NCBI GenBank assembly: GCA_037893225.1
Contig: JAZGUH010000328.1
Coordinates: forward strand, 1,240,001 to 1,304,000
From: Hippasteria phrygiana
Lineage: Eukaryota > Echinodermata > Asteroidea > Valvatida > Goniasteridae
Direction of reading: 5' to 3'
DNA: 64,000 bases
Each line of letters begins with the position of its first letter. The stretch's first letter is position 1. This document shows positions 1 to 64,000 of this stretch, in pieces. The notes below the pieces were generated by a model. That model was not told where the DNA came from, searched no databases, and worked only from the letters and a program-made list of their open reading frames with translations. The translations under genes and the position numbers were made by a program.

Positions 1-763
1 AATCATGTGCTTTTTGTTTATGCAAGCTTGACCGGAACAAGACTAAGGCCACTCGAGGCTACAAAAAGGAAAATAATCAAAGATGTAGAATCCAGGAATT
101 GAGATTTCATTGGAAGCAGGAAAGATCGTAAGATCGTAAGATGAAGGGAAACATGCACCAGGAAAGGAATTTCATAGAGATACAGAACGAGGGAAAACGT
201 TTTTGGCATTGATTTTCGTTCTACATCTAGGTACAGTCAGAGTATATTGGTGGGAACAGGTGGAAAGTTGCGTTTCACGCTAAAAAACCAAACTAACCGG
301 AGGAACCAAGTTGGGCAAACCGGTGGAACATTTACCATGAAAATATCTGTGCTAGCTGAATAGTGTCTTTAGTCTGGAGAATTCAACATTGAAAAAGTAT
401 CAAATATTTGAACAAGTCATTGTATCATATGTCAACTTACCGAAGTGACCAATTGTGTCCGTTTTGAATGCATTTTTTTTTCAGTTGTGAATTGGCATTA
501 TTTCTTTCCATGCAAATTAACTGAACTCCAACTAATTCAAGCATAGTCCAATACCTTATGTAATTGGGGTGGGGGGGGGGGGGGGGGGGGGTTGTGACAA
601 ATCTTCCAAATTCTCCCACCGAGCAACTTTGTAAATAGTGCACACATTTAGACTACGTACATTGCTGCGTGATTGTTACAACTCTCTTATTATGCTGTTG
701 TCATTACACACCATACCCCTCGGGAAAATCTATACAAACATGTTTGGTTTGAGGTTTTTAATT
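1..763. other. no gene recognised
   Basis: AT-rich sequence with a run of about 24 G near 567-591. Short open frames only, none with family similarity. Confidence 0.5.
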
Positions 764-932
764 TTAACCCCTCGAGTACGATTATTTACGAGGCGCCGGG
801 GCGGCCTGTGCAGCCAAGCGTAACATGCACAATAATAACAAAATGCATTGAAACTGCAGAGATTGGGTGTATAAAGACATCATCCAGCCTGGTGGTAGTT
901 TCTATTAATGTCATCTGTCTTAAAAGGGTTAA
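764..932. mobile_element. TTAA-flanked MITE, family A, copy 1
   Basis: Begins TTAACCCCTCGAGTACG and ends AAAAGGGTTAA. It shares internal blocks (GTGCAGCCAAGCGTA, ACATCATCC.GCCTGGTGG) with copies at 6865, 33003 and 53188. The TTAA target site and CCC-starting ends suggest a piggyBac-mobilised element. Confidence 0.65.
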
Positions 933-3319
933 GATGGTAATTTCTATAGCTCATTTTCCCAGTTTGTTTTTGTTCCGATAATCTGCAGCAATTTACAAGT
1001 ACGTGTTGTATTATTGTATTATTAATATCTAAAGTACATTAATATGAAAACTGTATTATTTTGGTTATGTAAAATACATCGGGGGCGAAATTTTAGGAAA
1101 ATTAAAAAATCCACAAAAAAATTCAGAGGCATTTGATTTGTATGGTGTTGCTGTTCAAGATGTGGTTCAAAATTGCAAAAATTAGTCATTAGAATAAAAA
1201 GAAGACTGTTTCAGGTTGCAGAGGTCATTTTGTAAGGACAAAAAAAATCTTCTGCAAATCAGTGGACGTCTCACCAAAATCGGGAAAAATCAAGAGAAAT
1301 CTTAACCCTGCAGAAATGCCCTTCGATAAGTAAATTCTGGCCACAGCTCGAATCGGTGTCATGGACATTAAAGTTGAATGAACATTTCTGTTTTGTTTGC
1401 GACACTGTCCATCCCGCGCATCAGTAATTTTAAATTTTGGACAAGTATTTATGACAACTAGCTTTGTGATTTGTGGCCAGTATGTTTTATCTCAACTTCA
1501 GCTCAAGTGAAACTGTAATGTCTGTACAAATGGAATCGTCCGTACGTACAGTACAAACGCATGAAACATGGTAGGTTTTTAATGATTGCCATGTACTTAA
1601 ATCTTATCAATGCAATTGCCACAAATAAGAGTTTACATTCCACATGTATTTTCATATTTTTTTGCGCTTGTAACTCATCTATTGGTTATTGTACGTGTTA
1701 ACTATGCTCTTCAAGTTTCATTTTATTACACATGTATTTTCAGATTGAAAGAAATTAGTCAGCTGGCAAATGTCAAAATTATGTCCAGATATATCTAAAT
1801 GATTAAAAACGATTAGGGTCAATCAGCGAGTAAATTTGCTAAATGATTAGGTTTTTTGTAATGCATATACTCAAAATTAAATTAAATGAAATAAAAGCTA
1901 TCCTGGAAATCAGTCGAGTGTGGAAGTTTCAAAACTGATTTTGTTATAGCAGTGTGTATAGCAATACGGGATGGATAAATGACATTACTTTTTCTATTCT
2001 TAGGATTCGGTCCATGTGCTGGTGTGGGGTGTATATTCAACGTTAGACCCACATTTGAGGAGATATTTGTGAATTTCCTGTTCAGATATAGAATAAAAAA
2101 TGGACAGAAATTCCACCTCCCCCATTTCTTACTTTTGTTATAAACAGTCCCACAATGATAATGGTACACAAATATCAACTGTTTTGGGGAGGAGGGAAAA
2201 TTAAGGAAAAAAGTAATACAGGACTTCAAGATTTAGATACGAGACATTGCAGGCCCAAAATCATTCGAGTTACTTTGCTTTAGTTATTAACCCAAACAAA
2301 TCCTTTACTTTGTGCCCCTAAAAACCCTAACCAACACAGTACATGTACACGGAAATAAAAAAAAATGGAGGGGGGGGGGGGGGGTGGTGGTGAAAGAAAA
2401 CCAAACTCACAAAAAAAAAATTATTCTCGCAAATCTTTAATTGTTTTTTTCAAAACAAAATAATTCAAGATTATTATTCTTGGAACTGGACGGATTAATG
2501 AACTCTGGCAATTCAATCAAAGGTGAAATATTCACAAAATTTCATTGAGCTGCTAATGCGTTTTCACACTTCAAGTATTCTAAAACGAGGAAAAACATTT
2601 AAATGAAAATGAAAAATTTGATTGTACTTAAGTATCATAAAATAAAAGTAAAATTTTTGCAAATGTGCTAGTGAGTTACATAACGAATTTACGTATGAAG
2701 TATGCAAAATAAAGCAAAATATGTCCAAATTTAATCTGCATGTACAAGTAATATGCATAAGAATAATAAATTAAGCATTTCAATTCCTTGTGACGGCTCA
2801 TGTAAAAACCAGGCTGTTCCCGCACTTAACATTTGCAAACATTAATCTGATTTAACCTTTAAATTCTGTAATTGTTGTCATTAAAATTGCTACATTTTGT
2901 GAAATTGTAATGGTGCTGGAGAAATACATGAACATGTAATACCAGTAACCCTAACTCCCTAGATGGTGTGAAAAACGTAATGAAATTGGAGGATTCAGGA
3001 CTGTTTTAAATGATTAAAAGTGGTAATGTTTTCCACATCCTAAACATTTCATAACTTAAGAAATTATTCACTTATAGAACCTGATGCGGGTTCATTTTAA
3101 AGTTCAGGAACTCCTTTACATAATGGGCCCAAAAAAAATAATAAATTCCGGCAGGAAGTGACTGGTTTTGGCATGGGGTGTCACAAATATTGAATCATTG
3201 CATCAAGGTGTCGGCATTCAGAATCGGTGTTAAAATTGCAAAAACAATTGACAAAGCAAATTGTGACTAAACTCTTCCAATATCATAAAACACAACACAT
3301 GCTATGCACATCAAGAATG
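933..3319. other. no gene recognised
   Basis: AT-rich. A block at about 2943-3005 (CTAACTCCCTAGATGG... ...TTGGAGGATTCAGGACTGTT) recurs at about 27074-27140, so it is a dispersed repeat. A poly-G run lies near 2369-2385. Confidence 0.45.
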
Positions 3320-3327
3320 ACCCTGAA

Positions 3328-3511
3328 CAGAGTTGTAATCAAGTCAATCACAAGTCACTTCACAATTCTGGTCTCAAGCCATGTAACACAAGCTATTTAA
3401 ACACACTATATAACAAAAACATTCCTTTGTCATTGTTCATCCCATGTAGCTTGCTATTGACTTGGGATCTACCTTTTGATCTGACTTGTGATTGACTTGA
3501 TTACAACTCTG
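3328..3511. mobile_element. young hAT-type MITE with perfect 30-bp terminal inverted repeats and 8-bp TSD
   Basis: The ends CAGAGTTGTAATCAAGTCAA... and their reverse complement (3482-3511) match without mismatch over 30 bp. The 184-bp element is bordered by ACCCTGAA on both sides (3320-3327 and 3512-3519). An 8-bp duplication and CAG-starting ends are typical of hAT elements. Confidence 0.85.
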
Positions 3512-3519
3512 ACCCTGAA

Positions 3520-4818
3520 TACTAAAGTGTTCTTCTATATTGACTACCATTTCCTGTACACTTGTGGCTTATCAATAAGCCAGTTCGGTATTCCAACTGC
3601 GCAATGTGCACATCAAGATTTGACAATTTTTCTTTCGGGAGAAACATTTCATCGAATGCGTGCAAAAGCATAGCGGGTACCAGCAAATTTAAAGAGATCG
3701 TCGTGTTCTGAAGTCACATTTTTCAAAAAGCGTTTGGACAGCGAAGTGTTTCCAGGTGTCTTGTGTGTCCAAACTTTTGTTCGAACAAAAGTTTCCATCG
3801 TCTTTTCTATTGCACGAAAAATTGCACAGAATGCAGATTCGGTCACCACGTCCCCCATAGCCTTGTGTGCATTGTTTGCCACGTTCCCCCCCCCCCCCCC
3901 CCCCCCCCCCCCCGAGAGAAAAATTGAAACACCTTACTGTCTTATTGCCACACCAAGCCTTACTTTTCTGAATATGATGAATAAGAGTACAAATTTATAC
4001 TGATATCAGTAAATCTAGATACTGGATTCATGCAAGAAACTTAGCAGCTGAAGAAAATACCACACTGCTACAGATACAGTGCAATAACTCTTTGGCACAA
4101 CTGGGTGGTGTCATTCAACCCCCTCTTCTCCCACCCCCCACCAAGGTTGTCAAGTCAGACAAAGTTCGGAAGAATATACATGTACAATGTTCTATTGTAT
4201 CAAAGTGAAATAACACTGTTTATGGTTCTATTTTACAAATTTTGCCTGGTGCTGGTGCCCTTCAGTTAAAAAGAGTTCCCTCCAAATTATTTTTTAGGTG
4301 GAAAGTTTGTTGGGGTAACTTCTGGAAACCCTGTGCACAAAGAAAATGGCTGCCGCCGGCCCCCCCCCCCCCCCTTCCCCACAAAAAAAAAAAAAAAACC
4401 ATCCTGGGTGCGTCACTGTTATAATTGCAAACAACTCTTTGTTCTACGGGCTCTTTCAAAAACAAGTTACGGCTACCTCTGACAACTGCATTTTTGAAAA
4501 ACTTAATTGTTCACCTAAAAGCATGTTTATAGCCTAGTATAATACTGCACAATAAGCAAGTTAATGGCTCGTTAAATGGAGATCATTTATGCATATGTAT
4601 ATTTCAATAATTTCATCTAATGAGCAAAGAAAGATGACCCTGTTTTCAATCAAACTGGGTGGATTTCATTTTCTTAAACACAAAACAAACGTGTAGGAAA
4701 TAATTACATTTGACACATCAATTCAAAGCACCACTAGGATTCACCCACCAACGGGACACAAGGTAACCTTCATAACCAGTCCGTCTGCAACCACAAAATG
4801 GATTATATGCAAGTTACC
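3520..4818. other. no gene recognised; homopolymers and a short palindrome
   Basis: Contains a 24-bp palindrome around TTTGTTCGAACAAA near 3771-3796, a C-run at 3887-3913 and a C-run/A-run pair at 4361-4399. Confidence 0.45.
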
Positions 4819-4823
4819 TTTAA

Positions 4824-5741
4824 GGGTGGCTGCAATGAAATTGTACCAACAATTTAATTTTGTGTTGTATAACTCTTATACAATATAGGAAATGTGATTA
4901 AAATGTGTTTTCCATGTTTCTGCCCATTTTTGGTGTTAAATTTTCCCGGAATAAAGTCCCCCCCTTTCTCTATTGTTTCCGCGCCCCTAACTGCGTGACG
5001 TCATTTCAGGAACACGGAAACTCAGCGAGAGTAGTTTGATCACAGTGTGTGTGTCTGTACATGTGGATGAATGCCGTTGTTGAGGGAACCAGCCACGCGC
5101 GATTAAATAGCTTTGGATGAAGGGACCAGGGAAACATTTCTTGATCTGACAATCAAAAGTCTATTTTAGACTTGTCGATTCAGACACTTCTTCGGAACAT
5201 TATTAGGGCGAGGAAGAGGAGGAACTTGGAGCTCGTCTGTACATGTATGAGCCAGAAGGCGAGAGTAACAGCGAAACTACTGAAGACTCTGAATCGGACT
5301 CCGATGCGGAACGCGGTAAAGGACTTGAAAACAATGATTGGTAGGCTAAATAACACTCCCCGATTCCAAATACGACGGTATTTCGGTTCTACTGGAAAGA
5401 AGGGAAGACTGACACCATCCTTAGTGGTGTTGCTGAATCCAGCAGCAACACAACGACGCGGTATTATCGACGAGAAACATGGCAAAACACTGAAAGCTTT
5501 CCACGACACAGCAAAAACACACGCTTGCGGTGTACTATACTACATGTACATGTCGAGTCATGGCCGACCAGCCAGCCGGGTTCCCGGGATGACGTCACAT
5601 CATGGGCCAGGTTCACCCCCTCCCGACTTAAAAATTTGTTTTTTTTTAAATGCTTACGCGAAATAAAAAAATAATACAAACAACATACAGTTGTGGTTCA
5701 AATACTCGATATACACAATAAAAATTCCATTGCAGCCACCC
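4824..5741. mobile_element. 918-bp TTTAA-flanked inverted-repeat element carrying an exon-like ORF
   Basis: The left end GGGTGGCTGCAATGAAATTG and the right end, read in reverse complement (GGGTGGCTGCAATGGAATT), pair over about 20 bp. TTTAA borders both sides (4819-4823, 5742-5746). The interior holds an acidic coding-like segment followed by a splice donor. It is longer than the other MITEs here and may be a deleted autonomous element or one that captured host sequence. Confidence 0.6.
5207..5340 (+). pseudogene. acidic exon-like segment inside the TTTAA element
   Basis: An open segment between a TAG (5204-5206) and a donor-like TG|GTAGGC encodes a Glu run, YMYEPEGES, an acidic stretch (ETTEDSESDSDAERG) and GLENNDW. 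The order 'FEPE - acidic - NTDW' resembles the N-terminal part of metazoan P2X7-intracellular-domain-like proteins. An acidic transposase N-terminus is an alternative. No complete gene could be assembled. Confidence 0.3.
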
Positions 5742-5746
5742 TTTAA

Positions 5747-6700
5747 CACTCATTTGATTATTGCCTTCTGTTTGACACTTACCAATTGGTATACCAGCCA
5801 ATGGGTGTGCAGTGATTTGCATATAGCCACACCCATGCCTGGCCTATTGTCCAATCACAGGAAAGGCTTGGGATGATGGATGGCCTCCTGATAGGGTCGT
5901 GTTAGCTCCACCTTTGGCTGGGCTCTGACCAAGGATGCTTTGGTCATGGGAACACCATAAGGCTGCTGCTCGGTGGTGGAGGAGTGGGTGAAATGGTGGG
6001 CAAACATGAGACCTGTGTGGATAAATACCTGAATATTTATGAGACTGATTAATATGCACAAATTTAGATTCCAGGCCGCAAAGGTTCTGTTTGTCGGTAC
6101 ACGTTTCTACACATTATCTTGATTGCGGTTATGAAAAAACAATTCATAATGGTGTTACTAATGACTTAAGAAACATGGAACTGTGACCTCACACCATAAA
6201 ATGAAAGTAAAAATCCAGTTTGTCTACAGGCATATAGGCTTGCAAAATCCTCTAATCTCTTGGAATGTAGTGACATTTTAAAGCTTTAAATGAATAATTA
6301 AATCATCAACCATCATGTTTTCCAGCATAAAAAGCTCTTTTTGAATTAATCTGAAATATTCCAAAGCTGTTATTCTGTGATACAGAGGCACAGTTTCAAA
6401 GTTTGTTAACAACATTCTACGCCATGAAGTCCAAGGCCTGCTGGAAATTGTAGATTTAAAACAGGACAAACCAAAGCACTGAGTTTTTATGGTTAGCGTT
6501 CACACTGCATCTTAATATTAAAATGGAGAAAAAGCTTGGTCAACTTTCTTTGAGCTTAAAATTCATTGGAAGCAAATGGGTGCAGAGAGAAAAGCTGTGG
6601 AGGAAAGAAGCTGTAATGAGAATGTAGATAGCGCTTTCATAAGAAGCATATCTAGAAATTTGTAACCAAGAAATCACTTTAGCATCAAAAATATTTGGGA
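5747..6700. other. no gene recognised
   Basis: Mixed-composition sequence with only short open frames. None resembles a protein family. Confidence 0.45.
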
Positions 6701-6782
6701 TGTACCCGACCGCTAATGTCAGGAAGCAGTTCCAGATTATGGAATCGAGAACCGTAACTGAATTAACATATTACTTGTGGTA
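6700..6782 (+). repeat. fragment of the ACCCG hAT-like MITE
   Basis: GTACCCGACCGCTAATGTCAGG onward is nearly identical to 12293-12365 and, in reverse, to 15260-15340. Truncated at both ends. Confidence 0.65.
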
Positions 6783-6864
6783 AGTTACTAGACACACTAT
6801 CAACATTCCTCTGTGTAATCTTACAGCTGTTCCCAATTGGACCTTTGTTTACACAGATGGACTG

Positions 6865-7046
6865 TTAACCCTTTTCGTACGGAAGATGCCATATATGGCG
6901 CAAAAAACAGTGCCACCAGGCCGGATGACGTCATTTGTGCAGTTTCAATCCATTGTTGGATTATTGTGTATGTCAGGCTTGACTGCACAAGCACATTGTA
7001 GCCGTTTCGCTTGTGGCCGCGACACCCCAACGTCTCAAGGGGTTAA
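6865..7046. mobile_element. TTAA-flanked MITE, family A, copy 2
   Basis: TTAACCC...GTACGG at the left and CAAGGGGTTAA at the right. It contains GCCGGATGACGTCATTTGTG and a GATTGGATTA-type core shared with the copy at 53188. Confidence 0.7.
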
Positions 7047-7070
7047 CCCCATGTACATGTTAACCTCGGG

Positions 7071-7356
7071 CTGTTATTGATTGCCAAGAACCAGCTGTGC
7101 AGCCAAGCATTAATGCAAACAATAGGCACCACACTCCTATTCATCGCACTTGGAAGTTCCCCCACCCCCTCCCCCCTCCCCCTTTCGTGTGAATGAAAAC
7201 TTTGTTTGAAAAAGCTCCATCTACTCATTACATTCCCATTCATGAACAATTAACTGAAACATGAATGGATAATTGAGTACTCGCATGAATGCGTGTATAG
7301 ATGACAACCAGCCAGGTGGTCTTTTTCAAATTGCGGCTATGGCTGTCGTCCGTATT
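7071..7356 (+). repeat. dispersed repeat, family B, copy 1
   Basis: Aligns in order with 43017-43310: CTGTTATTGAT, GCTGTGCAGCCAAGC, AAATGCAAACAATAGGCACC, TTGTTTGAAAAAGCTCCATC, GACAACCAGCCAGGTGGTC. No coding potential. Confidence 0.65.
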
Positions 7357-9290
7357 CAAACGAATAATCTATGCAGTAATTATCGGTGTCCTTGTGAAAC
7401 TACCGTGCCCCCTATCTGCTTGTTAGTTTTACATCACAGCCATGGTAACTTAACAGGGACGTTAGTTCTCCATCCATTTCTCTTGTACTTAATTTTGTTA
7501 CTCTACATGAACGTGTCCGTAGATTGACAAAAAAGAGCGAAATGGAAACACGGCTAACATGTAACCCCTTCTAACTTCTCCAGAGAAAAAACACACACGT
7601 GTGAGTCCATATCCAGGATATCTTTAGCTCCGAAGATGGAACATTAAAAAATGCTTGGGACAGTTTTACATGGGTGCAGAGTAGCATGTTTTAAACATTA
7701 TTTATTTCTCAGCCGATACGCAATAGTGAAGCATTTGAGGTGCATAGGCAAAATGGCAATGGACGGCACTTAAGTATGTGTATAGAAAAGGCATTTAGAA
7801 TGGAGTTAAAAGTGTGATGACCCGTAAATAGTGCCAGTAGTGACATAGTAAAAATTGGGGTCATCACACTTTCATGGTTTTATCCCCATGTGAATACACT
7901 TTAACATTTGTCAATATCTAAGTTAAGCACGACAGAACCAAGATTGACACAAAACATGAGCAAATCAGTTTTGTTCCAAAGAATACAGAAATTTTTCATC
8001 TCAGAAGATGATAGCTCTGGGAGTGATAAATGGCAATGTGCGGTTGTTTCGCTGTGCAGTGATTTGTTGGTTTGAATGGATGGAAAAAACAACCTGCAAA
8101 GCACTCATGACAAGCAAGACAAGAAAAATTATTTGCAAAATCCACGGCAAAGTTTTGGCAAGGAGAAACAAAATATGGAAATGGTACACGTGTATTTTGT
8201 GGAATACTTTTAAAAAAGGCTTTTTGAAAATATATAGTATTGATAACTGGAGAGTTGAATATGCACTTCAGCAGACAATAATATAAACTTCACATATGAC
8301 CGAAGCAGGTTTCAAGCAGACCCAGGTTAAAAAGTAGAATAGTACGATCACAATTTTCAGGGAAAAAAACAGGACAAAAGTAGGTCTTTGGAAGACAAAA
8401 TCTGGATAAAAGCAGCACTTTTGCGGGCTTTTAGGAATAGTTTTCGTTGATACTCAACAATGTCCACATCATCACAAGCCTCATTTGGCATATTCTGTGC
8501 TCACAACACTTACGCTCCGTCCTAAACTAAGCTCTTGGAAGTAAAGTTGCAGTACTCCTGCACCCAAGCCCTTCATTGTGTAATTTTCATATGACAGTGT
8601 GTAAAATATTCAATGAGATTTCAATTTTTTGAGTTGTGGGACAAAACAAAGTAGGAAAAAATAGGAATTTCAGGGAAAAAGTTGGGAAAAGTAGGAGCAA
8701 GGTTAAAAAAAGTAGGAAAAGTAGGATTACTTGAAAGCCTGTGAAGGCACTTTTTTTACACAGGTCTGGCATACAAACCATGTTGTTGGCTATCAGTTTT
8801 CTTTAATACTTCATCAAGACATTGAGAGAAATTCCAAAGATAACCTCTGGGGCAAAAATCTAGCGACAATCCCAACCTAAATGGGTGGGGACACCCCCAC
8901 CTTATAGGGTGGGAATTCGAATTTTGATGCTATCATGTATGATTTATGTTTTGATTAAAAACACTTTGCAAAAGGATCGAGGATGGGGGGGGGGGGGGGG
9001 GGAGGGGGGGGGAGAGGGGGAATCAATTGATAGGCGCATTAAATGCATTGAGTTAAACCTATGTACATGTAAGAGATGAATACTGTATCGTACATGTGCA
9101 TGTACAATGTACATGTTGGATGTACATTACTTCAAAATCATATGCATTGTACACAAGATAAATGTAGTACACTGTTTCCGGAAACTGGCCTTATACATCC
9201 CTTTAGAGTGAGTAAAAGTGATTTAAAGTTAATGAAAGTCAGGTTTGAAAAACAGACATTGTTTTTACATTAAAAAATTAAAGAAATAAA
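7357..9290. other. no gene recognised
   Basis: Includes a possible inverted-repeat element around 8300-8750 (GTTTCAAGCAGACC... ...TACTTGAAAGCCTG with many AAAGTAGGA words inside) and a long G-rich tract at 8983-9020. Open frames here are not supported as genes. Confidence 0.4.
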
Positions 9291-9296
9291 ATAAAA

Positions 9297-9415
9297 TCAA
9301 AACGTGATTTTTATTAGTGATTTTTTTGATTTTTTTTATTGATTTAAATCATGATTTAAGTCAATAATTTAAATCGAGTGATTTAAATCGAGTGATTTAA
9401 ATCAAACAACCCTGA
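9297..9415. repeat. ATTTAAATC palindromic low-complexity repeat
   Basis: Repeated GATTTAAATC/ATCATGATTTAAG words, self-complementary along most of the length, ending AATCAAACAACCCTGA. Probably the end of a hAT-like MITE. Confidence 0.5.
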
Positions 9416-9811
9416 TATTGAAAAGGGACTTATTTCCATCGTGTTAGTGACAGAATCGTCCACCATCACTCCCGTCTTATTGACTATACACTTGGATTAT
9501 AAGCCAAAACGTCAAATAAATACCAACAACAATGTATGATAGTCAGAAGAAAAAAATCCTTTCAATCCATTCATTTCCTTTTCAATTTCAAAACTGAATT
9601 CAGCCGATTTAAATTGTATACAAATAACAGTACACAGAGTTCTTCAAAATACGCTGTGCTCTGGGACAGACAAAATGTTGTAGAAATCATCAAGCTGATG
9701 CGGTGCACGACCTCTGGCAAGAAAATGAAGCAGAGGACAGAAAGTATTGTTATGGCAATGAGTTTAGTAATCACATCAAACAGCATGTTAGATTACATTG
9801 CAGTGTTGTAG

Positions 9812-10325
9812 CACTCATAATCAGTACTTGTACTGGCGTACTATTCAAGTACCGATTTGATAGTATTCGTACTCGGAGAGCAAAGTACTCGAACTTAATT
9901 TTCGGTACTCATACTCAAGATTAAATACATTCAACCACAGAAGTACTCGTACCAATTTTTAGGCTTTGGTTCTCTAAGGTTTACGAATAGCACAAGAATC
10001 ACTTCATGTCCAGAGTATTTTGGAAACTGCTGCAAGAAAGAGACAATTTTATCATTAAATTCTAGTAAATGATGCCTCTAAGTGTTGATTTTCTAAATTT
10101 TGACTTTTTTTTCACCAGATGCATGATTCAAGTATATGTAATTTTTAAAGTATTCATAATCCCATATCTAAGGACTCGTTCTTTACTCTGAAAACTTGTA
10201 CTTAAATTACCACTGAAGTACTTGTACCAGTGGTCGATGGCCCAAATACTCAGACTCGAGTACTACTCGACCACTTCAGTACTTGATAGTCCTAAGTAAC
10301 AAGTACTTGACTACAAGTTATGTTG
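9812..10325. repeat. GTACTTGTACTCG-rich inverted repeat element
   Basis: Two clusters of (A/C)AGTACTTGTAC / ACTCGAGTAC words (9820-9960 and 10190-10315) in opposite sense flank a simpler AT-rich middle. Probably a MITE with palindromic simple-sequence ends. Confidence 0.45.
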
Positions 10326-10681
10326 TCAGCTGCGTTGCACACTGAGATACATGTAGCTCACACACAGTACTCACAAGATAGTATTGACACAAACCACTAG
10401 AGCATGCAATCAAAGGAAGGTTTTTGGACAACCCCCGAGGTCACTATCTGGGGGTTGACCTCATTAATATTGCATGCTTGGCGCTCAGCTCCGCCCACGA
10501 ATCCTGTTGTGTCTTTCGGCGGATGTCCGCAGGCCCCTTCTGGTTATCCTTTTCTATACAGACAATGGACAAGGAAGGGGGGGGGGGGGGGTGGAGGCGG
10601 GTAGAAGGGAAGACGGTTGCAACAATCAATTAATGTTCACTGTGTGATAATCTAAATTACTCAGAAAATAACTTATTGGTT

Positions 10682-10835
10682 GCGCCCACCCGAACAAAGA
10701 TACTGACAATATGGGAGACCACCAACATAGGGCAAGAGAGCTCAGTTGGTAGAGTGCTGGTACAGTATTCCGGAGGTCGCAAGTTCGAATCCCACTCCTG
10801 CAAATTTTCTTTATTCACTTTGAAAAAATTTTGTT
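10682..10835 (+). mobile_element. solo tRNA(Thr)-derived SINE copy
   Basis: Starts GCGCCCACCCGAACAAAGAT, then a tRNA-like head at 10731-10803 with an intact A box (GAGCTCAGTTGG) and B box (AGTTCGAATCC). The anticodon-loop position reads AGT. ATTTTCTTTATTCAC follows, so a T4 terminator lies just after the head, unlike in the tandem array copies. Confidence 0.8.
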
Positions 10836-11337
10836 TTCTTCAAAGCAATAATGAGTTTTAAGTAAATACTCTTTATAAACATTTTCACAAAGAATATTTA
10901 AGAAAAGTATACATTCATTTATACATTTAAGATATTTTTGCCAACAAACTTTTGCATTATAATTAGTCCAGCTAATTTTCTTTTTTGAAATACAGAAATA
11001 CAGAAAAACATGTACACTACAATAAAAATAAAAAAACTCCCCCACTCCAAAAAGGATTTAACGATTACTGATTCCCTGAAAAGACCGCACGTGGTACTTC
11101 AGGAAGCCAGCTGTTCAATCACATGTGTGTGTGAATTCAAAGGATATGCCGCTGAGGCCCGTTTTGTGCATATTCTGGATGGAATCGCTCAGTGCACAAA
11201 GTCAGAGTCGACCAAGCCTAATTCAGATGACTTTTGCTTTTTTTCGGGGAAAGTTTTCTTTTTATTGCTGCCAGGAAAGGAATTGGAGAACAAATGTTAC
11301 TTTCTATATAACCCAAGGCAACAAATTACAATATCTA

Positions 11338-11571
11338 CAGTTATGCCCCAAATTATTCATACCCTATGAAAAATCTGGTAGTTTGCTTTTCTCTCATACA
11401 TAAAAGCTGGAGTGGCAGAACTAAAGGCTTTACTTAATGACTTTTAGTTGTATGTACAAATCTACATATATTTTTGTTTTTACATCATTAGCATAAAAGT
11501 AGAAATCATCAATAAAATGATTCACAATGCCCAGAATTTGGCATGGGTATGAATAATTTGGGGCATAACTG
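11338..11571. mobile_element. Tc1/mariner-type MITE, copy 1
   Basis: TA-flanked; ends CAGTTATGCCCCAAATTATT and its reverse complement (ATTTGGGGCATAACTG). About 80% identical to the copy at 29820, including the internal AAAAATCTGGTAG and TTACTTAATGACTTTTAGTTG. Confidence 0.82.
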
Positions 11572-11724
11572 TAGGCTAAAATATAATTTTGTTGTTTTGT
11601 ACCAACCAGAATGTGGGGGGGGGGGGGGGAAGGGTCCCCCCTCATCCATTTCCCCTGTCCCTTCCCCATCATCACCCATGTGAGTTGCAGGAGAAAAATC
11701 AACAATAATGCCAGGCATACATAC
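11572..11724. other. nsun7 intron downstream of exon 9
   Basis: Contains a poly-G run near 11617-11630. No exon recognised. Confidence 0.5.
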
Positions 11725-12022
11725 TTGCTGTTCTGACTGGCCGTAGTCTCTTGCTACTGGGTTTCTTGACCAGCAGGCTGGGGCTCCGAACCACTGACCC
11801 GTGCTCGTGCTCCGACGTCTGACCCTTGGCCGCCTTGGTGCCCTTCCTCTCCTTCTTGGCCGAGCCACTCTTGGTCAGCGACTTCTGGGAGGTCTTGGAG
11901 GATTTCTTCTTAGGCTTCATGGGCTCGTCCCCGTGGGCTGAAGCAGATTTGTCAGTGGGGAGGGCACACAGACCCTTGGCTGCTGCCCGGGCGATAACAT
12001 CAGACGCACTCATGGACTCGTC
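11725..12022 (-). CDS. nsun7: nsun7 exon 9 (basic C-terminal tail, internal exon)
   Basis: Acceptor CCCTGTTCCAG, donor GTATGT. Encodes DESMSASDVIARAAAKGLCA, which matches the ...VKDVLARAAAKGLL block of NSUN7, followed by a Lys/Ser-rich low-complexity tail. Ends in phase 1, so the reading frame continues in an exon not recognised. A hAT-like MITE lies about 30 bp beyond its acceptor, inside the intron. Confidence 0.82.
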
Positions 12023-15000
12023 CTGGAACAGGGAGATAAAACTAATGTCTTTTTGGGCTGTGCATCCGAACTGGATACCCAAGTACCCGGTTACCCAAGT
12101 ACCCAGTTACCCAAGTACCCGGTTACCCAAGTACCCGGTTACCCAAGTACCCGGTTACCCAAGTACCCGGTTACCCAAGTACCCGGTTACCCAAGTACCC
12201 GGTTACCCAAGTACCCGGTTACCCAAGTACCCGGTTACCCAAGTACCCGGTTACCCAAGTACCCGGTTACCCAAGTACCCGGTTACCCAAGTACCCGACC
12301 GCTAATGTCAGGAAGCAGTTCCATATTATGGAATCGAGAACCGTAACTGAATTAACATATTACTTCGTAATTTCTCAGACAATAAAAAGGAAAGTTTGTA
12401 AATGTCATTTGTACTGCATACATAGTTCATCCAGAATATGGAGACATGTATAGTGGCTATTAGTCTGGCTGGCTGCACCATGTCACTTGCTATAATGTGA
12501 GACATACACACACCATGTACACAAGCCGCTGATATATTCACTATATGCACTATCTGCAGCATGATCTCTTATTTCAATGTGCTCAAACAATTTCTGGGGC
12601 TGGTAATTTTTTCCTGTCTGTATGTAGAGAGACAGAAAGCTGGAAAAAAATAAAATTTTCAAGGCAAGAAAATGCCTGGCATCCTTGAGGACTAGGGCTT
12701 CAAAGCATTTTGTCAAGCTCAGGAAGTTCACTCAATGTAATGTGAGGAAAGGTATTAAACCTTATGCATGGCGGCCATCTCTGAGATATCTTTTTGTCAT
12801 TCAAATTCTGTAACAATATTTATAAGCACAAAATGTTTACCCATGTCTGTCCAAAAGGTACCAAAGGCATTAGCCTGAAAGATGGCCGCTACGCATAAGG
12901 TCTATGGGGACAGATGGGAATAACTCTAGCAAATCACAGATGTAAAGCAATTGATTACAATTAATATTTTATAAATTGACAGAATTGATCATCTCATGGA
13001 TATTTTATAAATTGATAAAATTGATCATCTCACCTCACGACTCATTACTGACAGGAAGCACCCACCCATTGTACTCGAGGGCTCCATCTTGATGAACTTT
13101 GATGACGACTGCTTCTCCAGCTCTGCTGGGGTGAGTGGCAGGACGGGCGGTATCAGACGGAATGGGTTCTTGCCTGTTGTGTGAGCGTTGATGTACTCTG
13201 TCACTTTGGTGACTACGTTCTCATTTTCTTCTCGGAAGATGGAGTTGGTGGAGTAGACCACAGCCTGGACGCGTGGAACTGTTATGGAATGGTGTTGGAA
13301 AATGAAATTTATTTGAAAGCCTAAAATAAAAAGATGGAGAGACATTGGGTCATTTTTGTTAGGAATTTTCAAACTGAACAAAGAAAACTAGCACGAGCAG
13401 GACTTTAACCTGCGACCTCCGGAATACCATACTGCTGCTCTACCAATCAGTGTTTTTGTTCCGAGGTGGAGGGAGAGGCACTAGCCAGAAGTCTAGAACA
13501 AAGACACTGACAATTTGGGAGACTTCCAACAAAGGGCAAGATAGCTCTACAATCTACGTACAGCACCTGTTTGAAGTTTAAAAAACAAATTCCAAGTCCG
13601 TTAGAAACCGTTCATTTAAGCCACACTGCTATATTTTGCCTTTTTTGAAAATAGAAGTTATCGGCAAAAATAATCCTGACACGAACTGGTTAATACAGTT
13701 TTTCATTTACTCTCTTGCTTGTCAAGGGATTGAAAAGGTTCCAGTTTGTCTTTATAGTGATTCCTGCTTCGGCATTCAACTGCAGTATATTTTGACAAGG
13801 CTACTTTACATTTAAACAGTTGTCAGGTTTTCAATTTCATCTTTTGGCCAAGGCACAACCCTCTTGATAAAATGTCCGAGGTGGGATGATCGACTCACAT
13901 TTCTCAAGCACTGTTGGCAGATAAAAAGCTTATAGCATGCTTCTGATTGTAACAGAACAAATTCTGCGTCAAGGTAACATGAAAGATTATGTTAGGCTGT
14001 TTAAAAGTCCACAGACATGGACCTATTTTGTCGATTTGTCTTACATTTCATAGCTTGTTTGAGCAACTCCATGTGTTTAGACACTAGCATATCCAGCTTG
14101 TCAGTGTCTACTTGTTCCTGGGACAGCTCTCTCAATATACTCGCATCTGTAGACAGAAAAATCAAACCAGTATAATCATTATTCATAAGATGGAATTTGC
14201 GTCGGGGTGATGTACATTCAATATTGGGTTTTGCCCTTCACCGACATATTTTTATAAACACTGTATACTCAGTGTTGTCCCGAGAGATTATTTTGAAAAA
14301 AATCACTCGGGTGGGACTCGAACCCACGACCTCCTGCTTTCTAGTGCAGATGTCTTACCACTCGACCACCGAGCTTGTCGGAGTCGGTTGGCTGGTTTAT
14401 AATCATTTTTTAAAGTTTCTAAAATTAATGAGATCTGAATTATCACAATTTAACATTTTTCTTCCACAAACCAATTTGTGCATGCATCCAAAATTCAGTT
14501 CATCAAAATCTATGAAATGCCAACTAGATACGAGCAGAAAGTCGCTCAATGGCATTCCGAGTTATCAGCAGAAACAACCATTTTTCCATTATGAAGTCAA
14601 CTTTGGAATTTACATGTAACATGTTTACATCTCTAAACACTATGCATTAAAATGCCTCCCGTTTACACAGAAACCACCAGGTGTTCATGAGGTACTTAAA
14701 ATTAATTTTGGATGTACATGCACAGGCATGTACACGTAATAAACTACAACAGTGAGCAGTGGCGACTTGCCATGAGCAATAACAGAATACAAGTACAAAT
14801 TTGCCCTTCACAACTGTTTTATATATTCAACTTACACATTCTGGTATTTGTCAAGCTATTGAGAGTTCAGTAAATGTGCAACCTCACCAGGAATCTGGCT
14901 TTGGACTAAGGGCGTGCATTTACAGGTGGTATGGGTATCAGGTACCCGATTGAATAAAAAACACGAGTACCCGGGTACTCATTAATTAAAGAAAGCCAAT

Positions 15001-18000
15001 CCCAAAAATGAAATCTAAAAAATTGCTGATCATATTGTTTGTAAAGGTTTGTTTTTAATACTACCACATGGGTGCATCAATGCAGCAAGATGCAAAAGTG
15101 TGAAGTGAACTCTTTACCTTTACGGTGTAAACTGCATTTTCGCAAACGTCATATTAAACTTTAATCCGTTTTGCTTTTCCATCTACATTGCTTTTTCATT
15201 TTGAAAATTCCCCACAAATGACATTCAAAAACTTTCTTTTTCCATCGTCTGAGAAATTACTAAGTAATATGTTAATGCGGTTACGGGTACTCGATTCCAT
15301 AATCTGGAACCGGTTCCCGACATTAGCAGTCGGGTAATCGGGCACCCGGTTCGGATACACAGCCCTATATTCAACTTATGCATGCTGGTTACTTGCCACA
15401 TTATTCAGAGTACAGTAAATGAGCAGAAACAACTATTTTTCCATTAGGAAGTCAACTTTGGGATTTACATGTAACATGTTTACACCTCACCAGGAATCTA
15501 GGCTTTGGGCAGAGGAATCACAGATCCTATTTTCTGATGCACTCACCAGCTCCCTCATGAATAATGTATTCCACTGGGTTCGTGACCCCTGACCTGGAAT
15601 CTTCCGGGGTGATCAGAACCACCTTGACATTCTTGAAACGGTTGTCCAGATGTTGGACCTCAAAAAAGTTGTCCTGTAGAAATTTCACATCTGGATAGGC
15701 AAGTCGATCATGGAAAACCAACCACCACCATTACAACACAACGCAACTCACACTTTGAACCAAACATTTTTAAAGTAGGCTTCCAGTTTTGATTTTTCAC
15801 GACACCTTTTGATTCTTTTGATAGTTTTATGTGTTTGTCTTTATGAGCATTTTGTATCCGTGTCTGCAGTACTATATATTTTATTCAGATGTGCAATCAA
15901 TTTCACATTACTTTTTTGCTACTAAATGTTAACGTTTTAACACGTTGACTGCCGACTACGAGTATATTCGTAGTGACTGGTGTACCGGATTCTACGAGTA
16001 TACTCGTAGTGAACCAAACGCATAATTGTTATGGTAATTGAATACTCTGGCATCACCGAAGACGCATCAAATACGCTGCTGGCAGTATGAGTACATCAAT
16101 GTATGGAATGGTTGTGATCGATAGAGACAGCTTGAAAGCAAAGATCATCAGTATGGACGCATGCGCTGTATGTCCAGATTGCACAATGGCAATGTGGTAG
16201 CGCCCTATAAATTATGGCTGGCAGTCAACGTGTTAAATGTGTTCATACTTGTAATGGCCATGTAATTTAACTTGAAGATCACATGATGTGCCAACTAAGT
16301 CAGATTTCAATTCAAATCAAATTCAAATAATATTTAAGCAAAAAAAAACATCCAGTTACTTTTAGCTTATATGAGTCCACCAAAGAGTTCTACTATACTT
16401 TGAAAACTTTGAAAACAATAATAAACTCTATGAAAGTGTGACACGTAACATCAAATTTACTATACAAAGCATCAAATATGATTACCTAACAAAATACAAA
16501 TGGGAAAAAAACTGGCAGACTGAAATATCAATTGGGATCATCTGAAAATAAATTCAGGATTATCTGAGATGGAATTCAGGATTATCTGAGACGGAATTCA
16601 GGATTATCTGAGATAAATTACAGGATTATCTGAGATGGATTTCAGGATTATCCAAAATGCAATTTAGGATTATCACTATGAACATCTAATCCCTTAAATT
16701 CCCATTAAAAGTCCACTTTTCCGTGAAATAAATCCCTAAGGGATGTTTCACGGATATTTACCTGGGGCTTATTGCACTAATCCCGTAAGGGTTTTTTCAC
16801 GGTTTTTTAATGACCCTGGCCACTGAGGATTATCATCGGTCATACATAACGGTAAACAACATCTACCACCCTGAAGATTTCGCCAAACAATCCACAAGGG
16901 AAACTGACTAGGTAAATTTGAATACACCTTCAAAGTGAACAAAGAAACTGGCACGAGCGGGATTCGAACCTGCGACCTCCGGGTTACCGTACCGGCGCTC
17001 TACCAACTGAGCTATCTTGCCCTATGTTGGCGGTCTCCCAAATTGGCAGTATCTTTGTTCAAGTGGGCGCTAGTCAGAAGTCATAAACCCAGAATGCCGT
17101 GTAGCCAGGGATCACACCCAATTTTTACGATACAACCCGGGAAGCGACATTGTGGAGATCACTCAATGAGGATACGACTTTTTAACTTATAATTCGCCAA
17201 ACAATCCACAAGGGAAACTGACTAGGTAAATTTGAATACACCTTCAAAGTGAACAAAGAAACTGGCACGAGCGGGATTCGAACCTGCGACCTCCGGGTTA
17301 CCGTACCGGCGCTCTACCAACTGAGCTATCTTGCCCTATGTTGGCGGTCTCCCAAATTGGCAGTATCTTTGTTCAAGTGGGCGCTAGTCAGAAGTCATAA
17401 ACCCAGAATGCCGTGTAGCCAGGGATCACACCCAATTTTTACGATACAACCCGGGAAGCGACATTGTGGAGATCACTCAATGAGGATACGACTTTTTAAC
17501 TTATAATTCGCCAAACAATCCACAAGGGAAACTGACTAGGTAAATTTGAATACACCTTCAAAGTGAACAAAGAAACTGGCACGAGCGGGATTCGAACCTG
17601 CGACCTCCGGGTTACCGTACCGGCGCTCTACCAACTGAGCTATCTTGCCCTATGTTGGCGGTCTCCCAAATTGGCAGTATCTTTGTTCAAGTGGGCGCTA
17701 GTCAGAAGTCATAAACCCAGAATGCCGTGTAGCCAGGGATCACACCCAATTTTTACGATACAACCCGGGAAGCGACATTGTGGAGATCACTCAATGAGGA
17801 TACGACTTTTTAACTTATAATTCGCCAAACAATCCACAAGGGAAACTGACTAGGTAAATTTGAATACACCTTCAAAGTGAACAAAGAAACTGGCACGAGC
17901 GGGATTCGAACCTGCGACCTCCGGGTTACCGTACCGGCGCTCTACCAACTGAGCTATCTTGCCCTATGTTGGCGGTCTCCCAAATTGGCAGTATCTTTGT

Positions 18001-21000
18001 TCAAGTGGGCGCTAGTCAGAAGTCATAAACCCAGAATGCCGTGTAGCCAGGGATCACACCCAATTTTTACGATACAACCCGGGAAGCGACATTGTGGAGA
18101 TCACTCAATGAGGATACGACTTTTTAACTTATAATTCGCCAAACAATCCACAAGGGAAACTGACTAGGTAAATTTGAATACACCTTCAAAGTGAACAAAG
18201 AAACTGGCACGAGCGGGATTCGAACCTGCGACCTCCGGGTTACCGTACCGGCGCTCTACCAACTGAGCTATCTTGCCCTATGTTGGCGGTCTCCCAAATT
18301 GGCAGTATCTTTGTTCAAGTGGGCGCTAGTCAGAAGTCATAAACCCAGAATGCCGTGTAGCCAGGGATCACACCCAATTTTTACGATACAACCCGGGAAG
18401 CGACATTGTGGAGATCACTCAATGAGGATACGACTTTTTAACTTATAATTCGCCAAACAATCCACAAGGGAAACTGACTAGGTAAATTTGAATACACCTT
18501 CAAAGTGAACAAAGAAACTGGCACGAGCGGGATTCGAACCTGCGACCTCCGGGTTACCGTACCGGCGCTCTACCAACTGAGCTATCTTGCCCTATGTTGG
18601 CGGTCTCCCAAATTGGCAGTATCTTTGTTCAAGTGGGCGCTAGTCAGAAGTCATAAACCCAGAATGCCGTGTAGCCAGGGATCACACCCAATTTTTACGA
18701 TACAACCCGGGAAGCGACATTGTGGAGATCACTCAATGAGGATACGACTTTTTAACTTATAATTCGCCAAACAATCCACAAGGGAAACTGACTAGGTAAA
18801 TTTGAATACACCTTCAAAGTGAACAAAGAAACTGGCACGAGCGGGATTCGAACCTGCGACCTCCGGGTTACCGTACCGGCGCTCTACCAACTGAGCTATC
18901 TTGCCCTATGTTGGCGGTCTCCCAAATTGGCAGTATCTTTGTTCAAGTGGGCGCTAGTCAGAAGTCATAAACCCAGAATGCCGTGTAGCCAGGGATCACA
19001 CCCAATTTTTACGATACAACCCGGGAAGCGACATTGTGGAGATCACTCAATGAGGATACGACTTTTTAACTTATAATTCGCCAAACAATCCACAAGGGAA
19101 ACTGACTAGGTAAATTTGAATACACCTTCAAAGTGAACAAAGAAACTGGCACGAGCGGGATTCGAACCTGCGACCTCCGGGTTACCGTACCGGCGCTCTA
19201 CCAACTGAGCTATCTTGCCCTATGTTGGCGGTCTCCCAAATTGGCAGTATCTTTGTTCAAGTGGGCGCTAGTCAGAAGTCATAAACCCAGAATGCCGTGT
19301 AGCCAGGGATCACACCCAATTTTTACAATTTTTTGTTTGGCGAATTATAAGTTAAAAAGTCGTATCCTCATTGAGTGATCTCCACAATGTCGCTTCCCGG
19401 GTTGTATCGTAAAAATTGGGTGTGATCCCTGGCTACACGGCATTCTGGGTTTATGACTTCTGACTAGCGCCCACTTGAACAAAGATACTGCCAATTTGGG
19501 AGACCGCCAACATAGGGCAAGATAGCTCAGTTGGTAGAGCGCCGGTACGGTAACCCGGAGGTCGCAGGTTCGAATCCCGCTCGTGCCAGTTTCTTTGTTC
19601 ACTTTGAAGGTGTATTCAAATTTACCTAGTCAGTTTCCCTTGTGGATTGTTTGGCGAATTATAAGTTAAAAAGTCGTATCCTCATTGAGTGATCTCCACA
19701 ATGTCGCTTCCCGGGTTGTATCGTAAAAATTGGGTGTGATCCCTGGCTACACGGCATTCTGGGTTTATGACTTCTGACTAGCGCCCACTTGAACAAAGAT
19801 ACTGCCAATTTGGGAGACCGCCAACATAGGGCAAGATAGCTCAGTTGGTAGAGCGCCGGTACGGTAACCCGGAGGTCGCAGGTTCGAATCCCGCTCGTGC
19901 CAGTTTCTTTGTTCACTTTGAAGGTGTATTCAAATTTACCTAGTCAGTTTCCCTTGTGGATTGTTTGGCGAATTATAAGTTAAAAAGTCGTATCCTCATT
20001 GAGTGATCTCCACAATGTCGCTTCCCGGGTTGTATCGTAAAAATTGGGTGTGATCCCTGGCTACACGGCATTCTGGGTTTATGACTTCTGACTAGCGCCC
20101 ACTTGAACAAAGATACTGCCAATTTGGGAGACCGCCAACATAGGGCAAGATAGCTCAGTTGGTAGAGCGCCGGTACGGTAACCCGGAGGTCGCAGGTTCG
20201 AATCCCGCTCGTGCCAGTTTCTTTGTTCACTTTGAAGGTGTATTCAAATTTACCTAGTCAGTTTCCCTTGTGGATTGTTTGGCGAATTATAAGTTAAAAA
20301 GTCGTATCCTCATTGAGTGATCTCCACAATGTCGCTTCCCGGGTTGTATCGTAAAAATTGGGTGTGATCCCTGGCTACACGGCATTCTGGGTTTATGACT
20401 TCTGACTAGCGCCCACTTGAACAAAGATACTGCCAATTTGGGAGACCGCCAACATAGGGCAAGATAGCTCAGTTGGTAGAGCGCCGGTACGGTAACCCGG
20501 AGGTCGCAGGTTCGAATCCCGCTCGTGCCAGTTTCTTTGTTCACTTTGAAGGTGTATTCAAATTTACCTAGTCAGTTTCCCTTGTGGATTGTTTGGCGAA
20601 TTATAAGTTAAAAAGTCGTATCCTCATTGAGTGATCTCCACAATGTCGCTTCCCGGGTTGTATCGTAAAAATTGGGTGTGATCCCTGGCTACACGGCATT
20701 CTGGGTTTATGACTTCTGACTAGCGCCCACTTGAACAAAGATACTGCCAATTTGGGAGACCGCCAACATAGGGCAAGATAGCTCAGTTGGTAGAGCGCCG
20801 GTACGGTAACCCGGAGGTCGCAGGTTCGAATCCCGCTCGTGCCAGTTTCTTTGTTCACTTTGAAGGTGTATTCAAATTTACCTAGTCAGTTTCCCTTGTG
20901 GATTGTTTGGCGAATTATAAGTTAAAAAGTCGTATCCTCATTGAGTGATCTCCACAATGTCGCTTCCCGGGTTGTATCGTAAAAATTGGGTGTGATCCCT

Positions 21001-24000
21001 GGCTACACGGCATTCTGGGTTTATGACTTCTGACTAGCGCCCACTTGAACAAAGATACTGCCAATTTGGGAGACCGCCAACATAGGGCAAGATAGCTCAG
21101 TTGGTAGAGCGCCGGTACGGTAACCCGGAGGTCGCAGGTTCGAATCCCGCTCGTGCCAGTTTCTTTGTTCACTTTGAAGGTGTATTCAAATTTACCTAGT
21201 CAGTTTCCCTTGTGGATTGTTTGGCGAATTATAAGTTAAAAAGTCGTATCCTCATTGAGTGATCTCCACAATGTCGCTTCCCGGGTTGTATCGTAAAAAT
21301 TGGGTGTGATCCCTGGCTACACGGCATTCTGGGTTTATGACTTCTGACTAGCGCCCACTTGAACAAAGATACTGCCAATTTGGGAGACCGCCAACATAGG
21401 GCAAGATAGCTCAGTTGGTAGAGCGCCGGTACGGTAACCCGGAGGTCGCAGGTTCGAATCCCGCTCGTGCCAGTTTCTTTGTTCACTTTGAAGGTGTACC
21501 CTGAAGATTTCACGGTGTTTCAATTAAGATAACGGTATTAGGTAACTGCCTTGACCTTTACGACCCCTAGTACAATGTAAACACTTTTGCTGGTGGAACA
21601 AGTAAACAAGCAGGGAGCTTTCTGTAAGTCTTGAATAGATTGTATTTGTGTGTTCAAATCCAATGTGTGAGACTTTCATTTTTTTGACTTACAATAAGTT
21701 CAGGTCAAATCAGAATTTGGTGATAGATTCCGAAACGTGGCGCCGGCGCAATTTGATTTTTTCGTAACTATTTGTTGCAAAACTTAAGTTTTTTTTATAT
21801 CATCTTCAAACAATATATTATGGCCCGCCATCAATATTGGGAAACAGCGTAGTCTAAGCTTAGTCTGCGGATATCTGGATCAAAGCCTTTTCATGGTTCC
21901 CGCCACCAGCCAGAGCTGAGGTGGCTAATTTGCATGTGAATGAAACTGCTTAACAATAGGCCCCTTTAATTCTTATTACAATGGTGCTGTCTGCGGGGTC
22001 TGCAGAGTCAGCAGAGTACGCTGATTGTATACTTTATTTAGAACGTTTTAATATATTTTTCATCTTATCCCAGATTTACTGACAGCTTGTCCATTATTCT
22101 AAACTTATACTTAAAACCCAAAAAATAGTTTTCTCCCCTATTTATTTTTCTGCGAGTTGCTGAATCACATATTTATTTTTGTAATTGAATTAGCATTTTA
22201 AAAGAATGATCCCGAACCGAAAACAAAATGTTGGCTAAAACTTCTAGAGTTTTTAACCACAAGATTTCGTCAGATAAGAAAAAAAACATAGAAGGCCACT
22301 AGTACGTTATATAATAATCGGTATGTTCGATGTGACCAGAGAATTTCCCTTGTTCCCCTTTTAAAGATGGACAATTTTTAATATTTTTAATGAAACCTTC
22401 AGGATGACTTTCAAATACTGGTAGTCGAGCTCCACCTGGCTGGATTTGTGCAATACTTCGATCTCTCCATCACCTCGCTGATGGTGATAATGCCCGCTGG
22501 ATAAATGTACCGGTACTTCCCAGGCCAGATGCCGCGTGTGGTTGGCATGGAATATTTTTTGTTTTATTTTCGCAGGCTTTGCAGTCCAGGGGCGGCCTAC
22601 ACAAAGAACCTCTGGAGCTAAACCCATTGTATACATTTTGTTACATAGTATTACAATGTATAAATAATCTATACCTGGCAAAAGTTGAGCTGTCAATCAC
22701 TTTAAAAGGTTTCAGGGCTCTTGGGGTGGAGGATATTTTATTTCAGCCCGCCCATTAGACTAGCGACGGGTACCAGCGAATTGTGTAGATACGTACCAAG
22801 AGTCATCATTCCGCGAGATGAGAATCAGCTGATTTATTTAGAGCTACAGGCAGGAGGCACGAACCACGTGCGAGCAGCCCCAAGTGCAGAGAAGCATTTC
22901 TCAATGAACGGTTGAAATGGATACGCCCACTAATTTGCATAGATTTAAATATTGCTTAGTGTACAAAAAAACACATTTTGAGAAGTTTTAAGGGTCAAAT
23001 TATGACAATTACACCGGGGGTAACCAAAAGGGTAACAACAATAGTTTAAGTTTTGAAAACAACTTCTTTGCAATACAATCGGAATAATTTGGTCAAATTT
23101 AGGTGAAAATTATCATTTTCAAGCTGCTACCATGGATAGGAAATACACCATTTTTGTAGACTATAAATAGATCGCCTGTCTCATGTTATATGTGGTGATT
23201 TCACTGCAAAGTTAAGGGCAGAGTGCCGGCGCTGCCCGCCATGTTTGGGGTTCATGGCTTAATACGTCCCCCGCAAGCATCCCGCTGTGTAGTACCTACC
23301 AAAATACTGTGTTATTTATAATGATGTCAAAACCAGTCAGAATTGGGCAGGAACGGAGGACCTTCTACAGCTTTTTTTCTTTTACAGATTCACCCATACG
23401 TAATAAGCAATTAAATTGTTATTAATAAATACTTTTACAATATATAGGCCTATGACAACACAATGACAACGCAAAAAAGTATGCCTCAACGCTTTACGTT
23501 AGCGTTTCGTTGTTCATTTTTTCCCCCGACAAGCATGCAAGGTTTGCAAGTTCTGAATGCAGTATTAGCCTTCCTTATTCATAAGACGTATTTTCTTGGC
23601 AACAATTAATAGCGCTCGGTCGGTTGGGCAAGCTCAAACCTGGAGTCAATAAACTCTCCATTGTAAACATTCTAAACACTGGAGGGCCAGGCAGCAGACT
23701 TGCCAATCTCAACCACAAGATTATAATACGGGAGTTTTCACGGATTCCACAACACCGTGAAAAACCTAACGGTACACAATCTGGCACTGGCATGGCTAGT
23801 GGCTGAAGTCACCTGATTTTCACGGACGGCTAAACAAAGGACTTTTCTAAGGGTGTTTTCACGGACTCCTAATCTCCCTAATATGTTGAAAAAACCGTGA
23901 CAATTTTGGCTCACGGTAAATTAAGGGAAAAGTGGCTCTTTAACGAATTTTTAAGGGATGAAGATGTTCATAGTGTATCCGAGATGGAAAACAGAAATTT

Positions 24001-27000
24001 GGGAAACGAAAAATCATTCTCTTCCAGATATTCAGGCCAAAAAAGGGATACTGCGTATGCCGAGCTTCTTAGCATTGGCCATCAGTTGCTCACTGTGCTC
24101 TTCATTTTTGACTCCAAAGGCGTAGACCGTACAGTGTTCTTGACTGGTTAAAGTCGCTAGATGGGACGTTGTCCAACCGGAACCGGTGTAAATGTGGATG
24201 ATGTCATCTCCTTCATTCAAGAGAGATTTGACGGAGTGAGGCCCAAGACAACAGCTCTTTTCCTGAGAAAGACAATAACAAATGGAATCTGAGGAGACAT
24301 CAATGATTTAACTAAATCTTAATATTTAAATCAAAAAATTAGCAAGTTCTTTCTCAAAGGCAAATGACAGAGTACAAGAAACAAACATGTAGGGAACACA
24401 CATGCATGAGGGGGTGGGTGGAGAAACACAAAAGAGGGATGCAAAGGAGCCTGGCAGTGGATAGACATCAAAGGGAGGGGAAAGGATCAGGACAGCCAGG
24501 AAGAAAGGAACAAAGAAGTGTGGTTAGGGTAAGGATGAAGGAGGGGAGGGATTAAGATGAAGGATGAAGCTGGGGAAATGGGACAAAGGAGTGTGGTGAA
24601 GGGGGGGGGGGGGTTAAATGGAAGGTGGTAATAGGGCAAGAGAAGGAACAAAGGGAAGTGGCAATTATAAACAGGAAATGGAAAGACAACCCCATGTGGC
24701 CAAGTGGGCAAGAGACCCCAAGAGGGTATGCCAGGAGGATAATCTGTAAAAAAAATGACAATGGGGGAAAATTAAGAGTTAATCATTCCCTTCCTGGATG
24801 TTGAGACCATGTGGTTCAATAGTCCGAAGACGTTTCATCCACATTTTCTCTCTGCTAAGGCGAACTGAGTCCTTGCGGTGGCCAAGTGATTCTATGCCCT
24901 GTAGAATCATATCAGAAATGGAATGGTTAGGCAAGTTGAAGTGATGACCAACAGGGGTGTCCATTTTCTTGGTGTTCACAGTCGATCGATGGCCATAGAA
25001 ACGCTTTTTGAGCGTGTTCTTGGTCTCCCCGACATACTGGATACCACAAACCTTGCAAGAAAAGAGATATATGACATTAGAGGTGTTGCAAGTATTGTTG
25101 CCATTGGTTCTGTGAGTAGTGCCAGATGAATGGCCAGAAAAGGAGTCAGACTCCTGCATGTGAGTCTGGCAAACAACACACCTGGAATCGCACTTAAAAG
25201 TACCATGCTGTATGGGAGGGGATGCAGCCAAGGTGGGGACCTCGGCTCGAACAATCAGGTCTCGTAGATTGCGGGGGCGCCTATAAGCCAATACTGGGTT
25301 GTCAGGGGCGGCAATAATATTTAATTCTGACACCAGATTTCAGGGGCCTGGGGATGCACCTTATTGGTAGTTTAAAACTGATGCAAGTTGGCTCATAATT
25401 TTTTTGGCTGAACAAACACAAGGCCTTCACACACGACAGCCTCTCGACTCGGGGTGAAGTCAAAATCAAACCAGGACGAACCCCTGATGGGCCGCCCTGG
25501 GCTGAATCTCAATTTTTCAACTCCACATTCAACCTCGCATTGTGTCATACATGTACTTGTGTCAAGTTCCACCTGGGGCAAACTCACCCCTGCTTATATT
25601 ACAAAACTGTTTTCAACCCGGGCAAGTGTTTCAACCAAGAATGAGAATGTCAACCCTGGTCTGGAAACTCTGGTGTGCAAATAAAGGGCCTTAAATGGGG
25701 GGAGGTGAGTTGGTCTCAGCGACAGCGGAAGTCAACTTACCCCGCCTGGCTTACGGGTCTGAAAATTGGGATAATTTCTCCGGAATCTGTTGAAGAATTA
25801 TCCTCTATCTAGATCTGGGCCCAGGAAAACTGTAAGGGTGGTAGGGTTGGCAATTCAAAATGTCGCCAACCACTTGTGATCGTAACATTTTTCCCAGAGT
25901 GGCTTTTAGCCTTGCATTGGGTGATTTCTATTAACCCTGCAGTGTGGCATGACAATATACACGCACTGTTACACCACGGTGACCTACTTAACAAAACAGC
26001 GGCATGGCACAAAGCCGAGTTAACAACAAATTTGCTATCCTGGTGATGTGCAACCTGGGAGATCAAAATATGTTACCCCATACCTACCTCCCATTCCCCT
26101 ATAACAGTTACAAGTAAAACCCTTATGACCCACACTAACAGCAAGACGTGTACTGCACATACCTGAATGATTAGGTTTCCCTTTCTAACAAGATAACTGT
26201 CTTCCAGTGCAGGTCTGTTCTGTGCATCAAAGACCAGGACGTTGGGACACTGGGAGTCCACGGTGACGCTGTACTCTCCCAGTGCGTTGATGGAGGTGAC
26301 CTTCTTGTAACCATCTTCAGTCAGCTGCTCAATCACCTCTTCAACGCTAAAGGATGAGTAGAAGATGAGAGAATAGGAAAGAGCCAGGTTAGAGTATCAA
26401 TCAAATTAGAGGCAAATTCCACCCATTGCGGTGGAATCGTGTAAACGGAGCTGGTGACACATTGCCCAATCACATTAGTTATAAATTTGGAGGCGGAACA
26501 TGAAAAGTCCGAAAGGAACAAAAATTACTGCACCAAATGCCTACAGTGGAAACAAGTCAGCCATACGGAACATCAAATGTTTGAAACTGGAAATACAGTT
26601 TTCATTTACAACTTTTGTGAGCTTTTGCAGTCAACCATATGAACACAAACAAGCTAATTCAAGAAATCAGAAGAATAACTATTTTTCCTGTATATGATAT
26701 TTTTCAGGGTTTTGGTCTTAAAACTTTGAATATAAATGTAACGGTTGACCACAATAGAAAAAATCCACTTCAAAATAAGATAGACTGCCAATCAACCGTT
26801 TTTGACGTTTTCAAATGGTACTAATTCCATAAGTAAACTTCTCCCCCATCAGCCAATCCTAGCCTAATAAGTTTGAGACAGGATCGATTAAAAGGCTGGC
26901 AATTATACCTCAGCCTTGTTGACTTTTACTCATGTTGACTTTACCCTTGTTGACTTTTACTCATTGCTGCATGGGTATTTGCAAAGCCGCAGCACTATAT

Positions 27001-27671
27001 GGGTCCTTCATTTCTTGACAACGATTAATGGATGTATTGTTGGCAAACAGTTAAAGACTGCTGTTTGCTAAATTAACCCCAACTCCCTAGGGTGTGTGGA
27101 AAATCATATTAAAATTGGAGGATTCAGGACTGTTAGGGTTCTAAAGTCCAGGTAGCTTGCAAGCACTATGTGAAATTACCACGCAATATCTGACAGGCAT
27201 TCAATGCAATTAAAAGGAATCGAATATTGTTAAGGCACCAAACGCAGTGAAGCCATAACAAAATTAGTAATTTTAACCCTCCCTCTCTCAGGGCCAAAAT
27301 GGAGCCAACTACCCTATATATCAAACCCAACACAGTGACAGGTTGAAACACACACAAGCTGTATGAGTTGGTGGGTAGACTTTTTGATAGGCTATGATAG
27401 TTATAACTATAGGAGGGTTGAAGTAAAAAATGTTTTTATTATTTTTGACTAGACCTGTATTTGTGGCTTTCAACAGTCTCTCATCGCGAAAATTAATTTC
27501 TAGAATTATATACCATTGGAAAAACACATTATAAGCTTTAAAATGATGAAAGAATTATTAAAATTGGAGCAGTATTAAAAAAGTTATGATAATTTGAATT
27601 TTATTAGATGACACAAATTCTGGTGATGTGTACCTTACTAAAATAAAAAAAAAATTAAACATTTTATTGTA

Positions 27672-27707
<36 letters not shown>

Positions 27708-30700
27708 AGTATGATTTTATTTCACATAAACTAGCAATTTAAGCAATAAAACAAAAATCGGAGGAAATGCGACTTCCAACTGGTCCCTTGTAAGAATGGC
27801 ACATTTGTTCTGGACAATCAACCATTTCTATTTTAGCATGAACATGCTTCCTTAACAGCTCATGTTTGTCAATCAAAAGGCTAAAATGGTGTGCTGTCAT
27901 TCAAAATAAAAGTTGAAACTAAGGATAATCAATAATTAGCCATGATGGAAGATAGATAATGACCATTAGCAAAGTAATGAATTAGGCAAATCACATTTTG
28001 AAGATGTTTTTAAATAACGATACCAGTTATATATGCCAGCGTGATCAGGTGAAAGAAATTCAGAACATTTTCTCTGTATTTTGGGAAATTGGTAAAAAAT
28101 GAGGAGCAAGCTGCAGGACTTAATCTGCACACTTCGAAAAAGGATTGCCATACAAGTTAAAAGTATAAAAATCAACAAGATCAACTGTAACAAAGGCACA
28201 TAAGCCGTTTCACACTGGACTCATTTAAACAAAAAAATTACTGAGATGTTGGTAGAATTACAATTTAGTGAAATCTTTCTAGTGTTCACACTTGAACTTT
28301 AAACTGTGGAATGTTTAATGAGATGCTGCTTTACTGCTTGTTCATAGTAGACTTATCATCTTGGGTATATTGACCTGGTCAGTTTTTCTAACCATCTTAC
28401 TATAATTCCAGGAATCTCTGTCTGTATGTATGTATTTATGTACAGGTTCTATATACATCCGAGGACAAGAGGAGAATTTTTTTTACAAAGAAACCCTTCA
28501 GTCCTCGCAAGTCAAGTCTTTTGTTGAAATCAGTCCTCGCAAGTAGAAATACATGCTTAGTCTATGGGGTTGGGTTATATTAAAGGAACAATAGGAAACA
28601 CAAAGTATTGTCCTCGGAAGTATTGGGAAAGTACGACTGCTGTGTGTATGTGTGTCTGTCCGTAATTCGATTATTTCCAGAACCGGGCACTGTATGAAGT
28701 TGAAAATCGGCAGGTGTATTGCTCAGGACCCACGAATGTGCAGTGTCAAGTTTGAAGTTGATTGGATGAGCGGTTCTCAAAAAAGCTGCAAAAAAGCAGC
28801 AATACCGGAGGCCTAGCTAGACCCGCACTATAGATCGTCACGCACTGCTGCACATTTTGAACGGGCACCACTGCACTGCACCGCCACAGGTATAGACCGC
28901 CACAGGTATGACCGCCACGCATGCAATGGGGCGTGATCTAATATGCAAATTAGACGCATGCGCATCAGTGTTACAAAACCAGCTCTTCCCAAGAAACTCA
29001 CTTCCAAAGCTGTGATACACGTGTGGCATGGAAACATACACCCGTGGCTTTCTATTAACGAAAGCCAAGCAATTTGTCTGTTTCGAACAGGCACATTTTG
29101 AACGGGCACTGCACTAGTAGGTTAATTGACCAGTAAAAGTAACATTGGATTTGGGGAAAAGTAACCGAGAGCAGTTGCCTGGGCTGGTTACAATGGACTT
29201 TAAATTGAAAAAGTAACCATGTCTTGGTTAGTTTCACCTAAAAAAAAAAGAGGGTCCAACAGGGGCATGACTATAGACTACTGCAGTAGACTCACCTATT
29301 CTGTAGCTGATTCACCCATGCATATATTGGCATCTTGGTTCCACATTCCTCTCGCTGCCGGACTTTCTCCGGCAGGAGACACTCCACGCTCCGTGCCTGG
29401 AACTTGATGCGATTCCGGGCCAGGGAGGCGTTCAGCTTGGTGGTGTGGGCAAACAGGTCGTCTTCAAACTCCTGGACGTAGGGGACGATGGGCTCGTTGG
29501 GTTGCGGCAAGCGCTTGGCAAAGCGGCGGTTGAGCATATCACAGAGGATGACCATGATGACGCCGTGATTCTCATCGGGCTGTTGGTCAAGTTTCACATT
29601 TGTGTCAGTACCCAATTTTGTATTACCTTAAAAAGATCATGCTTTTTATAACAATACATGTAGGACATTACTTCCATGTTACTATGAAGATCTTTACGTT
29701 AAGCAATGATTTACCAGTCTTTGGCAGACAGGCAACCCAAGCGAACAAAAACACACTTTGCAAATCACCAAATCCCAAATTGTTTGTTCCTGGAAATTTA
29801 AACTTTAATCTCAAATATACAGTTATGCCCAAAATTATTCATACCCTATATGAAAAATCTGGTAGCTTGCTTTTCTCTCATACATAAAAGCTGGATTGGC
29901 GGAACTTAGGCTTTACTTAATGACTTTTAGTTGCCATCTACATATATTTCGGTTTCACATCATTAGCATAAAAGTACAAATAATAAATACAATGATTCGC
30001 AATACCCCGAATTTGGCATGGGTATGAATAATTTGGGGCACGACTGTAACTTACCACCGTGTCATAGCCATAGTAACCACTGTCCACTAGCATATCCTCC
30101 AATAAGGCTTGATCTGCAGAAAGCAATCAAATAAAGACTTGATACAATAACGTTGAAGGCTTCTGTGAAAAAAATATGGAAACAGACACAAAATTAGATC
30201 TGTATTTGTTATCTTCAAAATCAGGTTATACGAATTTAATTGTTTAATACATCAATTGCAAAAACCAGTTTTAAAACAAATTGCTCAGGCACTGGAATAA
30301 GGCTGATTGATTGTGTGAAACTTAGCAGAAGCTTCAAAATTAGTGTAATTTAATTTGAAGGAAAGTGTTGAAATGTTTATACAAGAGTGATTTGCTTGTT
30401 TCTGAGCATTGAGGCTCTGACAAAAAATGTACATGTACTTTACAAATTATACTCATTATACTTGTATGGTATTACTTGATGTGAATTAATGTCTTTACAT
30501 TACCGGTACGTTTTACTGCATGTCTTATAATGAGGTTGCTGTCCCAATTGTGAGAATAGAGTGTGTGAAGTATGACATGTTTACATGACACTAAAGCCCT
30601 GTCCGCACTGGACTTTTTTTGGGGTAAAACTTACTGAGACGATGGGTACTTTTCCCATTTTAAGTCCAGTGCGGACAGTTACTTTTCCTGAGTCCAGCGG

Positions 30701-33700
30701 TTACTTCTACCGGGCAACTGCTGCCCAGGAAAACTGACCAGGTAACTTTTCCCGAGACGATAAGTTTAGTGCGGACAGTGCGAGTCGGTAAAAGCAGCTC
30801 AGGAAAGCGTACATCCGGCCCGAGCGCAAGGTCATGCTTCACAGGGAAACCACGCATGCGCTTTGCATTGTTTCACGGCGGTGCGGTGCATATGTGGCAA
30901 GTTTCCAAATTCCAGTGCGTTGTTCCTCTTTTGGTCGCAATCATGGCAGATTTTATTATTGATACAGTCGGAAGTTTGATTGTGCTAAAGATGTAGCCTA
31001 CGTGTACACATCGGCCGAAAAAATGAAAAGGCACGCGTGATTTGGGTCAATCGCGTCAATGTAGAAAGGTCACGCAAAGCACCCTCATAAGTCGTTATAA
31101 TGACAGCTCGGTTACTTCTACCACGGTCTCGGTAAAATTCTCCAGTGTCAAAAGTCCAAGTGTGGACATTGGTCACATTTTACAATTTTTCATTTTACCA
31201 TTGTCTCGGTAAAACCTTCCAAAAAAAAAGTCCAGTGCGGACACGGCTTTAGACAATATAAGTATTTGTAAATGTAGTACTTGTTTTATAAATATTCACA
31301 ATTTGTAGCCCCTGTAGATTTAACTATTAATGGTCAAAATCTACATGTACATGTATACGTGTACGTGTACATGCAACTTGGTAATGGATGCACAGGTCCA
31401 CTACTACTGCATGAGTTTACATAACCAGATGTTCAGGTACAGTTGTGGTCAAAAGTTTACATAATAGATGTACACTTGGTGAGGAAATTATTCCTTTAAT
31501 ATAATTAACCTAACTGTGCCACACCTGCCAAAATCCAACACCATGTTGCGTTTAATTTTGATAGGTTCAGGACTGTACATTGTAGCTCCTTGGTTAAGTT
31601 ACATGGAGATATGATGCTTAGTCCAAACAAAAACTACACAGTGTTGGATTTTGACAGGTTGAGGACATTTCCTAGTAAAAATGTCTTTAGAGAGGGGATT
31701 AGGGTTAAATTTTTCCTGGAGTTTTTCTGTTTCTTGCAATTTTTTGACTCAGTACATCAATAAATTAAAAATCATGTTTCACATCCTCATGCATAATGTA
31801 CTGGATTTGGTTCACATCAACTTCACAGCTTTGGGACGAGTTGGAATTGTCTGCAGGGATGCAGTGTATGTAACCTTTCAACCAGTACTTGATGGGAACA
31901 TATTCCTTATCTACGTCATTAAAAAAATACCCCAAAAAAGTGAAAGTACATTGTACTGTTAGCAAAAACAAAAATGGAATATTTTCCAGCTTAGCTAAGA
32001 AACACACTTCTAAGAGATATTAAATTCAATGATTACTGAAAACCTTTACTGATATTATGCAGTACTATTTATGGTTACTTGCTTACTCACCATTTCAATA
32101 TTAGAATAAATTTGGCATTAACAAGTTACAGTTTCCTAATCAAATCATGTTCTCAACCATCTAAGTGACTAGATGTGGCTTTCAACATGTTCATTCATAA
32201 TGTATACTGTACGCACTGCATGCATATCAACATTTTCCATGTTTATAGGGGAGATGGGGGTTAGTTGGAACACGGGGTAACATTGAGATTTTCTTCCACA
32301 GCTAGAATTAATTTTATGAAATGCTTTCCCATAGATGGGGTAAGTTGGAACACATCGTAGTCGTGTTCAAGGTGGATTATTCAAGTAACCATCAACAAGT
32401 CTAAGAATTTTATAGGCTACATTTGTAACACACATAAACTGGTATAGTTATTGTTTCTTGAATAAAATTTGTTTGTGTTTGACAGACGTTTTTGTGAAAA
32501 TCTAACCCCCATCTCCCCTACCAACTTTTTCATTCTCTCAAACACTGGCATATTTCAACCTTCCAATCTGGTTTCATAGGAAATCCTATGGTGGAAACTA
32601 TACAGTACATTGTACCCACACAGTTTGACAAACACTCCAACACCTGTTTACCACTGAAAGCAAACGTTTACATGTATGTAGACCACAGACCACTTGAACT
32701 ACTTACTAATCAAACTACAGGAATACTGAAAATGCAGTATTTTTCATGAAGCGCAATGTGTTCAGTTGGTATTCAAATATGTGATGAACTGCAAGGTAAA
32801 TGTACATCAGAAAATATCACAAATGTACATCGCTTTAAAACATTATAAAGGATATTTACCCTAATAAATGAAAGGTTTGCGGAAACACCATGTGGAAATA
32901 TTTCTCAATTGAGAGAATTATGGTTCTGAAAAGAACCAGAGGTATAAACTGGACGTTCCGGTCAGTATGCTCTGACCTCTGGTTCATTTTAGAACCATTC
33001 TCTTAACCCCTTGAGTACAGTAATTACAGTGAGGAGCCGGGGTGCCGCGTCAGCTTTGCAGCCAAGCGAAACGGACAAAACAAGCTTGTGCAGCCAAGCG
33101 TATCGAACACAATAATCCAACAATGGATTGAAAATGCAGAAAATGGTGTCTATAGACATCATCCGGCCTGGTGGCAATGTTTTTTTGGCGCCATACATGT
33201 ATGGCGTCCTCCGTACGCAAAGGGTTAATTGAGAGATATTTCCACATGTTTTTTCCGCAAACATTTCATTTATTAGTACCTCTGCCATGCAGAGGCTCAA
33301 ATCTTACTGATATTTACCCTAACCCTGCTAGATCCAACAGGATTAAAACGCTGTTGTATTTTGTTGGATGTAGCAGTAAGCACAAACTGCATGGTGTGTT
33401 GGTTTTTGTCATATTTAACAGGGTGACAGCTAAATGTACCTGTTGCATTTTGTCATTTACATGTAGGAGAATGGAAGCAGACTTCTAGTAAAATGTCAGT
33501 TGCATTTGGTTGGATTTCGTTGGCAGGGCTCATACAAACAAAATACCTGTTGTATTTTGTTGGATTCTGCAGGGCAGCTGAAAATGTGTACTGTACAGTA
33601 ATGTACATGTGCATCTAGGCAGTCACTGCATAATTTTTCTGTTGAATTTTGTTGTATTTAGCAGGCTTCTTATATCAATTTGTTGGAAATTGTTGGATAT

Positions 33701-36700
33701 AGCAGAGCCATATAAAACACTAAAGGGGGTTAGGGTCAAGTTTAATTTTACCTGATCAATCCATCCTATTTTAAATATGAATTGATGGAACTATATATTT
33801 ATCATATTTATCAATGTTGCATCTTCTTTCATTTCAAAAACTTATCTTCAATGTAAAACAGTAATGAAGATCCCCTTCCTCCCCCCCACCCCCACCACCA
33901 CCCCCACCCCCCCACCCCCCCCCCCCCAAATATTACAGTAAGAACAGCAGGGATAGGAGAGCTAATAACCTCAAGCTAATAACCTCCCATGAGGATGCTT
34001 TCCATCATCAATTGCATGGCAAATAAAAGGCTCCCCAACACTCAGGAAACTGTATGATTTATTTCATTTTCTGTAGGATCAGGATGATTGATGACATTAA
34101 TTAATCTAAATTCCTTACATCTGAAGTTGCATTGCTGCTAGGAGACTGCTAAGTACATCAACTGTACACAGACCTCAGTAATTGAAGCAAAACAGAACAA
34201 AATATGATGCTTTCATATTTTTAAGAGCTTTTGAGCTCGTTATTAAGCCAAGTGTTTTCCAGTTGGTAAAAATTAGATCTGTTGACTATAGCTTGCCAGT
34301 TTTAAAACTTCAGATTTATAGGAAAAACTCGCAATGTTCATTTATATGACAAAACGTACCCAATAACTGATTTCAGATTTCTTTACAAAGATATTCCGGG
34401 AACTCAAAAGTTTCAAATACGCTATTATGCTACAAGGATACTGAAGGGAGTTTATGCCACTCCGTTATTCAGGCATTATGACTTTAAAACAGTGCAAGCC
34501 TTTTCTATACACTGTAAAATGCTTCAGATGCAGGGTCTGGTTGATGCAGGGTCTGGTGGTGGTGTTGCTTTATATTCGCATGATTCTTTACATGCTGTTA
34601 ACTATGATATTCCGATCCCACAGCAACTTGAAGTAGCCTCGGTTAAAATTAGACCATCATTATTACCGAGGTCTATTTCTTGTTTGTATTATTGTGTTGT
34701 TTATTCTCCACCAAATGATTCTAATGCAGATCTTCTGATTTGTCATTTGCAAGATACCATAGATGGAATTACTACTATTTTTATCCCGATACTGGAATTG
34801 TAATTGCCGGTGATATGAATCATCTTGATGTAAATCAACTTTAACAACAGGTTCTTTTGTTCAAGTGGTTGAGAGCCCTACAAGGGGCTAAGCTATGTAC
34901 ATGTATCTTGGACAACTTCAAGATCATCACTAATATTCCTAGTCAATATGAGCTTCCTGTTATCATGGCTCCTATTGGACATAGTGACCATTGCACAATT
35001 TTGTGGAATTCAAAAACAAATGTATGAGTGGTCAGATGTGTACTCTGCTTTAGGTACTCAGCATAAGTGTGACATTTTTAATAGCACTTTGTACATGTAT
35101 AATGCAATGAATAAGTACTTTCCATTTAAATCCATTTAACTACACATCAATGATAAACCCTGGATGACCGGTGAAATCAAATCTTTGATTAAGCGTAGAC
35201 AGGCTCTTCTCTCGCAGGGTAATATCAGATGGAAATCAATAGAAATAGGATTATCTGTCTTATTATACCACTGCCAAGAAAGATTATCATAATCGTGTCC
35301 AAAGGTTAAAAAATACAAACCCGGCCACGTGGTATCGTAGCATAAAACTGATGACATCTGGCAAGAGGGCCAGAGATGGGATCCCAGCATCGATCATCCA
35401 TGAATTTGCATATGAATTGAGTAAACCCCTTACTACAATCCTTAATTCATCTTACCAAGAAGGCGTGGTTCCAAATCAGTGGGAAAAAAGCAATTATTAT
35501 TCCTTTGCCGAAGAGTTCTCCCCCAATTTGGAACAAACTCCGCCCAGTGTCACTAACTGACCATTTTGCCAAATTAGCTGAGCATTTTGTTGTTCACTGG
35601 ATTACTTCAGATATCCACATGAATTTGGATCCTAACCAATTTGGTAATATGAAAGGGGTATCAACAACTCATTATCTGATCAAGCTTGTTAATAATTTAT
35701 GCTCTCATGCGGAATCTTCAAAAAGTTACAGCAATTTGGTTGTTACAGATTTTAGTAAGGCATTTGATCTTGTAGATCACAATATTCTGGTTAACGATTT
35801 ACTCCACTTGGGTACACGTCCTTCAGTAATTCTTTGGATTTGCAGTTTTTTTACTGAGCGATCCCAATGTGTGTATTAAAGGTACACAAAATCTTTATCT
35901 GAATCCTATGTTTTGAAAGGGGGTCTTCCTCAGGGGACTAAATTTGGTCCCTTGGGTTTTCTTGCCAGATGTAACGGTGCAGTTCCGGGGCTGTTACTAA
36001 CAGCAAGGTTTTGAGTCTGAAATATGTGACCGGCTCTGCAAAAAGGGGTATTATGTCGCACTATGTGAAAATGCACACAGGGCAGTTCTATGTGAAATGG
36101 GCAAAAAAATCTTCATGTAAGTTATTTTTTTGTTTTTGGTTTGTTAACTTCTTTTATATCTATATTTTCAGAATTAATTTTTAGAAACATTAATATTGAT
36201 GAATAAAGATGAAAAAATAGATGATGATAAAAATTATTTCTATCTTAATTTTGTTGCACTTTTTGTGTTTAAGGCCTTTATCTCTAAATGCACCTCCGTT
36301 AAATTGGGAAAATATGAGAATACAAATGTCACGATATCTCGAGAACACAAAATGCCACAGGGGTCAAACCTACACCAAATTAATTCTTAGGATGTGACAA
36401 GTTCAACTATGCATATAACTAATTTTTCAAATTTTGCGACATAATAGCCCTTTTTGCAGAGCCGGTCATCACATATGTCGATGATATGACCATTGTTGAA
36501 AATTGTATCAACAATGAACCGAGTGTTATCCAATCTGTTTTAGATGAATTTAGTGAATGGGCTGTACAAAATAACATGATAATTAATCAAGATAAATGTT
36601 TTAACATGAATGTATGTTTTATGAAGAATACTCCTCAGTTTTCGCCCCTTTAGATATTGGATACTGATCTTCAGATGGTTGACTGTGTAAAAATTCTTGG

Positions 36701-39700
36701 TGTTTTGGTTAGTTCAGACTTGAATTGGGACAAACAGATTGACCATATATATCATAAAGCTAGCGGTAAAATGTTTATGCTGAAGTTGTTGAAAAAATGT
36801 AATTTACCACTTTTAGATTTGCTAACAATATATAAAGGATACATTCGTCCACTCACCCAGTCATGTAAACGGGTGCAATCGTGGACCTCCCATTGTTCCT
36901 CTTTTGTTTATACTCTAACTTTTTCGGAAGGCCTCCCATTGGTTTTGTACACGATTTTCAATCGTGGACGTTAGGTCAAACGTGGACCCCTTTGTCTGCG
37001 CCCGAATTCTTTTGTCCTAGGTCCACGATTGCCGGCATATACAAACTCACGGAGTATGCTACACAGGTTTGGAATGCAGAGTTAACAAAAGTTTATGTTG
37101 ATAAACTGGAAAGCATCCAAAAGCGTTCCCCTTAAAATTATATTGGGATATAATTATTTAGATTATGAACATGCTTTAATGGAATGTAATTTAGTTACAC
37201 TTAAACAACGTAGAAGGGATTTATGTTTTAATTTTGCTTTTAAACTGAAACATTCTAGCAGGTTTCGGGAGTGGTTACCTCAGCCGAGAACCAGTCATGT
37301 GCAATATCAAAATATGTGCAAGACTAAAAGGCATCAGAATAGTCCTATCCCATATTTTGTTAATCTTTTGAATCATAAATGATATGTTTACTCTTAATTC
37401 TTCTTAATTACTTAATTTGTTGTGTATGTATTGTATTTTAATAGGAGTGTGTTTTTATTGTATGCGTTGTGGCAATTTAGCCTTCGAGCTACATGTATGT
37501 ATGTACAAACACAATGATTTAATAATCCAGAAATAATAAAAATAACAATATTAATCCAGACCAAAATTGTTTCTCCAACACAATGCTGTTCACTTCATAA
37601 AATATTTTATCTCATCAGCAAAAAATTAATAGATTTACAAAGTGAATACGTCTAAGTGACACAAAAAAGCAAGCATCATCAGCATGGCTGGGACAACAGA
37701 ACCACAGTCAACACTGTCAGAATGAAACACGTCAGCAAAAGATTTGCTCACAATACCAAAAGAACTCTTGAAAACTAAAATGTGCCAATTGATATTTGAG
37801 AGAATGCCAATTGAGGTCTGTGAGGAGAGCAGTTAGACAGAAACAGCGAATGGAAGTTAATTGAAGGAGATGGGTGAGAGACAATGACAGGGAGAGGCTA
37901 CCGCTCTAAATGATTTATCAGGAAAATGAATCCGACTTCTGCTATTTATTTTCAGAAGGACAGAACCAGGATGAAGCCCTGCACACTTCAACCTGTCAAA
38001 TAAGAAACTGTGGAAAGTGCTTAATTTAATTAACCTTAACCCTCCAGGGCATGTTTGTTAGAACCCTGCCAGACGCATCAGATTGCATACTTTGCCACAA
38101 AAGGCATTTTCACACTATGTACGTTCGACCCCTGTCGAAATCTACACGGGTCCAACCTGTGTAGACGTTTTAAAAATTTCAACATGGGTCAATTACGCTA
38201 CGTTTTCACACTACTCAACGCAGTTACACGGGTCGAACTCAACCCAGAGGTGTTTTCAACACGAGTCGAACTTCTCTACACGGGTCGAGAGCTCTCAACC
38301 CACCTCCCGAGCAGGGTTAGTTTCAACCCAAGTTGAGCGCTCTACACAGGTCAGTGCCGTGTTGAAAATGTTCTAGTGTGAAAAGTCAACACGTGTCAGA
38401 CCCGGGTACAACACAGAGATTTTCCGTTGTGTGAAAAGGCCTAAAGTCTTATTTAGCATGGATGCTTTGGCTACTATACGGTAATTGCATTACGTGTACA
38501 TTGTTCTGGCTGTCCTTTAAAATCCTTCAATTGTTTCCTTTATCTTACAATCTTTCCTGCTTCAAGAGGAATCTTAATTCCTAGCTCTTGCGTCTTTTTC
38601 TTTTTGTAGCTCCTGGGTGGCTTTTAGCTTTGTTCAGGGCGAACTTGCTTGCGAATTGCCTGCCATTGTCTGTGCATAGACCAAAGACCCCACATGATGT
38701 ACATTTGTACATGTACACAGAATACTACATTGTACATTCTTAAAACCAGTTCACAGATGCTATGATGTGGATAAGAAGGTACTAAATGAACTAAATGAAT
38801 ATGCAGAAAGTAGGGTGGGTTCATTTTCGAATAATTTAGCATACGATTATTCGAAAGTGGGTATGACCGAATATTCGATACTCGCTGATCAAGTTTTTCA
38901 CGCATCAGCTGCAACTGCATGCCGCCCCGGTAAAAAGTTGCACGCAAAGCACGCTGGTGTTTTATGCGCGCCGATCGATATTATGGACCGCCCGATCAAC
39001 AATTTTGCATACATGTACCTGTTGTATAAAGATCATTACAAGTACGTATAACGTTCTGATAACAAGAAACCAAACTTCAGCCTGCATTTTTGCAGTCATT
39101 ATTTTATAAGCGTCAAGGGTTTTACGGACAGGAACAATAAACCTCCGTCCACAAAAAGTTACAACGGCAAAAATGCAGCATTTTACACTGCTGCTAAGCA
39201 CCGTAACTTTTATAATAAAACAGCATCAGAGTCATATCTGTACACGCATATATTTTCTTTCGAATATATTCGATCCGGCAAAAAGGTATTCGAAGTCGGT
39301 TGACGATTGAATATTCAAATATTCGGTATATTTGGGACAGCCCTAGCAGAAAGGTGAACACCTCTGTTGGGTCTTCATGGCTGTTCACTTTACGGTTTCC
39401 TAAACTTTAAGACCACAGTACTAAAAGTACAATGTACAATGTATACATGTAGGTGGTAGAGAATGAAAGACCATATCCCAATCAATTCCTGCAGAATCCA
39501 ATCCCTTTCTAGCCAGCACTGGTTATTTTTGTCCCTGAATCCGATGTTCAGGTGTTGACGTAGCAGCGTGAAAATTGATATTGTACAGCAGCAAAGTAAG
39601 CTAGGTGACAAAGCCGGTGCTTCATTACACATTAATTATAAAGCTAAGTGTTGCAATGCACCTTGAACATATCAGATTCCATCATGGTCATTTGAAATGC

Positions 39701-41230
39701 AAGGACAGACTACTGGTAAATAAAGAGAAGGGTTTATTATTATTTGTAAGCAATACTTTTGACCTTTTGTAATAGCAATTGAATTCACTTGCCTGTGTGG
39801 TTACAAGGCTTTGTTAGAGGTGTAGTTCGGGTATTTTGTCTAAACTTGTGCATTATGCACCATTCACTGAATGCTTTCTATTCTACCGGAGCTTAGTTGA
39901 AATCCCCAAACATTAAAAAAAAATTCTTCAGTTCTTGCACCTCCACCCCCAAACAAAGGCAATTTGGCAGACCGGAAACGGGCCAAGACAGCTCAGTTGG
40001 TATAGCACCAGTGCAGTATTCCAGAGGTCACAGGTTCAAATCCCACTCTTGCCAGTTTTCTTTGTTCACTTTGAAAATTTAATGATTTTTTTTATTAAAT
40101 TCATATTTTTTGTGGGGGGGGGGGGGAGAAAATCTGTCAAACAATTATGACAACAATGTAAGCAACTGTAATGTCAACTGAAAAAAAACAGCACTTGCAA
40201 CAAAAAGTGCACTATTTAATAACTATTTCAGATAAAAATTTATTCAATTATTAAATCCTCTTCCTGAAAATGAAAAAGAATGTATGAAACACATGGTCTT
40301 CCATGAAATGCATACAAAATAGCAGGATTTTGTATAATTTACACTGCAGCTGTTTTCCTTGTAGTCAGTCAGTAATCAGTAATTGTTTTTCAAGAAAAAA
40401 TCAAACATACACAATGAACATCTAACAAAAGAAAAACGGCGCACTAACAATGAAAATCCATTGTTAACTTGGCACTGAATCCATTGTTACTTGTTCACAG
40501 TGACAAGGGTCTGTTCTCTGATAAAACTGGGAAAAAATGTTCATGTGTAAACATATCTTGTTGCCCAACTGCACAGGACATCTATGCCATTATTTGCACT
40601 GTGATATAGTGCAAGATTTGACATGGTCTATAGGTCATCACGCACAGAATTCATATTTTATCATTTTCCTACTTCATAATGTAAAATTTACTAGCCATTA
40701 TTCTGCTCTTCTTAAAATGTATTTGAGAGAGAAATGCGTAAAAACAACACACAAAATGAAAGTATACATGTCCTAGTAAACAAACACTTGCTGTCATAGC
40801 AACATGGAAGTACTACATGGATCTTGGACGGATAAATGTAAATATTACGTTTAATTAAAAGTTACTTACACTTTAGTGCATCGAACGCCAGATCATAAAC
40901 TTTTCTCTTGGCTCTTTCATCCTTGATAGCTGTCAGCTTTGGTGGTTCTTTCCCCGCCCTCAGATCTACATCCAGCACCAGTTTGTCTGCCTTGTTGGCC
41001 GGCCGTAAACTCCCAAAAACTTGGCTCGCGTAGTGGTATATGACTTGGTTGCACCCCTGGCCGTGGTCCGAGCTTTCCAAGATGATAGGGATGCTGTCGG
41101 ATGCGACCTCACACCCCTTGGTGCTCATCGTGCTCGGGATGCTAGTCTTTCTGTGAGTGCTCGGCATTGAGCTGTACGCCTTAACCATCCCCGGTACCCT
41201 GCCAGCATAGTGTTGACTCAGAAGTGCCAT
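11725..41230 (-). CDS. nsun7: NSUN7-like protein, nine exons placed, 3' end not found
   Basis: Member of the NOL1/NOP2/SUN RNA m5C-methyltransferase family; the vertebrate orthologue is known for a role in sperm motility. Exons, in transcript order: 40870-41230, 30055-30113, 29296-29579, 26163-26346, 24052-24262, 15547-15690, 14045-14146, 13034-13278, 11725-12022. They total 1888 nt with every phase compatible, giving about 629 residues colinear with my recollection of human NSUN7 (for example PLYAW-like PIYAWVNQL, a DKLDMLVSKHMEL segment and ARAAAKGL near the C-terminus). The SAM-motif region is degenerate (TGSGWTTSHLA, residues 322-332). Motif IV reads PEDSRSG (395-401) and motif VI reads YSTNS (457-461), so neither NSUN cysteine is present. 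The tail after residue 570 is Lys/Ser-rich. Exon 9 ends in phase 1 at a GTATGT donor, so at least one more exon exists; I did not find it. Introns hold a tRNA-SINE palindrome, a Penelope fragment and a LINE. Confidence 0.9.
12054..12410 (-). mobile_element. hAT-like MITE containing an expanded 16-bp minisatellite
   Basis: Begins GGGCTGTGCATCCGAACTGG about 30 bp from the nsun7 exon 9 acceptor. The distal part (ACCGCTAATGTCAGGAAGCAG to AATTTCTCAGACAATAAAAAG) is colinear with the element at 14910-15366. The expansion sits exactly where the 15-kb copy has a single ACCCG-type motif. Confidence 0.7.
12070..12299. repeat. 16-bp minisatellite, about 14 copies
   Basis: Unit ACCCAAGTACCCGGTT repeated head to tail with almost no variation (one copy has CAGTT). 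The long Pro/Tyr/Thr-repeat open frames over it are by-products of the repeat. Confidence 0.95.
12759..12901. mobile_element. MITE with ACCTTATGC ends, family F, copy 1
   Basis: ACCTTATGCATGGCGGCCATCT at the left pairs with AGATGGCCGCTACGCATAAGG at the right. The internal ATCTTTTTGTCATTCAAATT is shared with 50920-51028. Confidence 0.75.
13034..13278 (-). CDS. nsun7: nsun7 exon 8 (motif VI region, catalytic cysteine replaced)
   Basis: Acceptor CCATAACAG, donor GTGAGA. Encodes FPRVQAVVYSTNSIFREENE; NSUN enzymes have TCS where this reads TNS (ACC AAC TCC on the coding strand). Downstream are FRLIPPVLPLTPAE and MEPSSTMGGCFLSVMSRE, strongly NSUN7-like. Confidence 0.9.
13383..13565 (-). mobile_element. 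degenerate fold-back copy of the tRNA(Thr) SINE
   Basis: A tRNA-like head in reverse orientation (about 13391-13455) is followed by the family's pre-head segment in forward orientation (GACAATTTGGGAGACTTCCAACAAAGGGCAAGATAGCTC, up to 13555). The arrangement is thus inverted, as in the array at 16.9 kb and the copy at 60.1 kb. It lies in nsun7 intron 7. Confidence 0.65.
14045..14146 (-). CDS. nsun7: nsun7 exon 7
   Basis: Acceptor TGTCTACAG, donor GTAAGA. Completes an Asp codon and encodes ASILRELSQEQVDTDKLDML and SKHMELLKQAMK. This helical block precedes motif VI in the family. Confidence 0.87.
14301..14375 (-). mobile_element. tRNA-like sequence, second tRNA-derived SINE family
   Basis: On the minus strand: GCTCGGT acceptor, A-box-like GGTCGAGTGGTAAGAC, T arm GTGGGTTCGAGTCCCAC with a perfect B box. 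The anticodon arm has an 8-nt loop and there is no long variable arm, so a working tRNA(Ser) is unlikely. It is followed by TTTTT, a Pol III stop. Intronic in nsun7. Confidence 0.6.
14910..15366. mobile_element. hAT-like ACCCG MITE, most complete copy
   Basis: Left CTAAGGGCGTGCATTTACAG with GGGTATCAGGTACCCG; right CCCGGTTCGGATACACAGCCC. It shares the distal part with 12300-12410 and 6700-6782. Lies in nsun7 intron 6. Confidence 0.55.
15547..15690 (-). CDS. nsun7: nsun7 exon 6 (motif IV region, cysteine lost)
   Basis: Acceptor CCTATCCAG, donor GTGAGT. Encodes VKFLQDNFFEVQHLDNRF and then KVVLITPEDSRSGVTNPVEY. The PEDSRSG stretch sits where NSUN enzymes carry PCSG; there is no Cys. Confidence 0.88.
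15937..16236. mobile_element. TTAA-flanked MITE with CACGTTGACTGCC ends
   Basis: TTAACACGTTGACTGCC at the left and GGCAGTCAACGTGTTAA at the right. Inside are two copies of CTACGAGTATA(T/C)TCGTAGTGA. Non-coding; nsun7 intron 5. Confidence 0.8.
16530..16680 (+). repeat. 26-bp degenerate tandem repeat
   Basis: About six units of the type GGAATTCAGGATTATCTGAGA, the last ones diverged (CAATTTAGGATTATCA). Confidence 0.8.
16690..16867. repeat. CACGG-type repeat next to the array
   Basis: Contains AATCCCTAAGGGATGTTTCACGGA and AATCCCGTAAGGGTTTTTTCACGG, related to 23740-23935 (GGGAGTTTTCACGG..., AAAACCGTGA). Probably a dispersed repeat; its structure was not resolved. Confidence 0.4.
16882..19326 (-). 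repeat. left arm: eight units, tRNA-like heads on the minus strand
   Basis: The 73-nt tRNA-like heads lie at 16949-17021 and every 314 bp after that: 17263, 17577, 17891, 18205, 18519, 18833 and 19147 (low ends). Fold: acceptor GGCAAGA/TCGTGCC with one mismatch, D stem GCTC/GAGC, anticodon stem CCGGT/CCCGG, T stem GCAGG/CCCGC, discriminator A. The anticodon loop ACGGTAA reads GGT (Thr) but has C instead of U at position 33. That and the acceptor mismatch argue against a working tRNA. The overall sequence is closest to tRNA(Thr)(AGT). Confidence 0.9.
19336..21497 (+). repeat. right arm: seven units, tRNA-like heads on the plus strand
   Basis: Heads at 19516-19588 and every 314 bp: 19830, 20144, 20458, 20772, 21086 and 21400 (starts). 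Outermost, the arm stops at CACTTTGAAGGTGT, before the unit's usual 3' tail. The left arm, by contrast, ends exactly at the tail terminus (GTGGATTGTTTGGC in sense). Confidence 0.9.
21512..24051. other. remainder of nsun7 intron 5
   Basis: No exon recognised between the array and exon 5. A CACGG/CCGTGA-containing repeat lies at about 23735-23935. Several open frames (for example near 22.4-22.7 kb and 23.6-23.8 kb) have no family similarity. Confidence 0.45.
24052..24262 (-). CDS. nsun7: nsun7 exon 5 (degenerate SAM-binding motif)
   Basis: Acceptor TTTCTCAG; the donor GTATCC is weak but gives the correct phase. Encodes HSVKSLLNEGDDIIHIYTG, then SGWTTSHLA where active NSUN enzymes have the A-P-G-G-K-T-type motif I. 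The donor is immediately followed by the intron containing the SINE palindrome. Confidence 0.88.
24340..25333 (-). mobile_element. 5'-truncated Penelope-like element
   Basis: GIY-YIG-coding end plus a purine-rich 3' region down to AGCAAGTTCTTTCTCAAAGG. The same 3' region, without the coding part, recurs at 43991-44475. No reverse-transcriptase domain is left. Inserted in nsun7 intron 4, in the same orientation as the gene. Confidence 0.8.
24779..25333 (-). pseudogene. Penelope-like C-terminal GIY-YIG endonuclease domain
   Basis: An intact 184-codon open segment. An RPRNLRDLIVRA motif and Cys pairs (FKCDSRCVVCQTHM) come first. The GIY-YIG core follows: NVIYLFSCKVCGIQYVGET, with LKKRFYGHR and HHFNLPNH downstream, then EKMWMKRLRTIEPHGLN. 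This order of motifs is characteristic of the endonuclease that follows the RT domain in Penelope-like retroelements. Truncated upstream, with no start context, so it is a remnant and not a host gene. Confidence 0.85.
25334..26162. other. nsun7 intron 4, proximal part
   Basis: No further exon or complete repeat recognised. Confidence 0.45.
26163..26346 (-). CDS. nsun7: nsun7 exon 4
   Basis: Acceptor TCCTTTAG, donor GTATGT. Joining to exon 3 yields a Ser codon followed by VEEVIEQLTEDGYKKV, aligned to the SPEEV..L..RGY.KV block of NSUN7. Ends at NLIIQ in phase 0. Confidence 0.9.
26347..29295. other. nsun7 intron 3
   Basis: Contains the dispersed block shared with 2943-3005 (about 27074-27140), a ~31-nt A tract at 27675-27706 and a pair of direct 19-mers GCACATTTTGAACGGGCAC (near 28851 and 29092) about 240 bp apart. 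A repeat tail with CTGTCCGTAATTCGATTATT lies at 28650-28830. Confidence 0.45.
29296..29579 (-). CDS. nsun7: nsun7 exon 3
   Basis: Acceptor CCAACAG, donor GTGAGT. Encodes the block from PDENHGVIMVILCDML through a LARNRIKFQARSVECLLPE segment to YAWVNQLQN, in the same order as vertebrate NSUN7. 284 nt, phase 0 to 2. Confidence 0.9.
29820..30046. mobile_element. Tc1/mariner-type MITE, copy 2, abutting a splice donor
   Basis: CAGTTATGCCCAAAATTATT ... AATTTGGGGCACGACTG with TA on both sides (29818-29819, 30047-30048). The right end lies at intron position +9 from the exon 2 donor of nsun7. Confidence 0.82.
30055..30113 (-). CDS. nsun7: nsun7 exon 2 (59 nt)
   Basis: Acceptor TTTCTGCAG, donor GTAAGTT. 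It completes the Tyr codon from exon 1 and encodes QALLEDMLVDSGYYGYDTV, matching the short conserved block after ALKY in NSUN7. A Tc1-type MITE starts only 8 nt into the following intron. Confidence 0.88.
30114..30591. other. nsun7 intron 1, 3' part
   Basis: Intronic AT-rich sequence; nothing else recognised. Confidence 0.4.
30592..31252. mobile_element. 661-bp MITE with CTGTCCGCACTGGACTTTTT ends
   Basis: AAAGCC(C)TGTCCGCACTGGAC at the left and GTCCAGTGCGGACACGGCTTT at the right. Further internal copies of AGTGCGGACAGT are present. Non-coding. Confidence 0.75.
31525..31657. mobile_element. MITE with CTGNCAAAATCCAACAC ends, copy 1
   Basis: CTGCCAAAATCCAACACCA at the left and GTGTTGGATTTTGACAG at the right. 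Related to 52839-52993; a more diverged relative is at about 53800-53910. Confidence 0.7.
31658..32247. other. nsun7 intron 1, no exon recognised
   Basis: Short open frames only. A Tc1-type end (CAGTTGTGGTCAAAAGTTTACATA) lies just upstream of this tract at 31440, without a partner. Confidence 0.4.
32248..32518. mobile_element. TA-flanked MITE with GGGGAGATGGGGGTTAG ends
   Basis: GGGGAGATGGGGGTTAG at the left and CTAACCCCCATCTCCCC at the right form perfect 17-bp inverted repeats bordered by TA. Internally GGGGTAA.TTGGAACAC recurs. Confidence 0.85.
32861..33276. mobile_element. long palindromic MITE interrupted by a TTAA element
   Basis: The left arm (AATAAATGAAAGGTTTGCGG ... CTCAATTGAGAGAAT.ATGGTTCT ... 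CCAGAGGT) and right arm pair over about 90 bp. The right arm is split by the family A MITE at 33003-33228. Confidence 0.8.
33003..33228. mobile_element. TTAA-flanked MITE, family A, copy 3 (nested)
   Basis: TTAACCCCTTGAGTACAG ... CCGTACGCAAAGGGTTAA, with GTGCAGCCAAGCGTA and GACATCATCCGGCCTGGTGG inside. Inserted in the palindromic MITE. Confidence 0.85.
33325..33715 (+). repeat. degenerate tandem repeat of TGTTGTATTTTGTTGGATNYAGCAGG
   Basis: At least six diverged occurrences (33350, 33410, 33495, 33545, 33640, 33680), each ending in a (T)AGCAGG-like word, separated by 45-90 bp of unrelated sequence. Not a simple satellite. Confidence 0.55.
33880..33930. repeat. (CCCCCAC)n low-complexity tract
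   Basis: C-rich stretch of CCCCCACC words ending in a C-run. Confidence 0.85.
36022..36477. mobile_element. MITE nested in the LINE, GACCGGCTCTGC ends, copy 1
   Basis: The element occupies 36027-36468 or a few bases more. TGACCGGCTCTGCAAAAAGG at the left pairs with CCTTTTTGCAGAGCCGGTCA at the right. ATATG stands on both sides and the LINE frame resumes at YVDD right after it. The second copy, 63546-63990, has the same ends with CCCGC. Confidence 0.85.
36851..37050. mobile_element. MITE nested in the LINE, GCAATCGTGGACC ends, with 6-bp TSD, copy 1
   Basis: ACTCAC at 36851-36856 and 37045-37050 flanks 188 bp with inverted ends (GGTGCAATCGTGGACC and GGTCCACGATTGCCGGC). Removing it restores the LINE frame through ...RPLTEYATQVW. 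A related copy in reverse orientation lies at 47561-47748. Confidence 0.85.
37511..38035. other. nsun7 intron 1, no exon recognised
   Basis: AT-rich after the LINE tail; nothing recognised. Confidence 0.4.
38036..38100 (+). repeat. truncated telomere-like-ended MITE
   Basis: TTAACCCTCCAGGGCATGTTTG...CATACTTTGCCACA, one half of the family seen complete at 44123-44270. Cut by the next element. Confidence 0.65.
38101..38443. mobile_element. MITE with AAGGCATTTTCACAC ends
   Basis: AAGGCATTTTCACACTA at the left pairs with GTGTGAAAAGGCCT at the right. Repeated ACACGGGTCGAACT and TTTTCACACTA words inside. Confidence 0.6.
38812..39348. mobile_element. hAT-like MITE rich in ATTCGAATA
   Basis: TTCGAATA / TATTCGAA words cluster at both ends. 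The right end ATATTTGGGACAGCCCTAGC matches the AGGGCTGTCCC-type ends common among hAT MITEs. Confidence 0.5.
39982..40066 (+). mobile_element. solo tRNA(Thr)-derived SINE copy
   Basis: tRNA-like head 39982-40054 (A box CAGCTCAGTTGG, B box GGTTCAAATCC, anticodon position AGT) followed by GTTTTCTTTGTTCACTTTG, again with a T4 run after the head. Confidence 0.8.
40870..41230 (-). CDS. nsun7: nsun7 exon 1 (coding start)
   Basis: Begins at the first ATG of the open frame at 41230 (MALLSQHYAG...) and ends at a GTAAGT donor (40869-40864). The segment VIYHYASQVFGSLRPANKA matches the conserved NSUN7 N-terminal block, and the exon ends in DLAFDALK before a split Tyr codon. A CAG at 41243-41241 could be an acceptor, so a non-coding 5' exon further upstream is likely. 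Confidence 0.85.
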
Positions 41231-41240
41231 TATCAACTCA

Positions 41241-42880
41241 CTGTTTGATGTAGGTGTTTAGCTTTTTTGTAAAAAGAAAATAGATGGATAGGTTTTATGC
41301 GTCAAAGCTCTTCAGGAAGTGTTTGTCTTGCACAGCATCTAACAATCCGACGACTCAGTCATGTCATCCAATTGGCTTGTTGACTGGTTTTTACGTGGTG
41401 TAGGCGCTTGATGGGATTGGCCTGTTGCACTCAATGATAGTCCAGCTACTGCATCATGGCAAACAGTGCACTCAACCTGTGTTAACACAAACCAGGAGAG
41501 AATATTGAGAGACAAGCAAACACTGGTAAATGCAACGCCAAATCACTTGAAATTAGATTAATTATTGAAAAGTCCACAGTGATGTACTGGCATGCAAAAA
41601 CGAGAAGTAAATGCCTTCACGTGTTGACAGGACTTGTACTTGTGCGAATATGTGTGTGTGTGCAGCACCCGAGAAACTAGAGATGTTTTGATCGTGGTTT
41701 AGGGCAACGGTCTGCTTGATCACATTCAAATTGGTGGACTTTATCCCGGAGTTGAATTGGCATTGTGTGACACAATACATGTACAAGACCCAATCAAAAC
41801 ACTGTACCACACATATTACACCCTGGCATACCTGGATCAATATTCTACAGCTGTGGATCAATATTTATTATTAAAAGTGTACATGAAACGGAAAAATTTG
41901 GGTTTTTTCTGTTTTTTTTTACATGCACGCCCACTAAAATACTTCATCTGAGAACTGAAGGCTTAACAATGCAACTAAGAATTACATCCATGAATCATAT
42001 TAGTTATAAAATTTGTTTTCATTGAATTCATCTTTCAAAATGTAGATTTTCACAAAGTCTAATCATTTACTGCATCCAATTCCATGATCCAATTCATGAT
42101 TCAGGGTAAATCCTAATCAAGACACAGGGGAATAGAATAAGCTCAGATTGTTTTCATTCTGGCCACAACCATTTGACCCTTCCAGTTTTCACTTACAACC
42201 TTGTCACACATCTGGAGTTTTTTCTACTCCATGAATACAAGGACATACACACAGTACTCTTTGCAAAATGATGTATCAAGTTCCCTACACACATACTGCA
42301 CATACAGTTCAATGAAGGAAACAGCCTCCAACACGGTTTGTTGACAAGGAGGTTGGTTATTCAAATTAAATGTAAAATTTATCCATTGAACTGCCACAAG
42401 TTCAAAAGTTTCAATAAACAGCATGTACACATATGCAACAAGCTCTCTGTACACTCATTAACCATGACAAATGTACACAAACGGATGATGGAGATGTGTT
42501 GGAGTCACGTTTCTTGAGACGCAGGGATATATGACTGTGTACTGAACTACACACTGTCCACGTTTTTGACATTTGCACAATGCTTATTCAACATGGCACA
42601 ATCTTAGGATAAAGCCCTTTTGCAAATGATTAACATTTCTTAATTTGTGGATACCTGAACATCCAATTCAAAAATGTCAATGTTCGTGAGTGGAGATGTA
42701 AATGATGTGGACTCGAGTGAGACACGAATCTCCACAAACGCCAGCATGGACTATATACAGAGATTAACAACTACATGTATCTACAACTAACAACTATCTG
42801 GAACTTAGCAATTGATGGATAAATTATACAAACATTATTACAAATTTTGAAATGTGCAATCACTGCATTGGGAAAACTAA
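41241..42880. other. intergenic or 5' intron of nsun7
   Basis: No gene recognised; short open frames only. Confidence 0.4.
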
Positions 42881-42882
42881 TC

Positions 42883-42926
42883 AAACCATAAATTCATCAA
42901 ACAATCCACAAGGGAAACCATAAATT
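42883..42926 (-). mobile_element. 20-bp micro-insertion of the SINE 3' terminus with 12-bp TSD
   Basis: AAACCATAAATT at 42883-42894 and 42915-42926 flanks CATCAAACAATCCACAAGGG, the exact terminal 20 bases of the 314-bp unit's tail (minus-strand sense). An extreme 5' truncation, consistent with target-primed reverse transcription. Confidence 0.8.
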
Positions 42927-43016
42927 AATTGAACTTGTTGGAACCAGGATGTTATTTTATTCTTGATTTTTTTTCCCATTTTCTAGAAGAAACACAACCA
43001 ATGCCCTTGTGTCCAG

Positions 43017-43310
43017 CTGTTATTGATGGGGGGCTGGTATCCCAAAAATGGGCTGTGCAGCCAAGCGTAAATGCAAACAATAGGCACCACACTCAATAGA
43101 ATTGTCCTATTCATCGTATTTTGAGCCCCCCCCCCCCCCACCTCATCCGTGTGAATAAAAGTTTTGTTTGAAAAAGCTCCATCTATTCATTACACTCCAA
43201 TTCAAGAACAATATAGTTGAATGGATTTAGTATGTGCAGGAATGCGCATTAGACGACAACCAGCCAGGTGGTCTTTTTCAAACCGCGACTATGGCCGTCG
43301 CCCATATTAG
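43017..43310 (+). repeat. dispersed repeat, family B, copy 2
   Basis: Colinear with 7071-7356 as described there. Includes a 14-nt C-run not present at the same size in copy 1. Confidence 0.65.
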
Positions 43311-43990
43311 AGGTGAAAACAGACTATGGGTCTTGATTAAAGCTGCAATATACAGAGTGGCTTGCTATAAACAAGGAAATTTCACCAGTGAACCTGTCAA
43401 TTACCATGGCAATGTTCTACATGTAACAAGTCCAGTTAAACTATAGTGAATAAGGCCAGAATTTAACTAGCAGTAACTCAAAAATCATTTTAATTACGGC
43501 TAATGACAATTTCCTTCTACACGTACGTCATTTCAAGTCACACCCACGTATTTCTGCACATACAAAAAAGTAATTTCCTGCCCATGAAGTCAGTGCAAAT
43601 CAATCCATTCAAACTGGTGCCAGACCAGGTGGAAATCTGTTGTAAACGCGTCATTTATTTTCTGCATTGGGCCTAATCAATTCGGTACAAGTATTGCAGT
43701 TTCATATTAGAGATGCTGTGTCTTTGCTTTTCGTTTTAAAGTATATCACTTTTAGCTTTCCAATGATGGATTGAATAATAACTATGATAAAAAAAAATCG
43801 ACCATAATCTAGTAGCTCTAGAAATGCTTCTTATAAATAAATGAATTTTTTTTTCAAAAACATATTTTCTTTGATGATTTGTTCTAGCAGGAACAAATAC
43901 AATTTTGATTTTTTTTTTCGTATTAGGACTATAAATGATTAAGACTCACATTAATCAACAAAATTGGCTGGCCTAACATTTTGACTTTAA
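43311..43990. other. no gene recognised
   Basis: AT-rich intergenic sequence. Confidence 0.4.
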
Positions 43991-44475
43991 TAAGCAAGTT
44001 CTTTCTTAAAAGGCAAATGACAGTGGTACAAGAAACAAACATGGGTGATACACAGGCAGATGGAGAAACACAAAAGAGGGATTACGAACCAAGGGAGTGT
44101 AGCAATAGGTGAACATTAAACTTTAACCCTAACCCTCCAGGGTATTTTGGCTAGAAACCCTGCCAGACGCATCAGATTGCATACTTTGTCACATTGACTT
44201 GTGTGCAGTGCAGCAAAGTGAAGCTGTCACCACAGATGCACTGTGCTGTGTCTAGCAGGGTTAGGGTTAAAAGGGAATAAGGGGAGGGGGAGGGAGTAAA
44301 GAGATTGGAAGAGACAGCGAGTGTGGTTGGGGGTGAGTAAGGATGAAAGAGGGGCTCGAGATGGGAGGGATAAGGCTGGGGAGACAAAGGAGTGTGACAA
44401 AAAAGGGGGATTATAGGAGGTGGTAATTAGGCAAGGCAATGGATCGACAGAGAGATGTGGCAAGGGGCAAAGTAT
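43991..44475 (-). mobile_element. 3' end of a second Penelope-like copy
   Basis: AGCAAGTTCTTTCTTAAAAGG, CAAATGACAG.GGTACAAGAAAC and GGAGAAACACAAAAGAGGGAT follow the same order as at 24340-24660. No coding sequence is left, and a TTAA MITE is inserted in it at 44123-44270. Confidence 0.7.
44123..44270. mobile_element. TTAA-flanked MITE with telomere-like CCCTAACCC ends
   Basis: TTAACCCTAACCCTCCAGGG at the left, GGGTTAGGGTTAA at the right. The core contains GCCAGACGCATCAGATTGCA and GCAGCAAAGTG.AGCTGTCA. Related copies at 38036 (half), 54335 (inverted) and 54537. Confidence 0.8.
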
Positions 44476-45606
44476 AAGAGGAAGACATTAAAGGAGGCAA
44501 TAAACCTCAAAAGGGTTTGTCAGACTCTAGACAAATACAGTATCAAAGTAAAATCTTTTAGGTTGTACATGCATAGGGCATAACCCATTCAAACCTGCTA
44601 AATTTAAGAAAGGAAATAAAGTGAATAATTATTCAATCCTAAACAGGCAACATGCTCAATAGGGAGTCTGGTGTTTTTTTTGTTTTTTTTAGCTTTTTGT
44701 TACAAATTTGATATCAATGGAAAGGGAATTGCAAGACAAATTGAATGGTACAAAAATTAGCCAGATAGGTACTTGCATTTCAGAGTTATGGCACTTTAAA
44801 GGTGTAATTTCTGGGTGCCGGTGTCTGTAAAAGTGATGATGACCATGTGCGCCTAACATGCAGACAATATTATTTATATTATCGATAGCATTGTGTTAAC
44901 AAAGGTCTAATCTGTCTACACATGAATGCATTTTGAGGCGTTTTCTTCGGTTCCGATTTTATTGTAAAAAATGTTTCGATATTATTTCCAAAATTATAGT
45001 ATCTTATATTTAACAATGGCAACTTATGAAGTACTTTCTCACCTCCAAGTTTGTGAATTAATTAAGTAGATGAATAATAAGATAAACATTTTGTCCATAT
45101 TTATACTTCAAGTGTTTTGGACTGCTCAAAATACGTATTATTGTTTAAAGACCCAGATTTGCATGGGTTCAGATCTACCATGGAGGCGTCTTATTCCTCC
45201 ATGGATATACGGTCCAAAACGGTGGACTCCCTACTGTCTTCCTCCATGATTACACTGTGTCATGATTTTGAACATGCAAATCACACTGACCTGCTGACTC
45301 GAATTCTCCCACTAATCTACAACTGTACTCACTACTTTATTTTCAACTTGCGTGACCTACTAGCAGGGTTTCAATCATGCCACCAGTTGGGCCTAACAAA
45401 CATGAAGAAACTTCCAGTTTGGAGCCGAGTGGTGTCTTCAGAAGTCAAAACACATCCAAGGTCATACACACTTTAAAGTTTAAGTGAGCGACGTGACCTG
45501 CATATCATCAAACTGTAAGTGTAACGTCTCGCGTATACGGTATGCTGATGCTAGCGCTAGCTAAGGAACAAATCAAGAAAGTTATTATACGAAAAACATA
45601 GCTTAC
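44476..45606. other. no gene recognised
   Basis: Includes a 119-codon open frame at 45117-45476 with no family similarity. Confidence 0.35.
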
Positions 45607-45900
45607 AGTTCAACGAAGGCGCACCCACTCGCTCCCAAGTGAGGTTAGAAGACGTCTGTGATGCTTGAATGAAATCAATTACATTGTACAGCAATAAATG
45701 TGTGGGTACACGCTGTCGGAGTTGCGTTATTGATCTTGAAATTTGCAGAGAATACGGTCCATGCTCGTTTATAAAAATCATATCTCTCAGTCGTGTGTCA
45801 ACCAAAGTGTCAACACTGCCCAGTGCACATGCGCTAACTAAGCAATGTTGTGACGTCACTTCGTTGTGAAGAGTTCATACTTTCTTAGCCAATCAAAAAA
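45607..45900 (-). promoter_or_regulatory. possible nsun7 promoter and non-coding first exon
   Basis: A full CRE (TGACGTCA, 45851-45858) and an inverted CCAAT box (45889-45894) lie above a stretch ending in a good donor on the minus strand (GAACT|GTAAGC, exon edge 45607). It could be the untranslated first exon of nsun7, whose coding exon starts 4.4 kb downstream. Speculative: no transcript evidence. Confidence 0.25.
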
Positions 45901-47560
45901 CAGCTGACTGGGGGGAAGTTGTAGGTCTATTTCACCCATAAATTTAACATCTCTATGATGAGAGTGGCACACAGGAAAACCCTTAGCCAATAATTCATAT
46001 TGTTTAGGCATCTGTGTGTCCAAAATGCATCAGGATGAAGGCCCACAACATCAGACAATACCTGCCACTCACAGTTTTACAATCCGTCACATTTTTAACG
46101 TAAGCGCGTCTTATAAATAAATAAATACATAAATAAATAAACAATAAACAAAAAAAATCAACACCCACAAATTTTCAGGATCGCTGAATATCAATTAAAT
46201 TCCTCGTGTGGACTTAAAGTGCATTTTATTTTATTACAAAACCGCATTTGAGTCAGATATTAAAGTTTACTCACAGCAGCTGAATTTGAAGAAAAAAAAA
46301 TTAATTAGTCTGACATCCAGTCCATCTGTAAAATAAGCGTTGGTGGGTTGGAACCACTGAATTACAATGTAATGCACATGAAGAAGCAAATAAAAACAAA
46401 ACCAAAAGTCAGAAGTATACATAAAACAAAATGTTCACAATTGAAAAAAAGCGCTATTTTCAAAATTTCGCTCTGTTTCAGATTTGTTTTCTTTAAATTT
46501 TCCAGATAGATTTCAATTTTTAAAGATCTTGAAAAAAATCCGTCAATAGTAACACTGATTGCTACTATTTTGAGGCATGCACCCTGATAGTGAAGAGTAG
46601 ACAACGCTATTTTTTGGGTGCCATCGAGCCCGTATTCTTTTAATAGCTCAAAAATAGATGTCCCCCCGAAGTTAAACTTGAATAGCCAGGTTCCCTTTTC
46701 CCCATACCGAAAAAAAACTTGTCCCTGAAACCCTGTAGTGTTAACATTCACTCTAACCAATTGAAACTATGGATAAACCGTTCAATTTTGTCCCTACTTT
46801 CAAGCGATGAGTGGGAAGTTCACTCTTTATCTTAAGAACTGCAAAAAAAGGCTACGCCACTGATTGGAGCCTTTGTCTATTTGCGGTGTCCATGGCAATG
46901 GCACTTGACAACTCGTTGCCTGCGTTGCGAAGTACTTGCTGTAAAGGAAGAGGGCGCACTACTCCTTTCCTGATCGAGCAGCTGCAACATAGCGGCACTT
47001 TGTACGGTACGATTTGCCAAAGGGGGTTCAATCTCATCCCTTCCTCCTTACACTCCTTTAGACATGAATAGCTCATAAGTTCCACATTCTCTTTCGGTTT
47101 TGGATTGATTAAATTTCAGAAATGAATCTCAGTTGCAGATCAGAAAATAATGTATTCGTCAGAATAAGTCTCATAATATAACGGGGAAGTTTTATTGTTA
47201 ATTACAATAATCAAACAATACAATAATACCTCTAATTCTCATTAGGCCTATAAATGAACGTGGTTTTTTGAGGGGGTGATATTTCACTGGCTTTAATTGT
47301 TCTTGTTACTTCCCAACTCCCCTAATTTTTCTCTCCCCCCTCCCCCGTCGCCGCGGCACTGATTCGGTTCAATATTTGTCTTTGTATTTTTTTGTTTTAA
47401 ATGAATGCCTATTTATTTTCTCTAACAGCAGGCCGGCCGACGCGATCTGCTGTCCTTTTCTATGGTTTTCTCTTCATGCGGAACTGCCAAAAGTTGGGGG
47501 TGGGGGGAGGGGGAGTTGGGGGTGGGGGAATTTCCCCCAAGTGGAAATGTGTGTGTGTGC
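45901..47560. other. no gene recognised
   Basis: A 132-codon minus-strand open frame at 46362-46760 has no recognisable domain and is Phe/Leu-rich near its end. Not called. Confidence 0.35.
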
Positions 47561-47748
47561 GTGTGTAAATACCGGCAACCGTGGACTCGGGACAAAAGAT
47601 TTAGGGCGTAGACAAAGGGTACACGGACTTTGACCGAACGTCCACGATTGAAAATCGTGTACAAAACATATGGGAGACCTTCCAAAAAAGTTAAAGTATA
47701 AACAAAAGAGGAACAATGGGAGGTCCGCGATTGCAGGTATTTACACAC
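47561..47748. mobile_element. MITE with GCAATCGNGGACC ends, copy 2
   Basis: GTGTAAATACCGGCAACCGT ... ATTGCAGGTATTTACACAC. The interior is the reverse complement of the LINE-nested copy (AACAAAAGAGGAACAATGGGA and CGATTGAAAATCGTGTACAAA). Confidence 0.8.
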
Positions 47749-50695
47749 TTGTGTGTGTGTGCGGGGGGAGGGGGGTATAATGTCCCCCTCCCTCCCCCCC
47801 CATGTTCCGCCGCCAGTGATAGCAGGTCCTCACAAGTATAGGTAGACACCCCCATTAATTTTGTCGGCAAAATCGTGTCTCGGTCGGAAAAGTACACGGT
47901 GTATGATAGTACCATAGAGCTATAATAGTACGAAGTTTCGAAATATCGTACAAATATAATGGCGCCCTCTACGTCTTAACACTTGTGCTTGGTCATTTAG
48001 CATTGTCACACCACCAGGGGAAAGCTTCAGTATCATAGCTGAATTATTGTGCATACAAATTGAAGGATTTCTTTTTCTACTTTTGACCTCCAGGGCCAAT
48101 TCTCTACTGCTTGTGTTTCTGCTCATCCGAGCGCTTAGTAGCCAGTCACTAAATAAATGAACCATTCAAACTGTGAAAGTCAAATTTGGACTTATTTTAT
48201 TGTACTACAAGTGCCTGAACTGCGAAGCGAGTACCTTGATTGATATCGTAGCAAAAGCACCCTCACGTGTGAAGTCCAAAAAGGAATGCCTTTATGCTTA
48301 CACAGTTCGGAAGCATTGATATTTACACAAAAATATCGGAGAATAATTTCGCTTTAAATCCTAATGTCCACCCCCTCATTGCATCGGATGAAGTAGTTGC
48401 AACAACAAAAGTTTATGCACAAAATTCTGCCTATTCATTAAAATGCTACCTGTCCAACTTTTATTTGTTCTGTTGACCAACAGTTGCCCAGCATTTATTC
48501 ACAATTCAGGCAGAAAGTTTCCTTGCAGAACAGCCCCTCTCCCTACCCTGGGCCGTATGTCCAAGTCTCATCACATGACGACACCAACATGAGTTTCAAG
48601 ATGGCCCTAAAACAAATATTAAAAAAAGGGAAAAAAAAGTTGTACAAAACTATGGCCAGGCTCCAGACACGACACTGGCGACATTTTGCCCAAGGAAACA
48701 TCCTACAGACAACTCCAAGCCAAAAACATGTACTGATCACAATACTTTATTGTAACTTCCCTTTATAAACCGACCGCAGGAAATAGACTCATATCAACAG
48801 TACATTTACAGTTAGTCTTCAACAGATTTATAGCCATACAATACACCATATACATGTACCCAAGTATTCTATATGGAAGCCGTTAAAATAACCATCAATC
48901 ATACAATAGGCCTAGCTACTACAAAGACTGATAGTGTTAACACTTATAAATGACCACCACCATTACAACAAAAGACATTTCCTGTGAAAGAGGAGATCTA
49001 CAGCCGAGACTTTCATTCTGGTAGGATTCTCGTAACCAAATCACAGTTTCCTTGTGCCTGTATGAAATTATCACCTCCTCTGAAATTTAACTGTATTGTT
49101 GTGATGCTTACTTTAATGCACACAGACTACATCCAGGCACAGATAATGTGGAAACTTGTGACCTGCTACATATGTAGGTGTTCAAGGTTCACCAAGGTCC
49201 GGCAGTCATCTAGGTACACACACTGCCATTGGAAATGACAAATCCTGTGACTACACAGTCATCTCTGGATTTCCAACCACAATCACAGGATATGATAAAA
49301 ATAATTCAGGGTTGTGTGTTTGATCAGGTAGTGATCAATACTTTCATCCTATGGATAATACTAAGAATTTGGGATACATGTACATAACTAATGACAATGA
49401 TTCATTTCTAAATGGGTAGAACTTTAACAGTTTTTGCAGGCTTTCACAGGATGATACATCATGTTTGTGGTCGGGCATTCTATGCCAAACATAACACTAA
49501 TTATTTAACAACTCATTATCTGCGACAATGATTAAACCCACACCATAGTTGTTATACACGACAGAAAGAAATTGTTGGTTTCACAGAAGGCGAACCAAAC
49601 CTATCACAAATACATGACCATGTACATGCACAATACAATGTACACCGAAACTGAAATTCCTACCCAGAGTACATTCTACACACAGACCATGCTGCAATTC
49701 GATATCTGATCTGTAGTAGGATTGCTAAATATTGACATTTCACTTTTCACACCCAAGGGGTCAATAATATGGGTTTCATGTTTTATGTTGACAACAGGCA
49801 CTCCATACTTTCATAAATCTCGACTCATCAGATGCATACGTGCAAATATAGTACATGTACAAGTAATGCAATGGTGTGCATTAACAGCACCCTATTTAAC
49901 ACAAATTGCACATTGATGACAAACAATGCAACTAAACTCTATGACATCACCGCACATGGACAATGAAAGCCGAGTCATATCAAAGAATTCCAGAACCTAT
50001 GTATTCATAATTTTCAAATTATTAAGGGGACTTTGAACACTCAACCCCAAGAAAATGATATGAGGTACACATGTATGCCGTTAAACCCAACTACATAAAC
50101 ACCATGAATTAGAGCATCTAAATCTTAGACCAACCATTGGCTTCAGCAACTGTCCACATGCAAATGTAATAGAAATTCGGAGAAACCGAGTGAAGCAATT
50201 ACATTCAAATTAAGAAGAAAAGTTATTGCGGGTCTCTTGTAATATAAAGATGTATTTCAATATACATGTAATACTAATTGTTTTACATCAATTTGAATAT
50301 TGAAGTAAGCTAGTAAACAAGGGCCAACGGAATGTTACCTTTGATTTGAAAATGCTTAAAAAACGGGAATAGCTTAAATATAGTGGCCCACCACTATAAC
50401 ACAAATGATCCTAAAATGCGGTTGCTGTTTTTTAAACTGAAATTTACAAGCTACATTGTGAACAATTTACAATTCTATACATGAAAACTTAGATGGATGG
50501 TCAACCTAACTCCAGGAAAACTATGTCCGTAAATAACTCCCAAAAGTAAAGTGAGTAAAACAAAATAATTCATATCGACTCAATTTGGTTTCCTATGCCT
50601 GCATCAGATTTTTTTTTATTTTATCAATTCTTTACAAAAAAATTCAGTTATTCTTCAAATGTCATAACTGGACTATCTTAAGAGATGCCAATAGA
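47749..50695. other. no coding exon recognised; possible long 3' region of atp6v0c
   Basis: Few recognisable transposons between 47.8 and 50.7 kb. AATAAA on the minus strand occurs at about 48743-48750, 48456 and 50612, so part of this could be an extended 3' UTR. That cannot be decided from sequence. Confidence 0.3.
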
Positions 50696-51028
50696 CCTTA
50701 GGCATAGGGGATATCTTCGAGGTATAGACTATGTGCCCTCATATGCGCACGCATCGTGTTTTGCATAAATTTGGTTAAGAAGCGACATCAAAGATCACAT
50801 CAAAGTTTAAAGGCGATCTGACCTGCGACGTCATTCCTCATGTTCAAAACACGATGCATGCGCATACCGCCGGGCACCTTTGTATATAGATGTAAACATG
50901 TTATGTCAGAGGGCACATCGTTTTTTTGTCATTTAAATTTTGTAACAATGTAAGCACAAAAGGTCTACCCGTGCCTGTCCAATGATAACAAAGACATTGA
51001 CCTCAAAGATGGCCGCAACACATAAGGA
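50696..51028. mobile_element. MITE family F, copy 2, with a nested palindromic element
   Basis: AGACCTTAGGCATAGG at the left and GATGGCCGCAACACATAAGG at the right match the family F ends. In the left half, about 50726-50935 is a separate inverted repeat (TATGTGCCC... GCACGCATCGTGTTTTG / AAAACACGATGCATGCGC). Confidence 0.6.
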
Positions 51029-51039
51029 ACTATGGACCA

Positions 51040-51180
51040 ATCCATTAAGCCCCGCCCCTTAATACACTGACCAATCACAGCCACACAGGGCAAACTTCAA
51101 TCACCTTTGTCCGTTTGTCGACCACAGTCAACTGTGATTGGTCAATATTTCAAGCTGCAGTGCTTAATGGATTAGTACAG
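51040..51180. repeat. short palindromic element
   Basis: TCCATTAAGC...ACTGACCAATCACAG at the left pairs with CTGTGATTGGTCAATAT...GCTTAATGGAT at the right. Confidence 0.6.
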
Positions 51181-51370
51181 TTAGACATCTCGGTGAACAC
51201 ATGAGAAATTAGAAGCGCGAGTTTGTGGATGACCAGAGGAATAAGAAAAAAAAAGTCAAGTACTGTTTGATATAATGCATATCAAGGTGAAGCCTTCCCT
51301 TGATCGTAACTTTGCATTTAGATTTTTCCAGTTGGAATAACAGCATGTCATCCATGTGTATATGTATGTT

Positions 51371-51760
51371 AGGCCATCAGCCTGGGGGGTTGGTCGGTAT
51401 CAAATGAGGGGAAATGCTCATGGTGATTTTTGGCAAGGTATGCACCCCTGTAGTTGGAAAATATGTGATAACATTGAAGCGGTGGCAGCTTTTTGGGTGT
51501 TATCACCCTTTAAAAAAAAAAAATGGCCGCCAAAATGCTTGTTACCACATAATTAATCTGGTAACAAGCATATTAACGGCCATTTCAAAAAAATTTTTTT
51601 AAAGTGATAACACCCAAAAAACTGCCACCGCTCACGCTGCAATGCTATCATACATTTTCCAACTCTAGGTGTGCATACCTTGCCAAAAATGGCTATGAAC
51701 ATTACTCCTCTCGATCATTTGATACCGGTGGCCCAATTTTTGGACCAAGACTGATGGCCT
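51371..51760. mobile_element. 390-bp fold-back element
   Basis: About 190-bp arms pair end to end: AGGCCATCAG/CTGATGGCCT, GGCAAGGTATGCACCCCT/AGGTGTGCATACCTTGCC, TTTTTGGGTGTTATCAC/GTGATAACACCCAAAAA. The small central loop is around TGTTACCACATAATTAATCTGG. Confidence 0.85.
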
Positions 51761-52299
51761 ATGTGTACATCATTTACATTCATCAAACTTCAAGACGGCT
51801 TATTATTTGCTGAATAAATACGATATCAAGTGTGCAGACAAGTAACTTAAAATGTATGGATTTTTTCTTTCAGTTTTGGTTTTCCTCTCCTCTGAAATCA
51901 TCAACTCTCCTGAACATTTCATACAAATAAAATGTGAAGAAACTCAATTTGTTTTTCTGTTGAACAAACTCAATCGCCTGTACAGGTACATGTAGCAAGG
52001 GTAAACTAATTAATACAATACGGGGCATATGTGGTATCCACTTTAAAAGGTTTATAAAGGGCACTCATTGATCCTTTGATATTGGATATCACACAAGCCT
52101 ATGTAAGTTTCTTTATAGTATTATTCAACAATTAGAGATTTTGATACAATTTACATATCTTGCAGGTATTCGCTTATCTTGTACATTTATGCATCAAACA
52201 ATATACAAGTGTAGCTCGTACATTGGGCATCCTTATACATTTGCAAAATTTCATGACGCTGAGAGATAGTGGACCTAGTGCTGTAGTCGCTCTTCCAGC
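51761..52299. other. atp6v0c 3' UTR or downstream sequence
   Basis: No other exon; immediately follows the stop codon on the minus strand. Confidence 0.5.
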
Positions 52300-52504
52300 T
52301 CACTTGGTTGACAGGATCAACGCGACGATTAAACCATACAAGCCGAGGACTTCCGCGAAGATGAGGATTAGGATCATGCCTACAAAGAGCCTGGGCTGCT
52401 GTGCCGTTCCTCTCACACCAGCGTCTCCAACGATACCGATGGCAAACCCAGCAGCAAGACCACTCAGACCGACACTTAGCCCTGCCCCAAGATGAACAAA
52501 GCTC
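52300..52504 (-). CDS. ATP6V0C: atp6v0c exon 3 (terminal, with stop)
   Basis: Acceptor TTGTTTTTAG. Encodes [20 protein letters not shown] through ALILSTK and TGA (52302-52300). Contains helix 3 and helix 4 with the essential Glu. Confidence 0.97.
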
Positions 52505-55500
52505 CTAAAAACAAGTAAAGATGGACAACAAAAAAATTACGTTAAAGAAGCCAGATATTTAGGACAGCTTCCTTTCTATGTTAGCATGAATTTCCGCCTC
52601 TTGTGTGGCAATTTTAGGGAGTGATTTCAACATTTTGGCTTTTATGCTGATGAATATTTCCACACGTACTTGTGACTGAGCCAAAGCATGTCAAAGACAC
52701 AACAGCAGTGTCTCCGTAGCTTTGTGTACAAATACACTCAGATGTTTCTACATTTTTAGTTTATGAACGCATGATCTTGCTCAGAATTACCTACTGTTGA
52801 GATCAACAATATGTTCTTTAACCCTGACCGTCCCAAGTCTGCAAAAATCTGACACCATATTGTGTTTTATTTTTATGGGTTCAAGATTGTAGGGCCATGG
52901 CACCATTACTTTACATGGAGCTATGATGCCCCCAATTTGTCCAAGTACAAAGAATGTGCCATATGTATACTGCATAGTGTTGGATTTTGACAGGTTCAGG
53001 ACACAGTGAAAGTGCCACAGAAGCTCAGGTTAAAATCAGTATAACTGCAAATATATACAAAAAGCTGTACAAAATGTTGGTTTTCCCACAGATTTGTGCA
53101 CAAACAAGGTTGCACCTAGCAGGCTTGAGCCCAGGTAGTGAGTTACCACTCTAGTCATTTAATACACAGCTCTATGGGCTGGCCACATTAACCCCTTGCA
53201 TACGGATGATGCCAAATGGCACAAAAAAACAACAGTGCCACCTGGCCGGATGACGCCATTTGCCGCCATTTGCCACTATTTGTGCAGTTTCAATCCATTG
53301 TTGGATTATTGTGTATGTTACGCTTGACTGCACAAGCACATTGTGGCCATTTCGCTTGGCTGCACAGGCCGCCCCAGCACCCCGACGCTTTCACTACGAT
53401 AACCATACTCAAGGGGTTTCAAGCAGGTAACGTCTTTATCAAGGTGGCCTTGGTAAGGTCTTACTAAGGCCAATAATAGTTCTCATACTTACTTGAACAA
53501 GGTATATGCTTTCGGAGCGGCAGCAGTATTTTCAGTTAGAGTGTTGGCGATTACCACAGCAACCACAACGCCATATATAGCGACGATACCTGCCATGACG
53601 ACAGGAATGACGGATTTGATGATGAGTTCTGGCCTCATGATACTCATTGCTGCAATACCTGTCCCACTCTTTGCCGTTCCATAGGCTGCACCCAGAGCTG
53701 TTAAGAGATCAAAATCACATTATGATATCTGGAGGATTGATGGTAAATGGCACGATGCTTAACCATAAACCACTTCAGGTTTTCTCAAGGCACCCCACTG
53801 AAGCCTGCTGAATCCACCAAAATCCAACAACTGGAACAACATTTTTTTTGTGTAGCCCACATCAACCAAAAGTACCCACTGTTGGATATTTTTGGATTTA
53901 GAAAGATTAGGGTTAACATGTTTTTGGTTTGTTTTGGGTTTTTTTTGTGGGTTTTTTTTCTTGTCTTATATCAGTGCCTACCAATTTGGTAGTGAATAAA
54001 GCAAGGCATATTTGATATTCTTGGATTAACATCATTTGGTAATTTGTTAAAACCCTTCAAGGTCCCTCAGATCTTCCAATTCTTCTCTGCTTATTGTGCC
54101 TAAAACAAATAAAACATGGGGGGACCGTTCCCTTTCTCATGCTGGGCCGATATTATGGAACAAACTTCCTCAAAATATTCGTGACTGTTCCACCCTGCAA
54201 GAGTTTCAACGTGCTCTGAAGACCCACCTCTTTCAAGTTGCATTCCAGTAGCTCATTTATTTGATTGTCAAGTTAATTGTGCAGTTGTAATCATCTGTTC
54301 CCTTTGTTTTTGTTCCCTTTGCTTGAGCATCTCATTAACCCTAACCCTAACCCCGTGGTGACAGCTCCACTTTGCTGCACTCTGCACATAAGTCAATGTG
54401 ACAAAGTATGCAATCTGATGCGTCTGGCAGGGTTTCTAGCCAAAAATACTTTGGAGGGTTAGGGTCAAGATGGATAATGGCGCATTATAAATCACCTATA
54501 TTATTATTATTCTTATTATTTGTTCTCCATAATTATCCCTAACCCTCCAGGGCATGTTTGCTAGAACCCTGCCAGACATGCCAGACGCATCGGATTGCAT
54601 TGTGCAGCAAAGTGGAGCTGTCAGCACAGATGCACTGTGCTGCTTCTGGCAGGGTTAGGGTTAAATTCTGCTGGATTATTTGGGAAAAAATTGTCAGCAG
54701 AAATTAAAAGAGAGCAAAGAGGGATTCCAGTTGACCGACCGCATTTAATGATTGGGCACAATTGCAGAATACCCAGTCACTCGTATCTCCACCTCGTATC
54801 CAGATACGCCGATACAGGGTCACAGTTGATTGCCCTCAATAAACTATTCACATACCGTATGCATGTCGGCCGTGCAAAAATGGTGCCCTATCTATCGCCC
54901 CTCCAGACTCCCTCCCACCCCGTATCCGTATATATCCGCATATCCACCTCCTGGGGCATACTTTGGACTTAGACTTTTTCCCGAGCTTCCCATTCGAATT
55001 ACGCACGCAAGTCCAATTCCAGCCCCCTTGTAGGATTTTTTTTAAAGGAAAAATTGCTCCTCCAGACTCCCTCCCACCCCGTATATGTGTATCCGCGTTT
55101 TTTAGGGGGGTACTTTCGGGTGGCGGGGTATTCTGCTATTACTCCAATGATTGCTAGTGATGAACATGATGAAATTGATTTTTCAAAAGCATTTTGACAC
55201 CATTTGAAATGTTATGAGTAGAGTCAATGACATAGGCCTAGACGATATCACAAATACCGCCTGGTCGAGTTGTCACAATGGTCACAAGGGATTGTGGGAA
55301 GGAAATGGGTAGAAGCGATTTTGGTGAGCGTTTCTTTCCCACGTCCCTAGTACAGTAGTAGTAGTAACCATTGTTACGTCTCATCCAGGTGGCCCACTAT
55401 GCCTTGGTCAAAGAAAATTAAAATGATAAACCTTTTCGACATTCTCAATGCATTGTGGGTTTGGAGGCCAAACAAACCATGTAATTTATACACAAACCTA

Positions 55501-56181
55501 TGGCACTGTGAACCAGTCCAAATATTAATTGATTTTATGCTAAATATCTGTCATGAGTTGAGCGATACCTTTTCACATATCTTTGCATGGAACATAAGAA
55601 AAATAATAACCAGAAAAATCAATTTTAAATGGCAATACAAATAAAGGAAATAATTGGGGAATCGCTCTCAGGGTACCAGTTACTGATGAATGCAAATTCT
55701 GGAATTAGAACAGCTAATAATGTCACATTATTAGCCAATCAGAAGAGGATTTTTGCAAGCATGACAACGAACATGTGACCAATGCGACCAATCACGTCCG
55801 TTCTAATGTGCTTGCTCTTCTAATGCCAGTTAGTTAGGGCTGATGCAGTTCCCATGATGCTTTGAGAATGTCAAAAAGGTTTATTATGATGGAATAAGGA
55901 AAGATTCGAAAAGAAAACGGAGCAGAAAACATAACAATGGTCGGTATATCCTCAAGATAAAGGTTTTGATAAGTTGCCATCTTATTTAAAACATGAAACA
56001 TGAAAATGACATGAAAATTGGTTGCATTGATCGTAAATGATGTAATCATTATTAATCAGAATCAGGTGACTGATGCAGAGCAAAATCACTCACCGCTGAA
56101 AACCATGGCGGCTGTAGCGCCCATTATCCCGAAGAAGGGCGTATACATCGGAGGGGTGTACATATCAGCAGCATCACCCAT
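52300..56181 (-). CDS. ATP6V0C: V-type proton ATPase 16 kDa proteolipid subunit c, three exons
   Basis: Subunit c of the membrane V0 sector. Several copies form the rotating ring that carries protons across lysosomal and other acidic membranes. Exons in transcript order: 56094-56181, 53493-53697, 52300-52504 (498 nt with stop, 165 residues; the human protein has 155). The extra residues are a Tyr/Pro-rich N-terminus ([16 protein letters not shown]) and a longer loop ([15 protein letters not shown]) between the second and third membrane helices. Four membrane segments are visible. The proton-carrying Glu is residue 149, in FAEVLGLYG. Helix 3 shows [19 protein letters not shown] and is followed by [19 protein letters not shown], almost identical to vertebrate subunit c. 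The start ATG has a good context (AAGATGG). Confidence 0.97.
52839..52993. mobile_element. MITE with CTGNCAAAATCCAACAC ends, copy 2
   Basis: Shares TTACATGGAG(A/C)TATGATGC and the terminal repeats with 31525-31657. Confidence 0.65.
53188..53418. mobile_element. TTAA-flanked MITE, family A, copy 4
   Basis: TTAACCCCTTGCATACGGAT at the left and CTCAAGGGGTTT at the right. The body is closest to the copy at 6865 (TGTGCAGTTTCAATCCATTG). Confidence 0.75.
53493..53697 (-). CDS. ATP6V0C: atp6v0c exon 2
   Basis: Acceptor TTAACAG, donor GTAAGT. Encodes [20 protein letters not shown], then the second helix ([20 protein letters not shown]). Confidence 0.97.
54060..54530 (+). mobile_element. 3' end of a non-LTR retrotransposon
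   Basis: Encodes [11 protein letters not shown], then [20 protein letters not shown], with [12 protein letters not shown] and a stop at 54249-54251. This is the usual C-terminal tail of CR1/L2-like ORF2 proteins (..W..LP......F...LKTHLF). The 3' UTR ends GCATTATAAATCACCTATATTATTATTATT and is split by a MITE at 54335. Confidence 0.8.
54335..54478. mobile_element. telomere-like-ended MITE inside the LINE 3' UTR
   Basis: TTAACCCTAACCCTAACCCC at the left; GAGGGTTAGGGTCAA at the right. The core is inverted relative to 44123-44270. Confidence 0.75.
54537..54664. mobile_element. telomere-like-ended MITE, further copy
   Basis: CCCTAACCCTCCAGGGCATG ... GGCAGGGTTAGGGTTAA; the core CAGACGCATCGGATTGCAT is shared with the other members. 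Confidence 0.75.
56094..56181 (-). CDS. ATP6V0C: atp6v0c exon 1
   Basis: Start codon at 56181; donor GTGAGT. Encodes the N-terminus through [12 protein letters not shown] and ends one base into the Ala codon of ALGAAYG. Confidence 0.95.
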
Positions 56182-57938
56182 CTTGATGGATTTGTGTGTG
56201 CCTTCTTTGGAAAGATTATTGGAATACAGATGAACAAAAATGCTCAAAGGGCCTGATTTTCTGCAACTGCACTGTAAGCACCAGGACGACTGAAATAAAA
56301 TGGCTACACAGCAATCGACGTGATATTATATGCAGGAGATCATGTGACGCAACAGTCTGGTAAACGTGAGTCACGTGCATATTCAGTCTGTACTACGCAG
56401 GGTCCGAGGCCATGCTATGCGCTTGGTACATAAATTACGAACGGACGGGGGGGGGGGGGGATCCGCATGATTTGAGTATTATGGCGAGCCGGTCGTGACT
56501 AATTTTACTGAGCTTTTAGTTTTAGTCAGCTCATGATGACAAAACGACGGTGACCGTTGACAATCATTTCTGAGACACTTCCCTACATATCCCCACTACG
56601 GCCAGATGATGCCCCTAACCTAAGTGGAAAGAGTAGTTATTTCTTTTCAGCTTCCATGAGATGGTGGTGGCCCGGCCGGGGGCGCGCGTGGGAAGGGGAG
56701 GGTAGCCTAAAACCCACTATAGCTTCCGGCCGCTCACCCTAGAAATTCAAGCTTGTTCGCCCAGAAATTTCAAGTTAAAAAATTACCTGGCATCATTAAC
56801 ACTGGGCCTATGATTTTATAAACGCAAATAAAATGTTCCAAAAGCAAAGATTTAGCGCCAAGCGAAGGCGGCTCAGACGTGGCATATCCACAGCGGGGGA
56901 GGGGGAAGTACAAACATTGAAAGCGCCCCCGTTCACAACTAGTATACTTACCCGTCAATCCTAGGGGGGGGGGGGGGGGGGGGGGACAGGTCACAGGAGG
57001 ACACGTCACCCGGGTGGGGAACACAACACCAAATGTTTACAGTAAAAATAATAAATAGTGCTCACCAAAATTAGTGGCGGGTACCAAATGTTTACCCATG
57101 TTTTTGAACTCGTGTGCAAGGCTATTTTCTGTGAGTTGCTTTATAATACAGGCCAAGCAGTGCGACAGTAGCTGCGTATTGCTACTATGACTCTCACCAC
57201 CAACGAGTACTGAGTTTGTAATAAAGATAACCCCAATACACCCGGGACACCATCACATAAAGTAATTATGGGAAGCATGTTAATTTCAACAGTTTGAATT
57301 TGGAAAGCTGGTACTCAGTGCACAAAAATATATGCCAGGAGCGCGCTCCTGACACCTTAAAAATGCCTAAAACTCTGAAGCTTCCTTGGGACCCCCCCCC
57401 CCCCCCCCCCCCCCTCGGGAATAGGATTCGGAAAAGACGCTTGCCGCGTGTGCTTCAAATTTTCATAATAATTCTTGACTTCAGTGATGTCCCCCCCCCC
57501 CCCCCCCCCCCCCACACACACATTCGGAAATTGGATTGACGCCCCTGTGGCCCCTTCCCTTTACTGGGCGAAAAAGCCGAGGTCACCCTTTGAACAGAAT
57601 TTACAATGTTTACCCTTTCTCCCTTTATTGTTTGTCCCTCCATGGTACATGTATAATTTATAAAAGGTTACGAAAGCGTGACATAAATATAATTCAATAC
57701 CACAGCGTCTAAAAACCTGGCGGTGGTGCATAACTTATGGCAATTCTATGCACGCATTACTTTAGCTTTGAAACGCAGATGAAACGAAACAAAACAAGGC
57801 AATTTTCGAACAAGTTATAGCTAAAGTGTTCAATAAAGACAATTCTGCTGATCTAAGTGTGCAGACGAATTCGTACGAATTGCGACGTGCCCAAAGAATA
57901 ATGCCACGAACTAAGCTTAAGGTAAGTGAGGGTCAATT
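56182..57938. other. upstream of atp6v0c, no gene recognised
   Basis: Beyond the CLEAR-like sites there are five long G/C homopolymers (56447, 56965, 57392, 57490 and neighbours) and no coding signal. Confidence 0.45.
56338..56380 (-). promoter_or_regulatory. E-box/CLEAR-like sites upstream of atp6v0c
   Basis: TCATGTGAC at 56340-56348 and GTCACGTG at 56370-56377 lie about 160-195 bp above the ATG. Vertebrate V-ATPase and lysosomal genes carry CLEAR elements (consensus GTCACGTGAC) bound by TFEB/MITF proteins. The second site matches eight of the ten bases. The regulatory role is inferred. Confidence 0.45.
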
Positions 57939-58721
57939 ATGGCACGCCAAAGCGGCATTTATTCAACCCTACACAGCAACTGTCAACATTACAAAATACA
58001 CCACAATTTTTTTTTTTATTATACAACAGCAAGATTTACCGTTCAACATTAAAAAAAAAAACATGGCAACATTTTAAAAATATGTGTCAACATTTCTTTT
58101 GTTCACTTGCTTAAAAACATGTGCCAACACGGTCAAAACGTATGTCAAAATTGTAAAAAAGATATGCCAACCCGCTGAAAAACATATGTCAACATTGTAC
58201 AAAAATATGTGCCAACCCGGTGAAAAATGTATGCCAACATTAAAAAAGAACAGTAGTCAAGATTTACGTCAGAAATAATTGTCAACATTGTTTTAAAACG
58301 TTATGCCCTAACTTTGTGAAACATATCTGTCAAAAATGCGCCAACCCGCTGACAAATATTGCAACTTTTCCAAAAATATTTGTCCAGATTCACGTGAAAA
58401 GTACCAACTCGGTGAAAAAAATATTTCAACATTGTAATAAAAAAAAACATGTGCCAACCGGCTGAGAAATATATCAGAAGATTCACGTGAGAAATACATG
58501 TCAACATTGTCAAAAATATGCGGCAACCCGGTGAAAAACATGTCAACATTCACGTGACCACCTCCAAGTCCATTAAACTGGTTCCCAGTCCGGATTGATA
58601 GGCACATAACAGCCTATGCGCCAACCAGTTTAGGGGCCGTCCATAAAGTACGTACGCACGAAATGCCGACTCCCCCCCCCCCCCCCCCCCCCTGTACGCA
58701 TGGCCTACGCAGTGGCCCCAT
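57939..58721. mobile_element. 782-bp composite element, copy 1
   Basis: Begins TATGGCACGCCAAAGCGGCA and ends GTACGCATGGCCTACGCAGT. The middle (58080-58560) is a degenerate tandem of ATATGTCAACATTGTNAAAA and ATGTGCCAACCCGGTGAAAA, about 54 bp per double unit. Next to the right end is TTTAGGGGCCGTCCATAAAG, a motif common at transposon ends in invertebrates. The inverted second copy is at 61881-62656. Confidence 0.8.
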
Positions 58722-60070
58722 TGGTGGATGGAACGCGCGCGTATTACACGCGCGAGAATTCCATCAATCAATGCCGTTTATTCACACCGTCTTCGTTATC
58801 GTGGCCAGTGTGACCGGCCCTTAACATAACACTGGTGATACAATGGCGCACCCCCCATCAAGAAGTGGGGGATATATCACTGATCTCTACTACGAGAGAT
58901 CAGTGGGATATATACACACCCCGGGATTTACGCCCATACAAGCCAAGACATCGCTCCTCCTCAAACGAGTGACGCTGGAGGACAGCATCTTCGCTACACA
59001 GAGGCGAAATTAGTCATAGCAATAAGAACAGCACAAGAAACATTAGCTGAACAGTTCCAAGGCCAAGATCACCAAGGCCAAGATCACTAAGGCCAAGATC
59101 ACTAGGCCAAGATCACTAAGGCCAAGATCACCAAGGCCAAGGTGACTAGCGGGCATCAAGAGAAAACGTCACTGCTGAGATCTCCTCAAAACAAGACCAA
59201 CACATCCTCTCAAAAGAGACATCCACTGTTGCCATCCATCTATTATTATTATTTTTATTATTATATTAATTACCCCGGTATATTAATACTAAATAACCCA
59301 ATCGATTATATCCGTTATATTCAAAACTATGGCAAAAAGTAATTCAACAAAGAAATTAAGAGATCCATCAATAAGTCAACGAAACTCCAACCGCTTCTCT
59401 GGTAAATGCAAATCCAAACCCAAACGAACGAAATGCAATCAACGACTACTGTATCTCTATTAGCAGCACAATGCGACCTATTCATAACACACCTATCCAA
59501 AGTAGAACTTATCTGAAACTGAGAAACTTGCTTTGTGAAAGGGTCTTAACTGCGTTCCTACTCCCACTCCTGTAACATAAATACCTTCAACTAAAGAAAT
59601 GAGAATTGTATTCCTTATAACAAAAAATCAAAAAATCATCCCTCTATCTATAGGACATACCTGTACCTGTTGGTTTTTAATGTCGCAAGCTAGGTTGGTA
59701 AGTTCAATAACTTCAAAGTGGATTTGGTTCTCTTATAGGAACGGGGCCCGTAATTACACAATTGCCGCCACATTAAAATGATTTCCTTCATGCTGCTGGC
59801 CCTGGTGTGCCCTCACTGGAAATTTTAGTTCCCCGTGTTCCCCCACTGAAAAATGTTAGTGTCCCCTGTGCCCCCACTGTAAAATGTTAGACCCCCCTGT
59901 GCATAAGCGTAGCAGGGTCATTTGTATTGGGGGGGGGGGGGGGGGGGTGGGTAGACGTGAAAAAGGGCACTCGATATATCGGGGCACAGGGGGCACTAAC
60001 ATTTTTTCAGTGGGGGAACAGGGGGAACTAACATTTAAAAAAATACAAAACAAAACACAGATATATATAA
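58722..60070. other. no gene recognised; minisatellite and palindrome
   Basis: About six copies of AAGGCCAAGATCACY at 59063-59147. An inverted repeat at 59819-60030 (CCCCACTGAAAAATGTTAGT... / ...ACTAACATTTTTTCAGTGGGG) surrounds a long G-run. Confidence 0.6.
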
Positions 60071-60663
60071 CTAAATACAATTAATTCGTCAAACAATCCA
60101 CAAGGGAAACTGACTAAGTAAATTTTTAACACATTTTCAAAGTGAACAAAGAAACTGGCAGGAGCGGGAATTAAACCTGCAACCTCCGGGTTACCGTACT
60201 ACCAACTTTGTTCACTTCTTTGTTCACTTTGAAAATGTGTTCAAAATTTACCTAGTCAGTTTCCCTTGTGGATTGTTTGACGAATTATAAGTTAAAAAGT
60301 CGTATCCTCATTGAGTGATCCCCACAATGTCGCTTCCCAGGTTGTATCGTAAAAGTGGGTGTGATCCCTGGCTATACGGAATTCTGGGTTTATGACTTTT
60401 GACTAGCGCCCACCCGAACAAAGATGCTGACAATTTGGGAGACCGCCAACAGAGGGCAAGATAGCTCAGTTGATAGAGCACCGGTACGGTAACCCGGAGG
60501 TCGCAGGTTCGAATCCCGCTCCTGCCAGTTTCTTTGTTCACTTTGAAATTGTGAAGAAAATCATGTTAGTGGTTTTGAAACTATGGCGGCCATGCGGCAC
60601 ATCCGCGCGTCGCCTAGCTACGGTGACCCGCAAAAGCTACAGGACTGAGCTAAATACAATTAA
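60071..60663. mobile_element. fold-back dimer of the 314-bp tRNA(Thr) unit with 14-bp TSD
   Basis: CTAAATACAATTAA stands at 60071-60084 and 60650-60663. Inside, 60085-60205 is the tail plus half a head on the minus strand. After a junction at ACTTTGTTCACTTC, a tail joins directly to a complete unit on the plus strand (head 60459-60531). A further 110 bp, not found in the array unit, runs to the right border. The tRNA head is followed by GTTTC, without T4, as in the array. Confidence 0.85.
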
Positions 60664-61880
60664 GACAAAGAACCAACAATAACAAAAGAACAAACACATT
60701 AAGAATCAAATTAGGCCTACAATACATTGATTGATTAATTAATGAATCAATCAAAGTTGTATCATGAATTGTATAGGCCTATTTACTGTATTTAAATTGA
60801 ATGCAGAATTTGCGAATTTGAATTATAACAAATGAAAAAGAAAATTTAATTCAGGCCGTGTCACAATGACAAATAAATTTGCTGCGAAATAGAGTGCACA
60901 TTCTTAATAATCGGCCACGCATACGTCAAACCGAAACCTAATCACGCATTTGTAATATAGTTGAAATAAAACGTCATGCACATTAATTTATTTGAATGAT
61001 ACAAAATAAAATCGAATGCTAGTTTTTGCGAAAATAAAAAACCCAAACATACGTCGTTTTTAAAATCAGCGCGAGATTAAATTCAAGTTTTACAAATTCA
61101 AATGCACATTTTGGGAAAACGTCAGGGAAAACGTCAGGGAAAACATATTAACTCGTTGCACCATACCAGACTTATGCATTAAAAGCATCTACATCAGGAC
61201 TAGACCTATACCTGATTTTCTTGAAATTCAGTGTTGTAGTCGAGACCATTTCAAGACCAGGCACAAGACCATTCACAAGACCAGCTTGTAACAGGCACAA
61301 GTAACGGGCATAAACCATGACAAAGGAATGCTTTTGTTACAGTTCATTTGAATAGCTTAAGGCTTGGATTAAGACTGCTGGTCTTGTGCTGGTCTTGTGT
61401 GGTCTTGTGTGGTCTTGTGTGGTCTTGTGATGGTCTTGACTACAACACTGTTGAAATTATGTGTTCCTCCAATCCTCATGAACTAAGTATTTCTTCAATT
61501 TTTGAAGAATTAGTTACGCGGGTAAAGTTTTTGGTATGGTATGGAACGGGGCTACGTCTGTAAGGGCGCCCCCCAATTTTCACCAGTCTGAGGCGACGGC
61601 ACGACGCGACGACAGGACGCGACGGCAGGACGGCAGGACGGCACGACGCGACGGTACGACGCGACGGCAGGCATACTACATAAAAGTAGCATAGGAACAG
61701 GCGACGCCACGACGCGACGCGACAATGACGTCGCGTCGTCGGGGCACTTATGATAATGGGGAAACAATGGCAAAATTAGTAACCAAAATCCCCACCCTGG
61801 GGCTTGAAAAACGTCTGAGAAATAAAAAAGATATGTGGAATTCGTATGCGTACAGGGGGGGGGGGGGGGGGAGGAGGGTT
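60664..61880. other. no gene recognised; two minisatellites
   Basis: GGTCTTGTGTGGTCTTGTGT-type repeat at 61376-61440 and a GACGGCACGACGCGAC-type GC-rich repeat at 61587-61690, then G-runs at 61855-61871 and 61908-61921. Confidence 0.6.
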
Positions 61881-62656
61881 GGAGCCACTGCGTATGCCAT
61901 GCGTACAGGGGGGGGGGGGGGCAAAAAAGTCGGCATTTCGTGCGTACGTACTTTATGGACGGCCCCTAAACTGGTTGGCGCATAGGCTGTTATGTGCCTA
62001 TCAATGCGGACTGGGAACCAGTTTAATGGACTTGGAGGTGGTCACGTGAATGTTTACATATTTTTCACCGGGTTGCCGCATATTTGTTGGCAATGTTGAT
62101 ACGTATTTCTCACGTGAATCTTCTTATATATTTCTCAGCCGGTTGGCACATGTTTTTTTTATTACAATGTTGAAATATATTTTTCACCGAGTTGGCACAT
62201 TTTTGGCAAATGTTGACATACTTTTCACGTGAATCTGGACAATTTTTTTTGGAAAAGTTGCAATATTTGTCAGCGGGTTGGCGAGGGCATAACGTTTTAA
62301 AACAATGTTGACATTTATTTTTTGGCGTAAATCTTGACTACTGTTCTTTTTAATGTTGGCATACATTTTTCACCGGGTTGGCACATATTTTTGTACAATG
62401 TTGACATATGTTTTTTCAGCGGGTTGGCATATCTTTTTACAATGTTGACATATGTTTTGACCGTGTTGGCACACGTTTTTAAGCGAGTGAACAAAAGAAA
62501 TATTGACACATATTTTAAAAAATGTTGCCATGTTTTTGTTTAAATGTTGAAAGGTAAATCTTGCTGTTGTATAATTAAACAAAAAATTGTGGTGTATTTT
62601 GTAATGTTGACAGTTGCTGTGCAGGGTTGAATAAATGCCGCTTTGGCGTGCCATAG
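61881..62656. mobile_element. 782-bp composite element, copy 2 (inverted)
   Basis: Reverse complement of 57939-58721 at roughly 85-90% by eye, with the same tandem middle (62045-62520) and the same TTTAGGGGCCGTCCATAAAG motif in reverse. Confidence 0.8.
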
Positions 62657-63287
62657 TAAATATTGTGAAACAGGAGTATTTTTATAATATCCAAATTTTA
62701 TGGATAAATTTTACTTTGACAGCCTCTACCACAATGGGCCAGGAACAGAAAAATCCGACAAATTAACTTTGTGGGGTATACCTCGATTTCTAAAGACTCC
62801 CTCATGGGGTACCATTGTCCTCATCGTTACCCTTTCTTCCCGGTAAACCGTAAGGAGACTAATGTAAGAACACATGTACACGGGTGCGTCATGTAGGCCT
62901 ACAACGAATATGCGGCCCCTATTTATTGCCATGGGCTCGGTAACCTGCCAACGTAATATACTTCGGCCGGCTATTCTCTTCCTGGTTAACAGCAACAACC
63001 AATAGGCGGATCCAGATGGGGGTGGGTGGGGGTTGCAACCACCCGTTTGGCTGCTGAGCAAAGTTGTGATAAGCAATGCTAAACCACATCCAGTGGGTAT
63101 ACCGCTGGTCCATGCACTGTACACTGTACCAGTATAGGCTATGGTACAACCCCTCCCTAAATGAAAGGAAGTTTCCAAATCCCAAATAACATGGCTTTTG
63201 CAAGCAGCAACAGTTGAAGGGCTGATAAACCGCTGTTGAAATTCACGCGGCAGGTAGAAAGGGCAAAGGGTAACAGTCCGGAGAGTA
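62657..63287. other. no gene recognised
   Basis: Covered by a 220-codon minus-strand open frame (62726-63388) that runs through the neighbouring MITE and matches no family I know. Confidence 0.35.
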
Positions 63288-63422
63288 TAAGGCCGTGTCC
63301 GAATTACTTTGCTATACGGCTTGAAATTACACACGAGTCTATGGGAAGTGGCTGCAGCCGCTATATACCATAAACATGTGTGTAACATCCAGCCGTAGCC
63401 AAGTTATTCGGACATGGCCTAA
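63288..63422. mobile_element. 135-bp MITE with TAAGGCCGTGTCCGAATTACT ends
   Basis: TAAGGCCGTGTCCGAATTAC at the left pairs with AGTTATTCGGACATGGCCTA at the right. Inside, CGGCT...AGCCG continues the palindrome. Confidence 0.75.
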
Positions 63423-63545
63423 TACTGTTGCTTAAATGCTGTGACGTGTCGACCAGCCGCCCTCTCTTGACGCCGGTCCCCTTGGCATGGCAGGTACCGC
63501 CTCGATGGGTCGTACCACCCCTGCAGAGGCTAGGTGAGCCATATC

Positions 63546-63990
63546 TGACCCGCTCTGCAAAAAGGGCACATAAGTCGCTGTATGCTTTTACGAGTTATGG
63601 GCAGTTCAATGTGAAGAGGGTAAAAAATTCTTCAAACAAGTGATTTTAAAGGGAGGGAATTTTTTGCATCTTGGGTACCTATATTATTCTATTTCATAAC
63701 CAAAATCTTTGATTTCAGTGAATAAAGTTGGAAAAAGAATGTGTTTTTGTCGAGTGCTTCCATCTATTGCTTTGCTTTTTGTTTTGTTTTTAAATGGCTT
63801 GTTTCTCCTTAAGTCATTTAAAGAAATTCCTGAAAACAAACATGCAAATTTCCAAATATCTCGTGATTGCAAAATGCTACAGACCTGAGACATATACCAT
63901 ATGAAAGCTTATAAAATGGCCTTTCCAGCTATATATAAAACAATATTTTCAAATTTTGCAACATATGTGCCCTTTTTGCAGAGCGGGTCA
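63546..63990. mobile_element. MITE with GACCCGCTCTGC ends, copy 2
   Basis: TGACCCGCTCTGCAAAAAGG at the left and CCTTTTTGCAGAGCGGGTCA at the right. About the same size and interior layout as the LINE-nested copy at 36027. Confidence 0.85.
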
Positions 63991-64000
63991 ATTTAACTAA

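Follow-up and report, generated by a model that had tools for sequence, protein, structure and literature searches.

The array of 314-bp units that we term A is one of many arrays of the same family in the Hippasteria phrygiana assembly, and their organization suggests that the family is probably a non-coding, SINE-like retroelement whose tRNA-like domain is internal and which would insert as multimers, with both target ends priming target-primed reverse transcription (TPRT) along a head-to-tail template. Array A lies in the window, by which we mean the whole 64,000-nucleotide stretch of DNA that was analysed.

Array A, its unit and its insertion site

Two blocks of opposite orientation meet at a short central sequence in A, and a single pair of 14-bp repeats brackets both of them within a host repeat, as follows (coordinates are those of the window).

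16674-16867, no strand: left part of the host repeat (start approximate, 16671-16678)
16868-16881, no strand: left TSD copy, 14 bp, ACCCTGAAGATTTC
16879-19326, minus strand: minus block, 7.8 head-to-tail 314-bp units, from period and end mapping
19327-19332, no strand: central AATTTT, which matches the unit on neither strand in register
19333-21498, plus strand: plus block, 6.9 head-to-tail 314-bp units, from period and end mapping
19516-19588, plus strand: tRNA-like domain in the unit taken as reference (Thr, GGT by ARAGORN; 57 bits for Rfam tRNA)
21498-21511, no strand: right TSD copy, 14 bp, ACCCTGAAGATTTC
21512 to at least 22600, no strand: right part of the host repeat, from similarity to other copies

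Unit positions are numbered so that the tRNA-like domain begins at 1. On this scale the minus block has its outer (3') end at 143 and its inner end at 208, while the plus block has its inner end at 132 and its outer (3') end at 99, and the two outer ends fall within intervals termed site II (136-152) and site I (94-109), respectively. The initial annotation described a palindrome of 15 units, eight in one orientation and seven in the other, and this description stands, as there are 15 tRNA-like domains (eight minus, seven plus) and no differences among the six complete plus units or among the seven complete minus units, a number and an identity that come from the assembly, where polishing could have homogenised the units. 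Its left border was rightly placed at a 3' terminus, one of two recurrent 3' ends (site II, 143), but the right border, which was taken to be merely internal to a unit, is in fact the commoner of the two.

The unit was also described as headed by a tRNA, which is incorrect, as a conserved leader of about 160 nt precedes the tRNA-like domain. Homology of seven relatives ends at unit positions 147-155, and because of this and the leader we call the element SINE-like rather than a standard tRNA SINE. The tRNA-like domain matches Rfam RF00005 in all 15 units of A, at 57 bits, and in all 15 further loci scanned. The family is non-coding and dispersed, with matches on many contigs, and the longest repeated stop-to-stop frame in the unit, of 94 aa, is antisense and runs across the tRNA-like part. 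The fold of the 314-bp unit is not significant relative to shuffles (z about -1).

Relatives were found by a protein-level search by way of spurious reading frames, and 33 of the 48 matches can be aligned with the unit (E up to 0.01). Two of these relatives (P0110 and P0116) span a head-to-tail joint, and a third (P0117) consists of an inverted pair flanked on either side by LQINP, which can be interpreted as a TSD of about 15 nt. The search for family relatives in viral contigs and genome contigs found none, the last four patterns being without a match; the 42 viral-contig stretches gave isolated matches of 18-27 bases only, plus one of 58 bases at 74% identity in the tRNA part of L030.

The host repeat is young and of high copy number, its right part being present with 98-100% identity at at least 39 other places (40 of 668 candidates were scored). 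All six of the host-repeat copies that were read contain the empty site with one ACCCTGAAGATTTC, at 99.7-100% identity across 304-311 bp, in agreement with the single-event insertion that the initial annotation had proposed; the recent mobilisation of A is likewise supported. The one 14-bp TSD around the whole array is confirmed, with the TSD finder giving no TSD of at least 11 bp in 400 control placements, and it overlaps the element by three bases (TTC) on the left and one base (A) on the right. Assembly of palindromes and of identical repeats is difficult, and A is taken from the assembly, but a false palindrome, or repeats collapsed or expanded in assembly, is a highly improbable explanation given the empty site in 6/6 paralogues read and the presence of the same design on many contigs with different TSDs and breakpoints. 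Such host repeats provide ready-made empty sites, by means of which insertions can be dated and genotyped. In the left-flank search for an allelic copy of A, the matches listed were made up by another repeat (query 35-338), and the left part of the host repeat was absent among them.

Arrays of the family and the ends of their insertions

The window contains five further copies of the family.

10682-10826, plus strand: copy C, older, single-orientation, positions 266 to 95
13365-13547: copy E, older, inverted, minus part 96 to 16 and plus part 276 to 13
39960-40081, plus strand: copy D, older, single-orientation, positions 291 to 99
42883-42926, minus strand: copy F, positions 145-118 of the unit (20-28 bp at the site II end)
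60071-60663: copy B, two-orientation, minus part 146 to 30 and plus part from 76
60071-60084 and 60650-60663: the 14-bp repeats of copy B, CTAAATACAATTAA

The plus part of copy B begins at 76, passes through a complete unit and ends at about 98, and the copy also contains about 100 bp of other sequence, the 14-bp repeat being located 100 bp past the site I end. Copy F is flanked by 12-bp repeats, AAACCATAAATT, and no TSD was found at copies C, D and E. The ends of copy E represent site I and an internal position rather than sites I and II.

The initial annotation suggested a search for other arrays and a tabulation of their TSDs and inversion points, and many such arrays were found. The 38 further places that were read in the same assembly all contain at least 1.3 units, although the search favoured such places. 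A TSD of at least 11 bp, mostly 11-15 bp, surrounds 23 of 41 loci, compared with 0 of 400 control placements, and 16 of the 42 loci counted are inverted (14 two-tailed arrays, copy E and L085); the counts exclude L094 and L109, which are the L088 insertion, and L079, which is inside the run at C892. Units differ by 0-0.41% inside an array (11 loci) and by 2.7-3.9% between loci, and in a few cases non-majority variants are present in every unit of their array. The near identity of units inside a young array, as against about 3% between arrays, points to one template per array. Among 82 crossings of the head-to-tail joint (positions 135-165), its length is the same in 75, and a 2-base variant of the joint is shared by L099 and the two joints of L106, so that the joint must be carried by the template rather than formed afresh each time.

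The position of the TSD outside all units had been taken to exclude later local duplication, and this argument is invalid, since one insertion is present on three contigs with 4.6, 3.6 and 3.6 units (long aligned pieces 97.9-99.6% identical). Hence unit number can change after insertion, and a TSD remains outside regardless of internal changes. It is conceivable, then, that a short inverted insertion with its TSD was followed by tandem growth in place, by unequal exchange or slippage, in each block, and the family also makes a run of at least 31 units. We consider this explanation improbable, however, as there are no differences across the 13 complete units of A in both orientations, a separate and very fast expansion would be needed in both blocks, and other young arrays are clonal multimers at their own sites.

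The outer (3') ends are far from random, as 52 of 54 are in site I or site II, intervals that were defined after the first loci had been seen and that together make up 12% of the unit, whereas only 5 of 56 inner ends are inside them. Copy E and L085 were left out of the two-site counts because they are inverted with the second end outside both sites; with their inclusion the figure is 54 of 58. All 14 two-tailed inverted arrays, from a list compiled by hand, pair a site I end with a site II end, where 38% would be expected from the single-orientation loci (18 ends in I, six in II and two in neither; P about 1e-6). The pairing rule was then set down beforehand and tested on newly read places. 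There were ten new inverted places (five copies of the copy B arrangement and L091 being uncounted), and all six that were read pair site I with a II-type end and have TSDs of 13-15 bp; C544 and C45 are outside these six. Three of the raw II alignment ends lie outside the set interval, at 131 (C84), 156 (C385) and 155 (C191), and removal of the bases shared with the TSD moves C385 to about 152 and C191 to about 140, with C84 still outside. Four inverted copies combine site I with another position, namely 13 in copy E, 159 in L085, about 294 in C494 and about 22 in C715. The last two, whose end positions come from the match table only, speak against the prediction in its original wording.

Three other candidate features were set aside. 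The idea that the tail consists of two copies of one module, which would make sites I and II equivalent, is matched by 358 of 2000 shuffles that score equally well. Position 27, which recurred as a 5' end when copies like B were sought, is an artefact of the margin of about 50 nt that the search tool sets round candidates. The target motif of the insertions is weak, and a nick motif as a marker of first versus second strand is likewise weak and based on small numbers.

Template and priming

Both blocks of A copy the same 314 nt repeatedly, which requires the template to have been either a long multimer or a circle. The initial annotation invoked TPRT of a head-to-tail RNA with twin priming, and the head-to-tail template, the twin-type inversion and a 3-nt microhomology all agree with it, but twin priming in its classical form yields two non-overlapping RNA parts while the blocks of A recopy the same 314 nt. 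In the mechanism that we propose, a helper reverse transcriptase would nick both target strands, and the two nicked ends would each prime copying of the element RNA (bidirectional, or twin-primed, TPRT), with site I as the start for one primer and, in most cases, site II for the other. Each primer would be extended by up to about eight unit lengths along the template, and the inner ends would represent where copying stopped, these then being joined together.

The template is perhaps, and on balance most probably, a single 314-nt RNA circle, with a linear multimer as a possible alternative. With a circle, rolling-circle reverse transcription of the single 314-nt molecule would have made 7.8 laps on one side of A and 6.9 laps on the other. 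The full proposal, in which two primers at two preferred sites make up to eight laps of a 314-nt RNA circle, generating inverted arrays in one step without a known ribozyme and seeding satellite-like arrays, is one that we put forward tentatively, at slightly less than even chances. Counting against a circle, no ribozyme family, including hammerhead, was found in the unit (E up to 10) or in 15 other loci. A search near the PLE-like ORF also found no known hammerhead or other ribozyme.

The main alternative is twin priming on a long linear head-to-tail RNA from a genomic tandem array, with first-strand priming at its 3' end (site I) and the second target end annealing at the A/U-rich unit joint (site II); we regard it as possible though less probable than a circle. 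It amounts to the model of the initial annotation, extended by the two sites. If a linear multimer had its end at site I and the second primer annealed mostly at the A/U-rich positions 141-152, I/II pairs would result as well. Such an RNA has a single 3' end, which explains the absence of I/I or II/II pairs, and four inverted copies (E, L085, C494 and C715) pair site I with another point. C892, with at least 31 units in a row, could supply such multimers, though its units differ by 1.1% and every insertion would need a homogeneous donor array, as the units have no differing position in L073, L080, L081 and L084 and one each in A, L090 and L106. Outside A, no whole-unit match above 98% to its unit is among the places listed, shorter pieces matching at 99-100%, although this donor search scored 40 of 1964 candidates and a donor may have been missed. 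The 3' end of a linear RNA would also have to arise by processing at about 97, and six single-orientation copies have site II ends. The sense strand of the unit lacks TTTT, so that Pol III could traverse an array, but as a sign of Pol III read-through this is weak, since TTTT is also missing from 35 of 373 stretches of the window and from 9% of resampled sequences.

If the circle proposal is correct, a small RNA copied over several laps in the course of target-primed integration has left a direct genomic record, from which unit number, start sites and stop sites could be read for every insertion, and SINEs would be connected with retrozyme-like circles and with the birth of satellite DNA. The rule of site I with, usually, site II makes the choice between a circle and a linear multimer a testable one.

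Comparison with known systems

The SINEs derived from tRNA are non-coding and dispersed, with a tRNA-like domain, variable 5' ends, recurrent 3' ends and TSDs of 11-15 bp, and typically they are single-unit elements in which the tRNA-like domain is at the 5' end. The present family resembles them in being non-coding and dispersed, in its tRNA-related domain (a predicted Pol III promoter), in TSDs of the size expected of retrotransposition, and in its variable 5' and recurrent 3' ends. It differs from them in that the tRNA-like domain is internal, behind a leader, the insertions read are multimeric, and the 3' end may lie at either of two sites.

Twin-primed (5'-inverted) L1 insertions have inverted halves inside one TSD and microhomology where the target end anneals (as excerpted from PMC2912911), and the family shares both the inversion inside a single TSD and the microhomology at target-end annealing. 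However, both halves here copy the same sequence, several units long, and the second end is at a preferred site; the two parts overlap, and both blocks of A exceed six full units. The same excerpts describe few 5' inversions among elements moved in trans (PMC2912911), in contrast to the 16 inverted loci among the 42 counted here.

Animal non-LTR retrozymes, according to the excerpted text of PMC7229834 and PMC7761336, are non-coding tandem units of about 150-450 bp without an LTR, their TSDs, when present, are longer than 4 bp, and RNA circles have been proposed as the templates that are reverse-transcribed into multimers. The tandem 314-bp units are within this size range and their TSDs exceed 4 bp, but no hammerhead was found in the family, whose units contain a tRNA-like domain in its place. 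The excerpts of these two papers do not describe insertions of two inverted blocks whose ends follow a two-site rule, and the word 'inverted' does not occur in PMC7229834. Helenus elements are non-coding TRIMs with a tRNA-like sequence in an LTR of up to about 320 bp, in which two LTRs surround a PBS/PPT interior and the TSDs are 4-5 bp (from the excerpted part of PMC10886601). The present family is similar in being a non-coding retroelement with a tRNA-like sequence within a repeat of similar length, but is distinct from Helenus in having direct unit-to-unit joints and TSDs of at least 11 bp.

Array A and the repeat that it entered

Array A, the inverted array of 314-bp units, is one insertion into another repeat, and none of the other inverted arrays read has as many units. 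Its two blocks (with the period from Tandem Repeats Finder) and its host are located in the window as follows.

16879-19326, minus strand: minus block of array A, 314-bp unit
19333-21498, plus strand: plus block of array A, 314-bp unit
16674-22600: young high-copy host repeat of array A

The initial annotation described a palindrome of 15 units enclosed by a single 14-bp duplication, and both are real. There are 15 tRNA-like domains (eight minus, seven plus), the complete units (six plus and seven minus) are all identical, and ACCCTGAAGATTTC is present at both borders (16868-16881 and 21498-21511), sharing three bases with the element at the left border and one at the right. With units numbered from the first base of the tRNA-like domain, the outer ends of the array are at unit positions 143 (left) and 99 (right) and the inner ends are at 208 and 132, with AATTTT separating the two blocks. 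To its right, the array is flanked by a young repeat present with 98-100% identity at 39 or more other places (best 40 of 668 candidates scored), and homology of the left flank starts near 16674, so the host repeat begins ~200 bp left of the array. The empty site that the annotation proposed to look for was found in paralogues rather than alleles: all six host-repeat copies read across the insertion site have joined flanks with a single ACCCTGAAGATTTC, and they are 99.7-100% identical to the joined flanks of array A over 304-311 bp.

Elsewhere in the window are LINE remains (34306-37382, plus strand, with a reverse transcriptase domain at 35421-35879) and an inverted pair of ~800 bp with 88% identity (57938-58720 and 61880-62655), which might form the two arms of one large element.

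The 314-bp unit and its family in the assembly

The tRNA-like domain of the unit is called Thr-GGT but we infer that it is a promoter-type remnant and not a tRNA gene; its acceptor has a mismatched pair and a C appears to precede the anticodon in the loop. The unit is not tRNA-headed, contrary to the initial annotation, in that a leader precedes the tRNA-like domain and the homology of seven relatives to the unit ends only at positions 147-155. Of 48 spurious peptides, 33 align to the unit, spanning the tRNA-like domain into the leader. Among the relatives found through such peptides, P0110 and P0116 cross a head-to-tail joint similar in length to that of the unit, and P0117 is an inverted pair with identical residues (LQINP) outside both ends. 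No ribozyme was found in the window, where only the tRNA family reaches the Rfam gathering score, in array A scanned to E = 10, which gave only weak chance-level rows, or in 15 further loci, which gave tRNA and one histone stem-loop. A second tRNA-like element (14303-14375, minus strand; ARAGORN tRNA-???) has little similarity to the unit beyond the tRNA fold. The window copy E (13365-13547) and locus L091 lack the unit from ~281/286 to 13/14 (leader end and start of the tRNA-like domain), perhaps through a recurring skip where the tRNA-like fold lies.

From a genome search with the unit (best 40 of 1964 candidates scored), 38 places were read with flanks and mapped. Full-unit matches head the ranking, so this sample is weighted towards long copies, and all 38 hold at least 1.3 units in total. 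TSDs of at least 11 bp are present at 23 of 41 loci (window copies A-F included; L079, L094, and L109 excluded) versus 0 of 400 control placements of the TSD finder, and their length is mostly 11-15 bp. Locus L076 has 17 exact TSD bases within a TAAA-rich stretch, and L088, where a 12-bp repeat was found separately, is not among the 23. Window copy B (60071-60663) is absent from them because its 14-bp repeat sits 100 bp further out; ~100 bp that do not belong to the element (60548-60649) separate this repeat from the plus part of B. The same arrangement is found at five or more other places (C424, C576, C726, C28, and C654) with near-identical geometry and 97-99% matches; hence B was probably copied later, together with a host repeat or as part of a composite, and it counts as one event rather than several.

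At 11 loci, divergence is 0-0.41% among the units of an array but 2.7-3.9% between the majority sequences of different arrays, and every one of these arrays carries a few variants that are common to all its units. Judged from such comparisons, every array derives from one template. In older arrays the units have diverged more from one another, as later mutation would predict, and L077, L091, and others lack the within/between contrast. The unit joint (135-165) has constant length in 75 of 82 crossings, a frequency similar to that of neighbouring windows, and a two-base variant is found at both joints of L106 and also in L099, so the joint was copied from the template and not remade by RNA-to-RNA jumps. 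Unit number also alters after insertion. One inverted insertion on three contigs (L122, L123, and L124; long aligned pieces 97.9-99.6% identical, as haplotypes or segmental duplication) has 4.6, 3.6, and 3.6 units, and thus growth in place, an alternative origin for repeated units, is real in this family. Overall, multimeric SINE-like insertions of this kind, among them some very young ones, seem to form a class.

Two end sites and their pairing

The outer (3') ends lie at two sites, I (90-110) and II (136-153), that jointly represent 12% of the unit. They contain 52 of 54 outer ends (54 of 58 including E and L085) and 5 of 56 inner (5') ends. In single-orientation loci, 18 outer ends are at I, six at II, and two elsewhere (L092 at 73, L098 at 85). 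Both outer ends fall within these sites in 14 inverted arrays, with copy B counted via its element ends, and all 14 pair I with II, compared to 38% expected with 75% of ends at I (P about 1e-6). The inverted exceptions are E (I/13) and L085 (I/159).

The pairing was then predicted, with the prediction fixed beforehand, for new inverted loci found with a B-type query (best 40 of 3044 candidates scored). Ten new places were found, and the six that were read at both ends all have an I end and a II-type end, with TSDs of 13-15 bp. Their II-side raw alignment ends are 144, 147, 131, 156, 148, and 155, or about 140, 142, 130, 152, 143, and 140 after subtraction of the TSD-shared bases, and one place (C84) falls outside the originally set site II interval. 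By match table only, whose margin of ~50 nt can imitate a site II end in unread places, C544 and C45 are I/II-like, while C494 and C715 combine I with an internal point and so depart from the prediction as worded. There are no I/I or II/II pairs in the 22 inverted copies read or, by match table only, in C494 and C715 (C544 and C45 excluded).

The template and comparison with known systems

The facts at the sequence level are a single insertion, clonal units, a near-constant joint, two recurrent 3' ends, and I/II ends in two-tailed inverted arrays. We propose that both nicked target strands would prime on element RNA; the left primer of array A, ending in TTC, would pair with GAA at 141-143. 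The TSD/element shared bases at site II differ among copies A, B, and F, which fits annealing by microhomology. Twin priming, as originally suggested, is right in outline, and what is new here is the two-site rule and the question of the template.

With many equally usable site copies on one template, I/I pairs would be frequent. Such pairs were not found, which suggests a template with a single usable site I, either a one-unit circle or a linear multimer with one 3' end at I. Linear multimers might come from a long run found at C892, a satellite-like array of the SINE-like unit.

C892:481000-490900, one orientation: C892 run (L121), at least 31 head-to-tail units; the array continues beyond both ends of the stretch read

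The units of this run, however, differ by 1.1% on average. A circular template is somewhat more likely, because several unit lengths are identical and no whole-unit match to array A above 98% was found elsewhere among the best 40 of 1964 candidates. That the family is a rolling-circle SINE-like element is a serious but tentative proposal, to which we give just short of an even chance. A Penelope-like GIY-YIG frame (24779-25339, minus strand; best named match in the sea cucumber Apostichopus japonicus, 72% identity, in line with an echinoderm host) represents a possible kind of candidate helper.

No description of multimeric inverted tRNA-SINE insertions was found among the best matches in the open-licence PubMed Central literature (titles and abstract openings). 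The family is not Helenus, which in the excerpted text has 4-5-bp TSDs and LTRs (PMC10886601), and its inversions contrast with elements moved in trans, for which the excerpt of Kojima (2010) gives few 5' inversions (PMC2912911). It differs from animal retrozymes in having no detected ribozyme, but these, whose small RNA circles are proposed in the excerpted accounts to be reverse-transcribed as multimers, are a precedent for the copying of multimers from RNA circles (PMC7761336, PMC7229834).
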